Program-made: the position numbers and the translations under genes
Source: Pseudaquabacterium pictum
GTDB lineage: Bacteria; Pseudomonadota; Gammaproteobacteria; Burkholderiales; Burkholderiaceae_C
Assembly: GCF_005403045.1 (NCBI RefSeq)
Contig: NZ_BJCL01000017.1
Span: 1 to 64,000 of the forward strand
DNA length: 64,000 nucleotides
Direction: 5' to 3'
The notes under the pieces: generated by a model
Told to the model about the DNA's origin: nothing
The model's database searches: none
Seen by the model: the letters and a program-made list of their open reading frames with translations, nothing else
Shown: piece after piece, positions 1 to 64,000 of the stretch
How positions within the stretch are numbered: position 1 is the stretch's first letter
Layout: each line of letters begins with the position of its first letter

Positions 1-195
1 CAGCGTGGCGTCCACTCGCTGAAGTCCAGCGCCGGTCAGGTCGGCGCGTTGGCGCTGGCAGCCGAGGCGGGACGCATCGAAACCGCCCTGCGCCGCGGCG
101 AACTCGATGCGGCTGCGCTAGCGCCAATGCTCCAGCGCCTGCAGGCCGCACAACGGCGCTTTGCAGAGACCGTAGCGGCGAGCGCCGCGGACTGA
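1..195 (+). CDS. Hpt-domain protein, C-terminal end only
   Basis: Only the last 64 codons are in the window; the gene starts upstream. The visible part begins close to the motif [12 protein letters not shown], typical of a histidine phosphotransfer (Hpt) domain, whose His (bases 13-15) would accept a phosphoryl group from a receiver domain. Helix-forming Ala/Leu/Arg-rich sequence follows to a TGA stop. Hpt domains occur as small separate proteins or at the C-terminus of large hybrid kinases; which applies here cannot be told. The hybrid kinase downstream has no Hpt of its own, so a phosphorelay between the two is possible but inferred. Confidence 0.7.
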
Positions 196-379
196 CGGCC
201 ACGCTGAACCCCGGTGCCCGGCGGAGGGCGCGACGGACACCGAATCGTTTGGCCGCCGGCCGAAGGCACGCCCCAAAGTGCGTTCCTCCCGCCCGTGGCG
301 TCGGCTCTTCCACGCCGCCATGACCCGTAAGAAGCGATATCCTGGACCATGCAGGGGCTTTTCAGGGGTGTTCCGGGAC

Positions 380-3300
380 ATGAGCGCATCGATATCAAAG
401 CTGCTGCGACAGCCTGGTCCGGCCAGACGCGTCCTGTTCCTGGCGCTGGGCACCAGCGTTGGCGTGCTCGTGGCGATCCTCTTCGGGATCGTCGTGTTCC
501 GAAACGGCTCCGTCGAGGCTAGCCGCAAGCTCAACGGGTCGTTCGCCCGCATCGTTGAAGAGCAGACGTCCAGAAGCCTTCAGGTGGTCGACCAGCGGCT
601 GGAACTGGCAGCAGCGGCCTTCCTGACGCTGCAGGCCAGGGGCGTCGTGAGCGAGGACTCCGGCAGGCTCCTGCTCCGCGACCAGATCAAGCAGTTGCCG
701 CTGCTTCGTGCCATGTGGATCCTGGATGCCGACGGGCACATCCGATTTGATTCGGATGTCGGCAACATCGGACTCAACCTGGCCGACCGGCCCTACTTCC
801 AGGCCTACCTGAAGACGCCGGAGGCCGGGTTTCAGCTGGCTGATCCGGTGCGCAGCCGAACCACAGGCGGATGGCTGATCAGTGCCACCCGAGCCCTGAG
901 AGACAGCGCAGGCAACTTTCGTGGCGTCATCGTCGCGGCGGTCGAACCGCCCTACTTCGACCAGCTGTGGCGCTCCATCGACCTCGGCGAGGGCGGCACC
1001 ATCGCGCTGATCCGCCGAAACGGCACCCTGCTCATGCGGAGCCCGCTGGTCGACCGAATGATGGGGCAACCCAATCCCGAGCTTCGCATCGTGACGGAGC
1101 CGATGGATGTCAAGTCCGAAGGCGACTTCGAGAAAGCCAGTTCCTTCGATGGCCAGATGAGGCTGTTTTCCTATCGCCGGCTCTCGGTGGAGCCCGAGCT
1201 CGTGATCGTCGTTGGCCAGGCCAAGGACGTGATGCTGGCCCAGTGGCGCCGGCTCTCGCTGCTGGCCCTGATGGCATGGCTAGCAGGCTCGCTGCTGTTG
1301 TGGAGCCTGTCGGTGCACCTGGCTCGCGCCATGACTGCACGGATGGCCGGTGAAGCGGCGTTGCGCGAGAACGAACAAAACCTGGCGGTCACGCTGCAAT
1401 CTATCGGGGATGCGGTCATTGCAACGACCGCAGAGGGATCGATCACCCGGATGAACGTTGCCGCGGAGCGGCTGACAGGGTGGACTCTGGCCGAAGCACG
1501 GGGCCGGCCGCTGATCGACGTCTTCCACATCGTCAGCAGCGAGACGCGACAGCCGGTGAAGGATCCGGTCGACCAGGTCATCGCACGAGGAGAGGTGGTC
1601 GGCCTGGCCAACGGCACGCTGTTGCTGGCCAAGGATGGGCGCGAGTTCCAGATCGCCGATAGCGCAGCACCAATACGCTCGTCCGACGGGAAGGTTCAAG
1701 GCGTGGTCCTCGTGTTCAGTGATGTGACCGATTCCTACCGCGCGAGCGAGACATTGCGCCGCAACGAGCAGCGGCTGCGCACCTTGCTGGCGAATCTGCG
1801 CTCCGGCGTCCTGGTGCACAACGCCGACACCACGCTCGTCGAAGTGAACGCAGCCGCGTGCCGGATCCTCGGGTTGTCGGAGGATCAATTGCTGGGCAAG
1901 GTGTCGATGGATCCGTTCTGGCGCCTGCTGCGCGAAGACATGTCGCCCGTGCCGATCGAGGACTTCCCGGTGAGCCGCGTGCTGGCGTCGGGCCAGCCCG
2001 TCCAGGACCTCCTGCTCGGAATTCAGCGATCGGACTTGCCGCGACCGGCCTGGGGCTTGTGCAATGCGTTTCCGCTGTTCGACAGCCAAGGTCAGATCGC
2101 CCAGATCGTCGTGACCGTCGCGGACATCACCGAACGCAAGTACGCGGAGCAGGAAAGCCGTCAGGCGAGAGAGTCACTGAGCGCGACGCTGGAGGCGATC
2201 CCGGATCTGATGTTCGAAGTGGACCTGGATGGGCGTTACTACACCGTCCACGCGCCGCAGCCCGAACTGCTGGCCGCGGCCCCGGAGGACCTCCTTGGCA
2301 AGACGGTCGCCGAGGTGCTGCCCCGCGAAGCCAGCAGCATCGTCTACTCGGCCCTGCTCGAAGCCGCGACGACAGGCCACTCATGGGGCCAGCAACTCGC
2401 GCTTCCCCTGGCGCAGGGTAAGAATTGGTTCGAACTCTCGGTGTCGCGCCGATCGGCGGCAGGTGATGCCCTGCCAAGGTTCATCGTGCTGGCACGTGAC
2501 ATAACCTCGCGCAAGCGAGCCGAATTCAAGCTTGAGCAGGTCAATCGCACACTGCTCGTGCTGAGCCGTTGCAGCGCGCTGGCGTTGCAGTCCACCGACG
2601 AGGAGCGTTTTCTTGCCGAACTCTGCAGGACCATCGTCGACGTGGGCGGCTTCAAGCTGGCCTGGATCGGATTCGCGGAAGACGATGCGGCAAAGTCCGT
2701 GCGAAAGGCGGCCAGGGCAGGCGAGGCCAGTGACTATCTCGATGCGGTCACGGTGACCTGGGACCCATCGCAGCCGACAGGGCGTGGCCCAACCGGGCGG
2801 GCCATTGCGACCGGGACCACTCAGGTCAACCTCGACTTCGCGACCCGACCAGACGCGGCGCCGTGGCGAGAAGCCGCCTTGAAATGGTACCTGCACTGCA
2901 GCGTCGCGCTGCCCATCGTCAGCGCCTCGCATGCGAGGGGGGCGTTGATGATCTATGCCGCCAGCGCGGAGGCCTTCGATGAATCGACGGTGGGCGTGCT
3001 GCAGGAACTGGCCCAGAACCTGTCCATCAGCCTGCAGGCATTCGGAGCGCGGAGCCAGCGCGATGAGGCGAACGTGGCCAGTCGCGCGAAGAGCACGTTC
3101 CTGGCGAACATGAGCCATGAGATCCGCACGCCGATGAACGCGATTCTCGGCATGAACTACCTGCTCAAGCGCACCACCCTGACCCCGGAACAACTCGATC
3201 GCGTCGAGAAGGTGGAAACTGCGGGCAGGCACCTTCTGGCACTGATCAACGACATCCTCGATCTGTCCAAGATCGAGGCTGGTGCGGTATCGCTCCAAGG

Positions 3301-4219
3301 CGAGGACTTCGTCGTCAAGTCCTTGCTGGACCTCGTGCACTCGATGGTGGCGGATTCGGCGTCGCGCAAGGGCCTGCGCCTGTCGGTTGAACACGATGGG
3401 CTGCCGCGAAGGCTGCACGGCGACGTGACGAGGATCCGGCAGGCCCTCTTAAACCTGGTCGGCAATGCCGTGAAGTTCACCGAACGGGGCTTTGTCGCGA
3501 TACGAGCCGAGGCCCTTGAAGAATCGGCAGAGGGTGTACTGGTGTGCTTCAGCGTTCGCGACAGTGGCATCGGCGTCCCGGCCGAAGCGCTCCCCCGGCT
3601 CTTCAACGCGTTCGAGCAGGTGCGTACCGTCGGCCGCACCGAAGGCGGGACCGGGCTGGGCCTCGCGATCACGAGGCAGCTCGCGCAACTGATGGGCGGC
3701 ACGGCGGGTGTCGAGAGTCGGGAGGGCGTGGGCAGTCGTTTCTGGTTCACGGTGCGGCTGCAGCAAGCGGAAGGAACGGACACTGGGTTCTCCGAACTGC
3801 AAGGCCAGGGGAACGAGGAGGACCAACTCCGAGAACGGTTCCCGGGAACTCGGGTGCTGGTCGCTGAAGACAACGCCGTCAATCGGGAGGTCATATCGTC
3901 GCTGCTGCACCTCCTTGGCTTCTCGGTGGACTGTGCGGAGGATGGACTCGAGGCCGTTGCCTTGGCCGAGACGAACCACTACGACCTGGTGCTGATGGAT
4001 GTGCAGATGCCCCGGCTCGACGGACTGTCCGCAACACGCACGCTGCGGAACCCGCCCGGCTGCGCCGCCACGCCCATCGTCGCACTCACCGCCGATGCGC
4101 TGAGTGAGAGCCGGGCCGACTGTGAAGACGCCGGGATGAACGACTTCCTGTCGAAGCCGGTCGAACCTGCCTTGCTCTATGCCTGTCTGCTGCGCTGGCT
4201 CAGCAAGCCAGCGGGTTGA
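380..4219 (+). CDS. Membrane hybrid histidine kinase (Cache-PAS-PAS-PAS-GAF-HK-REC)
   Basis: A 1279-residue sensor kinase. After a short cytoplasmic tail, a membrane segment (about 17-40) and a second one (about 293-315) bracket a roughly 250-residue periplasmic Cache-like domain. Three PAS-like modules (about 335-700) and a GAF domain (about 720-870) follow. The dimerisation/phosphoacceptor motif [12 protein letters not shown] has its His at about residue 913, and the ATPase domain has N- and G-boxes (GGTGLGLAI). A C-terminal receiver has its acceptor Asp in LVLMDVQMP, about residue 1207. The reading frame is open further up (GTG at 278), but ATG 380 gives the normal short N-terminus before the first membrane helix. 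The ligand is unknown. The neighbouring Hpt protein is a plausible relay partner. Confidence 0.85.
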
Positions 4220-4238
4220 GGCGAAGGTCGCCGGTTCC

Positions 4239-4898
4239 ATGAACGAACCTTCTTCGAACACGCTGACCCTCGCCCTGACGCTCATCGAGGCATGCGCGAC
4301 CGTGGCCTTTGCGCTGTCGGGACTGATTGCAGCCGCGCGCAAGAAGTTGGACGCAGTCGGCGTCTGCGTCGTGGCGGGGCTGGCCGCCTTCGGAGGTGGC
4401 ACGCTCCGCGACGTGTTGCTGGACCGTCGCCCGTTCTTCTGGGTCGAACACGCCTCGTGGCTCTGGGCGCTTTTGGCCCTGTGCATCGCCGCCATGGCAT
4501 TCATGCGGGCACGTCACTTTGCCCCCACCGAGCGCGCGATGCAGTGGCCTGACGCTGTGGGCCTGGGTCTCTTCACCGCCGGTGGGACGCAGGTCGCGAT
4601 GCAGGCGGGCATGCCTGCCATCGTGGCCGTTTTGATGGGTGTGGTGACCGCAGTGTTCGGCGGCGTGCTGCGCGACATCGTGTGCAACGAGATTCCGAGC
4701 GCTTTCAGCGATCACCGGCCCTATGCCGTGTGCTCATTCTTCGGTGGCTGGATTCTGGTGGGGGCGCAGGCCTTGCAGGCACCGGCGTGGGTGGGCCTGG
4801 TGGTCGCGATCGCCGTCGCGGCCGGATTGCGCGTTCTCGCGCTCGCAAGCGGCTACACGCTGCCACAGTGGTCGACCGGAGACACCGCCGACCGGTGA
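4239..4898 (+). CDS. TRIC-type / YadS (UPF0126) membrane protein
   Basis: A 219-residue, very hydrophobic protein with about seven predicted membrane segments arranged as two similar halves. Both halves carry the family signature GGGTLRDVLLDR (first) and FGGVLRDIVCNE (second), diagnostic of the UPF0126/YadS family. Structures of prokaryotic relatives place the family with TRIC monovalent cation channels; a glycine transport role has also been proposed for some members. ATG 4239 is preferred over the upstream in-frame codon at 4179 because the latter lies inside the preceding kinase gene. The gene follows the kinase after 19 bases and may be cotranscribed, but no functional link is evident. 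Confidence 0.8.
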   Translation: MNEPSSNTLTLALTLIEACATVAFALSGLIAAARKKLDAVGVCVVAGLAAFGGGTLRDVLLDRRPFFWVEHASWLWALLALCIAAMAFMRARHFAPTERAMQWPDAVGLGLFTAGGTQVAMQAGMPAIVAVLMGVVTAVFGGVLRDIVCNEIPSAFSDHRPYAVCSFFGGWILVGAQALQAPAWVGLVVAIAVAAGLRVLALASGYTLPQWSTGDTADR

Positions 4899-5036
4899 TA
4901 CCCGGCGAAGCAGCTGGCACCCGGTAGCCCACTGCGCTCCGCGGCAGCACCTGGACTTGCCGCAGCTTGGGCCGCACAGGTCACGACTTTCTCCCACGCA
5001 AAGAGGACTCGTGAATCTGGGGAAACGTGATTCCGC

Positions 5037-5064
5037 TCAAGCACCAACTCGGTGCTGCCGATAA
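5037..5064 (+). promoter_or_regulatory. Sigma-28 (FliA) type promoter for the chemoreceptor gene
   Basis: The -10 element GCCGATAA at 5057-5064 matches the flagellar sigma factor FliA consensus exactly. TCAA at 5037-5040 is one base off the TAAA -35 core, with a 16-base spacer (usual 15). Transcription would start about 5070, leaving a leader of some 85 bases before the ATG at 5156. A short inverted repeat (GCACC AACTC GGTGC) lies in the spacer. The position directly ahead of a chemoreceptor gene supports the call. Confidence 0.65.
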
Positions 5065-5155
5065 AGGGGGAGTGCGCTGTGGGGGAAGCCGCGGGCAGCG
5101 CCGCTTCAGTGCGCCGTCGCCTTCCCGAACCTCAGCAGCCGGATCGAAACCCAAT

Positions 5156-7195
5156 ATGTCAGCAGTCTTGTCTTCCCTCGGAACCTTGCCAACCCGGAAC
5201 GACAAGGACCGCGGCAACGCCGACGGTTTCTTTGCGCACCACGGCGTGTGGGCGCCGGGCGTGCGGTTGTTCCGTCGCCTGCGCTTCTCGGCGAAGGCGC
5301 TGATCATCTCTCTGGCCTTCACGTTGCCCTTCCTTGGTGTGCTGGGATGGCAGCAGGTGACGGAGTACGACCAGCTGCTCGAGGCACGGATGGAGGCGAC
5401 CCGGCAACACGTGGAGGTCGCGCACGGCTTGATCCGGTGGGCCCAGGCCAAGGAGGCCAGCGGGAAACTGCCACGGGATCAGGCGCAGCAGATGGCGCTG
5501 CAGGCGCTCTCGGAACTGCGCTACGACAAGAAGGAGTATTTCTGGGTCAATGACATGCAGCCGCGGGTGCTCATGCACCCCATCAAGCCGGATCTGAACG
5601 GCAAGGATGTCGGCGATGTCAAGGATCCCAACGGTCTGGCGCTGTTCAAGGCGTTTGTCGTCAAGGTGCGAGAAAGTGGCAAGGGCTTCGTGGCCTACCA
5701 GTGGCCCAAGCCCGGAAGCGACCGTCCCGTGGACAAAGTGTCGTACGTGATGGGCTTCGAGCCCTGGGGGTGGGTCGTCGGCTCCGGCGTGTACACCGGC
5801 GACCTGCGTGATGCGGCCCTGAAGAAGGCCGAGTGGACCACGGGCATCGTGGTGGCGTCGCTGATGTTCGCCGCCTATCTGTTCCTGTGCTTCTACCGGG
5901 TCATGAACGGTGGCCTGCGCGAGACGCGACGCCACCTTCGCGCCATGACGCAGGGTGACCTCACGACCTCGCCTTCCCCCTGGGGTGGCGACGAGGCAGC
6001 CCAACTGATGTTCGAGCTCCGGGACATGCAGGACTCGCTGCGCAGTATGGTCCTGCGCGTTCGCCGCTCCAGCGACGAAATCGTCCACTCGAGCAGCGAG
6101 ATCGCTTCGGGCGCATTGGACCTGTCAGCCCGCACGGAACAGGCCGCGGCCAACCTAGAGCAATCGGCGGCGTCGATGGAAGAGATCGCCTCGACGGTGA
6201 AGAGCACCGCCGAGAACACGCAGGAGGCGTCGCGCGTGGCTCGCCACAACGCCCAGACGGCGTCCGACGGGGGTCGGGTGATGGGCGATGTGGTGAGAAC
6301 GATGGACGGGATCCGCGCCTCGTCATCGAAGATCGGCGAAATCACCGGCACCATCGACAGCATTGCCTTCCAGACCAACATCCTTGCGCTCAATGCGGCC
6401 GTGGAAGCTGCCCGTGCAGGCGATCAAGGGCGCGGATTCGCTGTGGTCGCCAGCGAGGTGCGGGTGCTGGCGCAAAGAAGCGCGCAAGCTGCGCGTGAGA
6501 TTAAGGCTCTGATCGCGAGCAGCCTCGAACAGGTCGAGACCGGAACGACGGTTGTGCGAGGCGCTGGGACGACGATCGAGGAGATCGTGTCGTCATCCCA
6601 GCGCGTGGACCGGCTGCTCGATGACGTGGCCTCGGGCGCGCGCGAACAGAGTTTGGGTGTTGGTCAGATCGGGCAGGCCGTTCAGGAGCTCGACCGCATG
6701 ACCCAGCAGAACGCGGCCATGGTGGAGCAAACCGCCGCGGCAGCCTCCGCCATGAAGGAACAGGCTCACACGCTGGCCGACGAAGTGGCGCGATTCAAGA
6801 TCCCGGAAGAGCTCGCCCTCGCGGACGCCTCCGGCCCCGTCACCAACTTTGACTTTGACAAGGCCATCGAGGCGCACCGCCAGTGGAAGGTGAAACTGCG
6901 CAAGGCGATCGCGGAGCGCGAGAAGCTGGACAGCGACACCATCTGTCGCGATGACCAGTGCCCACTGGGCAAGTGGATTCACGGCCCTGGTGGCGCCCAG
7001 TGGGGTTCGCGGCCATCCTTTGTCGAATTGACGAGGAAGCATGCCCAGTTCCACCAGACGGCCGGCTCGGTCGCCAGGCAGATCAATGCCGGGCACTACG
7101 CGGAAGCCGAACGCCTGATCGGATCGGGATCGCAGTTCGCCCGGGCGTCGACCGAGGTCGCGACCATCCTTTCCCGGGCTAAGCGCGGGCTCTAG
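5156..7195 (+). CDS. Methyl-accepting chemotaxis protein with sCache and C-terminal CZB domain
   Basis: A 679-residue chemoreceptor. Membrane segments at about 45-65 and 230-250 enclose a single-Cache sensor (around [17 protein letters not shown], a pattern common in sCache_2 domains). A HAMP region and a long signalling coiled coil follow, with the invariant hairpin tip [20 protein letters not shown]. The last ~100 residues form a chemoreceptor zinc-binding (CZB) domain: HRQWK, then CPLGKWIHG, then a HAQFH motif supply the usual His/Cys/His/His zinc ligands. CZB domains are known to sense zinc or hypochlorous acid; the Cache ligand cannot be read. The frame is open from 5027, but that would include the sigma-28 promoter, so ATG 5156 is used. 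Confidence 0.88.
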
Positions 7196-7210
7196 GCACT
7201 CGTCGCCGAG

Positions 7211-7909
7211 TCATTGCCGCAGGGCGGATCGCACTGGTGCGGCTGTGCTGCCAGGGCGACCATGCAAGGTGATTGCCAGACTGGGAACGTGCAGGTCGAT
7301 ATGGTGGGGTGAGGAAAACTCAATCACAAGTTCCGGCCGGGCCGACCTGTGGACCTTTAGCAATCCGGAGTCTCGTGCTGCACGCATTGGCTCGGAAGGG
7401 TCATCAGTATCTGAAAGGCCAACCGACACTTCGAGCATTGACTTCAGCGGCAGCCCATGCGCACGCGGTTGTGGGGACGCTGCGGCTGCTGGCTGCGGCC
7501 ACCCCAGCACAAAGAGTTCTGGCTCGGACAGGGCAGCTGCTTGGGCGAAGAAGATCCGCTTGCCCTTGGGCAGATAGACCGGTTCGTAAGCCCAGGAAGC
7601 AAACGGCAAAGAGAGATCGACTTCAGACTGCGGCGAGAAGCAGATGCCGAACGGATTGGCTTGTCCGCCTCGCATTGACCAACGATCCCAAAGACGAGTC
7701 GGCCGGGTGCGGGTGGAGGTTGCTTCCGATTCGTCGTGCACCCACAAGAGCTCGAGGAACCCGTACTCGAAAAAGAAGCGACGGTTGGAAGTGCCTTGGC
7801 CTGGATGCACATTGCCACTTCCCTCAACGAGGCCGGCATCGAGCAGTGCCTGTGCCTCCGGGGCGCCAATCGATGTGCAGACGAAGATGTGGTCGAGGCG
7901 GAATGTCAT
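7211..7909 (-). CDS. Glyoxalase-like / VOC-fold protein
   Basis: A 232-residue soluble protein starting with the typical VOC opening FRLDHIFVCT. It has an inner strand FFFEYGFLELLWVHDESE whose Glu could be a metal ligand, and a C-terminal strand HHIDLHVPSL. The overall plan fits the Glyoxalase_3-like group, which contains many uncharacterised proteins. Substrate and reaction are unknown. The gene stands alone between the chemoreceptor (convergent, 15 bases apart) and a gene-poor region. Confidence 0.6.
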   Translation of the reverse strand: MTFRLDHIFVCTSIGAPEAQALLDAGLVEGSGNVHPGQGTSNRRFFFEYGFLELLWVHDESEATSTRTRPTRLWDRWSMRGGQANPFGICFSPQSEVDLSLPFASWAYEPVYLPKGKRIFFAQAAALSEPELFVLGWPQPAAAASPQPRAHGLPLKSMLEVSVGLSDTDDPSEPMRAARDSGLLKVHRSARPELVIEFSSPHHIDLHVPSLAITLHGRPGSTAAPVRSALRQ

Positions 7910-8637
7910 TTACGCCGGGCGGATTGCGAGTGAGGTGCGACACCCTTTGGAAGAGAGGCGTTGAGTCGTAGGCTTACAGTTTCTCTTCCGGCAAGAAAAA
8001 TCTGCCGCATGGGATCTCAGCAGTTCGCCTACAGGGAAGGCTATCTGCTTGGCAAGCACAAGTCCAGCGGCGACCTTGTGTCTGCCTAGGGGCCCCGTCC
8101 ATCGGCGGCGGCCAGCAGTCGCGCGGCATCAAGAGGGCCAAGGGTCAATCCGTTGAGTCTTCGCCACCAGGCGCTACAGGTGCGCGACACGCTGTCACCC
8201 AAGAGGCCGCTGCCAGCCCGTGCGGGGGTCAATACGCCGAGTCCTCCGTCGTTGTCTAGTAGGGGCCCCGACCAACGGCGACGAGCGGCTTCAGTGCTTC
8301 GCTTGAGCGACGTATATGGCCGGACTGTCAGCTTGCCGAAGGACCTGACGATCATGAAGCCGAGACGACCGATCGAGGTCGACCCAAAGCAGCCACGTGA
8401 GACTGGGCAAAGCGGTCGCCTGCCCTGGTCCTGCCTTGGAGATCCAAGAGGCGGAGCGGCAACTTTCTCGGCAAAGTGCCCCGGCTAGAGTCGGGCCCCA
8501 GGCCCTTGTAAGGAGAGTGTATTGAAAACGCATGCCGTCAAGATCGTGCCAACCTTCTTGCGGCTGCATCACGTCCAGGATAGAAGCGCGCACGAAAGGT
8601 CAAGCGAAGGACGTAGCCTCTGACGGACCAGCGCGCT
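7910..8637. other. Gene-poor stretch, no supported gene
   Basis: About 730 bases without a recognisable gene. Two similar GC-rich blocks, one near 8090 and one near 8262, share GGGGCCCCG followed by CCA-CGGCG, and look like a degenerate direct repeat about 170 bases apart. Minus-strand open frames (8086-8355 and 8291-8593) resemble no family I recognise. On the + strand a good ribosome-binding site (AAGGAG, 8510-8515) precedes a TTG codon at 8522 that opens a 33-codon frame ending at 8623; this could be a decayed 5' gene end or chance. Confidence 0.5.
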
Positions 8638-10101
8638 TCAGCGAGGGACAAAGAAGGTCGCTTTCTCGAATTGGACGACCGATTCTGTGCCGGTCCCCGC
8701 GCTGCGCTCCACGCCCCTGACCTCGAACACCACGGGCACCGACCGGCCTGCGAGCCCTTGCGCCACTGCGAAGGGCAAGCGCAGGCTGACCGGCATCGAC
8801 GCCACGGCAGCCGGGCCGGCGCTGGCCGGCATTGCCAAGACCTCCAATCCATCGATCCCGGAGGCGGCAACCCGATAGGTCTGCGGGGCCTCCGTGCGAT
8901 TCATGATCTGGATGCGGTAGACGTTCTCGACGGCGCCCTCCTCCACCACACGCGCCAACGCGCCACGGTCCTTGACCACATCGAATTTGAACGGGCTGCG
9001 CATCGCCACGCTGGCCGCGAAGGCAATGCTGGCCGCGGAGAGCACGGCCCCGTAGACCAGGACACGCGGCCGCAGCGCACGCTTGAACATCTGCAGCCGC
9101 GTCCAGCCGTTCACGACACCGTTTTCGGTGGAATAGCGGATCAACCCCTTGGCGTAGCCCATCTTGTCCATCACGTCGTCGCACACGTCGATGCACGCAG
9201 CGCAGCCGATGCACTCGTTCTGCAGCCCATTTCGGATGTCGATTCCCGTGGGGCAAACCTGCACGCACAAGGTGCAGTCGATGCAGTCGCCCAGTCCCTG
9301 CGCGGCGGCGTTCGTCTTCTTCGAGCGCGAGCCCCGGGGGTCGCCGCGCCCGGCGTCGTAGGCGATGACCAGCGAGTCCTTGTCGATCAAGGCGCTCTGG
9401 AATCGGGCGTAGGGGCACATGTACTTGCACATCTGCTCACGCAGGAAACCCGCGTTGCCGTAGGTGGCGGCGCCGTAGAAGAGCACCCAGAAGGCGTTCC
9501 ACGCCGACATGTCCAGGGCCACTGCAGCGGCGGCCAGCTCCCGGATCGGCGTGAAGTAGCCGACGAAGCTGAAGCCAGTGATCAGCGCGATGGCCATCCA
9601 GACGCCCTGCTTGGCGCCCTTGCGCAGGATCTTGTTAGCGCCCCAGGGCGCCTGGTCCAGCCGCATGCGCGCGATGCGGTCGCCCTCGATCTGGCGTTCG
9701 GCCCACATGAATATCTCGGTGTAGACCGTCTGTGGACAGGTGTAGCCGCACCACAGCCGGCCGGCCACGGCGGTGAAGAAGAACAGTGCCAGCGCCGACA
9801 GCACCAGCAGCGCCGCCAGGAAGATCAAGTCCTGCGGATAGAGCAGCAGGCCGAAGATGTAGAAGCGCTGGGCGTCCAGGTCGAACAGCACCGCCTGGCG
9901 GCCGCCCCACTGCAGCCACGGCAGGCCGTAGAACAGCAGCTGGGTCAGCCAGACGAAGACCCAGCGCCAGGTGGCGAACCAGCCTTTCACCGCACGCGGG
10001 TAGATGGTCGCCTGCTTCTGGTACATCGAGACGAACTGCTCGCCGTCGTTGCTCGCACCCGATACCGGCGCGATGGGAATGACCTTCCGGGAACTTGCCA
10101 T
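8638..10101 (-). CDS. ccoG: Cytochrome c oxidase accessory protein CcoG (FixG/RdxA family)
   Basis: A 487-residue membrane iron-sulfur protein. Predicted membrane helices lie near 40-60, 88-112, 165-185, 195-215 and 345-365. The conserved CGYTCPQ is at 118-124 and a Cys pair (MCKYMCP) near 225-230. Two ferredoxin-type clusters follow: C273/276/279/283 and C297/300/303/307. The C-terminal third is the immunoglobulin-like FixG domain. CcoG is known to act in copper reduction/delivery during cbb3 oxidase assembly. It normally sits next to ccoNOQP, which is not in this window. Here it is the last gene of an nnrS-DUF2249-fdxA-ccoG run, suggesting expression under low oxygen or nitrosative stress. 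Confidence 0.9.
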   Translation of the reverse strand: MASSRKVIPIAPVSGASNDGEQFVSMYQKQATIYPRAVKGWFATWRWVFVWLTQLLFYGLPWLQWGGRQAVLFDLDAQRFYIFGLLLYPQDLIFLAALLVLSALALFFFTAVAGRLWCGYTCPQTVYTEIFMWAERQIEGDRIARMRLDQAPWGANKILRKGAKQGVWMAIALITGFSFVGYFTPIRELAAAAVALDMSAWNAFWVLFYGAATYGNAGFLREQMCKYMCPYARFQSALIDKDSLVIAYDAGRGDPRGSRSKKTNAAAQGLGDCIDCTLCVQVCPTGIDIRNGLQNECIGCAACIDVCDDVMDKMGYAKGLIRYSTENGVVNGWTRLQMFKRALRPRVLVYGAVLSAASIAFAASVAMRSPFKFDVVKDRGALARVVEEGAVENVYRIQIMNRTEAPQTYRVAASGIDGLEVLAMPASAGPAAVASMPVSLRLPFAVAQGLAGRSVPVVFEVRGVERSAGTGTESVVQFEKATFFVPR

Positions 10102-10147
10102 GCTCAGGACGAGCCGGCCAACGAGCGGTCACATCGCATCAAGGCTT

Positions 10148-10471
10148 TCATCGCTTCAGCTCGCCCAGCTTGTGTTCGATCTTGCTCCAGGCTTCGGCAT
10201 CCGGCAGCGCGAGCTTGGTTTTCGTGATCGGCTTCCATTCGCGCGACAGCTCGGCGTTCAGCGGCGTGAAGTGCTGCTGGCCGGTGGGCACGTCTTCTTC
10301 GGCATAGATGGCATTCACTGGGCACTCTGGAACGCAGACTGCGCAGTCGATGCACTCGTCGGGGTCGATCACCAGGAAGTTCGGCCCTTCGCGAAACGCG
10401 TCGACCGGACACACGTCCACGCAATCGGTGTACTTGCACCGGATGCAGGCTTCGGTGACGACGAAGGTCAT
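10148..10471 (-). CDS. fdxA: 7Fe-8S type ferredoxin FdxA
   Basis: A 107-residue ferredoxin beginning [17 protein letters not shown]. Cys9, 17 and 21 fit a [3Fe-4S] cluster (with the extra Cys12 seen in this family) and [12 protein letters not shown] fits the [4Fe-4S] cluster, so it belongs to the Azotobacter FdI/FdxA group. The acidic tail after the clusters is also typical. It serves as a low-potential electron carrier. It lies 18 bases after the DUF2249 gene and 46 before ccoG on the same strand, so it probably shares their transcript. Confidence 0.9.
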
Positions 10472-10489
10472 CGCTGCGCGAGCGCGATG

Positions 10490-10804
10490 TCAACCGCAGC
10501 AGGCGCCGCCTGAGCAGCAGGAATCGCCCTTCGCGCCCGCCGAAGGCACGGAGGCGTCAGCGATACGGGTGATCTGAATGCGCCAGACCGACGGACCGGC
10601 TTCCAGCGTGGCCCATTCGAACTGTCCGAGAGCGCGGTCTTCGAACTGATAACGCAGCGGCTGCGGGTTGTGGTCGTTCACGAGTTGCAGTGCCTGGCCG
10701 GTGGCCAGGGCGTCGAAGCGACCGAAGATCAGCGGGTGGCGCTCACGCGGCGCAATGGTGCGCAGGTCCAGCTCGAAGGTGGGTTGAATCAGGGTTGCAG
10801 TCAT
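10490..10804 (-). CDS. DUF2249 domain protein with Cys-rich tail
   Basis: A 104-residue protein. Residues 10-80 match the DUF2249 fold (LDLRTIAPRERHPLIFGRF, then LVNDHNPQPLRYQF), a TusA/SirA-like small domain often found beside hemerythrins and denitrification genes. The C-terminus ends in a Cys-rich stretch (CCSGGACCG), a possible metal or persulfide site. A ribosome-binding site AAAGG lies a few bases before the ATG. Its place between nnrS and fdxA suggests a role in iron-sulfur or NO stress; the biochemical activity is not known. Confidence 0.75.
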   Translation of the reverse strand: MTATLIQPTFELDLRTIAPRERHPLIFGRFDALATGQALQLVNDHNPQPLRYQFEDRALGQFEWATLEAGPSVWRIQITRIADASVPSAGAKGDSCCSGGACCG

Positions 10805-10881
10805 GGGAACCTTTCAGGAGTGAAGTGCGCACCTGGCCGCGCGACATGCGCGGCGGAAGTGCGATGAGGGAACAGGAACGT

Positions 10882-12120
10882 TCAGCCGTCCTTGCCGTCG
10901 AGACGGCTGCTCAGCAGCCAGGGCGTGAAGACCCAGAGGTAGAGCGAAAAGGCCGCTGCCCAGGCGGCTGCAGCCACCACGAGCCAGTCAGATGTGTGTG
11001 CCGGCGCCACCAAGGGGAGCAGCACACGGGCGACGGCAGCACCCGCCACCAACAGGTAGGCGGCAACCTCCAGTCGCGACACCTTCAGCGGGCGCCCCGT
11101 GTGGCCTCTCGCCGTGCGGGTGACCATGCCGACGATGAGCCCGGCCGTGGCACCTACCGCCAGGGCGTGAATGCCAGCAGAAGCGGCCACGCCACCCAGC
11201 TGCGCCCATGCAAGCAGCAAGAAGCCGACTGGCAACCAAGCGTACGCCGCGTGCAACACCCACAGGATGGGGCGGGCACGGGTGCGCCAAGGCTGCCAGT
11301 GCCACAACCTGGCGGCATGCAACAGCGCTGCAAGGGCGAAGCCGGCCGCTGTGACCGGATTGGCCGACAGCAGCACCCACGACGCGAGAGACAGCGCCGT
11401 CGCTGCCAGCGTGCTGCGCTCCAGCCAGGCTGGCACCTTCAGCTGCCGGCCCGGCAGCGCAGACATCGTGAACGCCGGTATCACCCGCCCCGCGATCACG
11501 CATTCGATCATCACGACCAGCGCCAGACCGGCGTGCAGCGCCCACAGCGGATCGATGTTCAGCCAGCCCAGAACCGCTGCGTGAAAGCTGACATTCGCTG
11601 TCGCCAGCAGCAGCAGGATCGCGCCCAGCGGCAGGTTGCGCCGGTTGCCGGCTTTCAACAGAACCCGGATCAGCGCTAAGGCCACCCAAGGCAGCAGCAC
11701 CACGTCCAGAACGGCATAGACCGCATACGGTGCCCCCACGGCGGAGAGCCGCGCTGCCAGCCACAGCCCCGCCATCACCGCCAGCGTCGCGCCGCGCGGC
11801 GTGGCCAGGCCCGTCCAGGCCTTGCCGGCCGTCAGCAGGAAGCCGACGATCACTGCCACCGCAAAGCCGTAGAGCATCTCGTGGGCGTGCCACAGCAGCG
11901 GCGGCATCGTCGAAGGCAGTGCCACCAGGCCCAGGAGGCCCGCGATCCAGTACGGCACCGCGAACAGGGCGAACGCGGCTGCCCCCAGGTAGAACGGCCT
12001 GAATCCAAGGCGAAACAGCGGCCAGCCAGGCAAAGGGAACTGCGCGCTCGACGCGGCGGCCGCAGCACCCTGCGGGGCACCCGTGACGGCCAGGGGTATG
12101 GCGGATGTGGGCTTCGTCAT
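10882..12120 (-). CDS. nnrS: NnrS family heme/copper membrane protein
   Basis: A 412-residue polytopic membrane protein (about 12 hydrophobic segments) with the family hallmarks FRLGFRPFYLGAA near the N-terminus, LLWHAHEMLYGFA, and a late RTARGHTGR motif. NnrS proteins are known to contain heme and copper and to protect denitrifiers from nitric oxide and iron-nitrosyl damage. ATG 12120 gives the normal short N-terminus; an upstream in-frame start would run across the putative operator. It is the first gene of nnrS-DUF2249-fdxA-ccoG and is divergent from the NsrR-like gene, the usual setting for NO-dependent derepression. Confidence 0.9.
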   Translation of the reverse strand: MTKPTSAIPLAVTGAPQGAAAAASSAQFPLPGWPLFRLGFRPFYLGAAAFALFAVPYWIAGLLGLVALPSTMPPLLWHAHEMLYGFAVAVIVGFLLTAGKAWTGLATPRGATLAVMAGLWLAARLSAVGAPYAVYAVLDVVLLPWVALALIRVLLKAGNRRNLPLGAILLLLATANVSFHAAVLGWLNIDPLWALHAGLALVVMIECVIAGRVIPAFTMSALPGRQLKVPAWLERSTLAATALSLASWVLLSANPVTAAGFALAALLHAARLWHWQPWRTRARPILWVLHAAYAWLPVGFLLLAWAQLGGVAASAGIHALAVGATAGLIVGMVTRTARGHTGRPLKVSRLEVAAYLLVAGAAVARVLLPLVAPAHTSDWLVVAAAAWAAAFSLYLWVFTPWLLSSRLDGKDG

Positions 12121-12167
12121 GACCGCGCGCACCATCCTTGCGGCCTGCGGACTGAGCTGTTGAACCA

Positions 12168-12190
12168 AAGATGCAGCATGCGTACATGTT
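12168..12190. promoter_or_regulatory. Candidate NsrR operator between nnrS and the Rrf2 gene
   Basis: A 23-base segment starting AAGATGCA and ending TACATGTT. Compared with the enterobacterial NsrR 11-1-11 consensus (outer parts AAnATGCA and TGCATnTT), the left outer half matches fully and the right outer half has one mismatch; the inner A/T positions do not match. It lies 48 bases upstream of the nnrS start and 53 upstream of the regulator start. The assignment rests on this resemblance and the gene context. Confidence 0.45.
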
Positions 12191-12203
12191 AATGACTCGT
12201 TGC

Positions 12204-12236
12204 CCTTAAAGCAATACACTGCGTGCATCTTTAAGG
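12204..12236. promoter_or_regulatory. Perfect inverted repeat ahead of the Rrf2 gene (possible autoregulatory operator)
   Basis: CCTTAAAG at 12204-12211 and CTTTAAGG at 12229-12236 form a perfect 8-base inverted repeat. The right arm is preceded by TGCATCTT, a perfect NsrR half-site. The right arm also contains the likely ribosome-binding site (AAGG) for the gene at 12243, so binding or hairpin formation here could block translation or transcription. Confidence 0.4.
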
Positions 12237-12242
12237 ATTGCC

Positions 12243-12761
12243 ATGCGCCTGTCCGAATACACCGACTACACGCTGCGGGTGCTGATGTACTGCGCGGCGC
12301 ACCGGGACCGCCTGGTGACGATCGGCGAACTGGCCGAGCACCACGGGTTGTCGAAGAACCACCTGATGAAGGTCGTCAACGACCTGGCCCGCCAGGGACT
12401 GCTCGTAACCACCCGGGGCCGCGGCGGTGGCCTGCGGCTGCTGGCCGAGCCCGAGACCATCCGCATCGGCGATGTCGTGCGCTCCACTGAGACCGACTTC
12501 AGGTTGGTGGAGTGTTTCGACGCCACCACCAACGCCTGCACGCTGTCACCAAGCTGCCGCCTGAAGCACCTGTTCGACGACGCGCTGGCGGGCTACTTCA
12601 AGGCTCTGGACGGCGCAACGCTGGCGGACATGACACAAGGCCTGCAAGGACCGTCAGCGACAACAGCCAGGTCCAACCGATCGCATGCGGTCCGCAAGCT
12701 GCCCACCGTGGTGGCCCCACCGACCTCGCGGCGCGCCTCACGCCCGGGCCGCAGCGCCTGA
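12243..12761 (+). CDS. nsrR: Rrf2 family NO-sensing repressor, NsrR-like
   Basis: A 172-residue regulator. The N-terminal winged helix (MRLSEYTDYTLRVLMYCA, LAEHHGLSKNHLMKVVNDLA, then RGRGGGLRLL) is typical of Rrf2. Three Cys (91, 99, 105; CFDATTNAC then SPSCRL) match the iron-sulfur ligand pattern of NsrR, although the first spacing is wider than in E. coli NsrR. The family represses NO-protective genes until NO attacks the cluster. The last ~35 residues (Thr/Arg/Pro-rich) extend beyond the usual length. A hemerythrin gene follows after 23 bases and nnrS diverges, both known targets of NsrR in other bacteria. Confidence 0.82.
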   Translation: MRLSEYTDYTLRVLMYCAAHRDRLVTIGELAEHHGLSKNHLMKVVNDLARQGLLVTTRGRGGGLRLLAEPETIRIGDVVRSTETDFRLVECFDATTNACTLSPSCRLKHLFDDALAGYFKALDGATLADMTQGLQGPSATTARSNRSHAVRKLPTVVAPPTSRRASRPGRSA

Positions 12762-12784
12762 AGGCCCACAGGAGCAATCTCACC

Positions 12785-13357
12785 ATGGCCCTGACCTTGC
12801 CCGGCCACAGTGCCCCCGCTGTCGGCTTTGAAGTCCCGCTGGAAATGCTGGCTGCCTGCCACGGGCGCGTGCAGCACCAGTGCGAAACCCTGCTGCGTCT
12901 GGTCGCACATCTGCAGACCCATGGCGCGGACCGCCCTGCGCAAGAAGCTGCGAGCGCCGTCATGCGCTACTTCGATACAGCCGCGCGCCACCACCACGAG
13001 GACGAGGAGCAGGACCTGTTCCCCGCCCTGCTGGAGTCCATGGCTGGCTCCGATGCGGTGTGCCTGCGCGAGCTGACCGCGTCGCTATGCAGTGATCACC
13101 GCCTGCTCGAACAACGATGGGCCTCATTGCGCCAGCAGTTGTTGCAAGTCGCAGAGGGCGCCGCTTCAACGCTGGCCGATGCCGACATACCGGGCTTCGT
13201 CAGGTTGTACGAGCAGCACATTGCCCGCGAGGAAGCCGAGTTGCTGCCCATGGCGACCCGCTTGCTGAGTGATGTCGAACTGGATCGCATCGGCCTGGCC
13301 ATGCGCAGCCGGCGCGGTGTTGTCGCGCTGACCGCAGCGATCGCACCTCAGCCCTGA
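12785..13357 (+). CDS. Hemerythrin-like HHE domain protein
   Basis: A 190-residue helical protein with the diiron ligand pattern of bacterial hemerythrins: ACHGRVQHQCETLL, HHHEDEEQDLFP, CSDHRLLEQRW and YEQHIAREEAELLP supply His and Glu residues on four helices. The domain binds O2 or NO, or supplies iron. An AGGAG ribosome-binding site precedes ATG 12785; the frame is open further up, but that part overlaps the regulator gene. It is cotranscribed with the NsrR-like gene, and its end overlaps the convergent nitroreductase by 10 bases. Confidence 0.82.
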   Translation: MALTLPGHSAPAVGFEVPLEMLAACHGRVQHQCETLLRLVAHLQTHGADRPAQEAASAVMRYFDTAARHHHEDEEQDLFPALLESMAGSDAVCLRELTASLCSDHRLLEQRWASLRQQLLQVAEGAASTLADADIPGFVRLYEQHIAREEAELLPMATRLLSDVELDRIGLAMRSRRGVVALTAAIAPQP

Positions 13358-13929
13358 TCCATCCGCCAGCCGCTGATGACGGCTGATGCTTCGGCCCCGG
13401 CCTTCGGATGCGCCGCGCGGACGGGACGGCCCGCGATGACCCAGTTGGCAAGCCGTTCTCCCGGCCCGCAGAACGCCGCGTGCACGGCCGGGTCGGACAC
13501 CGAAGCGCCGCTCAGCGCCTTGGCACCGAAGCCCATCAGGTGCAGGGCATTCATGAAATTCATCAGCGCCGCGCCGACGCACAGCCACTGCTCGTGCGGC
13601 GGGACATCGGGCACGTCGTCGCGCACGCGGGCGACCAGCGCAACCAGCCCGGGGCCGTTGAAGGCACGCGCCCGGGCGCGCTCAACTTCTTCGGCGGTCT
13701 GCCCACGTTGCTCAGCGCCGCTTGCGAACAACCCGGCCAATGCAACGCGCTGGCTGTCACCAACCACGACAAACCGGAACGGCCGCAAACCGCCATGGTC
13801 GGGCGCACGCAAGGACAGGTCCGCGGCGCGGGCCCACTGCTCTGCGCTCGGCCCAGGCGGCGCCAAATACTTCGGCCCCACCGAGTAGCGCAGCGCGAGC
13901 AGGTCCAGCAGTTCGTCCCCGGCGTTCAC
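13348..13929 (-). CDS. Nitroreductase family protein
   Basis: A 193-residue protein of the FMN-dependent nitroreductase family (YdjA-like, short form). The N-terminal RYSVGPKYLAPPGP resembles the usual arginine-rich FMN phosphate site, though less conserved. SLRAPDHGGLRPFRFVVV corresponds to the APS-NxQPW region, and GALMNFMNALHLMGFGA is the conserved dimer helix. Its start overlaps the stop of the narL-type gene by 4 bases, so it is translationally coupled to the nitrate-sensing pair. The substrate is unknown. Confidence 0.75.
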   Translation of the reverse strand: MNAGDELLDLLALRYSVGPKYLAPPGPSAEQWARAADLSLRAPDHGGLRPFRFVVVGDSQRVALAGLFASGAEQRGQTAEEVERARARAFNGPGLVALVARVRDDVPDVPPHEQWLCVGAALMNFMNALHLMGFGAKALSGASVSDPAVHAAFCGPGERLANWVIAGRPVRAAHPKAGAEASAVISGWRMDQG

Positions 13930-14597
13930 CCCTGCCGCCCTGCCAGGTACACCGCCGCCTGCACACGCGAGCTGAGGTTCAGCTTGCGCAGGATGTGTTG
14001 CACGTGGATCTTCACCGTGGCTTCGGCGATGTTCAGCTCGCGCGCCAGTTCCTTGTTGCTGGCGCCCTTGGCGATCAGGGCGAGGATCTCGCGCTCACGC
14101 GGCGACAGGGTGTGGATGGGGTCGGTGTCGACGGTCGGCGGCGGTGGCGTGGCAGTGCCCTGCCCCGTCTGGAAGGCATTGACCAGCTTGCTCGTCATCT
14201 CGGGGCTGACGACCGATTCGCCTGCCATCGTGCGTTGGATGGCCGAGGCCAGCATTTCGCTGTCCATGGTCTTGAGCAGGTAGCCGCAGGAGCCACCGCG
14301 CAGGGCCGCTGCCAGATCTCGCTCGTCTTCGCTGACGGTCAGCATCAGCACCCGGGCCTGAGGCGCCGAGGCCTTGAACCCGGCCAGCGCGTCGACGCCA
14401 TTGACGCCGGGCATGTGATTGTCCAGCAGGATCACGTCGGGCTGGGTTTGTGCGGCCCGCTGGTGCGCCTCGTTGGCGTCGCCGGCCTCGGCCACCACCT
14501 GGAAGCGTGCATCGCCCGCCAGCAGCGAAATCAGTCCGCGGCGGAACAGAGTGTGGTCGTCGACCACCAACACGCGAATGGGCTGTGCGGCGATCAT
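13926..14597 (-). CDS. narL: Nitrate/nitrite response regulator NarL
   Basis: A 223-residue NarL/FixJ regulator. The receiver domain has the acidic pair D13-D14, acceptor D59 (ILLDNHMPG), Thr in LMLTVS and Lys in YLLKT. A short Pro/Thr linker leads to a LuxR-type HTH with SPREREILALIAKG and NKELARELNIAEATVKIHVQ. It overlaps the upstream kinase gene by 4 bases (coupled translation). The kinase's nitrate-sensing P-box and the nearby narGHJI support the NarL assignment over a generic LuxR-type regulator. Confidence 0.88.
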   Translation of the reverse strand: MIAAQPIRVLVVDDHTLFRRGLISLLAGDARFQVVAEAGDANEAHQRAAQTQPDVILLDNHMPGVNGVDALAGFKASAPQARVLMLTVSEDERDLAAALRGGSCGYLLKTMDSEMLASAIQRTMAGESVVSPEMTSKLVNAFQTGQGTATPPPPTVDTDPIHTLSPREREILALIAKGASNKELARELNIAEATVKIHVQHILRKLNLSSRVQAAVYLAGRQG

Positions 14598-16471
14598 GCG
14601 GCCAGCCCCAGACGCTCAGGCAGCTTCAGCACCACGCAAGTGCCCGAACCTGGCACGGAGGCGACCTCCACCGTCGCGCCGATGTTGTGCGCCCGCTCGC
14701 GCATGATGCGCAGCCCCACATGGGTCTCGTCAGGACCGGCACCATCGGGGTCGAAGCCACAGCCGTCGTCGCGCACCTCCACGCGCCACTGCGGCGTTTG
14801 CTGCACTTCCACCCACACCTCTCGCGCCTGCGCATGCTTGCGCACGTTGGAAAGAGCCTCCTGCACCACGTGCAGCACCTGAACCTGCACGTCTGCCGGC
14901 AGCGGCATGCCGTCGCCTTCGATGTCCAGATGGGTGGCCAGGCCGGTCTGGTGTTCGAATTTCTGCAGCGTGGTCTTCAAGGCGGGCGCAATGTCTTCGC
15001 TGTTGGTGCGGGTGCGGAAGTGCACCAGCAGTTCACGCACGTCGCCGAGACTTTCGTGGACGCCGGCGTCGAGTTCGCCCAGGGTCCGGTCGATGCGGGC
15101 GGCATCCGTGCTTTTGATGTCGCTGCGCAGCAGGCCAAGCTGGATCTTCAGGAAGGCCAGGCTCTGGGCAATGGAGTCGTGAAGTTCTCGCGCGATGAAG
15201 CTGCGTTCCTCGGCCACGGCGGTCTCGCGTTGCAGGGCTGCGGCACGCAGGCCCTCGATGGCACCCGCCAGGTGGCTGGCAATGGTTTCCAGCAAGGCAC
15301 GGTCGTCGTCGGACAAAGCCCTGGGTTCGCGGTAAAACAGGTTGAGCTCGCCAACCATCCGCTCGTGCAGCCTGACAGGCACGCTGATGACGGTCTGGAA
15401 GCCTTCCCGGGCGCAGTGTCCAAGGCGCGACGCGGGGCCGTCCGGCAGGATCGGGATCACCCGTGTCGTGGCGTCGCCCTGGGGCTGACCGCACAGGCAG
15501 TCCCCCGTGGGAATGCACAGCTCTTCGTCGACCACCGCCTGCGGCAGGCAGTCGGACGCCAGCAGCAGGTACTTGCGGTTGGCCTCGTCAGACCAGCGCA
15601 CGGCCGAGGCGTCGGCGCGGGCCACCTGGCGCACCTGCCTGGCAATGCCCTGCGCCAGTGCGTCCAGCGACTCGGCACGCGCCACGAACGCGGCCGACTC
15701 GTACAGGGCCGCCAACCGCGCTCGCTGGGCCTCCAGATGCTCGGTCTTTTCCTGCACCTTGGATTCGAGGTTCTGGTACAGGCCCTGCAGGGTTTCGGCC
15801 ATGCGGTTGAAGCCGGCCGCGAGCGCGCCGAATTCGTCGTTGGCGCCTGGGTCGACCCGTGCGCCCAGGTCGCCCGCCTCCACCCGGGCCAGCCCGGCCT
15901 GCAACCGGGACAGTGGGTTGAAGATGAACAGCCAGGCCGAATACAGCAAGGCAATCGCACTGCCGATGGTCAGTGCCACCATCACGAACTGAACGGCATT
16001 CAGAATGGCCGTCAGTCGGGACAGGTGGTGCTCGATCGCCGACACGAAGGTATCGATGCGGGCCACAAAGGCATCGGCCTGCTGCCCTGACAGTTCGGCA
16101 CCCGGTCCAGGCAACTCGGTCCACCTTGCCTTGAGCGCCAGCCAGTCGCGCTGTACAGCGGCGAAGGCCTCCTGCGACAGGTCGTCGTGTGGAACGAGCA
16201 GCGGACGTGCCGGATCGCCCGTGCGCAGCACGTTCACGCTTTGGTCAAACTGCGCCGCCAGCCCTGCAATCTGTTGCGCGTCCGAGCGAGCTAGCGTTTG
16301 GGCCATGCGCCAGGTCTGCATGCGCATGCGGCCGGCCTCATTGACAGCCGCCGCACCACCTTCCAACTGCCAGGTCACCCATAGCGTCAGCCCAATCGAG
16401 GCAAACGCCATCAGCAACAAGGCGCCCCCGATGGCGCCAAGCTTGGCGGAGAGGCTCCATGACCGAGGCAT
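14594..16471 (-). CDS. narX: Nitrate/nitrite sensor histidine kinase NarX
   Basis: A 625-residue sensor kinase. Membrane helix at about 11-33; right after it, NEAGRMRMQTWRMA (about residue 44) matches the P-box that binds nitrate in NarX/NarQ. A periplasmic four-helix region, a second membrane helix (about 157-183) and a HAMP domain follow. The central GAF-like module is Cys-rich (CLPQ, ELC, DCLCGQ), as in NarX. The HisKA_3 motif ARELHDSIAQSLAFLKIQLG carries the phosphoacceptor His, and the ATPase domain has a late GLRIMRERA motif. ATG 16471 (MPRSWSLSAKLG) is preferred to 16540 because it places the first helix normally. Confidence 0.9.
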   Translation of the reverse strand: MPRSWSLSAKLGAIGGALLLMAFASIGLTLWVTWQLEGGAAAVNEAGRMRMQTWRMAQTLARSDAQQIAGLAAQFDQSVNVLRTGDPARPLLVPHDDLSQEAFAAVQRDWLALKARWTELPGPGAELSGQQADAFVARIDTFVSAIEHHLSRLTAILNAVQFVMVALTIGSAIALLYSAWLFIFNPLSRLQAGLARVEAGDLGARVDPGANDEFGALAAGFNRMAETLQGLYQNLESKVQEKTEHLEAQRARLAALYESAAFVARAESLDALAQGIARQVRQVARADASAVRWSDEANRKYLLLASDCLPQAVVDEELCIPTGDCLCGQPQGDATTRVIPILPDGPASRLGHCAREGFQTVISVPVRLHERMVGELNLFYREPRALSDDDRALLETIASHLAGAIEGLRAAALQRETAVAEERSFIARELHDSIAQSLAFLKIQLGLLRSDIKSTDAARIDRTLGELDAGVHESLGDVRELLVHFRTRTNSEDIAPALKTTLQKFEHQTGLATHLDIEGDGMPLPADVQVQVLHVVQEALSNVRKHAQAREVWVEVQQTPQWRVEVRDDGCGFDPDGAGPDETHVGLRIMRERAHNIGATVEVASVPGSGTCVVLKLPERLGLAA

Positions 16472-16529
16472 GCGCGCACTGTACTGGAGGCCGGAAACAG
16501 ACCGAGCCCGGTCGAGGCTTGGAGTGCCT

Positions 16530-16949
16530 TCAGCCGCCATGTGTCCACCATGGCTGCAAAAGCCCCAGCGGGTGGTGCGAAAGCGCCACCGAGGCCATGA
16601 ACATGTAGACCATCAGGGCCCCGGCGTAGCTGGCACGTTGCGCCGCCGGTGACTTTGCCCGCTTGAGCGCCAGCGAACCGAGCACGATGTACAGCACCAG
16701 CAACAGCAGCTTGGCCGCCAGCCAGGGGCTGCCGACCGGGTTCAGCGACAGCAAAACCCAGAGTGAGACACCGGCAGCCAGCAACAGCGTGTCGATGCCG
16801 TAGCTCAGCATCCGCCACGGCTTGGCCATCGCCCAGCTCTGCCCAGCCAGCACCAGCGCGCCGCGCAGTGCGAACAGGCCCCCACTGACCAGCACGAGCC
16901 CGATATGGGCCGACTTGAGGGGCGAATACCAGAGCGCGATCTCAGGCAT
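16530..16949 (-). CDS. SirB-like membrane protein
   Basis: A roughly 139-residue protein with four hydrophobic helices and conserved features of the SirB family: a His in KSAHIGLVLVSGGLFALRG, an SYGIDTLLLAAGVSL helix, WLAAKLLLLVLYIVLGSLALKR, and a final helix ending ALSHHPLG. The molecular role of SirB is poorly known. It lies just ahead of narX on the same strand (59 bases between its stop and the narX start). The start is uncertain (16949, 16961 or 16991); the last would overlap the divergent gene. Confidence 0.72.
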   Translation of the reverse strand: MPEIALWYSPLKSAHIGLVLVSGGLFALRGALVLAGQSWAMAKPWRMLSYGIDTLLLAAGVSLWVLLSLNPVGSPWLAAKLLLLVLYIVLGSLALKRAKSPAAQRASYAGALMVYMFMASVALSHHPLGLLQPWWTHGG

Positions 16950-16989
16950 GGTGGTCGGCATGTGGGCGGAAGCGACTAAGCTCGGGGCC

Positions 16990-17394
16990 ATGGAAATTAG
17001 TCACTTCAACGACCTGTTGGCGGCCGCTCGGCAGCAACCCGACGCGCAGCGTCTCTTGATGGTGTTTGCTGCAGCGAGCCTGCCGCCTGACGCAACGGCC
17101 GAACAGCGGGCCCGCTTTGAAGCAGGTGAGTCCGGCGAGCTGGCACCGCTGATGTGCGTGGACAAGGACCCTGCCGACTTGAAGGACTTCGCCGCGTTGC
17201 AGGCGGAGGCCTTGTCCATGGGTCAGGACTGGGCCCTGGTCTTCGCTGCGGCCATGTCTGGCCAAGGAAGGCAGGCTCCCGCTTCGACGCAGGTGGAGGC
17301 CGCACTCACCCGCATGGTGGAGGCGGTGAAGTCCGGCAACCTGAGCGGCATGATCCCGTTCGACCGTCAGGGAGAGGCCGTCCAGTTGGGCTGA
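16990..17394 (+). CDS. Conserved hypothetical protein of 134 residues
   Basis: A small, acidic, soluble, mostly helical protein starting MEISHFNDLLAAARQQPDAQ. It contains LMVFAAASLPPDATAEQRARFE and a single Cys (LMCVDKDPADL). I recall similar betaproteobacterial proteins labelled 'ribonucleotide reductase subunit alpha', but nothing in the sequence supports such an enzyme and the protein is far too short, so no function is assigned. It diverges from the SirB-like gene and converges on the carbonic anhydrase gene. ATG 16990 is chosen; the frame is open upstream but there it overlaps the divergent gene. Confidence 0.6.
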   Translation: MEISHFNDLLAAARQQPDAQRLLMVFAAASLPPDATAEQRARFEAGESGELAPLMCVDKDPADLKDFAALQAEALSMGQDWALVFAAAMSGQGRQAPASTQVEAALTRMVEAVKSGNLSGMIPFDRQGEAVQLG

Positions 17395-17410
17395 CCGGAC
17401 GGTCGCCCCC

Positions 17411-18097
17411 TCACAAGCGGGTGGACTCATCATCCTGTAGCGCTTCGGGTTGGTGCGCCACGTACGGCCCGGTGCCCGCGTTGTCGGCCTGTGCCGCTGG
17501 CACGAAGCCGCCACGCTGAACGTCGAAGACATGGACTTCGCCGTCTTCGATCACGTAGTGCCAGCCGTGCAAGGCCAAAGCGCCGGATTCGACGCGCTCT
17601 CGCACCATCGGGTAGTCCATCAGTCGTTCCAGCTGCAGCACCACTGCGCGTTGCTCGGTGCGCCGCAGCACATCGGGGCCCGGCTCGGCCACGGGCAAAG
17701 CTGCTTCGCGCCCGAGCTCCAACCATTGCGACAGGTGCTTGGCGGCCGGTGACACATCACCGTACAAGGCCCGGATGGCGCCGCAGTGGCTGTGGCCGCA
17801 CACCACGATGCGCTTGACCGACAGGTTGAGGACGGCGAACTCGATGGCTGCCGCCGTTCCATGGAAACCCTGGCTCTGGTCGTGCGGTGGCACGAAGGCA
17901 CCGACGTTGCGCACCAGGAACAACTCTCCCGGACCGGCGCCGGTCAGCAGGTACGGTACCAGGCGCGAATCGCTGCAGCCGATGAAAAGCGTCATCGGGT
18001 GCTGGCCATCGTCGACCAGCAACCTGAAGTGCGAGCGTTGGGCTGGGAAAGCGTCCGTCTGGAAGCGCTGAAGGCGCTGCAGCAGTTCGTCGGGCAT
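17411..18097 (-). CDS. Beta-class carbonic anhydrase
   Basis: A 228-residue enzyme interconverting CO2 and bicarbonate. The zinc ligands of the beta class are present: C41 and the Asp/Arg dyad D43/R45 in GCSDSRL, and H102 and C105 in CGHSHCGAI. The motif LVRNVGAFVPP and the helix AAAIEFAVLNL are also typical. It follows the PpiC-like gene after 22 bases and may be the last gene of the nar transcript; a link to nitrate respiration (bicarbonate or pH balance) is inference. Start at 18097 (MPDELLQ) rather than 18160, which would lie within the upstream gene. Confidence 0.88.
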   Translation of the reverse strand: MPDELLQRLQRFQTDAFPAQRSHFRLLVDDGQHPMTLFIGCSDSRLVPYLLTGAGPGELFLVRNVGAFVPPHDQSQGFHGTAAAIEFAVLNLSVKRIVVCGHSHCGAIRALYGDVSPAAKHLSQWLELGREAALPVAEPGPDVLRRTEQRAVVLQLERLMDYPMVRERVESGALALHGWHYVIEDGEVHVFDVQRGGFVPAAQADNAGTGPYVAHQPEALQDDESTRL

Positions 18098-18119
18098 GGG
18101 TCGGGGGGGCTGAGCCGTG

Positions 18120-18899
18120 CTACTGGACCAGAGGCGACTCAGCGGCCTCCAGGTCCACACCGGTCAACTTGGCCGCGCCAGCCAGCAGCTGCAAGTACTG
18201 CCGCAGCGCGGTGGCAAAGGCTTGCTGCCGAAGCCCTTGCGCCACGGCCGACTTCACGGTCTCGAACGCGGGGTCCAGGCCCGGCTGCCTGGCCTTGACT
18301 TCCACCACGTGCAACCCGAAACGGCTGTGCACCAATCGCGGCAACACGCCGACCTCGGGCTTGCCGAAGATCTCGCGCGCGAACTCCGGTGCGCAATCAT
18401 CGGTCGTCAGCCAGCCCAAGGCGCCGCCATCCGCACCACTGGGACAATTGGATGTGGAAGCCGCCGCTGCGGCGAAGCGGTCTTCGCCACCGGTCGACGC
18501 GCAGCGCACATCCAGCAGACAGGCCTCGGCACGTTGGCGCAAGGCATTGACATCCACGCCCGGTGTGACGGCAAACAGCACGTGGCGCAGCTGCACACGT
18601 TCACCCACGGCGTAGCGGCCGCGCTGGGCCGCGTGGTGTCGGCGCAAAGCCTCATCTGACGGTTCGGGTATATGCAGTTCCCGGTCCAACAGGGCCTCGA
18701 TGGCGGAGCTGGCGGCCTCGGTCATGGCGCCGCCCAGGGGCAACGGATCGTCGGCAGCCAGCAGGCCCGCCTCAATGGCAGCCTGGCGCAGCAACTCGGC
18801 ACAGGCCCGCTGCCTGAGGGTCTCGGTCGTCAGCGCTTCGTTGGGGTACGACAGCACGACGCCATTGACCTGGGGAAGTACAGAAGTGGACGTGGTCAT
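18120..18899 (-). CDS. PpiC/NifM-like peptidyl-prolyl isomerase of the nar operon
   Basis: A 259-residue protein without an obvious signal peptide. The N-terminal half is helical (SurA/NifM-like). The C-terminal half is a parvulin domain: VQLRHVLFAVTPGVD, a Cys-containing insert, GGALGWLTTDDCAPEFAREIF and SRFGLHVVEV. It lies 46 bases after narI. Similar genes follow narGHJI in other Burkholderiales and Pseudomonas, where they are thought to help fold the reductase; that role is family knowledge, not seen here. ATG 18899 is chosen; 18917 is also possible, as neither has a strong ribosome-binding site. Confidence 0.82.
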   Translation of the reverse strand: MTTSTSVLPQVNGVVLSYPNEALTTETLRQRACAELLRQAAIEAGLLAADDPLPLGGAMTEAASSAIEALLDRELHIPEPSDEALRRHHAAQRGRYAVGERVQLRHVLFAVTPGVDVNALRQRAEACLLDVRCASTGGEDRFAAAAASTSNCPSGADGGALGWLTTDDCAPEFAREIFGKPEVGVLPRLVHSRFGLHVVEVKARQPGLDPAFETVKSAVAQGLRQQAFATALRQYLQLLAGAAKLTGVDLEAAESPLVQ

Positions 18900-18945
18900 G
18901 GTCTGGGCTTTCAGCATGTGTGGGCAACGTTCAGGAGCAGCAGGC

Positions 18946-19671
18946 TCAACTGCCGCGACGGGGCAGGCCTTGATTGACCGGCACGTTCAGGCGGCGGGCG
19001 CGCACCATCTGGTACGGCCGCACAAGATAGGCCAGCGTGCCGAAGCCGCTCCACACATGCACCAGGCGACTGAAGGGGAACAGCAGAAAGATGGTCATGC
19101 CGAGCAGCATGTGTGCCTGGAAGTGCCATTCGATGCCCGCCACCAGCGCCGCGTTGGGCTGCATCAGCACGATGCCTTGCAGGTACTCGGCCAGGCGCAG
19201 CATCGTGGTGGGCTCCGACACGTGGTGCAGCGAAGAAGGCAGCGTCGACAGCCCGATGGCCAGCTGTACCCACAGGATGAGCAAGATGGCGATGTCTGTG
19301 CGGTGGCTGGTCAGGCGGATGCGGTCGTCGAACAGGCGGCGGTGCAGCAGCAAGCTCAGTCCGATGAAACACAAGAGGCCCGCCACACCGCCAGCCACCA
19401 CGGCCAGCAACTGCTTTTGCGGCGCGGTGACGAAGAGTTCGTACAGCCAGTGCGGGGTCAGCTGCCCGAACAGGTGCCCGAAAAACAGGAACAGGATGCC
19501 GCCGTGAAACAGGTTGCTGCCCCAGCGCAACTGCCCCTTGCGCAGCAGCTGCGAGCTGTCACTCTTCCAGGTGTACTGGTCACGGTCGAAGCGGGCCAGG
19601 CTGCCCATGAAGAAGACCGCCAGGCAGAGGTACGGGTAGACGTTGAAGGCGAAGTTGTGGAGGGTGTTCAT
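18946..19671 (-). CDS. narI: Respiratory nitrate reductase gamma subunit NarI
   Basis: A 241-residue membrane cytochrome b with five helices. It takes electrons from quinol on the periplasmic side and passes them to NarH. The four heme ligands of E. coli NarI fall at identical positions: H56 and H66 (HGGILFLFFGH) and H187 and H205. The start overlaps the narJ stop (ATGA), so translation is coupled. The length matches the family (about 225-240). Confidence 0.96.
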   Translation of the reverse strand: MNTLHNFAFNVYPYLCLAVFFMGSLARFDRDQYTWKSDSSQLLRKGQLRWGSNLFHGGILFLFFGHLFGQLTPHWLYELFVTAPQKQLLAVVAGGVAGLLCFIGLSLLLHRRLFDDRIRLTSHRTDIAILLILWVQLAIGLSTLPSSLHHVSEPTTMLRLAEYLQGIVLMQPNAALVAGIEWHFQAHMLLGMTIFLLFPFSRLVHVWSGFGTLAYLVRPYQMVRARRLNVPVNQGLPRRGS

Positions 19672-20381
19672 GAAGACGCTCCCGGAGCGGTTGGTGCGAC
19701 GTGACGCACAGGCGGGCGCACGATCTGAATCGGTTGCGGCTGCCCGGGCCGCGCCTGGCCCTGGGTGGAGCAGCCGTCGAAGGCCACGGGTTCGGCCCAG
19801 CTCTCGTCCAGCTCGGGCTCAGGCGGCACAGCAACGGCCTGCGCCTTCTCGCCGGCCAGGTCGAGCAACGCAGCCAGCACGCAGGCATGCGCAGCCTCGC
19901 GGCGCAACAGCGCGCTGAAGATCACCTGCAGGATGTGCGCGATCTCGCCCAGGAAGGCCTTGGCCTGCGCAGGGGGCTGTGTCGAGGCGTACTGCAGCAC
20001 CACCGTCAGGTGATCGGGCAGTTCGCCCGGCGCCAGAAAGAGACCGGCGGCCTCGTAGGTCTGGCACAGGTCCACCATCGCCGGGCCACGGTCGCGGCTG
20101 TCGCCGTGCACGTGCTCGAACAGGTGCAGCGCGGTGCCGCGGCCGCGGTCGAAGAGTTCGACGTGGTCAGCCTCCACGTCGAGCGGGCGGCGGCGAGAAA
20201 GCCGGGTGATCAGGGCGTCCAGTTCGGCCAGGCGCGCGCCGCTGAGCGCGCCCTCATCGTGCAGAGCCGACTGAAGTTCTGGCAGATGGGAGCGCAGCTC
20301 GGCATCGGGGTAGCTCAGCAGGTGGGCGAGCACGCGCAGCGTCTTGGTGGCGGTCGTCGGGGTGGTGTTGAAGAAGCTCAT
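19668..20381 (-). CDS. narJ: Nitrate reductase molybdenum cofactor assembly chaperone NarJ
   Basis: A 237-residue cytoplasmic helical protein of the TorD/NarJ chaperone family. It contains KTLRVLAHLLSYPDAELRSHL near the N-terminus and the conserved motif LHLFEHVHGDSRDRG; the C-terminus is more variable (Pro/Gln-rich). It binds the apo catalytic subunit during cofactor insertion. The gene starts one base after the narH stop and overlaps narI by 4 bases. The frame is open upstream into narH; ATG 20381 gives the family N-terminus. Confidence 0.94.
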   Translation of the reverse strand: MSFFNTTPTTATKTLRVLAHLLSYPDAELRSHLPELQSALHDEGALSGARLAELDALITRLSRRRPLDVEADHVELFDRGRGTALHLFEHVHGDSRDRGPAMVDLCQTYEAAGLFLAPGELPDHLTVVLQYASTQPPAQAKAFLGEIAHILQVIFSALLRREAAHACVLAALLDLAGEKAQAVAVPPEPELDESWAEPVAFDGCSTQGQARPGQPQPIQIVRPPVRHVAPTAPGASS

Positions 20382-20382
20382 G

Positions 20383-21906
20383 TCAGACCCCCGCCTTGAT
20401 GGGAATGGTGCGCTTCTTCTCGCTGCCGAACAGGCTCGTCTCGGTTGTGCCTTCGCTGCAACCGTTGCCGAAGCTGAAGCCGCAGCCGCCGCGCACGTTG
20501 AAAGCGTTCTCGGCGTATTCGCGGTGCGTGGTCGGGATGACGAAGCGGTCCTCGTAGTTGGCAATCGCCATCACGCGGTACATCTCTTCCACCTCGTTCA
20601 CGCTCATCTTCACCTGGTCGATCGCGGCGTGATTGGCCTCGCGGTCCACGTGCTTGCTGCGCTGGTAGGCACGCATGGCCAGCATGCGCTCCAGGGCACG
20701 GACCACCGGCGCGGTGTCACCGGCGGTGAGAAGGTTGGCCAGGTACTTGACCGGGATGCGAAGCTGGTTGACGTCCGGGATCTCGCCGTTGGTGCCGACA
20801 TGGCCGGCATTCGCCGCTGCGGTGATGGGGCTGAGCGGCGGCACGTACCAGACCATCGGCAGCGTGCGGTACTCGGGATGCAAGGGCAGCGCGACCTTCC
20901 ACTCCACCGCCATCTTGTAGACGGGGCTGTTGCGTGCCGCGTCCATCCAGTTGTCCGGAATGCCGTCCAGCCGTGCCTGCGCAATCACCTTCGGGTCGTT
21001 CGGGTCCAGGAAGATGTCGAGCTGGGCTTGGTACAGGTCCTTGTCATGCTCGACGCTGGCCGCCTCTTGAATGCGGTCGGCGTCGTACAGCAGCACGCCG
21101 AGGTAGCGGATGCGGCCCACGCAGGTCTCGCTGCAAACGGTGGGCTGGCCGGCCTCGATGCGCGGGTAGCAGAAGATGCACTTTTCGGCCTTGCCGCTCT
21201 TCCAGTTGTAGTAGATCTTCTTGTAGGGGCAGCCGCTCACGCACATGCGCCAGCCGCGGCATTTGTCCTGGTCGATCAGGACGATGCCGTCTTCCTCGCG
21301 CTTGTAGATGGAGCCAGACGGGCAGCTCGCGACGCACGCCGGGTTCAGGCAGTGCTCGCACAGCCTGGGCAGGTACATCATGAAGGTGTTCTCGAACTGG
21401 CCGTAGATGTCCTTCTGGATGTCGTCGAAGTTCTTGTCCTTGCTGCGCTTGCTGAACTCGCCGCCCAGGATTTCTTCCCAGTTCGGACCCCAAACGATCT
21501 TCTCCATGCGCTTGCCCGTGATCAGGCTGCGTGGCCGCGCGGTGGGCGCGTGCTGCATCTCGGGCGCCGACTGCAGGTGGTCGTAGTCGAAGGTGAAGGG
21601 CTCGTAGTAGTCGTCGATCTGCGGCAGGTTGGGGTTGGCGAAGATCTTCATCAGCAACTGCCACTTGCCGCCCTGGCGCGGAACGATGGAGCCATCGGCC
21701 TTGCGGATCCAGCCGCCGTTCCACTTGTCCTGGTTCTCCCACTCCTTGGGGTAGCCAATGCCGGGCTTGGTTTCGACGTTGTTGAACCAGGCGTACTCGA
21801 CGCCGGGGCGGCTGGTCCACACGTTCTTGCAGGTCACGCTGCAGGTGTGGCAACCGATGCACTTGTCCAGGTTCAGGACCATGCCGACTTGCGCGCGGAT
21901 CTTCAT
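20383..21906 (-). CDS. narH: Respiratory nitrate reductase beta subunit NarH
   Basis: A 507-residue iron-sulfur subunit that carries electrons from NarI to NarG. It starts MKIRAQVGMVLNLDKCIGCH and has four Cys-rich cluster motifs: CIGCHTCSVTC near the N-terminus, CEHCLNPACVASCP, CRGWRMCVSGCP (with Trp in the position typical of the [3Fe-4S] centre) and CIFCYPRIE. It overlaps narG by 4 bases and precedes narJ by one base, showing tight coupling. Confidence 0.96.
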   Translation of the reverse strand: MKIRAQVGMVLNLDKCIGCHTCSVTCKNVWTSRPGVEYAWFNNVETKPGIGYPKEWENQDKWNGGWIRKADGSIVPRQGGKWQLLMKIFANPNLPQIDDYYEPFTFDYDHLQSAPEMQHAPTARPRSLITGKRMEKIVWGPNWEEILGGEFSKRSKDKNFDDIQKDIYGQFENTFMMYLPRLCEHCLNPACVASCPSGSIYKREEDGIVLIDQDKCRGWRMCVSGCPYKKIYYNWKSGKAEKCIFCYPRIEAGQPTVCSETCVGRIRYLGVLLYDADRIQEAASVEHDKDLYQAQLDIFLDPNDPKVIAQARLDGIPDNWMDAARNSPVYKMAVEWKVALPLHPEYRTLPMVWYVPPLSPITAAANAGHVGTNGEIPDVNQLRIPVKYLANLLTAGDTAPVVRALERMLAMRAYQRSKHVDREANHAAIDQVKMSVNEVEEMYRVMAIANYEDRFVIPTTHREYAENAFNVRGGCGFSFGNGCSEGTTETSLFGSEKKRTIPIKAGV

Positions 21907-24900
21907 GCGCCTTCTCCTTGTGCTTGCACGATCTCGGCGCGTTCATCGCCCAGTGGGGTGTCGAGCCAGTCGACCTTCTCCATCTTGCGGACCACCACGA
22001 ACTCGTCGCGGTTGGTGCCGATGGTTCCGTAGTAGTTGAAGCCGTAGCTGAACTGCGCGTAGCCGCCGATCATGTGCGTGGGCTTCAACACGATGCGCGT
22101 CACGCTGTTGTGGATGCCGCCGCGCACGCCGGTGATCTGCGACCCAGGGGTGTTGATGATCTTTTCCTGTGCGTGGTACATCAGCAGCATGCCGGGGTTC
22201 ACGCGCTGGCTCACCACCGCCCGAGCCGCGATGGCACCGTTGATGTTGAAGACCTCGACCCAGTCGTTGTCCTCGATGCCGCTGCGCTTGGCGTCGTCTT
22301 CGCTCAGCCACACCACCGGGCCGCCGCGGTTCAGCGTCAGCATCATCAGGTTGTCGCTGTAGGTGCTGTGGATGCCCCACTTCTGGTGCGGCGTGATGAA
22401 GTTGAGCAGGATCTCTTTGTTCCCGTTCGGCTTGATGTTGTGGATGCCGGCCGTGGTCTTCAGGTCCACCGGCGGGCGGTAGCTGCTGAAACCCTCACCG
22501 AAGGCGATCACCCACGGGTGGTCCAGGTAGAACTGCTGGCGGCCAGTCAACGTGCGCCAGGGGATGTACTCGTGCACGTTGGTGTAGCCGGCGTTGTACG
22601 AGACGGTCTCGCTCTCGATGCCGCTCCAGGTCGGGCTGCTGATGATCTTGCGCGGCTGCGCCTGCACGTCGCGGTAACGGATCTTCTCGTCCTCGCGGTA
22701 CAGCGCCAGGTGCGTGTGGTCGCGCCCGGTCTGCTTGCCCAGGGCCTGCCAGGCCTTCACCGCCACGTGGCCGTTGGTCTCGGGTGCCAGCTGCAGGATG
22801 ACCTCGCAGGCATCGATGTCGGTCACGATCTTCGGCATGCCCTTGGTCACACCTTCGGTCAGCGTCTTGCCGTTCAGTTGGCCGAGCTGCTCGACTTCGG
22901 TGCCGGTCTTCCAGCCGATGCCCTTGCCACCATTGCCCAGCTTGTCCATCAAGGGGCCGAGGGCGGTGAAGCGCTTGAACACGTTCGGGTATTCGCGCTC
23001 CACCACCATGATCTGCGGGGCCGTCTTGCCGGGGATCAGCTCGCACTGGCCCTTCTTCCATTCCTTCACCTCGAAGGGCTGGGCCAGCTCACCAGCGGTG
23101 TCGTGCATGATCGGCGTCAGCACCACCTCTTTCTCGACACCCAGGTGGCCGACGCAGACCTCGCTAAAGGTCTTGGCGAAGCCCTTGTAGATCTCCCAAT
23201 CGCTGCGGCTCTGCCACACCGGGTCGACCGCCGCGCTCAGCGGGTGGATGAAGGGGTGCATGTCGCTGGTGTTGAGGTCGTTCTTCTCATACCAGCTGGC
23301 CGTGGGCAACACGATGTCGGAATACAGGCAGGTGGTGCTCATGCGGAAATCCAGCGTCACCACCAAGTCGAGCTTGCCGACCGGGCCTTCTTCGTGCCAC
23401 TTCACTTCGCTGGGCTTGGCGTCGTCCTTGCCGAGGTCCTTGCCCTGGATTCCGTTCTCGGTTCCCAGCAGATGCTTGCAGAAGTATTCGTGGCCCTTGC
23501 CCGACGAGCCCAGCAGGTTGCTGCGCCACACGAACAGCACCCGCGGCCAGTTCTGAGGTGCGTCCGGGTCTTCGCAGCTCATCTGCAGCGTGCCGTCCTT
23601 CAGCGCCTTGACGACATAGTCCTTGGCGTCCATGCCGGCAGCGCTGGCGTCCTTCACCACCTGCATCGGGTTGGTCTTGAGCTGCGGTGCGCTCGGCAGC
23701 CAGCCCATTCGTTCGGCGCGCACGTTGTAGTCGATCATGCTGCCGGCATACAGCGCCTTGTCGGCCAGCGGTGACACGATCTCTTCCATGCCGAGCTTCT
23801 CGTAGCGCCACTGGTCGGTGTGGGCGTAGAAGAAGCTGGTGCTGTTCATCTGGCGCGGCGGGCGGATCCAGTCCAGCGCGAAGGCCAGCGCCGTCCAGCC
23901 GGTCTGCGGGCGCAGCTTCTCCTGGCCGACGTAGTGCGCCCAGCCACCACCGCTCTGGCCGATGCAGCCGCACATCATCAGCAGGTTGATGACGCCGCGG
24001 TAGTTCATGTCGGCGTGGTACCAGTGGTTCATCGCCGCGCCGATGATCACCATGCTCTTGCCATGCGTCTTGTGCGCGTTCTCGGCGAACTGGCGCGCCA
24101 CGCTAATGATCTGGTCGCGCGGCGTGCCGGTGATGCTCTCGGCCCAAGCAGGCGTGTAGGCGGCATCGTCGTCGTAGCTCTTGGCACCACTGCCCAGGCC
24201 GCGGTCGATGCCGTATTGCGCCACCTGCAGGTCGAACACCGTGGCCACCAGGGCTTCGCGGTGGTCGCCTTCCTTGCCCAGGCGCAGGCGCACGGCCGGC
24301 ACCTTGACGAAGTTGACTTCGCCGTTCTGGGTGTTGGACTTGAAGTGCGGCGTGCTCACGCCGCCGAAGTACGGCAGGCCGATGTCGACGACTTCGTGCG
24401 CCTGCTCGCCATCCTCGATGACGGACAGCTTCAGCTTCACTTCGGCGCCGTGGCGCGCTTCCTTGCTTTCCAGGTTCCACTTGCCCTGGTCGACGCCGCC
24501 TTCAGGTGTCCAGCGGAAGCCGATGCTGCCGTTGGGCAGCACGGCGCGGCCGTTCGTGTCGAAGGCCACCGTCTTCCACTCGGGGTTGTTCTCCTGACCC
24601 AGCTTGCCGTTGAAGTCGGATGCGCGCAGGTAGCGGTCGGGCACCAGGGTCTTCGTGCCGTCGGGCAGGGTGTGCTCCTTCAGCATCACCAGCAGCGGCA
24701 GGTCGGTATAGCGACGCGCATAGTCGTCGAAGTACGGGCTGCGCTCCTTGAAATAGAACTCGTTGAGCGCGACGTGGCCCATGGCCATGGCCAGCGCTGC
24801 ATCGGTGCCCTGCTTCGGGTGCAGCCAGATGTCGGCCAGCTTGGCCACCTCGCTGTAGTCGGGCGTGATGGCCACCGTCTTCGCTCCCTTGTAGCGCACC

Positions 24901-25709
24901 TCGGTGAAGAAGTGCGCGTCGGGCGTGCGGGTCTGCGGCACGTTGCTGCCCCAGGCCATGATGTAAGTGCTGTTGTACCAGTCGGCGCTCTCGGGCACGT
25001 CGGTCTGCTCGCCCCACACCTGCGGGCTGGCCGGCGGCAGGTCGCAGTACCAGTCGTAGAAGCTCATGCACACGCCGCCGATCAGGCTCAGGTAGCGGCT
25101 GCCGGCGGCATAGCTGACCATGCTCATCGCCGGGATGGGGCTGAAGCCGATGACGCGGTCGGGGCCATGCTTCTTGATCGTGTAGACGTTGGACGCCGCG
25201 ATGATCTGGTTGACTTCGTCCCAACTGCTGCGCACGAAGCCGCCCATGCCACGCACCTTCTGGTAGTCACGGCGGGCAGCGTCGTCCTCGACGATCGTGG
25301 CCCAAGCATCGACCGGCGTCTTCGCCGACTTCATCGCCGCGCGCCAGCGTTCCAGCAGGCGTCCGCGCACCATCGGGTACTTCACGCGGTTGGCGCTGTA
25401 GAGGTACCAGCTGTAGCTGGCGCCGCGAGCGCAGCCGCGCGGCTCGTGGTTGGGCATGTCCCAGCGCGTGCGCGGGTAATCGGTCTGCTGCGTTTCCCAG
25501 GTGACGATGCCGCCCTTGACGTAGATCTTCCAGCTGCAGCTGCCGGTGCAGTTCACGCCGTGCGTGCTGCGCACGATCTTGTCGTGCGCCCAGCGATTGC
25601 GGTAGGCATCCTCCCAGGTGCGGTCTTCACCGGTGGTCAGGCCATGGTCGCCGGAGAAGGTCTCCTTGGGCAGCGAGAAGTGGGTGAGGCGGTCCAGAAA
25701 GTGGCTCAT
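21903..25709 (-). CDS. narG: Respiratory nitrate reductase alpha subunit NarG
   Basis: The 1268-residue catalytic subunit, a molybdo-bis(pyranopterin guanine dinucleotide) enzyme reducing nitrate to nitrite on the cytoplasmic face. H50, C54, C58 and C93 (HGVNCTGSC and PRGCARG) correspond to the FS0 cluster ligands H49/C53/C57/C92 of E. coli NarG. The stretch VPESADWYNSTYIMAWGSN belongs to the molybdenum/substrate region. Length and N-terminus (MSHFLDRLTHF) match the family. It follows narK3 after 61 bases and starts the tightly overlapping GHJI block. Confidence 0.97.
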   Translation of the reverse strand: MSHFLDRLTHFSLPKETFSGDHGLTTGEDRTWEDAYRNRWAHDKIVRSTHGVNCTGSCSWKIYVKGGIVTWETQQTDYPRTRWDMPNHEPRGCARGASYSWYLYSANRVKYPMVRGRLLERWRAAMKSAKTPVDAWATIVEDDAARRDYQKVRGMGGFVRSSWDEVNQIIAASNVYTIKKHGPDRVIGFSPIPAMSMVSYAAGSRYLSLIGGVCMSFYDWYCDLPPASPQVWGEQTDVPESADWYNSTYIMAWGSNVPQTRTPDAHFFTEVRYKGAKTVAITPDYSEVAKLADIWLHPKQGTDAALAMAMGHVALNEFYFKERSPYFDDYARRYTDLPLLVMLKEHTLPDGTKTLVPDRYLRASDFNGKLGQENNPEWKTVAFDTNGRAVLPNGSIGFRWTPEGGVDQGKWNLESKEARHGAEVKLKLSVIEDGEQAHEVVDIGLPYFGGVSTPHFKSNTQNGEVNFVKVPAVRLRLGKEGDHREALVATVFDLQVAQYGIDRGLGSGAKSYDDDAAYTPAWAESITGTPRDQIISVARQFAENAHKTHGKSMVIIGAAMNHWYHADMNYRGVINLLMMCGCIGQSGGGWAHYVGQEKLRPQTGWTALAFALDWIRPPRQMNSTSFFYAHTDQWRYEKLGMEEIVSPLADKALYAGSMIDYNVRAERMGWLPSAPQLKTNPMQVVKDASAAGMDAKDYVVKALKDGTLQMSCEDPDAPQNWPRVLFVWRSNLLGSSGKGHEYFCKHLLGTENGIQGKDLGKDDAKPSEVKWHEEGPVGKLDLVVTLDFRMSTTCLYSDIVLPTASWYEKNDLNTSDMHPFIHPLSAAVDPVWQSRSDWEIYKGFAKTFSEVCVGHLGVEKEVVLTPIMHDTAGELAQPFEVKEWKKGQCELIPGKTAPQIMVVEREYPNVFKRFTALGPLMDKLGNGGKGIGWKTGTEVEQLGQLNGKTLTEGVTKGMPKIVTDIDACEVILQLAPETNGHVAVKAWQALGKQTGRDHTHLALYREDEKIRYRDVQAQPRKIISSPTWSGIESETVSYNAGYTNVHEYIPWRTLTGRQQFYLDHPWVIAFGEGFSSYRPPVDLKTTAGIHNIKPNGNKEILLNFITPHQKWGIHSTYSDNLMMLTLNRGGPVVWLSEDDAKRSGIEDNDWVEVFNINGAIAARAVVSQRVNPGMLLMYHAQEKIINTPGSQITGVRGGIHNSVTRIVLKPTHMIGGYAQFSYGFNYYGTIGTNRDEFVVVRKMEKVDWLDTPLGDERAEIVQAQGEGA

Positions 25710-25770
25710 GTTGTCGTCCTTGGAAGATGTCGTCTGCGGTCAGCGATCAGCAGGGGATTCAGCAGGTGGA

Positions 25771-27162
25771 TCAGCAGGGGTAAGGCGCGTTGCGGCGGCT
25801 GTATGCCCACCAGGTCAGCGCAATGCAGGAGAGGTAGAACACGATGAACATCACCAGCGCGGCCGAAGCGCTGCCTGTCATCGCGAGCGAAGAGCCCACG
25901 CTCTTGGGGATGAAGAAGCCGCCGTAGGCTCCGATGGCGCTTGCGAAGCCGAGGGCTGCAGCGGCTTCAACCGCGCCTTCCTTGGCCGCGAGTACCTGGT
26001 CCGATGGCAGACCCCCGGCGCGCTGCACCCGTTCGGCAACGAAGAGGCTGGAGATCATGCGAAACGTGCTGCCATTGCCGATGCCCGATGCCGCGAACAG
26101 CACACCGAAGGCAGCCAGGAAGCCGGGGAAATTGCCGCCGTGCCCTGGCTGACCGGTGGTGTCGGTCGCGGGCAGGAACAACAGCGCAGCTGAAGCGGCA
26201 AGCGCCATCGCCACGAAGATCCAGAAGGTCACGCGCGCGCCGCCCCAGTGGTCGGCCATCCAGCCACCCAGCGGGCGCAGCACCGCGCCGATCAGTGGGC
26301 CCAGCCACACCAGGTGCAGTGCATCGGCGCGTTGAAACTGGCTTTGCGCCAGCATCGGCAAGCTGGCAGAAAAGCCGATGAAGCTGCCGAACGTGCCCAG
26401 GTACAGCCAGCACATCAGCCAGTTGTGCCGGCGCGTGAAGATCACCGCCTGCTGGGCCATGCCGGCGTGGGTGGCGGCCAGGTCGTCCATGCCGAACCAG
26501 GCGGTAGCCGTGCTGGCCAAGATCAGAGGGACCCAGATGAAGCCCGCGTTCTGCAGCCACATCGGCCCCTCGACCGTCTGCTGAGCCGGACCGCTGAACA
26601 CGCCGAAGACCCCGGCGCTGATGGCCAGTGGGACCAGCAGCTGAACCAGTGCGACGCCTAGGTGGCCCAGTCCGGCGTTCAGGCCCAGCGCATAACCTTG
26701 GCGGGCACTCGGGAAGAAGAAGCTGATGTTGGCCATCGAGCTGGCGAAGTTGCCGCCACCCAGGCCACACAACAGAGCCAGCACCACCATCCACTCGAAA
26801 GGCGTGTTCGGGTCCTGTACCGCCAGGCCGATGCCGACCGCCGGCACCAGCAGACTGGCCGTGGCCAGCGTTGTGAAGCGTCGCCCGCCGATCATCGGCA
26901 CCGCGAAGGCGTAGAAGATGCGCAGCGTGGCGCCACACAGGGCGGGCAGCGCCGTCAGCCAGAACAGCTGGTTGGTGCTGTAGCGAAAGCCCGCTGCCGG
27001 CAAGTGCACCACCACCACCGACCACAGCATCCACACCGCGAACGCCAGGGCCAGAGCAGGGACCGACACCCACAGATTGCGCCGGGCCACCGCGCGACCG
27101 GACAGGTCCCAGAACTTGCGGTCCTCGGGGTTCCAGTGCTGGATGATCGTCATGCTGGTCAT
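25771..27162 (-). CDS. Third NarK-type nitrate/nitrite transporter
   Basis: A 463-residue major facilitator protein with 12 hydrophobic segments. It has both nitrate signatures, GLGGGNFASSMANISFFFP and FAASGIGNGSTFRMI, and the N-terminal tail WNPEDRKFWDLSGRAVARRNLW shared with the NarK2-like gene upstream, so it belongs to the NarK2 side of the family (nitrate/nitrite exchange). It lies 40 bases after narK2 and 61 before narG on the same strand. A third NarK is uncommon; specialisation for nitrite export or a different affinity is possible but not visible. Confidence 0.9.
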   Translation of the reverse strand: MTSMTIIQHWNPEDRKFWDLSGRAVARRNLWVSVPALALAFAVWMLWSVVVVHLPAAGFRYSTNQLFWLTALPALCGATLRIFYAFAVPMIGGRRFTTLATASLLVPAVGIGLAVQDPNTPFEWMVVLALLCGLGGGNFASSMANISFFFPSARQGYALGLNAGLGHLGVALVQLLVPLAISAGVFGVFSGPAQQTVEGPMWLQNAGFIWVPLILASTATAWFGMDDLAATHAGMAQQAVIFTRRHNWLMCWLYLGTFGSFIGFSASLPMLAQSQFQRADALHLVWLGPLIGAVLRPLGGWMADHWGGARVTFWIFVAMALAASAALLFLPATDTTGQPGHGGNFPGFLAAFGVLFAASGIGNGSTFRMISSLFVAERVQRAGGLPSDQVLAAKEGAVEAAAALGFASAIGAYGGFFIPKSVGSSLAMTGSASAALVMFIVFYLSCIALTWWAYSRRNAPYPC

Positions 27163-27202
27163 GGCGTGAAGGGGTGCCGGCGTCAGGGTGCGTCGCCGTG
27201 AC

Positions 27203-28861
27203 TCAAGGGTTCTTCACGTAGGCATTGCCACGCAGGTAGAACCACCAGTTCAGCACCAGACAGACGGCATAGAAGATCGCGAAGCCGTACATCGCGTATT
27301 GCGGCGTACCGGCCTTGATCTGCGCACCGATGACCACCGGTGCGATGAAGGCGCCGTAGGCGGCGATGGCCGAAGTCCAGCCCAGCACCGGGCCAGCCTG
27401 CGTGCGGTCGAAGATGACGCCGATGGTGCGGAAGGTGCTGCCGTTGCCGATGCCGCTGGCGAAGAACAGCACCATGAACAGGCCCAAGAACATCGGGAAG
27501 TACTGCTCGGGAGTGGCCGAACCGTAGGCCTGCATCATCACGTAGCCCACCCACACCGAGGCCACCGCCATGACCACCGAGATCACTTGGGTCACGATCG
27601 ATCCACCGACCTTGTCCGAGATCCATCCGCCCAGCGGGCGCACCGCAGCTCCGACGAAGGGGCCGATCCAGGCGTAGGTCAGCGCCGAAGGTGCGTTCGG
27701 GTTCTTCAGCGCGTGTTGCAGGACACCGTCGGCGCCCGGCACATGCTGGAAGCCGAAGATCACCGTGATGGCCAGCGGCAGCGCCATCGAGAAGCCGATG
27801 AACGAGCCGAAGGTGACGATGTACAGCGCGGTCAGCGCCCACGTGTGCTTGTTGCTGAAGATCGCAAACTGCTTCTTCACACCTTCCTTCATCTCGCCGA
27901 AGGCTGCGAGCTTCATCACGCCCAGCGCCAGCAGCACATCCAACGGGATCGCCACCCACATGCTCAGCAGCCCCAGCCCAGTGGGCTTGGGCAGGTACAG
28001 GTAAAGCATGAAGATCGACGGCACGAAAGCCAGCGTGTACAGGTAGGTGATCTTGGCGAACGCGACCAGAGGCGAACCCGTACTCGGCGACACCGTCTTC
28101 AGGTTGTTCATGCCCCACCAGCACAACACCGACAACGGCACCAGGGACAACACCCACGCGAAGCCGGCGTTCTGGATCCAGGTGGGCGTACCGGCGGCAA
28201 TCTTTCCGAAGATCCAGCCGCTGTCTTTCGCGAGCACCATCGGTTCGCCGGCGAAGCTGCCGAGCAGGCCCATCGTCATGACCAGCGGGATGACGATCTG
28301 CATCGTCGTCACGCCAAAGTTGCCCAGGCCCGCGTTGAGGCCGAGTGCCGTGCCCTGCAGCCGCTTCGGGAAGAACGTGCTGATGTTGGACATCGAGCTG
28401 GCGAAGTTGCCGCCACCCACGCCCGACCACAGCGCCATCAACTGGAAGGCCCACAGCGGCCAGTCCTTGTGCTGGAGAACGATGCCGGTGCCGATGGCCG
28501 GGGCCAGCAGCATGGCGGTGGTCAGGAAGATCGTGTTGCGTCCACCCGCCAGGCGAATGAGGAATGAAGCGGGGATGCGCATCGTCGCGCCAGAGATGCC
28601 AGCGATGGCCGTCAGCGTGAACAACTCGGCCTGGGTGAAAGGAAAGCCCAGGTTGAGCATCTGCACGGTGATGATTCCCCACATGCCCCAGACCGCGAAG
28701 CCGCACAGCAGCGCGGGTACCGAGATCCAGAGGTTGCGGTAGGCAACCTTCTTGCCCGTGGCATTCCAGAAGGTGTCGTCTTCGGGACGCCAGTCCGCGA
28801 TGTCGGGGCCGGGAGCCTGGTTTGGGGCGGACTTGGCACCCGCCGTCGTCGTGGCATTCAT
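27203..28861 (-). CDS. narK2: Nitrate/nitrite antiporter NarK2
   Basis: A 552-residue major facilitator protein, longer than the usual ~460-500. Nitrate signature motifs GVGGGNFASSMSNISTFFP and FASGIGNGSTFRTI are present, along with conserved Arg residues in the membrane core. The N-terminal tail (WRPEDDTFWNATGKKVAYRNLW) is cytosolic. The extra length lies mainly in a central loop and helices between the two six-helix halves. ATG 28861 is used; upstream frame would overlap narK1. It is 20 bases after the narK1 stop. Family knowledge: NarK2 exchanges nitrate for nitrite. Confidence 0.92.
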   Translation of the reverse strand: MNATTTAGAKSAPNQAPGPDIADWRPEDDTFWNATGKKVAYRNLWISVPALLCGFAVWGMWGIITVQMLNLGFPFTQAELFTLTAIAGISGATMRIPASFLIRLAGGRNTIFLTTAMLLAPAIGTGIVLQHKDWPLWAFQLMALWSGVGGGNFASSMSNISTFFPKRLQGTALGLNAGLGNFGVTTMQIVIPLVMTMGLLGSFAGEPMVLAKDSGWIFGKIAAGTPTWIQNAGFAWVLSLVPLSVLCWWGMNNLKTVSPSTGSPLVAFAKITYLYTLAFVPSIFMLYLYLPKPTGLGLLSMWVAIPLDVLLALGVMKLAAFGEMKEGVKKQFAIFSNKHTWALTALYIVTFGSFIGFSMALPLAITVIFGFQHVPGADGVLQHALKNPNAPSALTYAWIGPFVGAAVRPLGGWISDKVGGSIVTQVISVVMAVASVWVGYVMMQAYGSATPEQYFPMFLGLFMVLFFASGIGNGSTFRTIGVIFDRTQAGPVLGWTSAIAAYGAFIAPVVIGAQIKAGTPQYAMYGFAIFYAVCLVLNWWFYLRGNAYVKNP

Positions 28862-28881
28862 TGCTTCTTCTCCTTGTGCTT

Positions 28882-30165
28882 TCAGCGCGCGAAACTGCGC
28901 GACAAGGGCGACGCCGGTGCGTTCGTGCCCATCATTTCGGTCTTGCGCACTTCGGTCCAGTACATCCAGATCAGCGAGACCCAGACCACGCCGTACATCA
29001 ACATGAATGCGCTCGAACGGATGCCGGTGAGGTCCATCAGCGCCCCGAACATGATCGGCAGCACGAAGCCGCCCAGGCCGCCGGCAAGGCCGACGATGCC
29101 GCTGACGGTGCCGATGTTTGCCGGGTAGTCGTCGCCGATGTACTTGAAGACACTGGCCTTGCCGAAAGCGAAGGCGATGCCGAGCACGAACATCAGGGCT
29201 GTGAAGAGATAGACGTTCAGGCCGACGTGGAAAGTCCGTGGGCCATTGACGGTCACCACCGTGAAGTCGGTCTGCGGGTAGCTGAGCAGGAATAGACAGA
29301 CCCAACTGACCCAAAGCACCCACCAGGTAACGTGGTGTGCGCCGAACTTGTCGGACAGGATGCCGCCAACGGCGCGCAGCACGCCACCGGGCAGGCTGAA
29401 GCAGGCCGCGAGCAGTGCGGCGGTCTGGATCGACAGGCCGAACTCGCCCACGTAGTACTGCACCATCCACAGCGCCAGCGCCACGTAGCCGCCAAAGACG
29501 ATGCTGTAGTACTGGCAGTACTTCAGCACCTTGGGGTCCTTCAGCATTTTGAGCTGGTCGCTGAATTTCACGTTCGACGCCACCAGGTGCTTGGGGTCAC
29601 TGCTGCTGCCCAGCCAGAACAGGATGACCGTGCCCAGCATCACGGCGGCATAGACCTGCGGCACCAGGGTCCAGCCACCGATGGCCAGTAGCACCGGCGC
29701 GGCGAACTTGTTGACGGCAGAACCGGAATTGCCAGCCCCATACACACCCATGGCCATGCCCTGACGGCTCTTCGGGAACCAGCGCGCCACGTAGGGCGTG
29801 CCCACCGAGAAGGAGCCGCCAGCCAGTCCGACGAAGAGGCCGATGACCAGGAAATGCCAGTACGCGGTGGCGTAGCTCATCAGCCAGATCGCCGGCACCG
29901 TGGCGGCCATCAGCAGCGCCATGACGATGCGGCCGCCGTAGCGGTCGGTCCAGATGCCCAGGGGCACGCGGATCAGCGAGCCCGTGAGAACCGGCGTGGC
30001 CGTCAGCAGTCCGAACTCCGTGGCGTTCAGGCCCAGGGTCTTTTTCAGCGGGATGCCGATGACGCCGAACATCATCCACACCATGAAGCAGACCGTGAAT
30101 GCGATCGTGCTGACGATCAGCACGGACCACGCCTGGCGTGGGATGGGGGTTGCGGTGGTGGCCAT
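28882..30165 (-). CDS. narK1: Nitrate/proton symporter NarK1
   Basis: A 427-residue major facilitator protein of the NarK1 (NasA-like) group, starting MATTATPIPRQAWSVLIVST with 12 membrane segments. Motifs: RVPLGIWTDRYGGR after helix 2, FVGLAGGSFSVGTPYVARWFP (nitrate signature 1) and a second signature near VSGIVGLAGGLGGFVLP. It probably brings in nitrate to start respiration. It is the first gene of narK1K2K3GHJI and is divergent from the hemerythrin operon; the intergenic region holds FNR/Dnr-like and NarL-like sites. Confidence 0.92.
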   Translation of the reverse strand: MATTATPIPRQAWSVLIVSTIAFTVCFMVWMMFGVIGIPLKKTLGLNATEFGLLTATPVLTGSLIRVPLGIWTDRYGGRIVMALLMAATVPAIWLMSYATAYWHFLVIGLFVGLAGGSFSVGTPYVARWFPKSRQGMAMGVYGAGNSGSAVNKFAAPVLLAIGGWTLVPQVYAAVMLGTVILFWLGSSSDPKHLVASNVKFSDQLKMLKDPKVLKYCQYYSIVFGGYVALALWMVQYYVGEFGLSIQTAALLAACFSLPGGVLRAVGGILSDKFGAHHVTWWVLWVSWVCLFLLSYPQTDFTVVTVNGPRTFHVGLNVYLFTALMFVLGIAFAFGKASVFKYIGDDYPANIGTVSGIVGLAGGLGGFVLPIMFGALMDLTGIRSSAFMLMYGVVWVSLIWMYWTEVRKTEMMGTNAPASPLSRSFAR

Positions 30166-30253
30166 GGAACGTACTCGTCTTGGGTTTGACGAGACTGTCC
30201 GCCTGCAGGGCTGCCGTGAACATCAGCACGCTGGCTATGCGTCGCGCAGCAGA

Positions 30254-30294
30254 AGAACTATGCGCGGCGGCACGCACATAGTTCTGAAGAACTA
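30254..30294. promoter_or_regulatory. NarL-like heptamer cluster with a 7-2-7 inverted repeat
   Basis: TAGTTCTGAAGAACTA at 30279-30294 is a perfect inverted repeat of two 7-base arms with a 2-base centre, the geometry of high-affinity NarL/NarP sites. Each arm (TAGTTCT) differs from the TACYYMT heptamer by one base. A third copy (AGAACTA, 30254-30260) lies 18 bases away and forms a larger 9-base inverted repeat with the left arm (30254-30262 / 30277-30285). The site is 85-130 bases upstream of narK1, and narX/narL are in the same window. Confidence 0.5.
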
Positions 30295-30318
30295 CGCCGG
30301 GACCGTTCGGTCCGGAAG

Positions 30319-30332
30319 TTGACCTGGGTCAA
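30319..30332. promoter_or_regulatory. FNR/Dnr-type box, perfect palindrome
   Basis: TTGACCTGGGTCAA is a perfect palindrome of the FNR/Anr/Dnr family type (TTGAY-N4-RTCAA). Its centre is 64 bases upstream of the hemerythrin ATG (30390) and 160 upstream of narK1. If activation occurs from -41.5, the transcript start would be near 30367 for the hemerythrin operon or near 30284 for narK1. Which gene it serves, or both, cannot be decided by eye. Confidence 0.65.
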
Positions 30333-30389
30333 CGCGAGTCGATCGAGCGCTCGCCCAGACTGGGCCTCATCCGCTTCCAAACACCCACG

Positions 30390-30878
30390 ATGCCCCCGAA
30401 CATCACTGCACAGGCCAAGGCGCTGATCGAGCACATCCAGATGCGCTATCACGAGGGCCACCGCCGCACGCTTCCCGACCTGTTGGCCCTGGCTGCAGCC
30501 GCGGAAGAGCACGGCGTCGGGGACGGCCTCGCCAACGCACTGGCTGCGATCGGCCACGCGCTGGAACAGCACATGTTCAAGGAAGAGATGCGCCTCTTCC
30601 CGATGATGGAGCAAGGTGGCAACACCTTGATCGGGCGGCTGATCGAAGACCTGCACCGAGAGCATGTCGATCACGAGGCCGCGATGAACGAGCTTCGTGC
30701 TCGCCTTCGGCTTTTGAACGGGACCTATTGCACCGACCCGGCACTCCAGAAACTCGTCCGCGGTGTCGACGACCTAGCCCATGAACTGGCACAACACATC
30801 CGCGCCGAGGACGAGGAACTGTTCCCCTTGTTCTCAGCATCCCATGCGCCTGCCTCGAACGCGGCATTCCATCCATAG
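30390..30878 (+). CDS. RIC-type hemerythrin protein
   Basis: A 162-residue helical diiron protein. The motif RYHEGHRRTLPDLLALA, then HMFKEEMRLFPMMEQGG, EHVDHEAAM and HIRAEDEELFPLF give the His/Glu ligand set of the YtfE/ScdA (RIC) hemerythrin domain, without the N-terminal ScdA_N domain. RIC proteins repair or reload iron centres damaged by NO. It is the first gene of a + strand operon facing narK1, 20 bases before the DUF6306 fusion gene. The ribosome-binding site is weak. Confidence 0.82.
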   Translation: MPPNITAQAKALIEHIQMRYHEGHRRTLPDLLALAAAAEEHGVGDGLANALAAIGHALEQHMFKEEMRLFPMMEQGGNTLIGRLIEDLHREHVDHEAAMNELRARLRLLNGTYCTDPALQKLVRGVDDLAHELAQHIRAEDEELFPLFSASHAPASNAAFHP

Positions 30879-30898
30879 CCACTTGTACCCGGAATCCC

Positions 30899-31882
30899 AT
30901 GAACTCGACACCTTTGAATCCGGCCACCGACGTGTTGGCATCCGACGTGGCACGCCAGGAGGTGCTGAGCGCACTCAATGAACTTCTGGAGGCTGAGCGC
31001 GCCGGCGCCCGGGTGGCGATGGAAACGGGCCGCGAGATCACTGCACCCGAACTCGCCGCACTGGTCGAGGACATCCACAGGGACGAAGTCCGCTGGTGCA
31101 GCCTGCTCATGCGCACGATCAAGTCCTTCGGTGCCACGCCCTCCAGCGCCACCGGCGCGTTCTGGGGCAAGGCCATGGACATTCCCGATGTGGATGAGCG
31201 CCTGAAATTCCTGAACCGAGGTCAGGCGTGGGTTGTCAGAAAGCTCGAGGCCCTGATTCCACGCATTGAGGTTCCGGCGGCGCGAGAAGACCTGAAGGCC
31301 ATGCTGCAGGCGCACCGGCACAATATCGACCGGGTCGAATCCCGGTTTGCCTCACAGCCATCGATCGACTCGCCCCGGACGACGGATGAACCGCCGCCCT
31401 CTGACGCATCGGCATTGGTTGCGTACATCCTTCGGCGCTTCCACGAGGTTCATCGCCGGCAATTGCCGGAATTGATCCAGCTCGCGAACAAGGTGGAGAC
31501 GGTGCATGCCGACCACCCGTCGGCGCCGCGCGGCCTCACGGTGCTGCTGGAGCAGATGCATTCAGAGTTGCTGGACCACATGGCCAAGGAAGAAGGCGTG
31601 CTCTTCCCGATGCTGGCTCGCGGGGGCAGCTCCTTCGTGACCCACCCCATCTGCGTGATGATGTCGGAGCATGAGGAGCATGGCCGCCGGGTTGCGCAGT
31701 TGATGGCCATGACTTGTCAGGCCACGCCACCTGAAGATGCTTGCCGCACGTGGGTCCAGCTCTGTTCCGCGACGAGGCAATTTGCAGATGACTTGCAGCA
31801 GCACATTCGCTTGGAGAACGAAGTGCTGTTCCCGCAGTTCGACCTTTCTTTGGCTCACGTACAAGGATCGGATAGCAGGTGA
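30899..31882 (+). CDS. DUF6306-hemerythrin fusion protein
   Basis: A 327-residue two-domain protein. Residues about 15-140 match the ferritin-like DUF6306 fold: LNELLEAERAGARVA, DIHRDEVRWCSLLM, TGAFWGKAMDI, FLNRGQAWVVRKLE and HRHNID contain Glu/His residues that could bind metal. A Pro/Ser linker (about 145-168) leads to a RIC-type hemerythrin domain (170-315) with RRFHEVHRRQLPELI, HMAKEEGVLFPML, EHEEHGRRV and HIRLENEVLFPQF. The fusion joins two likely diiron helical bundles. Its stop overlaps the next gene's GTG start by 4 bases. A role in NO or iron damage control is inferred from its neighbours. Confidence 0.78.
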   Translation: MNSTPLNPATDVLASDVARQEVLSALNELLEAERAGARVAMETGREITAPELAALVEDIHRDEVRWCSLLMRTIKSFGATPSSATGAFWGKAMDIPDVDERLKFLNRGQAWVVRKLEALIPRIEVPAAREDLKAMLQAHRHNIDRVESRFASQPSIDSPRTTDEPPPSDASALVAYILRRFHEVHRRQLPELIQLANKVETVHADHPSAPRGLTVLLEQMHSELLDHMAKEEGVLFPMLARGGSSFVTHPICVMMSEHEEHGRRVAQLMAMTCQATPPEDACRTWVQLCSATRQFADDLQQHIRLENEVLFPQFDLSLAHVQGSDSR

Positions 31883-32121
31883 GCAAGCGCTCTCCGGCCA
31901 ATCCCGCCCATCCGGAGCGCATCTGCTGGGGTTGTGACCGCTACTGTCCTGTGGGTTCAATGGCGTGTGGCAACGGGAGCGTGGCGATACCCCATCCTTC
32001 CGACCTGTTTGGCAAGGACTGGGAGAGCTGGGGGACCAACCCACAGCTGTCCGGAAGTCCTGACGCGCCGGTCGTAGAGTCTCAAGACTCTGTAACAGGG
32101 GCCAAGCACATTCTCGAATGA
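31879..32121 (+). CDS. DUF3079 Cys-rich small protein
   Basis: An 80-residue protein starting at GTG 31879 within a GTGA overlap with the fusion gene. The core ERICWGCDRYCPVGSMACGNGS, followed by HPSDLFGKDWESWG, is the DUF3079 signature; four Cys (WGCDRYC, MACGNG and neighbours) suggest a metal or iron-sulfur site. The last ~25 residues (Ser/Asp-rich) are not conserved in my memory of the family. It overlaps the following small gene by 4 bases (ATGA). Function is unknown; the operon suggests iron or NO metabolism. Confidence 0.75.
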   Translation: MSKRSPANPAHPERICWGCDRYCPVGSMACGNGSVAIPHPSDLFGKDWESWGTNPQLSGSPDAPVVESQDSVTGAKHILE

Positions 32122-32329
32122 TGAGCCGTTCCATCGACGAATGCCTCGAACCAGTCGCGCCCCAGCACGCGTACGCGCAGGTGCTACATGCAGGCTTCGT
32201 CGTCGAGATCAGGGCGAGAACAACTGCCGATCGTCCTGGAAGCTATGTGCACGTGGTGGTCCTGACCTGCCCCCCGCCAGCCGTACCAGTCTGAAGTAGA
32301 GGAGTCCGCCGATCAGGAGAATGGCGGAC

Positions 32330-32596
32330 ATGAGGAAGAGCAAGTTCACAGAGGAACAGATCATCGGGTTCCTCAAGCAGGCCGAGGCCGGGATGGCGGT
32401 GGCGGAGATCTGCCGCAAGGGCGGGTTCTCGGACGCGACGTTCTACAAGTGGCGCGCGAAGTTCGGCGGCATGGAGGCGTCCGACGCACGGCGGTTGCGC
32501 GAGCTGGAGGAGGAGAACTCCCGGCTCAAGAAGCTGCTGGCCGAGGCGCACCTGGACATGCATGCGCTGAAGAGCGTTCTCGGGGTAAAGCGCTAG
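32330..32596 (+). CDS. IS3-family OrfA (HTH protein)
   Basis: An 88-residue protein, MRKSKFTEEQIIGFLKQAEAG onward, with a helix-turn-helix (GMAVAEICRKGGFSDATFYKW) followed by a leucine-zipper region (RLRELEEENSRLKKLLAE). It binds the element's ends and forms the N-terminal part of the OrfAB transposase. AGGAG at 32315-32319 favours ATG 32330 over ATG 32321. It ends at TAG 32594, just after the orfB frame begins to be needed. Confidence 0.9.
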   Translation: MRKSKFTEEQIIGFLKQAEAGMAVAEICRKGGFSDATFYKWRAKFGGMEASDARRLRELEEENSRLKKLLAEAHLDMHALKSVLGVKR

Positions 32597-33468
32597 CCCC
32601 ACAGGTCAGGCGCGAGGCGATCGGGCGGCTGGTGCGCGAGCACGGGTTGTCCGAGCGCCGGGCGTGCCGGCTTGTGGGGCTGAGCCGAGACAGCTATCGA
32701 CATCCACCGCAGCCCAGCGCGCAGGAAGAGGCGCTGAGGCAGGAGATCGTTGCCGTCGCGCACCAGCGGCGGCGGTTCGGCTACCGGCGGGTGCACGACA
32801 TGGTCAGAAGGCAGTTTCCAGGGGTGAACCACAAGCGCGTGTACCGGCTGTACCGGGCGGCGAACCTGGCGGTGAAGAAGCGGCGCAAGGTGCGCCGGCC
32901 GCTGTCGGAGCGCCTGCCACTGGGCGTGGCCACGCGGGTCAACGAGGTGTGGAGCATGGACTTCGTCAGCGACAGCCTGGCCAACGGCCGGCGACTGAAG
33001 TGCCTGACAGTGGCCGACGACTTCAGCCACGAGGCCGTGGACATCGCGGTGGACTTCGGCATCAGCGGGCAGTACGTGATCCGGCTGCTGGACCAGGCGG
33101 CGCGGTTCCGCGGCTACCCGAAGGCCGTGCGCACCGACAACGGGCCGGAGTTCACACGCCGCGCCTTCATCGCCTGGACGCAGGCGCATGGCATCGAGCA
33201 CCTGTTGATCCAGCCCGGCCGGCCGATGCAGAACGGCTACATCGAGAGCTTCAACGGTCGGTTCCGCGACGAGTGCTTGAACGAGCACTGGTTCGAGAAC
33301 CTGCAGCAAGCTCGGCAGGTGATCGCTGCCTGGCGGCGCGACTACAACGAAGTCAGACCGCACGGCAGCATCGGCCGGGTGCCGCCGGCGCAGTTCGCCG
33401 AGCAGCATCGCCGGCATGCCGGCGATGCTGCTCGGCACCTCACCCCTGCAAGCAACGAGATCCAGTAA
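32584..33468 (+). CDS. IS3-family OrfB (DDE transposase), read by -1 frameshift
   Basis: The integrase-type catalytic part, in the frame -1 to orfA, from the overlap near GKALAPQVRREA. It has an HTH_21-type segment (RRFGYRRVHDMVRR) and the DDE residues: D in VWSMDFVSDSL, D in VRTDNGPEFTRR and E in NGYIESFNGRFRDECLNEHWF, with the C-terminal PHGSIGRVPPAQFA. No independent strong start is visible; it is most likely made as OrfAB by programmed -1 frameshifting just before the orfA stop. The start given is the beginning of homologous sequence, not a start codon. Confidence 0.88.
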   Translation, partial: GKALAPQVRREAIGRLVREHGLSERRACRLVGLSRDSYRHPPQPSAQEEALRQEIVAVAHQRRRFGYRRVHDMVRRQFPGVNHKRVYRLYRAANLAVKKRRKVRRPLSERLPLGVATRVNEVWSMDFVSDSLANGRRLKCLTVADDFSHEAVDIAVDFGISGQYVIRLLDQAARFRGYPKAVRTDNGPEFTRRAFIAWTQAHGIEHLLIQPGRPMQNGYIESFNGRFRDECLNEHWFENLQQARQVIAAWRRDYNEVRPHGSIGRVPPAQFAEQHRRHAGDAARHLTPASNEIQ

Positions 33469-33669
33469 CCTTCAACCGGGATTCCCTACGAATCATTGGT
33501 ACGCCGGCAGGGGGCAGGTCAGTCCACGCATCGCCGACCTGCCCGCACGAACATTCGGCCAAATACCTGATCGAGGATGCGACGGCAAGTGGTGCGGTGA
33601 GATCTGGTATCGCCATCGCGCAGGCGATGATCGAGGATCAATTTGCATAGGACACCACACGACGTCTAT

Positions 33670-33698
33670 GTGGATGGTGACGAGTCGGGTCCATCCAC
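33670..33698. promoter_or_regulatory. Hairpin-capable inverted repeat ahead of the HPP gene
   Basis: GTGGATGG (33670-33677) and CCATCCAC (33691-33698) form a perfect 8-base stem with a 13-base loop, ending 12 bases before the start codon of the HPP-CBS gene. It could be an operator or a translational hairpin. No T-run follows, so it is not a simple intrinsic terminator. Confidence 0.3.
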
Positions 33699-33710
33699 GT
33701 TCCCTGCGCG

Positions 33711-34904
33711 ATGATGAAGAGTCTTCTGGAAAACAACCGATGGCTGCTTTGGCTGGGCTTCCAGCGCCAGACCGTTGATGCCCGTGAGCGAGCACGCGAC
33801 GTGACTGGTGCCGTGCTCGGCCTGCTGCTGACCGGCGGCCTGAGCTGGTGGGCCTGGGGCGCCGAATCGGTCTGGCTGGGCGCGCCTATGGGCGCATCAG
33901 CCGTGCTGTTGTTTGCTGTGCCCAGCAGCCCGCTGGCGCAGCCCTGGCCGGTGGTGATGGGCAATTTCATGGCTGCGCTTGTAGGCGTGCTTGTCTACCG
34001 CAGCTTGGGGGCCACACCGCTGTCCGCAGCGCTGGCCGGCGGCCTGGCACTGGCTTTGATGTTCCCAATGCGCTGCGTGCATCCGCCGGGTGGGGCAGTA
34101 GCGATTACCGCAGTGGTCGGTGGCACTGCGGTGCACGCTCTCGGCTTCGGCTTCGCTCTCGCACCCATTGCAGTGAACTCCGCAGTACTGGTGGCCTGTG
34201 CCCTGCTGTGGCGGCGACTGACGCATAACCATGTGGCCCCGCACCCTGTGGTGCACGCCAACCGCCACCGCACGTCCGATGCGGCGCCACAGGACCGCAT
34301 CGGCATGACGACTGCGGACCTCGACGCCGCGCTGCGCAGCTTCAATGAACTGCTCGACATCGACAGCGAATCGTTGGAACAGGTTCTGCGCCAGGCGCAG
34401 GGGCTGGCCTGGCAACGCCAGTTCGGCAGCGTGCGTTGCGCTGACATTATGTCGCGCGACCTAGTGACGGTGGAGTTCGCGACCCCTCTGCAGGAGGCTT
34501 GGACCTTGTTGCACCGCCACCGCATCCGCGTCCTGCCCGTGGTTGACCGAGCGCGTCGCGTGGTCGGCGTGGTCACGCTGGTGGACTTCCTGAAGCATGC
34601 CCACCTCGACCCGCGCGACCACCTCAGCCTCGGACAGCGTGTACGGCGACTTCTGGCGCCAACGCCTGGCGATCACTCCGACAAGGCCGAGGTTGTGGGT
34701 CAAATCATGACCAGCCCAGCGCACACCGTTGCCGAGCTGGATTCCGTGGTCGACCTCGTTCCGATGCTGTCTGACAGTGGCATGCACCACCTGCCGGTCG
34801 TCGACGCCGAGCGCCGGCTGTCAGGCATCGTCACGCAGTCTGATCTGGTGGCCGCGCTGTACCGCGCGCAGTCGGCGGCTTCACCGAGTGGCAACTCCGT
34901 GTAG
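33711..34904 (+). CDS. HPP family membrane protein with two CBS domains
   Basis: A 397-residue protein. The N-terminal half (about 30-170) has four hydrophobic helices of the HPP family, including the name-giving motif RCVHPPGGAVAITA and SVWLGAPMGASAVLLFAVP. The C-terminal half holds a CBS pair: MSRDLVTVEFATPLQEAW, HRIRVLPVVD, then MTSPAHTVAELDSVVDLVPML and GMHHLPVVD, which usually bind adenine nucleotides. Plant and cyanobacterial HPP proteins have been shown to carry nitrite. With narK and narGHJI next door, nitrite transport gated by the CBS domains is a reasonable inference, not shown. Start codons at 33711 and 33714 are both possible. Confidence 0.85.
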   Translation: MMKSLLENNRWLLWLGFQRQTVDARERARDVTGAVLGLLLTGGLSWWAWGAESVWLGAPMGASAVLLFAVPSSPLAQPWPVVMGNFMAALVGVLVYRSLGATPLSAALAGGLALALMFPMRCVHPPGGAVAITAVVGGTAVHALGFGFALAPIAVNSAVLVACALLWRRLTHNHVAPHPVVHANRHRTSDAAPQDRIGMTTADLDAALRSFNELLDIDSESLEQVLRQAQGLAWQRQFGSVRCADIMSRDLVTVEFATPLQEAWTLLHRHRIRVLPVVDRARRVVGVVTLVDFLKHAHLDPRDHLSLGQRVRRLLAPTPGDHSDKAEVVGQIMTSPAHTVAELDSVVDLVPMLSDSGMHHLPVVDAERRLSGIVTQSDLVAALYRAQSAASPSGNSV

Positions 34905-35283
34905 GTTGAAACCTGCAGGGTCGACTACATAAAGTTGGGATTGCGGCCAAAGACAGTCACCGGGGGCCTTTAGCAACGGCCTTTCCTGCACATTGCCGGC
35001 CCCGAGGGCTCGACCATGTGACCGCCAACGCGGCCCGACTCTGGTTGGCCATAACCGTTGCGCATGGCGTCGAAGTACGACGCCTGCATCGAGGACTCCT
35101 GATTGGCCAATCGACTGTCGGCTTTCGGACAGAACCTCGTGGGGCGGGTTGTGGCCGGCCGCGTGACTTCGGCTCGACATTGCGAGAGGCGGCGATGCGG
35201 CCCCAAGCAGTCAGCAAGCCCACGAGCGTCGCTTGTCCATCGCATCGCCGCCTTCCGCGGCTGGCGGCTCGCCGGCTCCCCAC
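34905..35283. other. Non-coding stretch left of the IS1182-type element
   Basis: About 380 bases with open frames in several registers but no recognisable protein, no clear ribosome-binding site followed by a conserved start, and no RNA structure I can name. Together with 36919-37047 it forms the continuous target region into which the IS1182-type element inserted. Confidence 0.5.
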
Positions 35284-35287
35284 GACC

Positions 35288-36914
35288 GAGGCTGTGTGGA
35301 AAGCACCCGAGGACCGTGCAACCAGCGCCAAGACTCAAGCGGCCCGTCGCCGTTGATGAACATGAAGATCCAGTCTAAGCCGGCCCATCTTCTCGCCTTC
35401 ATGCCCTCATCGCACCAATCAGCGCCCCGGTTCCAAGGATCTTGATCGTGCGCTTCAGGTTGTAGGCCAGAACCTGCAGATTCATCTCGGTTCGCACCCG
35501 CGGCAGCTTCTTGGTCAGGAAGTGGGTCGATCCCATCCAGGCCTTGAGCGTGCCGAAGACATGTTCGACCGTCTGCCGTCGTAGCGTCATCGCCTGGGGC
35601 GCCCCGTCCAGCCGCTGTTGAACGACATCCAGTATGTCTTCGTGCTCCCACCGCGAGATGCGCCGCTCTTTGCTGGTGGTGCAACGCGGTTTCATGGCGC
35701 AGCCTGAGCAGTCCGACGACCAGTACTTGTGCTGGATCTTGCCGGCTTCTTCGGTGGTCATGCGGTGGATGGCGATACTTCCAGCCGGACACCGGTACTG
35801 GTCAGCCTTGTCGTCATAGACGAAGTCGCGCTTGTCGAACAGGCCCTTTGCAGCGTTGTTCGATGTCATCGGCTTGGGCACCACCACGGCAACACCCGCA
35901 AGCTCTGCATCCAGGATCTCGTGGCCCTCGTAGTAGCCTTTGTCGGCCACGGCGATCAGGTCGTCCTGCCCGGTCGCGGCCTGGGCAAGCTTGGCCATGT
36001 GTGCCAATTGATTCCGATCGTGGCCGACGTTGGTGACCTCGTGGGCGACGATCAAGTGGTGCTTGGCATCGACAGCTGCCTGTACGTTGTAGCCCACGAT
36101 GCCGGTGCCCCGGCCACTGGTGGCCATCGAGCGCGCGTCGGGGTCGGTCAGGGAGATCTGACCGTCCTCAGACGCCTTCATCTGCTTGCCGATCTCGTTG
36201 AGCGCTTCGATCTGCTGCTTGACCTTGCCAATCTTCTCCTTCAGATGCTCGACCCTGCTTGGCAGGACAGCAGCGGCATCGCGGTCGGCGCGGTCCAGTT
36301 CGACCAGGTACCGCTTGATGCTGTCTTCCAACTGCTCGATGCGCGCCTCCAGCTTGCGGTCGGTGAAGTTCTTGTCCCGGTTGTTGACCGCCTTGAACTT
36401 GCTGCCGTCGATGGCGACGATGCCATCGGTGAACAGCTTCAGCCGTCGGCACAGCAGGACTAACTCCTTGCACACCTTGCCGATCGCTTCGCCGTTGTCG
36501 CGCCGGAAGTCTGCAATAGTCTTGAAGTCCGGAGCGAGGCGACCAGTCAGCCAGATGAGCTCGATGTTGCGCTGCGCCTCGGCCTCTAGGCGCCGACTCG
36601 ACTGCACCCTGTTGAGGTACCCGTACACATAGATCTTCAGAAGCGTGGTCGGCCTGTACCCCGGTCGGCCAGTTGCCGCTGGCTGGGCTCGGTCGAAGCC
36701 CAGCTTCTTCAGGTCGAGACCGTCGATGAACACATCGATGACGCGGACAGTGCTGTCTTCGTGGATCCAATCATCCAGTTGCTCGGGGAACAGGGCACTC
36801 TGCGTGCGATCCCGGCCTTCGATGAAGCCAACCATACCGACTCCAGCGCTTGATATGGTTCCGGATCCTATCGTTCAACTGCAGCGTCCTACAGAGGGGT
36901 TTCCACACAGCCTC
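35288..36914 (-). mobile_element. IS1182-family-like insertion sequence
   Basis: Terminal inverted repeats GAGGCTGTGTGGAAA (35288-35302) and its exact complement (36900-36914) bound 1627 bases containing one intact transposase gene on the - strand. GACC occurs directly outside both ends (35284-35287 and 36915-36918), a likely 4-base target duplication. Repeat arms may extend with mismatches. It lies between the HPP gene and the HTH gene pair and interrupts no recognisable gene. Confidence 0.85.
35399..36835 (-). CDS. IS1182-family transposase
   Basis: A 478-residue DDE transposase. The N-terminal DUF772-type domain contains GRPGYRPTTLLKIYVYGYLN and FKTIADFRRDN. The catalytic core has D in GIVAIDGSKFKAVN, D in LIAVADKGYYEG and E in QTVEHVFGTLKAWMG; a Cys cluster (CSGCAMKPRCT) precedes the last motif, as usual in this family. 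The frame is intact, so the element may be active. It is the only gene between the inverted repeats. Confidence 0.92.
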   Translation of the reverse strand: MVGFIEGRDRTQSALFPEQLDDWIHEDSTVRVIDVFIDGLDLKKLGFDRAQPAATGRPGYRPTTLLKIYVYGYLNRVQSSRRLEAEAQRNIELIWLTGRLAPDFKTIADFRRDNGEAIGKVCKELVLLCRRLKLFTDGIVAIDGSKFKAVNNRDKNFTDRKLEARIEQLEDSIKRYLVELDRADRDAAAVLPSRVEHLKEKIGKVKQQIEALNEIGKQMKASEDGQISLTDPDARSMATSGRGTGIVGYNVQAAVDAKHHLIVAHEVTNVGHDRNQLAHMAKLAQAATGQDDLIAVADKGYYEGHEILDAELAGVAVVVPKPMTSNNAAKGLFDKRDFVYDDKADQYRCPAGSIAIHRMTTEEAGKIQHKYWSSDCSGCAMKPRCTTSKERRISRWEHEDILDVVQQRLDGAPQAMTLRRQTVEHVFGTLKAWMGSTHFLTKKLPRVRTEMNLQVLAYNLKRTIKILGTGALIGAMRA

Positions 36915-37047
36915 GACCCTATGCGGACATTGCTGCTTTGGAATTCAACGCCCGATTGCGGCCGTGAAGCAGCGGACGCTACTGCACGACTAGCCGTATG
37001 GCAATGGGTGCGATGACATATCGTGGCGTGGATGCTTGCCTGACAGG

Positions 37048-37308
37048 CTAGACCGCCTTGTCCAGCTGTGTTCGTTTGGCAGATGCCAAGTACCTTGGCA
37101 AAGCGCGAAGGATAGCGCCCACCGCATTAGGGATGCTGTCCGCTCGCTCCCAGCGCTGAATTGTGCGCAACGGGATTCCGTACTCATCGGCAAATCGCTC
37201 TTGCGATAGGCCAAGACTCTTCCGAAATTGTCGGAACTGAGCAGCGGTAACCTCAGGAGAGACGAGGCAACCGGAGCGAGGGGATTTTCGAAGATCGTCC
37301 GTCACCAT
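37048..37308 (-). CDS. HTH XRE-type regulator (HigA/NadS-like antitoxin candidate)
   Basis: An 86-residue DNA-binding protein. The helix-turn-helix reads FRKSLGLSQERFADEYGIP then RTIQRWERADSIPN, the pattern of single-domain regulators of the HigA/NadS type, which often act as antitoxins and self-regulators. It follows an unknown 113-residue gene after 24 bases, an order (partner first, HTH second) seen in higBA-like pairs. Base composition here is lower in GC than the flanking DNA, suggesting import. Partner toxicity is not established. Confidence 0.7.
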   Translation of the reverse strand: MVTDDLRKSPRSGCLVSPEVTAAQFRQFRKSLGLSQERFADEYGIPLRTIQRWERADSIPNAVGAILRALPRYLASAKRTQLDKAV

Positions 37309-37332
37309 TCCCCCCTCTTGGCTTGACCCTTG

Positions 37333-37674
37333 TCACGTAAGTAGCCGCGTAAGAACCCGCTCGAAGAACGAAAGCAGCGAGAGGATCCAAGGGGCGTGTT
37401 GCTTAGCCTGCGCGAGGCTAGGCCGCGATCTCGACTCCTCGATGTCCACATCAATGCAATCGCCAGTGCACCTATATGAAACGATCCACGCGGACGACTT
37501 CGGACGCGGAAAGCGGACCAGTCCAGCGGGCGTCCTGAGCGCAGCAGCCTCGCACGTATGTAGGAACAAGAACTGTTCCTCAGGCGAGAGTTGATCATAG
37601 CTAGGCAGGTCCTTTGCAGAGACGCGAATGCAAGTATTGCTCGCGGGTGGCAGTACCACATGGACGCGCTTCAT
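37333..37674 (-). CDS. Unknown 113-residue protein upstream of the HTH gene
   Basis: A small protein starting MKRVHVVLPPASNTCIRVSA, preceded by a good ribosome-binding site (GGGGAT) with normal spacing, which favours ATG 37674. The middle (LSPEEQFLFLHTCEAAALRTP) is helical; CTGDCIDVDIEESRSRPSL follows, and the end (ILSLLSFFERVLTRLL) is an amphipathic helix. I do not recognise it as RelE/HigB or another named toxin. Its operon position next to a HigA-like HTH gene makes it a toxin-like candidate by context only. Confidence 0.5.
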   Translation of the reverse strand: MKRVHVVLPPASNTCIRVSAKDLPSYDQLSPEEQFLFLHTCEAAALRTPAGLVRFPRPKSSAWIVSYRCTGDCIDVDIEESRSRPSLAQAKQHAPWILSLLSFFERVLTRLLT

Positions 37675-38552
37675 GAAACATATCCCCAAGGTTTAACGAT
37701 TCGCCCAATGGCCAAATCGTTGGTGTCCAGACGGCTGTCGACATTGATTTCCCGAGCACACCCAATTGACCTCTACCCCCGCAAAACACAGGTTAGTGCA
37801 GTGCTGAATAGGAGTCGAATGTGGCGCGAAACCATGCCCGAGGATGCCGCGCTCAAAGTTAGAAGCGAACTCATCCTCGACCGACCAATTGCGCTTCCTG
37901 GTGACTGCCTCTGTAGAGACTAGCCAGCAGAAACTGCTCTCCTGGATATGGAGCGCACAACGCAGACACCCTTCAACTCGAACCGATCAGGCTAGCTTGT
38001 GGCCGCGAACGCCTGCTTGCGCAGGCCGTTCACCGCCTTCCCGGTTCATTTTGAGTCTAGGGATAAGGCACCTCACGGTCGAGCGAGGTACCCATTGATG
38101 GGTAGTGTGCCGAGATCAACCCCCCGCGTCAAGCAAGGATTTCAGGCGAGCGCTCTCGACGGTAGCAACGTTGACAGCCAGGGGATAAGGTAGGCAAATG
38201 GCGTAGGCTCAGGGCTGCAGCGCTGGTACCACCAACCCAGATCGAGATAGCGCCGTCTGCCGTACTGTGGGTGAGTTCTCTTCTTGCGAGTGGACGCCGC
38301 ATGAGGCAGGCAGAGCACCGTCTAAGGCAAAGATCTCCATCCGCAAAGCCTGAATCGGACTGGCACCACTGACGGCTATTGGCCGAGTCGAACCGGCGAG
38401 CGACGCGGACTTGCCGCCGCAAAGCTGTCCTTGGCGGCCTCGTCTATGGCCAAACTGGGAGCGCAGGTCGACCGGTCGCTGATGGCCGGGTGGAGAAATC
38501 GGCATGGCGGCATCGGGCGACAGCTGAGGGCGGCATAGCTGCCGGCCCAAGA
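37675..38552. other. Gene-poor stretch between the HTH pair and the transfer operon
   Basis: About 880 bases with no supported gene. Minus-strand frames at 38129-38422 and 38209-38550 have no recognisable domain and no convincing start. The left part (37690-38100) is lower in GC than the flanks. This is where the DNA-processing genes of the transfer element might have been expected; no relaxase or oriT-like repeat is evident to me. Confidence 0.5.
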
Positions 38553-40244
38553 TCAGCGCGACCGTTCCCGGTCGCCGTGTCGTTGAGGGCCAGCCTGAAC
38601 GGTCTTGGCTCGCGCTCGTGGGGCGCGCGCGTCATAGACCGGGACCTTGAACCTCTCGCCTCTCGCAACTCTCTTGGCACCCTCAGCCGCCATCATGGCG
38701 CGCACCTGGCCACGAAGCTCGGGGGATACCTTGCCGTCGACGAGTGCCTTCTCAATCGCTGTTGCAAGCTGGCGGTGCCCCCCAAGTTCGGTTGCCTTTC
38801 TGTCGCCGCTCAATCTTTCGATGTGCTCCGATTGCACACGCCCGACGGCTTCACCTGGTCTCTGCGGTGCCGGTCCATCGCGACCAACTTGTAGTCGCGT
38901 CTGCTCCTTCGAAGCTGCTTCACGGTCGCTAAGCGTGGCCGTGTGCCCGACAGCTTTCAGCCCCTGCGCAGTAGCGGCTATCCATCCCTCCCGGACAAAC
39001 TCCGGTGATCCGACGAGCCTAACTGTTTCCCAGCCACGCTCAGCAGCTCGATCCACCATGGCTTTGATCGCCGCCGGGCTCTCGCTGCCAGTGCTGATGC
39101 TCATGAACTTGTCGGTGAAGGCAACCTTGCCGGCCTGGTCCCTGAAGTGATATTCCTTCTCGAGCAGCCCGACCCGCTTGACGTTGAAGCGGTCTTCAAG
39201 CGGAGGAATCGCGCGGCGCTTCTCGGCGGTGACGCCTTCCGGGCGCATCAAGTTGATGTCGCTGGCGGCTTGGTCGGCTGAGGGTGGAGTCTTGCCACTT
39301 GTCTTCGCACTTGAAGGCGCTGCCGACGCGCTCGCCTGGTCCATTGACTCGCCCGACCCAGCGCGTGCCAACAGGCTTGCTGGCCTATTGACCCCAGGCA
39401 TCGCCCACTCGGCCGTCTCCCGATCGAACGTGATGCGGTAGGCGTCGCTCTTCAGACTATCCGCAACCAATGCCTTTGCTTCGCTGGCGCGCGGATGCGG
39501 CGGTAACCCGTCGATCAGCAACAGGTCCCGACTGTCCTTGATGGCCAATCGATCGAGCGCCGGCCCCTGCAGGTCTTTGACGGTCAGGCCGGCGCTCGCC
39601 ATCGTCGCGTACCGGCCTGCAATACTGTCGGCGGCATCGTCACGACCACTGGCGTACTCGAACGCCTTTCGAACTTCTTTCGCTGCCGACTGCTGCTGTT
39701 CATCGGCAAAGGCTCGCTCAGCCAGGCCGGCATATTCAGACGAAATCCCCTTGAGCGCAGACCTGTATGACAGATGCTGATCGCCGGTGTCACCCATCAC
39801 GGCGGCAGCACGGCGCTGCAGAGTCTTGTCGGCAAAGCTGTTCAGCGCCGACACATCACTGGTCGCCGCTTCCCGTGCCGCCACAGCACCAAGGGCTCCT
39901 GGTTCCAAGGCCTGCAGACCATCATGGCGCCTGTCGACGTTCCGCAAGGCCTGCGCATCGGCCAGGGCTGAAGCTGAAGGCGGTCGGGGCTCACTCTGCG
40001 GCCCGGTGACGCTGTCGCGCTTCTGCTCTGCCGTCGCCAGCGCCTGGTCTGCCACGAGTGGGTCAATCGCCGACTGGCCCTCGGCTGCAGCACGTTGAGT
40101 CTCAGCGCCCCGTCCTGCCAGCATGCTGGCCTGTGTTCGTCCGCGGCCCTTCGCGGCCTGGCGACCATCGAGGTCCAGTGAGTCGGCTTCGCCGGCCTCG
40201 CCGCTGCTCTCGCCCGAATTGCTTCTGTCGGAGGCCGCGCCCAT
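38553..40244 (-). CDS. LPD7-domain protein of the conjugative element
   Basis: A 563-residue hydrophilic protein, Ala/Arg/Ser-rich over its first ~150 residues. Around residues 335-435 lies an LPD7-type domain (RFNVKRVGLLEKEYHFRD, VAFTDKFMSIST, RGWETVRLVGSPEFVREGWI, then AVGHTATLSDREA). LPD7 is commonly attached to conjugative relaxases (TraI/MobA-like) and polyvalent mobile-element proteins. No relaxase Tyr or three-His motif is present here, so it may be a detached C-terminal partner or a truncated relaxase. The start overlaps the lipoprotein stop (GTGATG); GTG 40247 is the alternative. Confidence 0.7.
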   Translation of the reverse strand: MGAASDRSNSGESSGEAGEADSLDLDGRQAAKGRGRTQASMLAGRGAETQRAAAEGQSAIDPLVADQALATAEQKRDSVTGPQSEPRPPSASALADAQALRNVDRRHDGLQALEPGALGAVAAREAATSDVSALNSFADKTLQRRAAAVMGDTGDQHLSYRSALKGISSEYAGLAERAFADEQQQSAAKEVRKAFEYASGRDDAADSIAGRYATMASAGLTVKDLQGPALDRLAIKDSRDLLLIDGLPPHPRASEAKALVADSLKSDAYRITFDRETAEWAMPGVNRPASLLARAGSGESMDQASASAAPSSAKTSGKTPPSADQAASDINLMRPEGVTAEKRRAIPPLEDRFNVKRVGLLEKEYHFRDQAGKVAFTDKFMSISTGSESPAAIKAMVDRAAERGWETVRLVGSPEFVREGWIAATAQGLKAVGHTATLSDREAASKEQTRLQVGRDGPAPQRPGEAVGRVQSEHIERLSGDRKATELGGHRQLATAIEKALVDGKVSPELRGQVRAMMAAEGAKRVARGERFKVPVYDARAPRARAKTVQAGPQRHGDRERSR

Positions 40245-40951
40245 CACAGGCTCGCTGCGGTGGTGCCCTTGCCGTTCGCCGCGCTGCTGCGCAGGCTCAC
40301 GAGCATGGGCGCGGCCGTATAGAACTCGATCTCGACGCGACGGCTCTGTGAGCGATCAGCGGGGCGAAGGCCGGCGATGGGATCGCCAGCACCCTGCCAG
40401 GTCAGGCGGAGCTTGTCCTTGGGCACGCCGGCTTGATGCAAGAACTCAGCTGCCGCTTCGGCACGCCGGCGAGCCAGCGCGGTTTCCTGCAGAGAGTCGC
40501 CGGTCGCATCGGTGCGCCCGCGGATCATGATCACAGCGGCGTCTTTGGCGCGCCGGACCAATGCTGCGGCGTCGGCCTGCTCGACGCTCCAGGCTGCGGA
40601 GCCCATGCCGAAGGGCACGACCGCCACCAGATTGCCGGTTGCCTCCGCGGCGCCCGAGTCGGCGGCACCTGTCGAAGCAACGCCAGGCACTGGCAGCGCT
40701 TTGGCCAGCGTCGTCGCTACGACGCCAGCGCGCGCCATCTCCGACACGAGGATCGTGGCCCGGCTCAGGTCGCCCTGACAGGCCTTGAGGTCGACTGCGG
40801 CACGGGCGTTGACCGGCCGCTTGGTGGACTCATCCACTGAAGGCGGCTTCGGGGGCGTCGAGCACGAGGTGAGCAGCAGCGCGCCGATGCCGACGCAGCA
40901 GGCGGTGTGCGCCGTCGTCACCGCCTTGTAGATCGTCCGTGAGATGGGCAT
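40244..40951 (-). CDS. OmpA-like lipoprotein of the transfer operon
   Basis: A 235-residue lipoprotein. A hydrophobic signal ends in the lipobox LLLTSC (Cys about 30). After a Pro/Thr segment, the C-terminal third resembles a peptidoglycan-binding OmpA domain: IMIRGRTDATGDSLQETALARRRAEAAAEFL, then LRLTWQGAGDPIAGLRPADRSQSRRVEIEF, with an Asp and Arg positioned for diaminopimelate binding. It could serve the VirB7 role while anchoring the secretion core to the wall; this is inferred from position. It lies 5 bases after virD4 and overlaps the LPD7 gene. Confidence 0.75.
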   Translation of the reverse strand: MPISRTIYKAVTTAHTACCVGIGALLLTSCSTPPKPPSVDESTKRPVNARAAVDLKACQGDLSRATILVSEMARAGVVATTLAKALPVPGVASTGAADSGAAEATGNLVAVVPFGMGSAAWSVEQADAAALVRRAKDAAVIMIRGRTDATGDSLQETALARRRAEAAAEFLHQAGVPKDKLRLTWQGAGDPIAGLRPADRSQSRRVEIEFYTAAPMLVSLRSSAANGKGTTAASL

Positions 40952-40956
40952 AGCTG

Positions 40957-42975
40957 TTACGCGGCGCGAGCCGGCTCCAGGTTGGATTGCAGGTTGGGCG
41001 TCTGTTCGACGGTGGCGATCGTCCGCGCCGAGGCCACTTCGAGCGCCTCGAAGAACCCGGCGACGAAGGACTGCACTTGTTCGGGCGAGGCGCCGGCGTC
41101 CAGCTGGGGTAGGCCATGGAAGTCGACCGCGATCTGGTCGAGGCCAAACTCCTCGTCGTCGCCGGCCAGGCGCACGCGGTGCTCCACGCGCGCGCGATGT
41201 GTAGCGAGATCGAGCTCAGGTAGATCAGGCGGCGGCATGAGCCTCTCCATGAGAACCGGGTCGGTGTAGTAGCGGATCTTGTCGGCCAGGATCGGCTTGC
41301 AGTTCTCCAGGATCAGCACTTCGCGGTCCACGCCCAGTTCCTTGAACTCCTGGGGCAGCAAGAGGGCGCGGCGTTGCGAACTTTCGTTCGTCGACTGCGA
41401 GCTGCCGCCACCCTTCGCGCCTGAACTGCTGGACCGGCCGCGGCTCTTCTCCTGCTGGGTGAACGTGCCCAGCATCTCGCTGTACTCATTGGCGTCCCGC
41501 TGCTCGCGCGGCGCGTACAGCACCTGCAGCGCATGGTTGGTTGCGAAGGTGCGGGCGTCGTGCTGACCGTAGACGGATTCGAGCTGGCTGACCGCTTGAA
41601 TCACCGTCACCAGGCGCAGGTTGTAGCCAGCGAGGTAGCCCACCGCGGCGTTCAGGATGTTGATGCGGCCGAGTGCAGTGAACTCGTCCAGCAACACCAG
41701 GCACTGGTGCTTGAGCGCCGGGTTGTGCTCGGGCAGTTCCGCCGTGTTCAGGTTGATGAGCTGCGCGAAGAAGAGGTTCAGCAGCACTCGCGCATCGGCT
41801 AGCCGGTTCGGCGGGATGCAGACATAGACCGTCATGCGCTGCCTGCGCACGTCGGCCACCGAGAAGTCATCGCCACTCGTGGCCGCGTCCACCAGTGGAT
41901 CGCTGAAGACCGTCAGCGGCGCATTCAGCGTGGCCAGGATGCTCGACAGCGTGTTGTCGCTGGTGGAGAGGAAACGCATCAGGGCATCAACGCAGGCGTC
42001 CGACAGCGGTCCTCTCGGGTGCGAGCAGCCCTCCATGCGCTGCTGCATCAGACCTTGCAGATGCTGCTTGATCGGTTGTCCCTGGCCACTCGACTGCCGC
42101 AGGATTTCGCCGATCGTTCGCGGCAGCTCGGGCGTCTCGACCAGGTATAGGGCGAGGCCGAGGAACAGGTTGCGCGCGGTGTCGTTGAAGAAGCCTTCGG
42201 TGCCGCTGCCCTTCACATCCGTGGGGTACAGGACCTGTGCGATGGCCAGCGTGTCGCCGACGACGTGGCGATCGGCCAGCCGGATCGCGCTGAGCGGGTT
42301 CCAGCGGTGCGAGCGGCCGTCTTCGGCAAAGGGTGCCCAGGCATAGACGGCCTGGCCATGCGCCGCCCGAAACCCCGCCGTGATCGCCCAGTTCTCCGAC
42401 TTGATGTCGACGACCACGGCGCTGTCCTGCCAGGCCAGCAGGTTCGGCACCACAACGCCAACCCCCTTGCCGCTGCGGGTCGGTGCGCTGAGCATCACCG
42501 ACTGCTTGCCCGGCAGCGTGAGGAACTTGTCCCGGTACTTGCCGACGATGATCCCCTGACCACCCAGTAGCCCGGCGTCGCGCACCTCGATGGCGCTGGC
42601 GAAACGTGCAGAGCCGTGCAGTTCGCGGCGCCTCTGAGTGGCGGCTGCGATGCCCATGGGCACCAGCAACAGCAACACGAAGGGCGGGACCATCAAGGCC
42701 AGCTGGAGCTTCTTGCGCTCCTTCGGGTCGGCCGAGTATTCAGACCAGAAAGCCGACATGGTGCCGGCCGAGATGCCGGCCGGCCGTTGCTTGTGGAACA
42801 GCATGTAGAGCGCGGCGCTGCCATACACCGTTGCCGCCGCGGTGGCGCCGAGGTAGGTGGCCACGCCCAGGGCGATCAGCACGCGCTTCGCGGTGGGCGA
42901 CACCGCCGCCGTCTTGCCGGCGCGGCCTGCCGGCGCTCCGGGTACCGCACGGGTCGTGGTTGGGGAGGAACTCAT
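40957..42975 (-). CDS. virD4: Type IV coupling protein VirD4
   Basis: A 672-residue ATPase of the VirD4/TraG family that brings substrates to the secretion channel. Two N-terminal membrane segments (about 30-55 and 95-115) are followed by HGSARFASAIEVRDAGLL. Walker A is in LSAPTRSGKGVGVVVPN, WNPLSAI is present, and a Walker B-like LVLLDEFTALGRINIL and the conserved Gln in VIQAVSQLESVYG follow. The C-terminal tail after residue ~560 is Ser/Gly-rich. The start overlaps the virB11 stop by 4 bases. Confidence 0.93.
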   Translation of the reverse strand: MSSSPTTTRAVPGAPAGRAGKTAAVSPTAKRVLIALGVATYLGATAAATVYGSAALYMLFHKQRPAGISAGTMSAFWSEYSADPKERKKLQLALMVPPFVLLLLVPMGIAAATQRRRELHGSARFASAIEVRDAGLLGGQGIIVGKYRDKFLTLPGKQSVMLSAPTRSGKGVGVVVPNLLAWQDSAVVVDIKSENWAITAGFRAAHGQAVYAWAPFAEDGRSHRWNPLSAIRLADRHVVGDTLAIAQVLYPTDVKGSGTEGFFNDTARNLFLGLALYLVETPELPRTIGEILRQSSGQGQPIKQHLQGLMQQRMEGCSHPRGPLSDACVDALMRFLSTSDNTLSSILATLNAPLTVFSDPLVDAATSGDDFSVADVRRQRMTVYVCIPPNRLADARVLLNLFFAQLINLNTAELPEHNPALKHQCLVLLDEFTALGRINILNAAVGYLAGYNLRLVTVIQAVSQLESVYGQHDARTFATNHALQVLYAPREQRDANEYSEMLGTFTQQEKSRGRSSSSGAKGGGSSQSTNESSQRRALLLPQEFKELGVDREVLILENCKPILADKIRYYTDPVLMERLMPPPDLPELDLATHRARVEHRVRLAGDDEEFGLDQIAVDFHGLPQLDAGASPEQVQSFVAGFFEALEVASARTIATVEQTPNLQSNLEPARAA

Positions 42976-44018
42976 GCTGCCTCCCGCCAACGAGCCTGCG
43001 GGTCGTAGTGGATGCCACTGATGAAGCGCCCACCGGCATCGACGCCGAAGTGCACCACGACATCGATCACCGAACGCGCCAGGCGGTTGATCTCCGGCAT
43101 CGTCATCCCGCCACCACCGGCCGACTCGCGGACCATTAGCGAGATCTGCTCGAACGCCAGTTCGCAGCTGCCCGCGTGAACGCTCGTCACGCTGCCCGGG
43201 TGCCCTGAGGCGGCCAGGCGCAGGAAGTAGAAGGCTTCCTCGCCGCGCATTTCCGCCAGAAATATGCGGTCCGGCCGCAGGCGGAGGCAGGCCTCCAGCA
43301 GCAGCTTCGCAGACACCGCACTGGCGCCCTGGCCACCCTTGGAATAGAACAGGTGCAGCTTGTTCGGATGGCTGGGCAGGGTCAGCTCAGCCGCGTCCTC
43401 GATGGTGATCAGGCGTTCGGTGACCGGGACCTCCTCGACCAGGCCCTTCATAAAGGTGGTCTTGCCCGAGCCGGTCTTGCCCGCCACCACCATCGTCTGG
43501 TGCGACTGGACGGCCAGGCGGAAGAACTCGACGAACTTGCCGTGAGCTTTCAGGTCCAGCAGCTCGCGCTCGAAGGGCTCCAGCTCGCGGCTGGTTTCGC
43601 GCACCCGACCGAACAGGCCTTGTGCTGCGAAATCTTCCAGCCGGCGCACCTGCATCGAGGGCTTGCGGATGCACACGCCGATCTGGTCGGCCGGCGTGGC
43701 GCTGGGCTGGACGATCTGCACGCGCTCGCCCGTCGAGAGGGCGGCGCTGAGCAGCGGGTTCTGTTCGTTGGTGTGCTGGCCGGTCAGCGTCGCGATGGCG
43801 GTGGCCAGGCTCTGGCAGTGCCGGAACGTGAACTCGGGAATCTCGTGGCGCTGCCAGACGCCGGCGCGTTCGACGAAGACCTCGCCGGGCTGGTTCACGC
43901 ACAGCTCGTTGACGCGGCTGTCGTCGAGCATGCCCCGAATCGGCTGCAGGAACTCGGTGACGGTGGCGTCAGACCGCAGGACGGAGGGAACGGCCCGCAA
44001 GGCGGGCGCGGCGCTCAC
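42972..44018 (-). CDS. virB11: T4SS ATPase VirB11
   Basis: A 348-residue hexameric secretion ATPase of the VirB11/GspE family. Walker A is AGKTGSGKTTFMKGL (near residue 180); an Asp box (TIEDAAEL), Walker B (FLAEMRGEEAFYFLRL) and a His box (GHPGSVTSVHAG) follow. The N-terminal half is the family-specific domain. It overlaps virB10 and virD4 by 4 bases each, so the block is translated as one unit. Confidence 0.94.
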   Translation of the reverse strand: MSAAPALRAVPSVLRSDATVTEFLQPIRGMLDDSRVNELCVNQPGEVFVERAGVWQRHEIPEFTFRHCQSLATAIATLTGQHTNEQNPLLSAALSTGERVQIVQPSATPADQIGVCIRKPSMQVRRLEDFAAQGLFGRVRETSRELEPFERELLDLKAHGKFVEFFRLAVQSHQTMVVAGKTGSGKTTFMKGLVEEVPVTERLITIEDAAELTLPSHPNKLHLFYSKGGQGASAVSAKLLLEACLRLRPDRIFLAEMRGEEAFYFLRLAASGHPGSVTSVHAGSCELAFEQISLMVRESAGGGGMTMPEINRLARSVIDVVVHFGVDAGGRFISGIHYDPQARWREAA

Positions 44019-45322
44019 CGCGGCTCCAGTGCGTAGACCTTCGAGAAGTCCACGTCGCGGGCGACGTACACGCCCACGACGCTGCCCTGGTTCTGGTACA
44101 GCAGCGGCGGGATGTTGATCGTCGCTTCGAGCACCTTCTCGGCGAGCTTGGAGCCGGCCGCCGTCGTGCTCGGGAGCAGGACGGTCGTGCTGCCGGTTGC
44201 CGGGTTCGAGTCGGTCGCCACGATCTTCACGGCGTCATCGATCAACGACACCAGCATGGCTGCGCCGATGCGCTCCGGCCAGCGGTTGTCGACGTAGCCG
44301 CCGATGCCGCTTTCGCCCAGGGCGCCGGTGCCTGGGGAGTCCAGGTCCACCGTCACACCGTTTGGCGTGCGCAGGCGGGTCCACAGCACCGGGATGCGGG
44401 TCACGCCAGGCCGAACCTGTACCACCCGGTATTCGCCGTCCAGATGCGAGCCGCGTTCGGCCAGCACCACCTTGCCATCGTCCGAGAAGACGTTGCGCTG
44501 GACCTGGCAGGCAACGAAGCCGCTGGTGGCCGAGATCACCCGTGTCTTGAGGCTGCAGGTGAACAGCACGCCCTTGGGCATGGTCAGGCTGCGATTGCCG
44601 AGCAGGCCGGCCGCCACGGTCGGCGTGGCCGAGCGCTCCATCGAGCCAAACAATGCGGGGTTGGCCTGGGCCGCTGCGTTCATGTTCGTTCCCGGCAGGA
44701 CCATGGCCGAGGCCAGCGCTGCCGCGGAAGCCTTGTCGCCGCCTGCGGCCTTGTCGGTCAATCCCTGCAGCTGTCCGAGCATGCTGCCCAGCTGGCTCTG
44801 GTAGCGCCGCATGTTGGCCTGGGCTTCACCTGCGATGCCGGGCGCTGGCGGCGGGTCTGCTGCGCCTGCCTGCGATGCCAGCGCTCCACCACCGGCACCG
44901 CTTGGGCCGAACGGCGATTCGTCACCCACCGGCACAGCCTGCTTCGCCGGACGGCCGCCTGCAGTGCCTCGAACCGGGATTGCTGCGGCCGGCGCGGTGG
45001 CGTCTGCCTCGATGCTGGGCACGCGGGTCTGATCGACGACCGGGATGGCTTTGGCGACCGGCACGAGTGCCGGCACCACGACCGGCGGGTCCTGGAATTT
45101 CAGCTTCGTCACCGTGGCGGAGGCCACGTCCACGGCGGCTTCCGGCGGTGCTTCCTTTTTGCCGAAGTAGCGCGTGGCCGCAAAGCCCAGCGCGCCCACC
45201 AGCGACAAGATCAGCACACTCGCCGCAATGATCGGCTTGTGGTTGGAGGCACCGCCTCGCGGCGTCAGCGAGGGAATCTCGGGCTCGCCTTCGAGCCGCT
45301 TGAGCGTGTCGGGGGCGTTCAT
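44015..45322 (-). CDS. virB10: T4SS core protein VirB10
   Basis: A 435-residue inner-membrane protein spanning to the outer membrane pore. After a short cytoplasmic tail there is one membrane helix (about 28-48), a Pro/Ala-rich periplasmic linker, and the TrbI-type beta-barrel domain (about 235-430) with LTMPKGVLFTCSLKTRV, RGSHLDGEYRVVQVRPG, RIPVLWTRLRTPNGVTVDLDSPG and LYQNQGSVVGVYVARDVDFS. It forms the outer-membrane core with VirB9 and VirB7. Overlaps both neighbours by 4 bases. Confidence 0.93.
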   Translation of the reverse strand: MNAPDTLKRLEGEPEIPSLTPRGGASNHKPIIAASVLILSLVGALGFAATRYFGKKEAPPEAAVDVASATVTKLKFQDPPVVVPALVPVAKAIPVVDQTRVPSIEADATAPAAAIPVRGTAGGRPAKQAVPVGDESPFGPSGAGGGALASQAGAADPPPAPGIAGEAQANMRRYQSQLGSMLGQLQGLTDKAAGGDKASAAALASAMVLPGTNMNAAAQANPALFGSMERSATPTVAAGLLGNRSLTMPKGVLFTCSLKTRVISATSGFVACQVQRNVFSDDGKVVLAERGSHLDGEYRVVQVRPGVTRIPVLWTRLRTPNGVTVDLDSPGTGALGESGIGGYVDNRWPERIGAAMLVSLIDDAVKIVATDSNPATGSTTVLLPSTTAAGSKLAEKVLEATINIPPLLYQNQGSVVGVYVARDVDFSKVYALEPR

Positions 45323-46230
45323 GGCGCGGGCCGGTTGGCGGGCTGGTTGGGTACCGCAGCCTTGACGACGCGCGCCACACCCGGGACGGTTGTGCCGTCC
45401 TTGGGCGGCACGCCGTCGAGATCGAAGGCATCGTTGATGATGGCCGCGACGCTTTCACCCAGGCGCAGGACGAAGCGCCGACCAACACGGTCGGCGACGA
45501 GCAGGTCATCGGGGTCCATACGGGCGTTGACCATTTCCTCGCTGCCGTCCGGCGCGATCTGGAAGACAGTGGGGATGGGCCTGTTGTTCGGAAAGCTGAA
45601 GTAGGTCTGCGTGCCGTCATCGAACACCATGACTGGCACGATGTCCTCGGAGTCCTTGCCGGTGGCCACCGAGTAGGCGGAGTTGCGGACCAGGGGCTTG
45701 GTCTGCCAGCGGGCGTCGATTAGTTCCCTGGCGGTCGGCAACACCGGTGATGCGGCGACAGAGATCGGTCGCGGCACCATCGGCGCTGCAACAGTCAGAC
45801 GCATCAGCGTCAGGCCTGCGCCCTCGACGGGGTGCAGCAGGAAGGCGTGCCGGCGGCGGTCGGTGACGACGATGAGGTTCGTCGAGGTCGCGCCCGACTT
45901 GGGCTTGACGAACAAGTCGCGCCCTTGTTTGGCGATGCACCAGGTGTGGGCCTCGTCGCTGCAGTTCGACCCCTTGCCGCTGATCGGGATGCCGACGATC
46001 TGCTCGTCGTCGCCGAGCACGATCTGCGTGATCTGGCCGCGCCGCACCGGCACGTCCACCACCATGTCGGCCGCGAACAGCACGGTCCGAAGACGCGGGT
46101 CCGGTGTCGTGCGCTGGCCAGGCTGGATCGGCTGCGCGGTCGCAGACATCAGAAGAGCCGGTGCGAAGAGCGCAGCGCCAAGTACCGCGACCGCGCCGAC
46201 CGGCGCGATCCACTTCGAGGTGGCCTTCAT
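45319..46230 (-). CDS. virB9: T4SS outer-membrane complex protein VirB9
   Basis: A 303-residue periplasmic protein with an N-terminal signal region (hydrophobic 10-31). N-terminal domain: DPRLRTVLFAADMVVDVPVRRGQITQIVL region and KPKSGATSTNLIVVTDRRRHAF; C-terminal VirB7/VirB10-binding domain: VMVFDDGTQTYFSFPNNRPIPTVF and LRLGESVAAIINDAFD. Together these give a full-length TrbG/VirB9 protein. It overlaps virB8 and virB10 by 4 bases each. Confidence 0.92.
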   Translation of the reverse strand: MKATSKWIAPVGAVAVLGAALFAPALLMSATAQPIQPGQRTTPDPRLRTVLFAADMVVDVPVRRGQITQIVLGDDEQIVGIPISGKGSNCSDEAHTWCIAKQGRDLFVKPKSGATSTNLIVVTDRRRHAFLLHPVEGAGLTLMRLTVAAPMVPRPISVAASPVLPTARELIDARWQTKPLVRNSAYSVATGKDSEDIVPVMVFDDGTQTYFSFPNNRPIPTVFQIAPDGSEEMVNARMDPDDLLVADRVGRRFVLRLGESVAAIINDAFDLDGVPPKDGTTVPGVARVVKAAVPNQPANRPAP

Positions 46231-47012
46231 GACGCGCCGCCTATGACCGTGTCGGCTGGTTTGGCCGGCGCCACCAGGTCAGCGTCGGCGCGGTAGCCAG
46301 TGACGACAAACCCGAACGGGTTCTCGATGCGGTCGGCCGGCTTCTTCATCGCGGTCGGCCGGTACTCGTAGCGCACCGTGGAGACGAAGCGGGTGGTCAC
46401 CGGCGACTGCCCCTGCGTCGGACGAATCTGCCGGTCGAAGGTCACCACCGCTTCGCCGGACTTGCCCGCGACGGGCGACCGGGTCAGCCGCACGGAAACT
46501 ACCGTCACCCGGTGTTCCTCCTTCGCTGCGATCACCGCCTGCATGGCCTTCTCGCCGGCGAACTGACTGCCGTATGGCGCCCAGGTGTCGGGGACCGTCA
46601 TGCGCGCGACCTGGTCGTAGTCGCGTTGCAGCAGCTGGAAGTTGTAGGACTCCCGGGCCCGCACAAACACGGCCGCGTTGTGCTGGTCCAGTGCAGCCAG
46701 CGCCGGGACGTTGGAGGCATCCAGCGTGGCGACGACGCTGGTCTCCCCCGTCGTCCGGTCCACCACGACCGGATACGGCGCCGGCGGCGGCCGCAGGCTC
46801 TGGAACGTCGCCATACTGAACCCCAGCACCGCCAGCACGCCACCGATGCCAGCGGCGATCCAGCCACGGCGGCCCGAGGCGATTGCCTGCGCGATGCGGT
46901 CCTGTTCCCAGCTGTTGGCCGCTGCGATGGCTGCAACGGCCTTCTTCGAAAGCGGCAGCCGGTCAGTCTGCGCGGCGTCGGGTACTGCAGCGGCTTCAAC
47001 TCTGTTGTTCAC
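46227..47012 (-). CDS. virB8: T4SS inner-membrane protein VirB8
   Basis: A 261-residue protein with one membrane helix (about 50-70) after a cytoplasmic tail, and a periplasmic NTF2-like domain typical of VirB8. The motif SYNFQLLQRDYDQVARM, the segment VSVRLTRSP and the conserved strand RFVSTVRYEYRP followed by NPFGFVVTGYRAD are family hallmarks. It nucleates assembly of the inner-membrane complex. Nine bases separate it from virB5. Confidence 0.9.
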   Translation of the reverse strand: MNNRVEAAAVPDAAQTDRLPLSKKAVAAIAAANSWEQDRIAQAIASGRRGWIAAGIGGVLAVLGFSMATFQSLRPPPAPYPVVVDRTTGETSVVATLDASNVPALAALDQHNAAVFVRARESYNFQLLQRDYDQVARMTVPDTWAPYGSQFAGEKAMQAVIAAKEEHRVTVVSVRLTRSPVAGKSGEAVVTFDRQIRPTQGQSPVTTRFVSTVRYEYRPTAMKKPADRIENPFGFVVTGYRADADLVAPAKPADTVIGGAS

Positions 47013-47021
47013 AGCCAGTCC

Positions 47022-47738
47022 TCAGTCTCGAATGAAGTCGGCGAGCCGACGATTGCGGGAGGCCTGTTCCAGCTGGCCCTCACGAGCCCGCGAGTCGGCC
47101 ACGCGCTGATCCGCCTCGGCCAGGCCGCGCATCAGCTCAATCTGGCTGACCTCGTGCTGCAGGAGGGCGTTCTCCGCGCCGATGCGGGCGGTGACCTCCT
47201 GGATCTCCTTCTGGTCGGATGTCGCGCCGGCCCGGCGCATCAGGCTGTTGATCTGGGCCACGCGGTCCTTGGCCTTGGAGAGCGCGTCCTCCATGAAGGC
47301 CTTCTGCTGGTACGGCTTGGCCAGCGTGCTCTGGCAGTTGGTGCGCTTGCCGGCGTCATCGACGTCCATGCAGTTGTAGGTCATCTGGGCGTCGCGCAGC
47401 GTCTTCGACGCACCAGCCAGCGTGCCGTAGCCGCCGGACTCCAGGCTGCGAACCATCGTGTTCGCTTCGCGCGGGACGTAGTTCTGCAGCGCCGGGTTGT
47501 TCAGCACGTCGCCCAGCGAGCGGGCGTTCGAGATCGACTCGATCTGCTGCCCCAGGCCCACGATCTGCTGGTATTGGTTCTCGATCTGCGAGATCCCGTT
47601 CATCACGTCGAGAACGGCCTGGATGATCGCGGCCACGTCGATCACGGGGATGCCGGCGCGTGCCGGTGCGCTGGTGCACATCATCATCACGCCTGCTGCG
47701 AAGGCTGCGAGCCCCGAACGGACCTTTGAACGCTTCAT
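47022..47738 (-). CDS. virB5: T4SS minor pilus protein VirB5
   Basis: A 238-residue secreted protein. A signal peptide (MKRSKVRSGLAAFAAGVMMM, cleavage likely after APARA) is followed by IPVIDVAAIIQAVLDVMNGISQ and long helices with QIENQYQQIVGLGQQIESI, the TrbJ/VirB5 pattern. Two Cys (YNCMDVDD and RTNCQSTL) may form a disulfide. The frame is open upstream, but ATG 47738 starts the signal peptide. It lies after virB6 rather than before it, a departure from the classical order. Confidence 0.88.
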   Translation of the reverse strand: MKRSKVRSGLAAFAAGVMMMCTSAPARAGIPVIDVAAIIQAVLDVMNGISQIENQYQQIVGLGQQIESISNARSLGDVLNNPALQNYVPREANTMVRSLESGGYGTLAGASKTLRDAQMTYNCMDVDDAGKRTNCQSTLAKPYQQKAFMEDALSKAKDRVAQINSLMRRAGATSDQKEIQEVTARIGAENALLQHEVSQIELMRGLAEADQRVADSRAREGQLEQASRNRRLADFIRD

Positions 47739-47788
47739 GACCTGTACTCCCGTGGTTTGCAAATGAGCTTGAAAAGACCGCTGACCCG

Positions 47789-48847
47789 TCACGTCGAAAC
47801 CCCGCCTCGCTGGGCGACCCGCTGATACGCAGCGCGAGCGCCACCGGCCACTGCACCGCCTGCCGAGCCCACAGCGCCCGCGGCTCTGCCGGCGACGTAG
47901 GCCGCACCGCCGCCTCGGGACAAACTTCCGCCGCCCCCCGCCGCACCGCTGCCTCCTGACCGACCGCCACCCATCGCACGCATGGCGACCATCGAGTTCG
48001 TGACCATCTGGGTGCCGCTCTGTATCGAGGCGCCACCCGTCAGGCTGGACGCGAGGGAAGGCGCCTGGAAGAGCACGATGGCCAGGAGGCACATGACGGT
48101 CAGATAGGTGCCTGCGGCTTCGAGTGCACCCACTGACCCGGGTACTCCGGCGACAAAGGCGCTGCCAGTGCTGATCGCCTGCAGAACTCTGTCGGAGACG
48201 TACAGGGACATGCCTAAGGCGAAGAACACGAACCACGACAACACGACAGCGCTCAGAACGAACGAGAGCCAGCTATCGAAGAAGCGTGCGGTCGACTTGA
48301 AGATCAGGCACAGGATCGCCAGCGGACCAATCGCAAGCGCGAACGTCAAGATCAGCTTGCCCAGCAGGCCGACAAAGGCCCCGAGGACGAGGAAGATCGT
48401 TGTGCCAAGTGAGAAGAGAACACTGGCGAGCACCAGGTCGAGGCGGAACATGCCCGCGTCCTTCCAAAGCAGTGCCAACTGCTCGTTCGCTTGGGTGTTC
48501 GCCAGGTCTAACGCGCCGAAGGCTGTCGTCGCGGCCGCCGCTCGCGGCGCAACGAACAGCGTGGCCAGTCCATCCTGCAGCCCTGTTGCCCAGGCGACCA
48601 CGTTGCCGCTGTAGTAGAGGCCAGGCAAGGCGAAGGAGAGGATGGCACCGACTTTCACCATCTTCCAAGCGAAGGTGCCCACGGGCTCGCTGGCTTCCCC
48701 GCGCATGACCGCCAAGCCGTAGACCGCGACGTAAATCGTCACAAGCAGGAGCGCAATCGGCACGAGCCCGACGGCAAGGTCACCCGACACTCGCGCGGCA
48801 TAGCCGACGAAGAACGTGTTGAACCAGGCTTCGAGCTTCGTGAACAT
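47789..48847 (-). CDS. virB6: T4SS inner-membrane channel protein VirB6
   Basis: A 352-residue polytopic membrane protein (about six hydrophobic segments) of the TrbL/VirB6 family. The core carries GTTIFLVLGAFVGLLGKLILTFALAIGPLAILCLIF and the adjacent RFFDSWLSFVLSAVV in separate pieces. The C-terminal 80 residues are Gly/Ala/Ser-rich and disordered. It forms part of the inner-membrane passage. It lies 6 bases after the unknown secreted gene and 50 before virB5. Confidence 0.9.
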   Translation of the reverse strand: MFTKLEAWFNTFFVGYAARVSGDLAVGLVPIALLLVTIYVAVYGLAVMRGEASEPVGTFAWKMVKVGAILSFALPGLYYSGNVVAWATGLQDGLATLFVAPRAAAATTAFGALDLANTQANEQLALLWKDAGMFRLDLVLASVLFSLGTTIFLVLGAFVGLLGKLILTFALAIGPLAILCLIFKSTARFFDSWLSFVLSAVVLSWFVFFALGMSLYVSDRVLQAISTGSAFVAGVPGSVGALEAAGTYLTVMCLLAIVLFQAPSLASSLTGGASIQSGTQMVTNSMVAMRAMGGGRSGGSGAAGGGGSLSRGGGAAYVAGRAAGAVGSAGGAVAGGARAAYQRVAQRGGVST

Positions 48848-48853
48848 GATCCG

Positions 48854-49288
48854 CTACTCCACCGTTCCCATTCCGCCCGGCACCCCCGCCGAAGCGGGTT
48901 CGCACTTGCGAGACGGGGCCCGCGATTCGCAATGCAGCCAGCTGCCGTTGACCTTCACCGTCCAGAAGCGAGACCGCTTGCTCGTGCCCAAGGATGAAGG
49001 GAGGCATCCGGTGCTCGAAAGGAAGACTCCGCGGCACTCCATCAGGCCTTCGGCGCTTTCGATCATGAAAACCTCGCTGCCCGGCGCTGGAGGAGCGGTC
49101 TTTCCTCCACCATCGACAAAGCGCTTCGCCGCGGCCGTCAGCGGAGGTGCTTCCACCACGCGCTTCCCATTGACGATTCGGACAGCCTCGTTGCCTGGGA
49201 ATGCCGGGCCTGTGGGCTCAGCTTGAGCCGTCACGCAAACGAGCGCGAACAGCGCTCCGATCGCGGCTGTGGTGGGTTGAAGTTTCAT
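48854..49288 (-). CDS. Unknown secreted protein in the T4SS operon
   Basis: A 144-residue protein with a clear signal peptide (MKLQPTTAAIGALFALVCV, cleavage likely after AQA). The mature part is rich in Gly, Pro and Ser with four Cys in two pairs (MECRGVFLSSTGC and LHCESRAPSRKC), suggesting two disulfides, and a WTVKVNGSW strand. I do not recognise it. The position between virB4 and virB6 is where eex/virB7-like small genes often sit, but it has no lipobox. It overlaps virB4 by 4 bases. Confidence 0.6.
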   Translation of the reverse strand: MKLQPTTAAIGALFALVCVTAQAEPTGPAFPGNEAVRIVNGKRVVEAPPLTAAAKRFVDGGGKTAPPAPGSEVFMIESAEGLMECRGVFLSSTGCLPSSLGTSKRSRFWTVKVNGSWLHCESRAPSRKCEPASAGVPGGMGTVE

Positions 49289-51738
49289 GCTGCCCTCCGG
49301 GCATGGCTGCGCCGATCGCGCACGCGCTGATAGAACAAAGGGAGCCAGGTTGTCGGTGCGTCACCGAACTCAGCACGAATCTGGTCGAGAAGTTCGACGT
49401 TGTCCGTGGTGGAACTGAGGACGGCCAGGAAGTCGTTCATGCCGCCGAGGTCGAACTCGCACTGGACCGAGTCCGTGCCCTGCTTGCACAGGAAGCGCCG
49501 CGAGCCCGTGGCGCCAAGCGACTTGACGATGGCGAATTCGGCATCGGTCAACCCGAGGCCGCCCACATACTCGTCGCGGTCGGCGTCCGCGTTGGGCAGC
49601 ACGAGCTTGGTGACCGACTGCTCGATCATCGTGCGCCCGTTCTCGTTGGAGAGCAGGTCGGCGACCTCCTGCGTGTCGAACAGGCCGAGGCCGTTCATCT
49701 TGCGGATGGTCTTCTGCTTGTGCTTCACGAACGGCGCGAACGCCGGGTCGCCAAGTGCCTTCCAGCACTCCGCGACGTGGTAGATCATCGGCTCGCCGTT
49801 GACCAGCTCGTCCATCACGTTGAGCAGGTACATCATGATCGGCGTGCGAACGTCCGGGCTGCTGAGCACGCCCGTGTAGTCGAAGCCGATGGCCATGTGG
49901 CTGCGCAGATCGCCGAGACGATCGTCGGCCATGTCGAAGACCCAACCCAGCTCGCCGCCCCGACACCACTTGCCCAGGCGGTCATAGAGGCTGTTGGCGC
50001 CAGAGCGCGGCAGCGACTGGCGGACCGTGCTGAACCACCGAAGCTCTGGCTTGAGCGCAGCGACCGTCGCAACGGCACGCGCGATGGCCTCGTGGTCGTT
50101 GGGCAGCAGCGGCATCTCGGGTGACGCGATGCACTGCTTGACCAGTTCGGTCCAGAACCCGATGCGCTCGGGGGTCACGTCGCGCTGGAACGGGTTGCAG
50201 CCCGTGGGCTGGTTGCGGTCGAAGGTGTAGAACACACCGCCCAGCGCCCGGATCACGATCTCGGTGTCGCGGTCCAGGCTGAAGCTGACCACGCGAGGCC
50301 GAACGGCCCACTTGGGCGTCAGGGCCAGCAGGCCAGTCAGCAGCGTCGTCTTGCCCGAACCGGTCGAGCCGATCACGATGGTGTTGCCGGGAAGCTTCTT
50401 GCCTTCGCTGTCTTCGCCTTCGGGGCTGGCGTGCAGGTTCAGATAGAACGGGTTGCCGGCCGGCGTGCGCATCAGCGCCAGGGCTTCACCCCAGGGGTTG
50501 CCGTCGCGCTTGCCGCGCAGGAAGTTGTGGCCGCAGGTCAATGCCGCGAAGGCGCGGCTGCTGATCGTGGCCTTGCGCGGACGCCACTGAAAGTTGCCGG
50601 GCTGCTGTGAGAACCACGCGGCATCGGCCACCAGGTCCACGGGCACCAGCTCCATCGCGGTGGTTTCCGTCAGCGCTCCGACTGCGCTTGCCGCACGCTT
50701 GCCGCATTCTTCGAGCGTGTCGCCAAACACCGCCAGGGTGTAGCTGTATTCGCCCATGACGAACTGGCCATCGCCCAGCTGGTCGAGCGCCACGTCCATC
50801 GCTTCGATCTGCGTGACCACTGCGTCGTCGGACGCGAGCAGCTGATCGCGCTGCGTGGTCAGAGCGGCCATCGCCTGCCGGCGTGGCAGGCTGGAGAAGC
50901 TCTGCGTCTCGATGAACTCCGAGTCTTCGTAGAGCAGCGCGCCGAGCGTGCCGGGTTCGACCTGGCCGGCGAACTCCTTGATCGACAGCATCGAGGCGTA
51001 GCGCCGACGCTCGCCCTGCCGGATCTCCAGCATGCCGCCGCCGAAGGTCAGGCGAGCGTCTGGCAGCGCCTGGTACGCGGGGCCGGTGGGGAAGCGCACC
51101 TTGCGCCACACACCGTTGATCAGGAAAGAGAACAGCTCGCCCGACTCCCAAAACAGGTTCCCGCCCTGTTCGTAGCAGCCGAGCAGGGTCGGTCCGAACT
51201 CGCGCAGGCTGCGCTCGATGAGCGCGCCCTGCTGCTCCATCGTGGCCAGGGTCTGGGCCTGGTGGTCAGCGAGGCTCTGCTTGGTCTTTTCGCTGCGGGC
51301 GCTGCGCTTGGCCAGCTCCGACGGAAACGGCCGGTACAGCAGCGTGATGTACAGCTCGTTGGACATCATCGGCGCGACGCTGATGCGGTCCTGGTAGGCC
51401 TTGGAGAAGGCTGCGCTGAACTCCGGCTCGGTCGCATCGGTCAGCCGGTCATGGATGCGCCTGTGGATGCGGTGGTGATAGATGGCCGTACGGCCCGCGG
51501 GAAGGTTGCGCAGCACGTTGCACCAGGCGTCGTGCCGATCCTTGATGAGGTTGAACTCGGCACTCTCGAAGGCGACGCCATCGAGGCGCCAGACCCGCAG
51601 GCAGTCGCCCGACCGCGTTGCGGTGTCGTGCTGCGAGAGCGGCGCGCCGATCGAGACGAACTCGCCGACGTTGGATTCCTTGCCCGCGCGCTCCCAGTAG
51701 CGCGGAGTGGCACGTTCGGGGCTAACGGCGCCAAACAT
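49285..51738 (-). CDS. virB4: T4SS ATPase VirB4 with unusual Walker B
   Basis: An 817-residue secretion ATPase of the VirB4/TrbE (CagE) family. The N-terminal domain is complete, and Walker A is normal (VIGSTGSGKTTLLTGLL, about residue 445-460). The segment corresponding to Walker B reads MIYHVAECWKALGD where the family has a DE pair before the W-K-A-L motif, so the first acidic residue is replaced by Ala while Glu remains. LKTIRK-like KQKTIRKMNGLGLFDTQ and a late Arg finger region are present. ATG 51738 is chosen (17-base overlap with virB3); 51768 is possible. Confidence 0.92.
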   Translation of the reverse strand: MFGAVSPERATPRYWERAGKESNVGEFVSIGAPLSQHDTATRSGDCLRVWRLDGVAFESAEFNLIKDRHDAWCNVLRNLPAGRTAIYHHRIHRRIHDRLTDATEPEFSAAFSKAYQDRISVAPMMSNELYITLLYRPFPSELAKRSARSEKTKQSLADHQAQTLATMEQQGALIERSLREFGPTLLGCYEQGGNLFWESGELFSFLINGVWRKVRFPTGPAYQALPDARLTFGGGMLEIRQGERRRYASMLSIKEFAGQVEPGTLGALLYEDSEFIETQSFSSLPRRQAMAALTTQRDQLLASDDAVVTQIEAMDVALDQLGDGQFVMGEYSYTLAVFGDTLEECGKRAASAVGALTETTAMELVPVDLVADAAWFSQQPGNFQWRPRKATISSRAFAALTCGHNFLRGKRDGNPWGEALALMRTPAGNPFYLNLHASPEGEDSEGKKLPGNTIVIGSTGSGKTTLLTGLLALTPKWAVRPRVVSFSLDRDTEIVIRALGGVFYTFDRNQPTGCNPFQRDVTPERIGFWTELVKQCIASPEMPLLPNDHEAIARAVATVAALKPELRWFSTVRQSLPRSGANSLYDRLGKWCRGGELGWVFDMADDRLGDLRSHMAIGFDYTGVLSSPDVRTPIMMYLLNVMDELVNGEPMIYHVAECWKALGDPAFAPFVKHKQKTIRKMNGLGLFDTQEVADLLSNENGRTMIEQSVTKLVLPNADADRDEYVGGLGLTDAEFAIVKSLGATGSRRFLCKQGTDSVQCEFDLGGMNDFLAVLSSTTDNVELLDQIRAEFGDAPTTWLPLFYQRVRDRRSHARRAA

Positions 51739-52054
51739 GGCGGCCCCCTCGGTAGCCGACGGGCGCATAGCTGCGCGCCCCGCTGCGCAGCACCCGGTTC
51801 GGGTTGCGCACCGCCAGCTTGAGTTTCAGGACCATCTGCGTGAGGCGCTGATCGTCCCGGCTCGTGACGATGCGCATCCAGACATAGGCCACCGCGAGCG
51901 AGCCGAAGATGACCGGCGCGAAGCGCCAGTTCACCATCGTGGACAGCCACATGCCGGAGATGAACCCCGGCAGCAGCAGAACCACCAAGGGGACCAGCGG
52001 CACCCCGAATTTCATCGGGGGGCGTGTGGCCCCTTTGAACACGGTCTCGATCAC
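51722..52054 (-). CDS. virB3: T4SS protein VirB3
   Basis: A 110-residue inner-membrane protein typical of VirB3/TrbD: VFKGATRPPMKFGVPLVPLV at the N-terminus (the conserved KGATRP), two adjacent hydrophobic segments (about 19-36 and 46-62) and the cytoplasmic motif DDQRLTQM. It works with VirB4 in pilus assembly. It lies 3 bases after virB2 and overlaps virB4. Confidence 0.9.
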   Translation of the reverse strand: MIETVFKGATRPPMKFGVPLVPLVVLLLPGFISGMWLSTMVNWRFAPVIFGSLAVAYVWMRIVTSRDDQRLTQMVLKLKLAVRNPNRVLRSGARSYAPVGYRGGRHVWRR

Positions 52055-52057
52055 GGC

Positions 52058-52384
52058 TCAGCCCATGAAGACCGCGGCGATCGCGGCGGCTGCGCCGGCG
52101 ATGGCGCCACCGAACAGCAGGTTGGACACGTCGCGGAAGCTGGCGCCGGCGAACATGATCTTGTAGCCGGCCATGCCGACTCCGACCGTCATCAGCAGCA
52201 GCGTGATGGCCACGACGGTGTCGCGCGCGATCGTGGCGCCCCGCACGACTGGCTCCAGGGCCTGCGCCATCGCGGGGTTGGAGGCAGCGAGCGCCGCGCC
52301 GAAGACCAGCAGCGCCAAGCCGGCGCGGACGGCGGTGACGGACGGGATGGGGCGGACCGAAGGTTGATGGCGGGTGAAGTTCAT
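52058..52384 (-). CDS. virB2: T4SS major pilin VirB2
   Basis: A 108-residue prepilin with a long signal peptide (about 1-41, ending NPAMA before QALEP). The mature peptide of about 67 residues has two hydrophobic helices (TVVAITLLLMTVGVGMAGYKIMFAG in parts, and NLLFGGAIAGAAAAIAAVF), the TrbC/VirB2 pattern. ATG 52384 overlaps the virB1 stop by 4 bases; the longer open frame upstream lies inside virB1. Confidence 0.9.
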   Translation of the reverse strand: MNFTRHQPSVRPIPSVTAVRAGLALLVFGAALAASNPAMAQALEPVVRGATIARDTVVAITLLLMTVGVGMAGYKIMFAGASFRDVSNLLFGGAIAGAAAAIAAVFMG

Positions 52385-52884
52385 TGCGAGGCTCCTGGGT
52401 TGACGGATGCGGTGACGTGGGAGAACGAGGGGGGCTTTGACGACCACGCTGCGAGGACCTTGCCCACGTAGCCGTGTTGGTGACCGGTCAGGAAGTTGCC
52501 GGAGTAGTAGCAGCTGAAGGCGTCTCGCAAAGCCGCCTGCTTCGGTGCGCGTCGGCTTGCGCGAGAGAAGCACTCGCCCAAGATGCCCTGCATGGCGGTG
52601 AGATTCGCGCAGGGCCCGAACGCGGTCGCTGGACTCAGGCCGTAGCGGTCGAAGTTGCGCTTGTTGATCTGGCCGAGGCCAACGCTGTAGTTCCACCCCG
52701 CCGCTTCCAGCGCGGCGACCGTGGCCAGGGCCTCGGGAAGATTGACGGGCTGGCGCACGAGTGCGCCGCCGACCACGCCGATGGCGAATGGGTTGCCGCC
52801 GCTTTCGACCTGGATCAGGGCGCGTGCCGTGTCCTGCGCGACCAGCGGCGCGCAGGTCAGCACGAGGGCGGCCAGGTCAATCAC
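52381..52884 (-). CDS. virB1: VirB1-like lytic transglycosylase
   Basis: A 167-residue SLT-fold enzyme that opens the peptidoglycan for the secretion machine. The catalytic Glu is in ALIQVESGGNPFAIGV; YSVGLGQINKRNFDRYGL and a late AFSCYYSGNF complete the family pattern. The N-terminus is short but hydrophobic (ALVLTCAPLVA), a possible signal peptide. It overlaps both neighbours by 4 bases. Confidence 0.9.
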   Translation of the reverse strand: MIDLAALVLTCAPLVAQDTARALIQVESGGNPFAIGVVGGALVRQPVNLPEALATVAALEAAGWNYSVGLGQINKRNFDRYGLSPATAFGPCANLTAMQGILGECFSRASRRAPKQAALRDAFSCYYSGNFLTGHQHGYVGKVLAAWSSKPPSFSHVTASVNPGASQ

Positions 52885-53462
52885 CCGCCGCCGCCTTGGG
52901 CGGCTGCTGCCGCAGCGGCAGCCTCGGCAGCAAGCCGGACCTGTTCACTGATGACCCACGCCGCGTGGTCGCGGTCGAAGCGTTCGTCCATGGCATCCGG
53001 CGAGTTGGCGAATGCCGCCTTCGCTGCGGGCAGCCACTCGACCACCGAGTCACCCGAAGGGGACCACCAGGTGCGCGACCACGGTCGTCCTTCGACAGCG
53101 ACATGGATCACACCGCTGAAGGGGCAGCTGTAGATGGGCCGGCCGCTCTCGTCGCTGCCGGCGTTGGTGATGTACTGCTCCGGGCACTGCTCGGGCGCCA
53201 CGTACTGGTTGCCGCTGGCACTGTTGCCGCCCATGCTGCAGGTCGGCCAGCCGCGACCGCGCGCCACGTCCCGCAGCGCCTGGCGCACGGTGGGCGTGCA
53301 CTGGCTGATGTTCTGCCAGTTGCCCGCCATGCACAGCAGTAGCTTGCAGCCGTCGACCGCGTGCGCCGGGCCGCTGAGCCCCAGGCCGAGGCCTAGAACG
53401 AGGCCGAAAGGGGCAGCAAGTCTCACTAGGGGCCGGATTGCGGTGCTGAAATGTGCTTTCAT
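52881..53462 (-). CDS. TrbM/KikA/MpfK-like secreted protein
   Basis: A 193-residue protein with a signal peptide (LAAPFGLVLGLGLGLSGPAHA). The region after cleavage, DGCKLLLCMAGNWQNISQC followed by TPTVRQALRDVARG, fits the TrbM/KikA family, whose members are found at the edge of conjugation operons. A further Cys set (PTCSMGG, EQCPEQY, YSCPF) and an Ala-rich C-terminus (AAEAAAAAAAAQGGGG) follow. It is the first gene of the T4SS operon and overlaps virB1 by 4 bases. ATG 53462 fits the signal peptide; longer starts are unlikely. Confidence 0.7.
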   Translation of the reverse strand: MKAHFSTAIRPLVRLAAPFGLVLGLGLGLSGPAHAVDGCKLLLCMAGNWQNISQCTPTVRQALRDVARGRGWPTCSMGGNSASGNQYVAPEQCPEQYITNAGSDESGRPIYSCPFSGVIHVAVEGRPWSRTWWSPSGDSVVEWLPAAKAAFANSPDAMDERFDRDHAAWVISEQVRLAAEAAAAAAAAQGGGG

Positions 53463-53533
53463 TGCCAACCTTTCGCTGGTGTGAAGACCTGACGCCATAC
53501 AGTAGCAGGAAAAGACAATGTAGCAGAGTAAAA

Positions 53534-53546
53534 CGTGCATGGCACG
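53534..53546. promoter_or_regulatory. Inverted repeat in the divergent T4SS/regulator promoter region
   Basis: CGTGCATGGCACG is a perfect 5-3-5 inverted repeat in an A/T-rich intergenic region (53463-53630) between the T4SS operon and the divergent regulator. It lies 72 bases upstream of the first T4SS gene and 85 upstream of the regulator, a natural place for an operator controlling both. Confidence 0.35.
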
Positions 53547-53630
53547 CAAATATCCTCTGTTACACGATATGGACAAACTCATGAAGACAAAAAGTTGCGT
53601 GATAAGCAATGAATGGCCACGAGGTGTGCA

Positions 53631-54491
53631 GTGAACACTCGTTCTACCGCCCCGCCACCCCCGTCAGAGCCAGCAAAGGCGGAGGCCCAGGGCTCCCTCG
53701 CTGCCACCTGCATCCGGGCCCTTCTCGACCGGGCCGGCCTCCCGAGGCACAGGCAATCGGCACACATCGCCGGCCTGCTCAGCCTGTCGTACCACCAGGC
53801 CCACCGTCGCATGACGGGGATCGCTCCGTGGTCGCTGGAAGAGCTTCAGACCGTCGCCACGCACCACGGCGAGACCCTGGTGGACCTGTTCGGCGAACAG
53901 AAGTCAGCGGACTACGAAACCGCGCTGCTCATTGCCGGGCCGTTGCGCGTCACCTGCCGGCTCTGGCCTGGTCAGCCCCTGTCGCAGCATCGGCCGGGCG
54001 ACCTCATCGCGATCAAAGGCGGGTCGGAGTGGGTGGTGATGGTGGCCGGCGACACGCCGACACCACAGGCCTGCACGGTGCGGCGACTCATCATCGAGCC
54101 GAAGCCGGATCGGCCGCGCCGCTTTGCGATCCTCGACGACGACATCGACGTTGCCCGAAGCCTTGCGGCCGGCCTGGTCGAGCTGGGCTTCGAGGCCACG
54201 GCGTTTGCGACCGAGGCGCAGCTTGACGCTGCCCTGCAGTTCGACAGCTTCGACGCCTACGTGATCGACTGGGTTCTGCCAAACGGCACGGCCGAGGCGC
54301 TTGTCACCAAGCTGCGGAGCCAGAGCGCCACTTGCCCCATTGCGCTGTTGACCGGCAAGGCCGGCAGCAAGGAAGTCGACGAGAAGGACCTGGTCGCGGC
54401 CATCGAACAACATGGGCTCCTGTTCCTGCAGAAGCCGATGACCGCCTCGATCGCGGCGAGCCAGTTCAGTGCGGCGTTCGCCAACAGATAG
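53631..54491 (+). CDS. HTH-receiver regulator divergent from the T4SS operon
   Basis: A protein of about 286 residues with unusual domain order. The N-terminal ~90 residues look like a helix-turn-helix domain (RQSAHIAGLLSLSYHQAHRR, then WSLEELQTVATHHG; BetR-like). A middle beta-rich part follows, then a complete C-terminal receiver with an acidic pocket in ILDDDIDVARSL, acceptor Asp in AYVIDWVLP, Thr in ALLTGK and Lys in LQKPM. Response regulators normally have the receiver first. GTG 53631 has a GAGG ribosome-binding site at good distance; ATG 53613 is possible. Its position suggests it controls the transfer operon; the partner kinase may be the convergent gene or another nearby. Confidence 0.75.
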   Translation: MNTRSTAPPPPSEPAKAEAQGSLAATCIRALLDRAGLPRHRQSAHIAGLLSLSYHQAHRRMTGIAPWSLEELQTVATHHGETLVDLFGEQKSADYETALLIAGPLRVTCRLWPGQPLSQHRPGDLIAIKGGSEWVVMVAGDTPTPQACTVRRLIIEPKPDRPRRFAILDDDIDVARSLAAGLVELGFEATAFATEAQLDAALQFDSFDAYVIDWVLPNGTAEALVTKLRSQSATCPIALLTGKAGSKEVDEKDLVAAIEQHGLLFLQKPMTASIAASQFSAAFANR

Positions 54492-54515
54492 ACCGCGATC
54501 GGACCAGGCTGTGAA

Positions 54516-56900
54516 TCAGGCGCGCGAGTGGGCGCGCAGTGGAAGCGTGATGTGAAAGGTGCTTCCCTCGCCAATTCGGCTTTGAACGCCCACCGAACCC
54601 CCTTGGGCCTCGATCATCCGTCGGACCAATGCCAGGCCCAGGCCGGTTCCTTCATGCGTCTTCGTATTGCCAGAGCTGAGCTGATGGAACTGGTTGAAGA
54701 GCCGCGGCAAGTCGGCTTCGGAAATGCCGATCCCGTGATCCTCGACCTCGACGCGGAAGTGCGACTCCCCTTCGAGGCGAGCGCGGACATCGATCCGGCC
54801 GTACTCGTTCGAGAACTTCACTGCATTGCTCAGCAAGCTCAAAAGGACCTGCCGCAGCCGTGCCGGGTCCACCTCTGCCTCGATCAAGTCGCTGCTCACC
54901 ACTGAGGTTGCCACGACGCGCTTCCGCTCGCAGGTGTCCTGCAGCATGTCGATGACATCGTTGATGACGTGAGCGACAAATGTCCGCTCCGGCCGGAATT
55001 CCATCCTTCCCGACTGCGTCTTTGCAAAGTCGAGCATCGAATCGATCAGCTGCAGCAGATGCTTGCCCGACGCACCGATCTGCGTCAGGTACGGGACGTA
55101 CTTCGGAGACCCGGGCTTGATCGTGCCGGACTGCAGGAGGTGCGCGTAGCCGATCACTGCATTCAGCGGCGTGCGCAATTCATGCGACATGTTGGAGACG
55201 AACTGGTCCTTCAAGCGTCCGGTTTCCTGCAACTGCGCATTCTGGCTTTCGAGTTCGATCAGCTTGATGCGCGCTTCTTCTGCGTCCTTCAGCGACGTGA
55301 CATCGACCAGCAGCAACATGACTTCGCCACGCTCAACCGACAGCGTGGCGCCACTGACGTCGATCCAGATGGGTGAGCCGTCCTTGCGCCTCATCTGGAC
55401 CTGCTCCCGATACCTGCCTGCATCGCGCATGGCGGCATAGGCGTCACGTCCAATGCGCTCATAGGTTTCGTCGTCCAGATACAGACAACGGACCGGCATG
55501 TCTTGCCATTCGGCCTCGCTGTAGCCGAACAGGCGCCCCATGCCCCCGTTCGCCCATATCACGCGGCGATCCCGCAGCCTGACGATGCCCACGAGGTCGT
55601 TGTCCAGCATGGCCTGTTGCTCGCGGCTCAACTGCTGCAGTTGCACACGGGTCCGATGCAATTCCGTGATGTCGAACATGACTGTCCGGGACATCAAGAA
55701 GGAGCCAGCGGCATCCTTCATCGCGGTGGCCGTCACACTGACGCGCCGACCAGGCCCTGCCGCTGGGGCAAGATCGAACTCCAGTCCCTCCACGCGCCCG
55801 CTCGTCATCAGCTTGGCGAAGTTTTGACGAAACTGCTCTTGCCCCTCGGGCGTGAAGAACTCAACCATGCGGCGCTTGCCGATCAAGTCTTCCCGCCTGC
55901 ACCCCAGCCAAGATGCGGCGGTTGCGTTGATGTGAAGGAACGTGCCAGTGGCGTCCAGCGAGTGATATCCGCTGGGCGCGTTGTCGTAGAGATCCTGTAC
56001 CTCGGCCATTGCCGTTGCGAGCTTCAGTTCCAGGTTCTTGCGCTCGGTGATGTCCTGGAAGGCACCCACCAGCCGCTTTGGCTTGCCGTCCTGAAACTCG
56101 ACAGCCCCCACGGCCCGGGCCCAGATGCGCTGACCATCTGCACAGATCAGCGGCAGTTCGAGGTCCCACGCCTCACCTGCGGCGATTCCGCGCTCGACGG
56201 CCGCCTGAATCACCGGCCTGGCCTCGGGCGCGTAGAAGTTGATTGCCTCCGACATCACCGGCTTGAAGTCGGAAGCGACGCGATGGATGCGCCGCGTTTC
56301 CGCCGACCAGGTGATCTCACCCGTGGCGATGTCCACTTCCCAGCCGCCGACACCTGCAACCCGCCCTGTCCGGTCGAGAAAGTCTTCGCTCTTGCGGAGC
56401 AGCTGACTCGCATGGCGGCCTTCCAGCGCCTGGGCAGCCACACTGGCCAGCGCCCGCAGAATCTCCCGCTGCGTGTCGGTCAGGCGCCGCGGCTGCCGGT
56501 CGATGATGCACAAGGTGCCTACGCGGTGACCGCTGCTCAGCTGGACAGGCGCGCCAGCGTAGAAGCGGACGCCGGGCTCGCCGGCGACCAGCGGGTTATC
56601 GGCGAACCGCGCGTCCTGCTCGGCGTCCGGAACTTCGAACAACTCGTCACCCAGGACGGCATGGGCGCAGAACGCGACGCTCCGCGCTGTCTCAGTCACC
56701 CCGGGAAGGCCGATATTGGCCTTGAACCACTGGCGATCCGCATCGACCAGGCTGATCAGCGCGATCGGGGTACCGCACGCGAGCGATGCCGCACGGGCGA
56801 GCGCGTCGAATTCCGCCTCGGGCGGGCTGTCCAGTACCCGCAGGGCGTTCAGCGCTTCGAGGGTCTGGGCCTCGTCGGGACGCGGATCGGCTGACTGCAT
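54516..56900 (-). CDS. Soluble GAF-PAS3 sensor histidine kinase
   Basis: A 794-residue kinase without membrane helices. It has an N-terminal GAF domain (about 20-165; IALISLVDADRQWFKANIG, FCAHAVLGDELFEVPDA, RFYAGAPV) and three PAS modules (about 175-550). The phosphoacceptor motif SNMSHELRTPLNAVIGYAHL and an ATPase domain (VEVEDHGIGISEADL, then GTGLGLALVRRM) follow; there is no receiver. A GAGG ribosome-binding site supports ATG 56900. It converges on the HTH-receiver regulator (24 bases apart) and diverges from the receiver-first kinase. The signal is unknown. Confidence 0.88.
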   Translation of the reverse strand: MQSADPRPDEAQTLEALNALRVLDSPPEAEFDALARAASLACGTPIALISLVDADRQWFKANIGLPGVTETARSVAFCAHAVLGDELFEVPDAEQDARFADNPLVAGEPGVRFYAGAPVQLSSGHRVGTLCIIDRQPRRLTDTQREILRALASVAAQALEGRHASQLLRKSEDFLDRTGRVAGVGGWEVDIATGEITWSAETRRIHRVASDFKPVMSEAINFYAPEARPVIQAAVERGIAAGEAWDLELPLICADGQRIWARAVGAVEFQDGKPKRLVGAFQDITERKNLELKLATAMAEVQDLYDNAPSGYHSLDATGTFLHINATAASWLGCRREDLIGKRRMVEFFTPEGQEQFRQNFAKLMTSGRVEGLEFDLAPAAGPGRRVSVTATAMKDAAGSFLMSRTVMFDITELHRTRVQLQQLSREQQAMLDNDLVGIVRLRDRRVIWANGGMGRLFGYSEAEWQDMPVRCLYLDDETYERIGRDAYAAMRDAGRYREQVQMRRKDGSPIWIDVSGATLSVERGEVMLLLVDVTSLKDAEEARIKLIELESQNAQLQETGRLKDQFVSNMSHELRTPLNAVIGYAHLLQSGTIKPGSPKYVPYLTQIGASGKHLLQLIDSMLDFAKTQSGRMEFRPERTFVAHVINDVIDMLQDTCERKRVVATSVVSSDLIEAEVDPARLRQVLLSLLSNAVKFSNEYGRIDVRARLEGESHFRVEVEDHGIGISEADLPRLFNQFHQLSSGNTKTHEGTGLGLALVRRMIEAQGGSVGVQSRIGEGSTFHITLPLRAHSRA

Positions 56901-57076
56901 CTCGGTATACCTCGATTCTTTCAGGGCGTTCGCCGAGCGTACCAAGCACCGGCACGTGGCACCTTCGTGCTGGCGCCGGGCAAGATTGTCCCGCAAGCTC
57001 GGTCCCAACCTAACGGCGCAGATCAAGCCACCCGACGGGCACACAATGTGTGTCGCGCACAACATGTGGAGCGATG

Positions 57077-58993
57077 ATGCAAGCTCAAACCGTCTTGATC
57101 GTGGAAGACGAATCCGTCGTTGCCCTCGATCTGAAGCTGCAGCTCAGGAAACTCGGGTACGAAGTCTCGGGCGTGGCTGGCAGCGGCGAAGAGGCCGTCG
57201 AACTGGTGGCCCAGGGGCAGCCGGACATCATCCTGATGGACGTTCGCTTGCGGGGTCAGATCGACGGGATTCAGGCCGCCGAGCGGATCAGACGCAACCA
57301 CGACGTTCCGGTCATCTTCCTCACATCACACAGCGACGATGAGACCGTGCAACGTGCGGCCCAGACGGCCCCGTACGGCTACCTCACCAAGCCATACCAG
57401 ATCAAGGAGCTCCGCGCCGGCATCGAAGTTGCGCTGACGAAGGCCCGCATTGAGCGGCAGCTGCGCGAGTCCGACCAGTGGTTCGCGCACACCTTACGCT
57501 GCGTGGACGACGGTGTCGTGTTGACGGACCTGGAGGGCTGCGTGCGGTTCGTGAATCCAGCCGCCGAGCGACTCACCGGATGGCGCATCGACGACTCGAT
57601 AGGAAGGTCATTGAATGAGATCGCGACCGTTACCCGGAGCAGTGGGGCCTCGGATTCGTTGACGGATCAGGACATCGAGCCCATGGCACTGGTGCGTCAG
57701 GTCATCTCCGGCGGGCGTCCTACTCCGACCATCCATGCCGTCACATTGACTTCGCGCGACGGCATCGACACCGTGATCGACGAGACCGCCGGACCAGTGG
57801 ACGACGGACGCGGCAAGCGGCTAGGTGCGGTCCTGATCCTGCGTGACGCCACCGAGCGTATGGCCCACGAGGCCATGCTGCGTGCGAGCGAAGAGCGGTT
57901 TCGCGGTGCCTTCGACAATGCGCCCCTGGGCATGGCACTGGTCTCATTCAATGGGGAGTTCATCCAGGTCAATGCGGCACTCTGCCAGTTGCTGGGAACG
58001 ACAGCGGACGAACTCAAACGCCAGTCTCAAGCCAGCCTGGCCAGTAATGACGACCGCGCGCACGAGACGCGGCGCCTGAGCGAACTCATGAGGTCCACGC
58101 AGGGAGTGGTCCAGTTCGAGCAACACTACCGCCGGTTGGACAGCGGGGAACCCATCCCCACCCTGGTCAGCGTTTCGCTGATGCGCGAAGGCAATCAGCC
58201 GACCTGTCATCTGTACCAGGTGTACGACCTCACGGAGCAGAGGAAGGCCGCTCGCCACTTGGCTGAACTCGCAGAAGAACGCATGCGCCGTGAGTCGATC
58301 GAGATGGCCAGCAAGGCGAAGAGCGAGTTCCTCTCGCGAGCCAGTCACGAGATGAGGACACCGTTGAATGCCGTGATCGGGTTCGCGCAGCTGCTGGAAT
58401 TTCAACAGGGAAGCGACCCAGCGAAGACGACTGACTATGCCAAGCACATCAAGACAGCTGGAGAACACCTGCTGCACCTCGTGACGGACGTGCTCGACCT
58501 GAACAGCGCGGCGCAAGGCACCCTGAAGATGTCTCCGAAATCTGTCGACGTCTTAGCCGCAATCAATGAGGCTGTCCAGCTGCTTGAGCCCTTGAGCACT
58601 TCGCATGGCGTCGACGTCCGCGCCTCTGGGCCGCCCGACCTGACAACCTTCGTAGATCCCACTCGCCTGCGGCAAATCCTGCTGAACCTCGGCTCGAATG
58701 CGATCAAGTACAACCGCCAGGGCGGCGAGGTGCGGTTCCAGGCCAGTCATTCTCCGGATGGGCGGATGCTGGTGATCATCGAGGACACTGGCATCGGCAT
58801 GACCCGCGAGCAGATGGAGCGGCTATACCAGCCGTTCGACCGCCTGGGACAGGAGCGCACCAAAATTCCGGGGGTCGGACTGGGATTGGTGATCGCAAAG
58901 GGCCTCGTGGGTGAAATGGGCGGAGACCTGGAGATCACAAGCCAGCCACGCAGGGGAACGACAGTCACGATTTACCTGCCTGCTCCGGCCTGA
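57077..58993 (+). CDS. Receiver-first histidine kinase (REC-PAS-PAS-HK)
   Basis: A 638-residue soluble protein. The N-terminal receiver has acidic residues in LIVEDES, acceptor D55 (IILMDVRLRGQIDG), Thr/Ser in FLTSHSD and Lys in YLTKPYQ. Two PAS modules (about 140-390) follow. The HisKA motif SRASHEMRTPLNAVIGFAQLL and an ATPase domain (IEDTGIGMTREQM, GVGLGLVIAKGL) complete it. A GGAG ribosome-binding site is best placed for ATG 57077. Such REC-HK proteins act as middle steps in phosphorelays. The next kinase starts 28 bases downstream, so they are probably cotranscribed. Confidence 0.88.
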   Translation: MQAQTVLIVEDESVVALDLKLQLRKLGYEVSGVAGSGEEAVELVAQGQPDIILMDVRLRGQIDGIQAAERIRRNHDVPVIFLTSHSDDETVQRAAQTAPYGYLTKPYQIKELRAGIEVALTKARIERQLRESDQWFAHTLRCVDDGVVLTDLEGCVRFVNPAAERLTGWRIDDSIGRSLNEIATVTRSSGASDSLTDQDIEPMALVRQVISGGRPTPTIHAVTLTSRDGIDTVIDETAGPVDDGRGKRLGAVLILRDATERMAHEAMLRASEERFRGAFDNAPLGMALVSFNGEFIQVNAALCQLLGTTADELKRQSQASLASNDDRAHETRRLSELMRSTQGVVQFEQHYRRLDSGEPIPTLVSVSLMREGNQPTCHLYQVYDLTEQRKAARHLAELAEERMRRESIEMASKAKSEFLSRASHEMRTPLNAVIGFAQLLEFQQGSDPAKTTDYAKHIKTAGEHLLHLVTDVLDLNSAAQGTLKMSPKSVDVLAAINEAVQLLEPLSTSHGVDVRASGPPDLTTFVDPTRLRQILLNLGSNAIKYNRQGGEVRFQASHSPDGRMLVIIEDTGIGMTREQMERLYQPFDRLGQERTKIPGVGLGLVIAKGLVGEMGGDLEITSQPRRGTTVTIYLPAPA

Positions 58994-59021
58994 AGCTCAG
59001 CGCAGACATTACGCGAAAGAC

Positions 59022-62000
59022 ATGACCAAGTCGGAACTGGAAGCAAACGCCGAGGCCGTCAGATTGGATCGGCTTCGATCCCTGCAGGTCCTGGACAGTG
59101 AGCCAGAGGTCATCTTCGACCAGGCGACCCGACTGGCGGCCGATCTCTGCCTTGTCCCCTTCGCGTTGATCAGCCTGATCGACAAAGACCGCCAGTGGTT
59201 CAAGTCGAACATCGGCCTCAGCGGCAACTCAGAAACCGCGCGCGTCCTGGCGTTCTGCTCGGAGACCTGCCGCAGCGATGATCTGCTTGAAATCGCAGAT
59301 GCATCGAAGGAGCCAAGGTTCTCCACAAATCCTATGGTCACTGGTGAGCCGCACATCCGCTTCTATGCAGGCTCGCCGATCGTCATGCCGGGTGGCGAGC
59401 GTGTCGGCACCTTGTGCGTGATGGACCGCGTGGCGAGGCAGCTCGTCGAGGGTCAGCGAACAGCATTGACCGGCCTGAGCCGGATGGTCGCGACGGCCCT
59501 TCTGGAGCGCGAGCGCCGACTCAAGCTCGTCGGCGACCTGGCTCGCACCGAAGCGACGTACCGTACGATCGTCGAGGGGCAATCCGAACTGGTGTCGCTC
59601 GCGGACGAAGTCGGTACTCTGACCTACGTGAACGGCGCCTATGCCGAGTTCTTCGGCCTGCAGCCGGAGTCCATGGTCGGTCGGAATTTGTTCGAGTTTG
59701 TGGCCGAGAACGACCGCGAGTCGGTGGCCTCGCATATGCGGCGCGTTCTTTCGGAGGGCGTCGGGGAGAGTGTGGCCAACCGAATGGTGTGCGCACGGGG
59801 CGAGGAACGGTGGGTCGCTTGGACCAATCGGGTGGTCCCTGCTCAGGAAGGCCTGGGTCGAGCCATCCACTCGGTCGGTAGAGACGTCACCCGGCAGAAG
59901 CTCACCGAAGAGGCACTGGAGCAGTCCGAACGGCGAACCCGGCTGCTGTACGAGTCGACGCCGGCCATGCTGCACTCCATTGACCCAAAGGGGCGCCTGG
60001 TCAACGTCAGCGATGTCTGGCTCAGGACACTGGGCTACGAACGTGCTGAGGTCATTGGGCGGCCCGTGGTGGAACTCCTCACGCCGGACTCACAGCGGCG
60101 CGCCCTTGAGGAGGAGCTTCCCGGTTTCTTCAGAAGTGGTTCGTGCGACAACGTGCCGTATCAGATGGTGAGTAAGGACGGAAAGGTGCTCGACGTGCTG
60201 TTGTCAGCCGTCCTGGAACGCGACGCGGATGGGGAACCGCTGCGATCACTTGCCGTCGTGAGGGACGTCAGCGAACTCAGGACCACTGCGGCGCAACTAC
60301 GCGAGTCGAACCATGTCCTGCAATTGGTGCTCGACAGCGTGCCGGCACGTATCAGTTACTGGAATGCTGCCAGCCGGAACCAGCTTGCCAATCGCGCTTT
60401 CCTGGAAGGGTACGGCGTCACCCAGGCAGAAATCACAGGAAGACACGCGAAAGACGTACTGGGCGCCGACTGGTACCAACGCATACAGGCACCGATTGAG
60501 CGCGGCCTGGCGGGACATGCCGGTCATGTCGAAGTGTCGTTCGTGACACCCAACGGGCTCCGCCGTGACGTTGACATGCACTTCACGCCCGACCTGCGTG
60601 AGGGTCAGGTCCATGGCCTGTTTGTCTTCGCGCTGGATGTCACCGCTCGGCGCGAGGCCGAACGCGGCTTGGCTGATCGCGAGAAGCGGTTCAAGCTGCT
60701 GATCGACGGTGTGCGGGACTACGCCATCTACATGCTCGACGCGGAAGGCCGCATCGCCACCTGGAGCGCCGGCGCCGAACGAACAAAGGGGTTTCGTGCG
60801 GCCGATGTGGTCGGCAAGCATTTCAGGATGCTCTTCACCCCGGAGGACATTGCCGCGGAGAAGCCTGAGCAAGAGCTCGCCGAGGCGGCCATCGAGGGGC
60901 GGTTCGAAGCTGAAGATTGGCGCATCCGCGCTGACGGGCGCAGGTTCTGGGCAGGCATCACCTTGAGCGCGATTCGGAACGACAGAGGCCACCTGGTCGG
61001 GTACGCGAAGATCACCCGCGACCTGACCGAGCAGATGAAGCAGAAGCTCGTCCTGGAGCGCGCCGTCGAGCTGGCGCCCTGCGCGATGCTGATGGTCGAC
61101 GCCTCCGGCACCATCCTGATGGTCAACGCGCAGACCGAAAGCACTTTCGGCTACGCGCGCGACGACCTGCTTGGCCAGCCACTTGAGAAGCTGATCCCCA
61201 CGCGGTGGCGTGATCAGCACGAGCGCCTGCGGGCAGGCTTCCTGGCGCATGCCACGGTGCGAACGATGGGCGCGGGGCTGGAGTTGCGGGCGATGCGAAG
61301 CAATGGTGAGGAGTTCCCCGTCGAGATTGGCCTGAGCCCGATCGAATCGGCCGACGGGATCACCACGCTGGCGGCCATTTTCGACATCACCGAACGACGC
61401 CGGCAGCAGGCCTTGATCGAACAAGCACTGGCGGAGAAGGAGACGCTGCTCAAGGAGGTCTACCACCGGGTCAAGAACAACCTGCAGGTCGTGCAGAGCC
61501 TCCTGAGCCTGCAGAGCCAGACCTTGCCCGACGGCGCGGCTCGGGAGGCCGTGGACGACAGCGCGCAACGGGTGCGTGCCATGGCGCTCGTGCACGAAAA
61601 GTTATACCAGTCGGGGAACCTGTCCGCCGTATCACTGCAGGTCTATGTGAAGGACCTGGTTGACCAGATCGCCGAGGCACTTGGCACTGATCGGCGCAAA
61701 GTAAGGCTCCATCTGGACATCGCCGATGTCCAGACCGGACTCGACAACGCGGTACCGTTCGGATTGCTGCTGACCGAGCTGATAACGAACTGTCTCAAGC
61801 ACGCGTTCGAAGGCCGGCAGAGCGGCGACATTTGGGTGCGCCTGAGTCGAGAGGCCGACGGCGACCATCTGACCGTCTCCGACAATGGTGTCGGCCTCCC
61901 TACCGGCTTCAACTCAGCAGCGCAGTCGACATCGATGGGATTGCAACTGGCCGATGGCTTGGCTCACCAACTGGGTGGGCAGCTTCGCGCGCATACAGCG

Positions 62001-62039
62001 AACGGCGCAGTGCTGAGTGCGCGCCTATCCCGGCTTTGA
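59022..62039 (+). CDS. GAF-multi-PAS kinase of the HisKA_2 (HWE-like) type
   Basis: A 1005-residue soluble sensor kinase. The N-terminal GAF domain (about 20-165) is closely similar to that of the kinase at 54516-56900 (ALISLIDKDRQWFKSNIG, then RFYAGSPI). Five PAS-like modules follow (about 175-790). The kinase core is of the HisKA_2 type: LLKEVYHRVKNNLQVVQSLL carries the phosphoacceptor His, and HATPase_c_2 motifs are LLLTELITNCLKHAF and LTVSDNGVGLP with a late MGLQLADGLAHQLGG. It follows the receiver-first kinase on the same strand. ATG 59022 sits just after the upstream stop. Confidence 0.88.
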   Translation: MTKSELEANAEAVRLDRLRSLQVLDSEPEVIFDQATRLAADLCLVPFALISLIDKDRQWFKSNIGLSGNSETARVLAFCSETCRSDDLLEIADASKEPRFSTNPMVTGEPHIRFYAGSPIVMPGGERVGTLCVMDRVARQLVEGQRTALTGLSRMVATALLERERRLKLVGDLARTEATYRTIVEGQSELVSLADEVGTLTYVNGAYAEFFGLQPESMVGRNLFEFVAENDRESVASHMRRVLSEGVGESVANRMVCARGEERWVAWTNRVVPAQEGLGRAIHSVGRDVTRQKLTEEALEQSERRTRLLYESTPAMLHSIDPKGRLVNVSDVWLRTLGYERAEVIGRPVVELLTPDSQRRALEEELPGFFRSGSCDNVPYQMVSKDGKVLDVLLSAVLERDADGEPLRSLAVVRDVSELRTTAAQLRESNHVLQLVLDSVPARISYWNAASRNQLANRAFLEGYGVTQAEITGRHAKDVLGADWYQRIQAPIERGLAGHAGHVEVSFVTPNGLRRDVDMHFTPDLREGQVHGLFVFALDVTARREAERGLADREKRFKLLIDGVRDYAIYMLDAEGRIATWSAGAERTKGFRAADVVGKHFRMLFTPEDIAAEKPEQELAEAAIEGRFEAEDWRIRADGRRFWAGITLSAIRNDRGHLVGYAKITRDLTEQMKQKLVLERAVELAPCAMLMVDASGTILMVNAQTESTFGYARDDLLGQPLEKLIPTRWRDQHERLRAGFLAHATVRTMGAGLELRAMRSNGEEFPVEIGLSPIESADGITTLAAIFDITERRRQQALIEQALAEKETLLKEVYHRVKNNLQVVQSLLSLQSQTLPDGAAREAVDDSAQRVRAMALVHEKLYQSGNLSAVSLQVYVKDLVDQIAEALGTDRRKVRLHLDIADVQTGLDNAVPFGLLLTELITNCLKHAFEGRQSGDIWVRLSREADGDHLTVSDNGVGLPTGFNSAAQSTSMGLQLADGLAHQLGGQLRAHTANGAVLSARLSRL

Positions 62040-62223
62040 AATGGCAATGTTGTTGCCCACGCAGCCGGTTGGTTGGTAGTCAACGGATGGCGCACGGCGC
62101 TTCGCGCCCGGATGTAGCGTCGAGGCCACGCGCCTTCCTATCAGAAGCCGGCTCACTCGTGACCTACAGCTGAGGCGGCCTACACGGACAAGCAGCCGGA
62201 CGCCACCAGACCTGGCCTCAAGG

Positions 62224-64000
62224 TTACCGAGGTGAATGACTGGCCCCGATGAGCCGGGCCAAGGCTTGGCCGTCGATTGGCTTCTGGAGGAACCCATCGA
62301 AGGGCCAGCTCTGCCCAACAGCCTGGTTTTCGGCCGCGCTGATGAGGATCAGCATCGCCGAGGCGTTCTGCCCAGCGCCCTGACGGATTTCAGTCGCGAG
62401 AGCCAGGCCATCCGTGTCCGGCATCTCCAGGTCGATCAGCACAACGTCGAAGTGCGTGTTGGCAATCAGCGGACGGGCTTCGCTAGCAGACGCAGCCGTG
62501 CGGCATGCGTGGCCCAGTCGGCGCGTCACATCGCTCAGCGAATCTCGCACGTCGGACAGGTCATCCACGACCAACACACTGAGCGCCTCTCGTCGTTCCG
62601 CGACGTCGTCTTCGGACGCGACGCGGGCTGCCGGTCTCGCCGGGATGGTCACCGTGAAAGTTGTGCCCTGCCCTTCTGCCTCCGAGGCGTCTCGGGATTG
62701 CACTTCAAGGCCACCACCAAGCTGCTGCAGCACGTCGCGGATCACGAAGAGGCCGATCCCCGTGCCGTCGTCACTCAAGGCGAAGGGTACGGCTGCACTC
62801 TTCAGCCGCTCCACTGCAACTGGCGGCAAACCTGGCCCAGTGTCATGGACGATGAAGCGAACCAGACCACCGGCTGTCGACTCCGAGGCGCCCGCAGCAC
62901 TTGCTGAACGCGCGAACGGCTCAACGCGAACCCGAACACGGCCGGCACTCGTGTAGCGCACGGAGTTCTCGACGAGGTTGCGCAAGACCTGCGCAATGCG
63001 AATCGGATCAGCGCTGACCGTCAGCGGCGACAGTGGAATATCGACCTCGAACGCAAGCCCCTTGGCAAGAGCCGCCTCTTCCAAGCCGACGCAGACATCT
63101 TGAACCAGTTCGCCCATATCGAACGTCTCGGCCTGCGTGGGCAGCTGTGCTGCATCACCGCGCGCGATGGTGAGAAGGTCACGCAGTTGTCCCTGCAGGA
63201 CCGTCACCGCATGTCTGATGCGGCGAATCGCTGCAATGGTGTCTGGCTGGCGGTCCTTCATGGCCAGGAACTCCGCCGAGGCGACGATGCTTTGCAAAGG
63301 CGAACGAACCTCGTGGTTCACCATGCTCAGGAACTTGCGCTTGGAGGCATTGGCTTGCTCCATGGCCTCGACTGCCCGCTTTCGATCGTGTGCCGCAGCC
63401 CGGTAGCGACGCCGTGACCGGATCGCATAGAACAGCCAGAGCGCTAGCGCGAACCAGCAGAACGAAAAACCACCCCAGGCCCACCAGATGCGCCTGCTCA
63501 GCGTCTTGGTCATGTCTTCCTTGGCCGTGATCTCGGCCAGGCGCACGTCGCTGGCCAGCTGGCTCAGAAGCTCTTCGTCGCCTGCGGCCTGGAACAAGCC
63601 AAGCACCGCGATGGCGTCAGCCTGACCAAACGGGTGCCTTTCAAGGATCGGCCCGACACGGCCCTGCAGCTCGGCGACGCGGTGCGTCGCTTCGGCATAG
63701 CCGGGAACACCATTGAGGAGGCTCTTGATCTCGGAGGGCTCGCTGAGGATGCTGACCCTTGAGGCAACCACGGCTGCGCGCCGGCTCAGTTCCTGGGCGT
63801 TCACCGTCTCGCCGGCCGCAACAGCACGCAGTTCCTGCTTCAGCCTGTGGTGCGCGATCTGGTACTGGGCAACGGACCAGTAGAAGCCTTCGTTCGGCAC
63901 GGCATTGGCCGCGCGGGAAAGAGTCAGTTGCTGGCTGAGCAGAGCCGTCGTGGCCGCGATGGCGGACAGCACCACCAACACCACCAGGGGCCACCAGCCA
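62224..64000 (-). CDS. Membrane hybrid histidine kinase, N-terminus beyond the window
   Basis: The frame is open to the window edge and begins inside a hydrophobic segment, so the true start lies past 64000. The 591 visible residues show the rest of the first membrane helix, a helical periplasmic sensor of about 140 residues and a second membrane helix (IWWAWGGFSFCWFALALWLF). The phosphoacceptor motif SMVNHEVRSPLQSIVASAEF and an ATPase domain (VHDTGPGLPP, DGTGIGLFVI) follow. A C-terminal receiver has its acceptor Asp in VVLIDLEMPDTDG and Lys in FLQKPIDG. It converges with the HisKA_2 kinase across a 184-base gap. Confidence 0.88.
   Translation of the reverse strand, partial: GWWPLVVLVVLSAIAATTALLSQQLTLSRAANAVPNEGFYWSVAQYQIAHHRLKQELRAVAAGETVNAQELSRRAAVVASRVSILSEPSEIKSLLNGVPGYAEATHRVAELQGRVGPILERHPFGQADAIAVLGLFQAAGDEELLSQLASDVRLAEITAKEDMTKTLSRRIWWAWGGFSFCWFALALWLFYAIRSRRRYRAAAHDRKRAVEAMEQANASKRKFLSMVNHEVRSPLQSIVASAEFLAMKDRQPDTIAAIRRIRHAVTVLQGQLRDLLTIARGDAAQLPTQAETFDMGELVQDVCVGLEEAALAKGLAFEVDIPLSPLTVSADPIRIAQVLRNLVENSVRYTSAGRVRVRVEPFARSASAAGASESTAGGLVRFIVHDTGPGLPPVAVERLKSAAVPFALSDDGTGIGLFVIRDVLQQLGGGLEVQSRDASEAEGQGTTFTVTIPARPAARVASEDDVAERREALSVLVVDDLSDVRDSLSDVTRRLGHACRTAASASEARPLIANTHFDVVLIDLEMPDTDGLALATEIRQGAGQNASAMLILISAAENQAVGQSWPFDGFLQKPIDGQALARLIGASHSPR

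Follow-up and report, generated by a model that had tools for sequence, protein, structure and literature searches.

A putative pterin-responsive PruR-like/hybrid kinase/BetR module beside the conjugation genes of a probable Pseudaquabacterium pictum plasmid

What controls the conjugation genes of this DNA, and which signal reaches them? The window, i.e. the whole stretch of DNA analysed, comprises the first 64,000 bases of a 123,905-base contig. It contains a response regulator gene divergent from a VirB/D4-type secretion (T4SS) operon. The original prediction, made from the letters of the window, placed this operon under two-component control. The regulator, the operon and the region between them are as follows.

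53631..54491, + strand: response regulator with an N-terminal BetR-type helix-turn-helix (HTH) domain and a C-terminal receiver (PF08667, PF00072, conserved residues)
53463..53630: intergenic region between the T4SS operon and the regulator, presumed operator region
52881..53462, − strand: opening gene of the divergent operon; its product has a leader-like N-terminus and matches no Pfam family
52381..52884, − strand: VirB1-type lytic transglycosylase (SLT; PF01464, 7.4e-7)
52058..52696, − strand: VirB2/TrbC pilin (PF04956, 1e-7)
49285..51768, − strand: VirB4 ATPase (PF03135, 2.4e-34; TIGR00929, 1.9e-183)
47789..48847, − strand: VirB6/TrbL (PF04610, 2.1e-29)
47022..48236, − strand: VirB5-type protein (PF07996 T4SS, 6e-51, match in residues 195-384)
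46227..47012, − strand: VirB8 (PF04335, 4.3e-36)
45319..46230, − strand: VirB9/CagX (PF03524, 1.7e-40)
44015..45322, − strand: VirB10/TrbI (PF03743, 5.8e-45)
42972..44018, − strand: VirB11-type ATPase (PF00437, 7.4e-23)
40957..42990, − strand: VirD4/TraG coupling protein (PF02534, 1.6e-106)

The ORF of the regulator at 53631-54491 is open on the + strand. GTG at 53631 is its likely start, because the alternative in-frame ATG at 53613 has no counterpart in the other eight upstream regions of the alignment. Residues 22-155 match BetR (PF08667; E = 6.4e-17; 62.5 bits against a cut-off of 21.6) and residues 167-271 match Response_reg (PF00072; E = 1e-8; 35.7 against 30.2). Thus, the HTH does come first and the receiver last, as had been claimed. 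This order had also been called reversed; it is normal for the family, since BetR and the receiver were present in all 18 relatives scanned with Pfam. The expected catalytic residues are complete: D169/D170 form the acid pocket, D213 is the phospho-accepting Asp, and T241 and K268 are the conserved Thr and Lys. D169, D213, T241 and K268 are invariant in an alignment of the 18 relatives, which makes the use of phosphorylation probable. The cysteine C109, located in the middle region, is likewise invariant (18/18 relatives). In the AF2 model (mean pLDDT 71; alignment of 9 rows), a five-helix N-terminal bundle lies within residues 18-87, with block means mostly 75-95. The receiver (161-286) is well modelled and the middle beta region (88-158) poorly. 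The HTH part alone gave no match to PDB sequences by phmmer. Foldseek with the model matched receiver-type structures in the 50 rows listed and is therefore uninformative on the HTH.

The divergent arrangement was confirmed: genes of VirB1, 2, 4, 5, 6, 8, 9, 10, 11 and VirD4 type all lie on the − strand. The VirB2/TrbC match covers only residues 123-209 of its ORF, so the true start lies further inside 52058-52696. The operon thus encodes a genuine T4SS, with enough of its components present for conjugation. It ends with a gene for an LPD7-domain protein (38553-40247), in which no relaxase domain was detected; a relaxase-domain gene is located at contig 110441-110692, some 70 kb from the LPD7-domain protein gene. 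The two ends of the contig share an overlap of exactly 127 bases, and the contig is therefore probably a circular plasmid of ~123.8 kb. VirA-VirG is a two-component system that controls a VirB operon. This type of control would be common to both cases, but VirG is a receiver-first protein, and its DNA-binding domain, of OmpR type, is unrelated to the BetR HTH.

Four histidine kinase genes lie to the right of the regulator, as the original prediction stated. A fifth gene, just beyond the end of the window and hence invisible to that prediction, completes the neighbourhood.

54516..57065, − strand: HK1, a GAF-PAS-HisKA-HATPase kinase, judged to be cargo
57050..58993, + strand: HK2, judged to be cargo
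58911..62039, + strand: HK3, judged to be cargo
62224..63984, − strand: HK4, a hybrid histidine kinase with HisKA, HATPase_c and receiver domains (Pfam)
contig 64099..64593, − strand: PruR-like protein gene, 165 residues, outside the window and directly upstream of HK4 (PF00174, 1.5e-6)

In near relatives, the T4SS lies on one side of the regulator and an HK4 counterpart on the other. An HK4 orthologue with 68-84% identity was found at six of these loci (L002, L003, L005, L006, L007 and L008; L numbers designate loci). Where the whole interval between regulator and kinase is visible (L003, L005, L006, L007, L008 and pT29A, L058), the HK4 counterpart is the sole kinase kept, and in L007 the HK4 gene directly adjoins the regulator gene and is convergent with it. 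The PruR-like gene and the HK4 counterpart are the constant features beside the regulator, and the rest of the interval changes. No counterparts of HK1-HK3 occur in this interval in the near relatives, and other cargo is found instead; HK1-HK3 are therefore best read as cargo. HK4 is thus probably the conserved kinase partner of the regulator, rather than the kinases at 54516-58993. The original prediction had named the kinases at 54516-56900 and 57077-58993 for phosphotransfer tests. The possibility that HK1 and/or HK2 (54516-58993) drive the regulator draws on their being its nearest kinases, but we regard it as very improbable because they are missing from the corresponding interval, which holds other cargo including defence genes. 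As candidate partners, HK1-HK3 were rejected. The interval itself appears to be a cargo slot, which is occupied by the three histidine kinases in the window (54516-62039) and by defence genes in near relatives: PtuA/PtuB (L008), BovA (L006), PDC-S52 (L058) and PDC-M05A (L005). A weak GajA/AriA-like ATPase occupies the slot of L003.

HK4 homologues have two transmembrane segments and a periplasmic part of ~140 amino acids. The true start of HK4 is probably a few bases beyond position 64000. Its best NCBIfam match is TorS (8.8e-53), below that family's own cut-off.

The protein encoded directly upstream of HK4 matches Pfam Oxidored_molyb (PF00174, 1.5e-6), as do 9 of the 11 members of its family. 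The profile of these 11 members matched pterin-binding proteins in the PDB (7kos/7kou, 2.5e-38; 7rkb, 1e-37; also 7kom and 7kp2) over a range of 2.5e-38 to 4.6e-32, and its match to sulfite oxidase was only 0.009. With a low-confidence model of the protein (mean pLDDT 59), the top seven Foldseek matches were all PruR structures, in keeping with a SUOX-like fold. According to a review, PruR lacks the Mo-ligating Cys, has Trp there instead, and places Tyr and Trp at the pterin (PMC13259868). The plasmid protein has TGTPWT, LDDY and IWQ and contains no Cys. Among the 11 members, Trp stands at the Cys position (Phe in one), Tyr is kept (Phe in two) and Trp-Gln is seen; the residue before Asp-Tyr is Asn or Asp. 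Its N-terminus, MKRRALLGSMALAALPSMASA, is leader-like by eye. From the profile matches and the retained pterin-site residues we infer that the protein is PruR-like, of the periplasmic pterin-binding type, with a pterin as ligand. A molybdenum enzyme was considered and rejected on account of the missing conserved Cys ligand and the poor sulfite oxidase match.

The module resembles two described systems. In Serratia marcescens BetR-Reg1-Reg2 (EepR-EepS), Reg1 has been called a possible sensor protein of the periplasm, and the signal is stated to be unknown (PMC7618870). By gene content the two are alike: a putative periplasmic protein, a transmembrane kinase with a receiver and a BetR regulator in one locus. 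Unlike the plasmid module, the Serratia system is described there as chromosomal and genus-core, controlling T6SS, antibiotics, motility and adhesion (PMC7618870). Here the genes are plasmid-borne beside a conjugation T4SS, and HK1-HK3 separate the regulator from the kinase. As in PruR-DTB, which consists of PruR and a TorS/BaeS-like kinase (PMC13259868), a PruR-like gene immediately precedes the gene of a TorS-like kinase that has a periplasmic part. A WX7E motif is reported for the periplasmic part of PruR partner kinases (PMC13259868). This motif was found in none of the 13 kinases aligned, of which 10 keep its Trp; the module is therefore PruR-DTB-like and not filed as a strict member. Agrobacterium tumefaciens PruR-DcpA shares the type of sensor protein, but its output, as given in the same review, is c-di-GMP turnover and not a phosphorelay (PMC13259868). 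Term searches of PMC13259868 gave no mention of a response regulator, plasmid, conjugation or BetR. We found no literature joining BetR regulators, PruR-like proteins and conjugation; coverage was partial, with few subscription papers and preprints, so that this absence is weak. What appears to be new here is a conjugation-linked branch of the PruR-like/hybrid kinase/BetR phosphorelay.

The following mechanism may be proposed. What can be read from the DNA is that the parts exist and are conserved together, that the T4SS is divergent, and that the contig is a probable circular plasmid with a relaxase gene; we infer the pterin ligand, phosphotransfer from HK4, a DNA site, the T4SS as target and the sign of regulation. 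The presumably secreted PruR-like protein (contig 64099-64593) would bind a pterin, likely a reduced one, in the periplasm, and the pterin-bound protein would dock on the periplasmic part of HK4. HK4 would then pass phosphate to D213 of the regulator, either directly or via its own receiver. The state of the receiver would set the binding of the BetR HTH to the shared intergenic region 53463-53630, and the DNA-bound regulator would switch the divergent VirB/D4 operon and its own gene. That such a pterin-responsive phosphorelay controls conjugation on this plasmid is, in our judgement, fairly probable, and we consider activation the likelier sign.

The stretch 53400-53660, which spans the shared intergenic region, is highly conserved, with a mean column identity of 93% among nine near-relative loci. 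Two dyads stand out in the intergenic region.

53595..53609: TTGC-N7-GCAA dyad, weak candidate operator, arms invariant in 9/9 near relatives
53534..53546: CGTGCATGGCACG palindrome (CGTGC-N3-GCACG), intact in 6/9 near relatives

The original prediction had singled out this palindrome for footprinting on 53463-53630. CGTGC-N3-GCACG is broken in three of the nine near relatives (L003, L005 and L008) despite the 93% identity. With up to one mismatch, the window contains 7 copies of the pattern where chance alone would give 11.7, so there is no excess; it was rejected as operator. The exact form of TTGC-N7-GCAA occurs in 6 of 66 upstream regions, with p = 8e-5 before 776 tests but no significance after correction. 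As a family-wide operator it is not established, and the motif search over the 66 upstream regions yielded no cross-family operator. No sigma-70-like promoter was found at 53300-54700.

Is the association with conjugation genes general? In a census of 78 loci with a full-length regulator, a module-type kinase was found within 12 kb in 63, a PruR-like gene in 58, and both in 58. In 55 of these 58 loci the PruR-like gene is beside the kinase according to a script that missed the P. pictum locus, where it took HK2 as the kinase. The kinase has a C-terminal receiver in 60 of the 63 loci. The three kinases without it (L066, L108 and L112) indicate that direct transfer to the regulator is possible. 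The census left out L074-L080 (weak BetR-only matches, no full-length BetR-REC), L113 (an ordinary OmpR-type regulator matching at 7e-7), L009 (regulator cut by a contig end) and L082 (a near-duplicate of L081).

A conjugation T4SS is nearby in 25 of the 78 loci; 23 of them have it upstream of the regulator in divergent orientation, the exceptions being the Rhizobium plasmids L060 and L105, with the T4SS elsewhere. Two-component control of conjugation is thus plausible. The T4SS-near label was set by hand: loci with a single VirB11-type ATPase match 5.8-6.9 kb away (L132 and L136), with contig ends cutting the T4SS side (L002, L006 and L007) or without a T4SS protein in the stretch (L058, L083 and L084) were not counted. 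The 25 loci include kin, namely the group of five to which the P. pictum locus belongs, L062/L081, L065/L114 and L063/L106/L107/L117/L118, and represent roughly 13 separate lineages. By PLSDB typing or gene content, they cover MPF_T (Pandoraea L065, Salmonella/E. coli IncY-type L062 and L081, Paraburkholderia L063), MPF_F (Serratia L087, Pantoea L066) and MPF_I (Klebsiella L061). At three T4SS-near loci (L004, L062 and L110) the kinase or the PruR-like gene is not in view; insertion sequences are present there in L062. In the other 53 loci a T4SS was not counted nearby, and 36 of them still have the kinase and the PruR-like gene, which means that the family also has roles other than conjugation. 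Most of the 53 come from one family of the order. A regulator relative (E ≤ 1e-25) occurs in 142 of 299 genomes of that family, and 40 of its loci were taken from the matches listed.

The regulator is accessory: a full-length relative occurs in 1 of 21 genomes of its own genus. In a class-wide sample of 369 genomes the full-length regulator was found in its own genome only, and in a phylum-wide sample of 398 genomes in only four; the other matches over the threshold in both samples were receiver-only. The near relatives come from Rubrivivax-type and Burkholderiales MAGs, and plasmid pT29A of Methylibium sp. T29 matches at 95%. By tblastn against 72,556 PLSDB plasmid records, 426 have a regulator relative, and 380 of the 426 are typed conjugative; 221 are from Klebsiella, many of them near-identical, so the 426 are not independent cases. 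For comparison, an ordinary OmpR-type regulator gave 2246 conjugative records among its 5000 best PLSDB records. The regulator tree took 75 of the 78 regulators (L006, L062 and L118 were left out), and several long branches were flagged as unsure. On 70 rows, 23 of them linked, it requires at least 7 switches between the T4SS-linked and the unlinked state, a number without a shuffled-label control. MPF_T, MPF_F and MPF_I rows are intermixed in one well-supported enterobacterial clade. At least 7 changes together with the mixed MPF types fit the idea that the sensing module may have been joined to transfer genes several times.

T4SS-linked loci often have one extra gene between regulator and kinase. 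A short-chain dehydrogenase/reductase (SDR) with TGX3RXG and YX3K is present in six modules, three T4SS-near (L065, L114 and L133) and three unlinked (L121, L124 and L150); the regulators of L065 and L114 are identical. The Arg in TGX3RXG is given as specific for pteridine reductases in PMC13259868. This Arg is present in 6 of 8 SDR-like ORFs in module spans versus 0 of 9 outside. Among solved structures, the L065 SDR is most closely related to 5bt9 and to 5tgd, which is named FolM. No pteridine reductase is in view in the window's own module. A GT9 (heptosyltransferase)-like gene is present in 11 of the 25 T4SS-near loci versus 1 of the 53 others, and the conjugation-linked GT9-like modules span two separate clades. 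In Pfam scans of these GT9-like genes, that of L063 matched weakly and two others gave no match. A GNAT is in the slot of two Pantoea plasmids. It is conceivable, but quite doubtful, that excreted pterins gate the transfer of many proteobacterial plasmids by conjugation, with a slot enzyme (pteridine-reductase-type SDR, GT9-like glycosyltransferase or GNAT) tailoring the signal. If so, this tailoring of the pterin would create a plasmid-specific mating signal. GT9-like genes were observed at L059, L061, L062, L063, L081, L087, L106, L107, L111, L117, L118 and L123.

Other explanations differ from the proposed phosphorelay in signal, target or sign. The PruR-like protein may bind another small molecule, or signal redox or fold state, with the T4SS still as target. 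The Asn/Asp variation before Asp-Tyr could point this way, since it is tied to possible specificity differences in section 7 of PMC13259868. However, the match to solved pterin-binding proteins, the retained pterin-site residues and the pteridine-reductase-type SDR in six modules make a non-pterin signal rather unlikely. Alternatively, the regulator may be a host-lifestyle regulator carried on a plasmid, acting mainly on chromosomal genes such as those for host T6SS and motility, and its adjacency to the T4SS would then reflect plasmid layout. Such a role would suit the 36 of 53 loci that keep kinase and PruR-like gene with no T4SS counted nearby, and the T6SS, antibiotics, motility and adhesion control by Serratia BetR reported in PMC7618870. 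The divergent placement in 23 of 25 loci, the three T4SS types and the minimum of 7 linked/unlinked changes on the tree, the last without a shuffle control, argue against it, and we consider it decidedly unlikely.

The same module may also work with the opposite sign, the unphosphorylated regulator repressing the T4SS until the signal relieves it, or its receiver may work without phosphorylation. We regard this as a possible, if tentative, alternative. The sign is not readable from the sequence, and negative autoregulation of BetR is reported for Serratia (PMC7618870). The receiver residues, invariant in 18 relatives, speak against a receiver working without phosphorylation; repression as such is not contradicted.

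If the proposed pterin-responsive phosphorelay is right, a single sensing module would govern conjugation on numerous plasmids whose transfer machineries are unrelated, among them plasmids from clinical Enterobacteriaceae, and would take as its input a metabolite of the folate branch. Since this arrangement is found again on many conjugative plasmids that are not related, a small metabolite that is secreted may tune plasmid spread. The Serratia BetR system would also gain a testable signal, and PruR pterin sensing would be joined to BetR regulation; in the passages covered of PMC13259868 and PMC7618870, neither literature mentions the other's parts.

Some further features were observed. Another PruR-like gene of this genome lies outside the plasmid (G000:C13:2656-3126; 2.6e-38). 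No tRNA gene was found in the window or in L067 and L068. A transposase gene with DUF772 and DDE domains lies at 35399-36835, near the end of the T4SS/LPD7 block, and genes for the alpha and beta subunits of a respiratory nitrate reductase are located at 20383-25709 on the same presumed plasmid.
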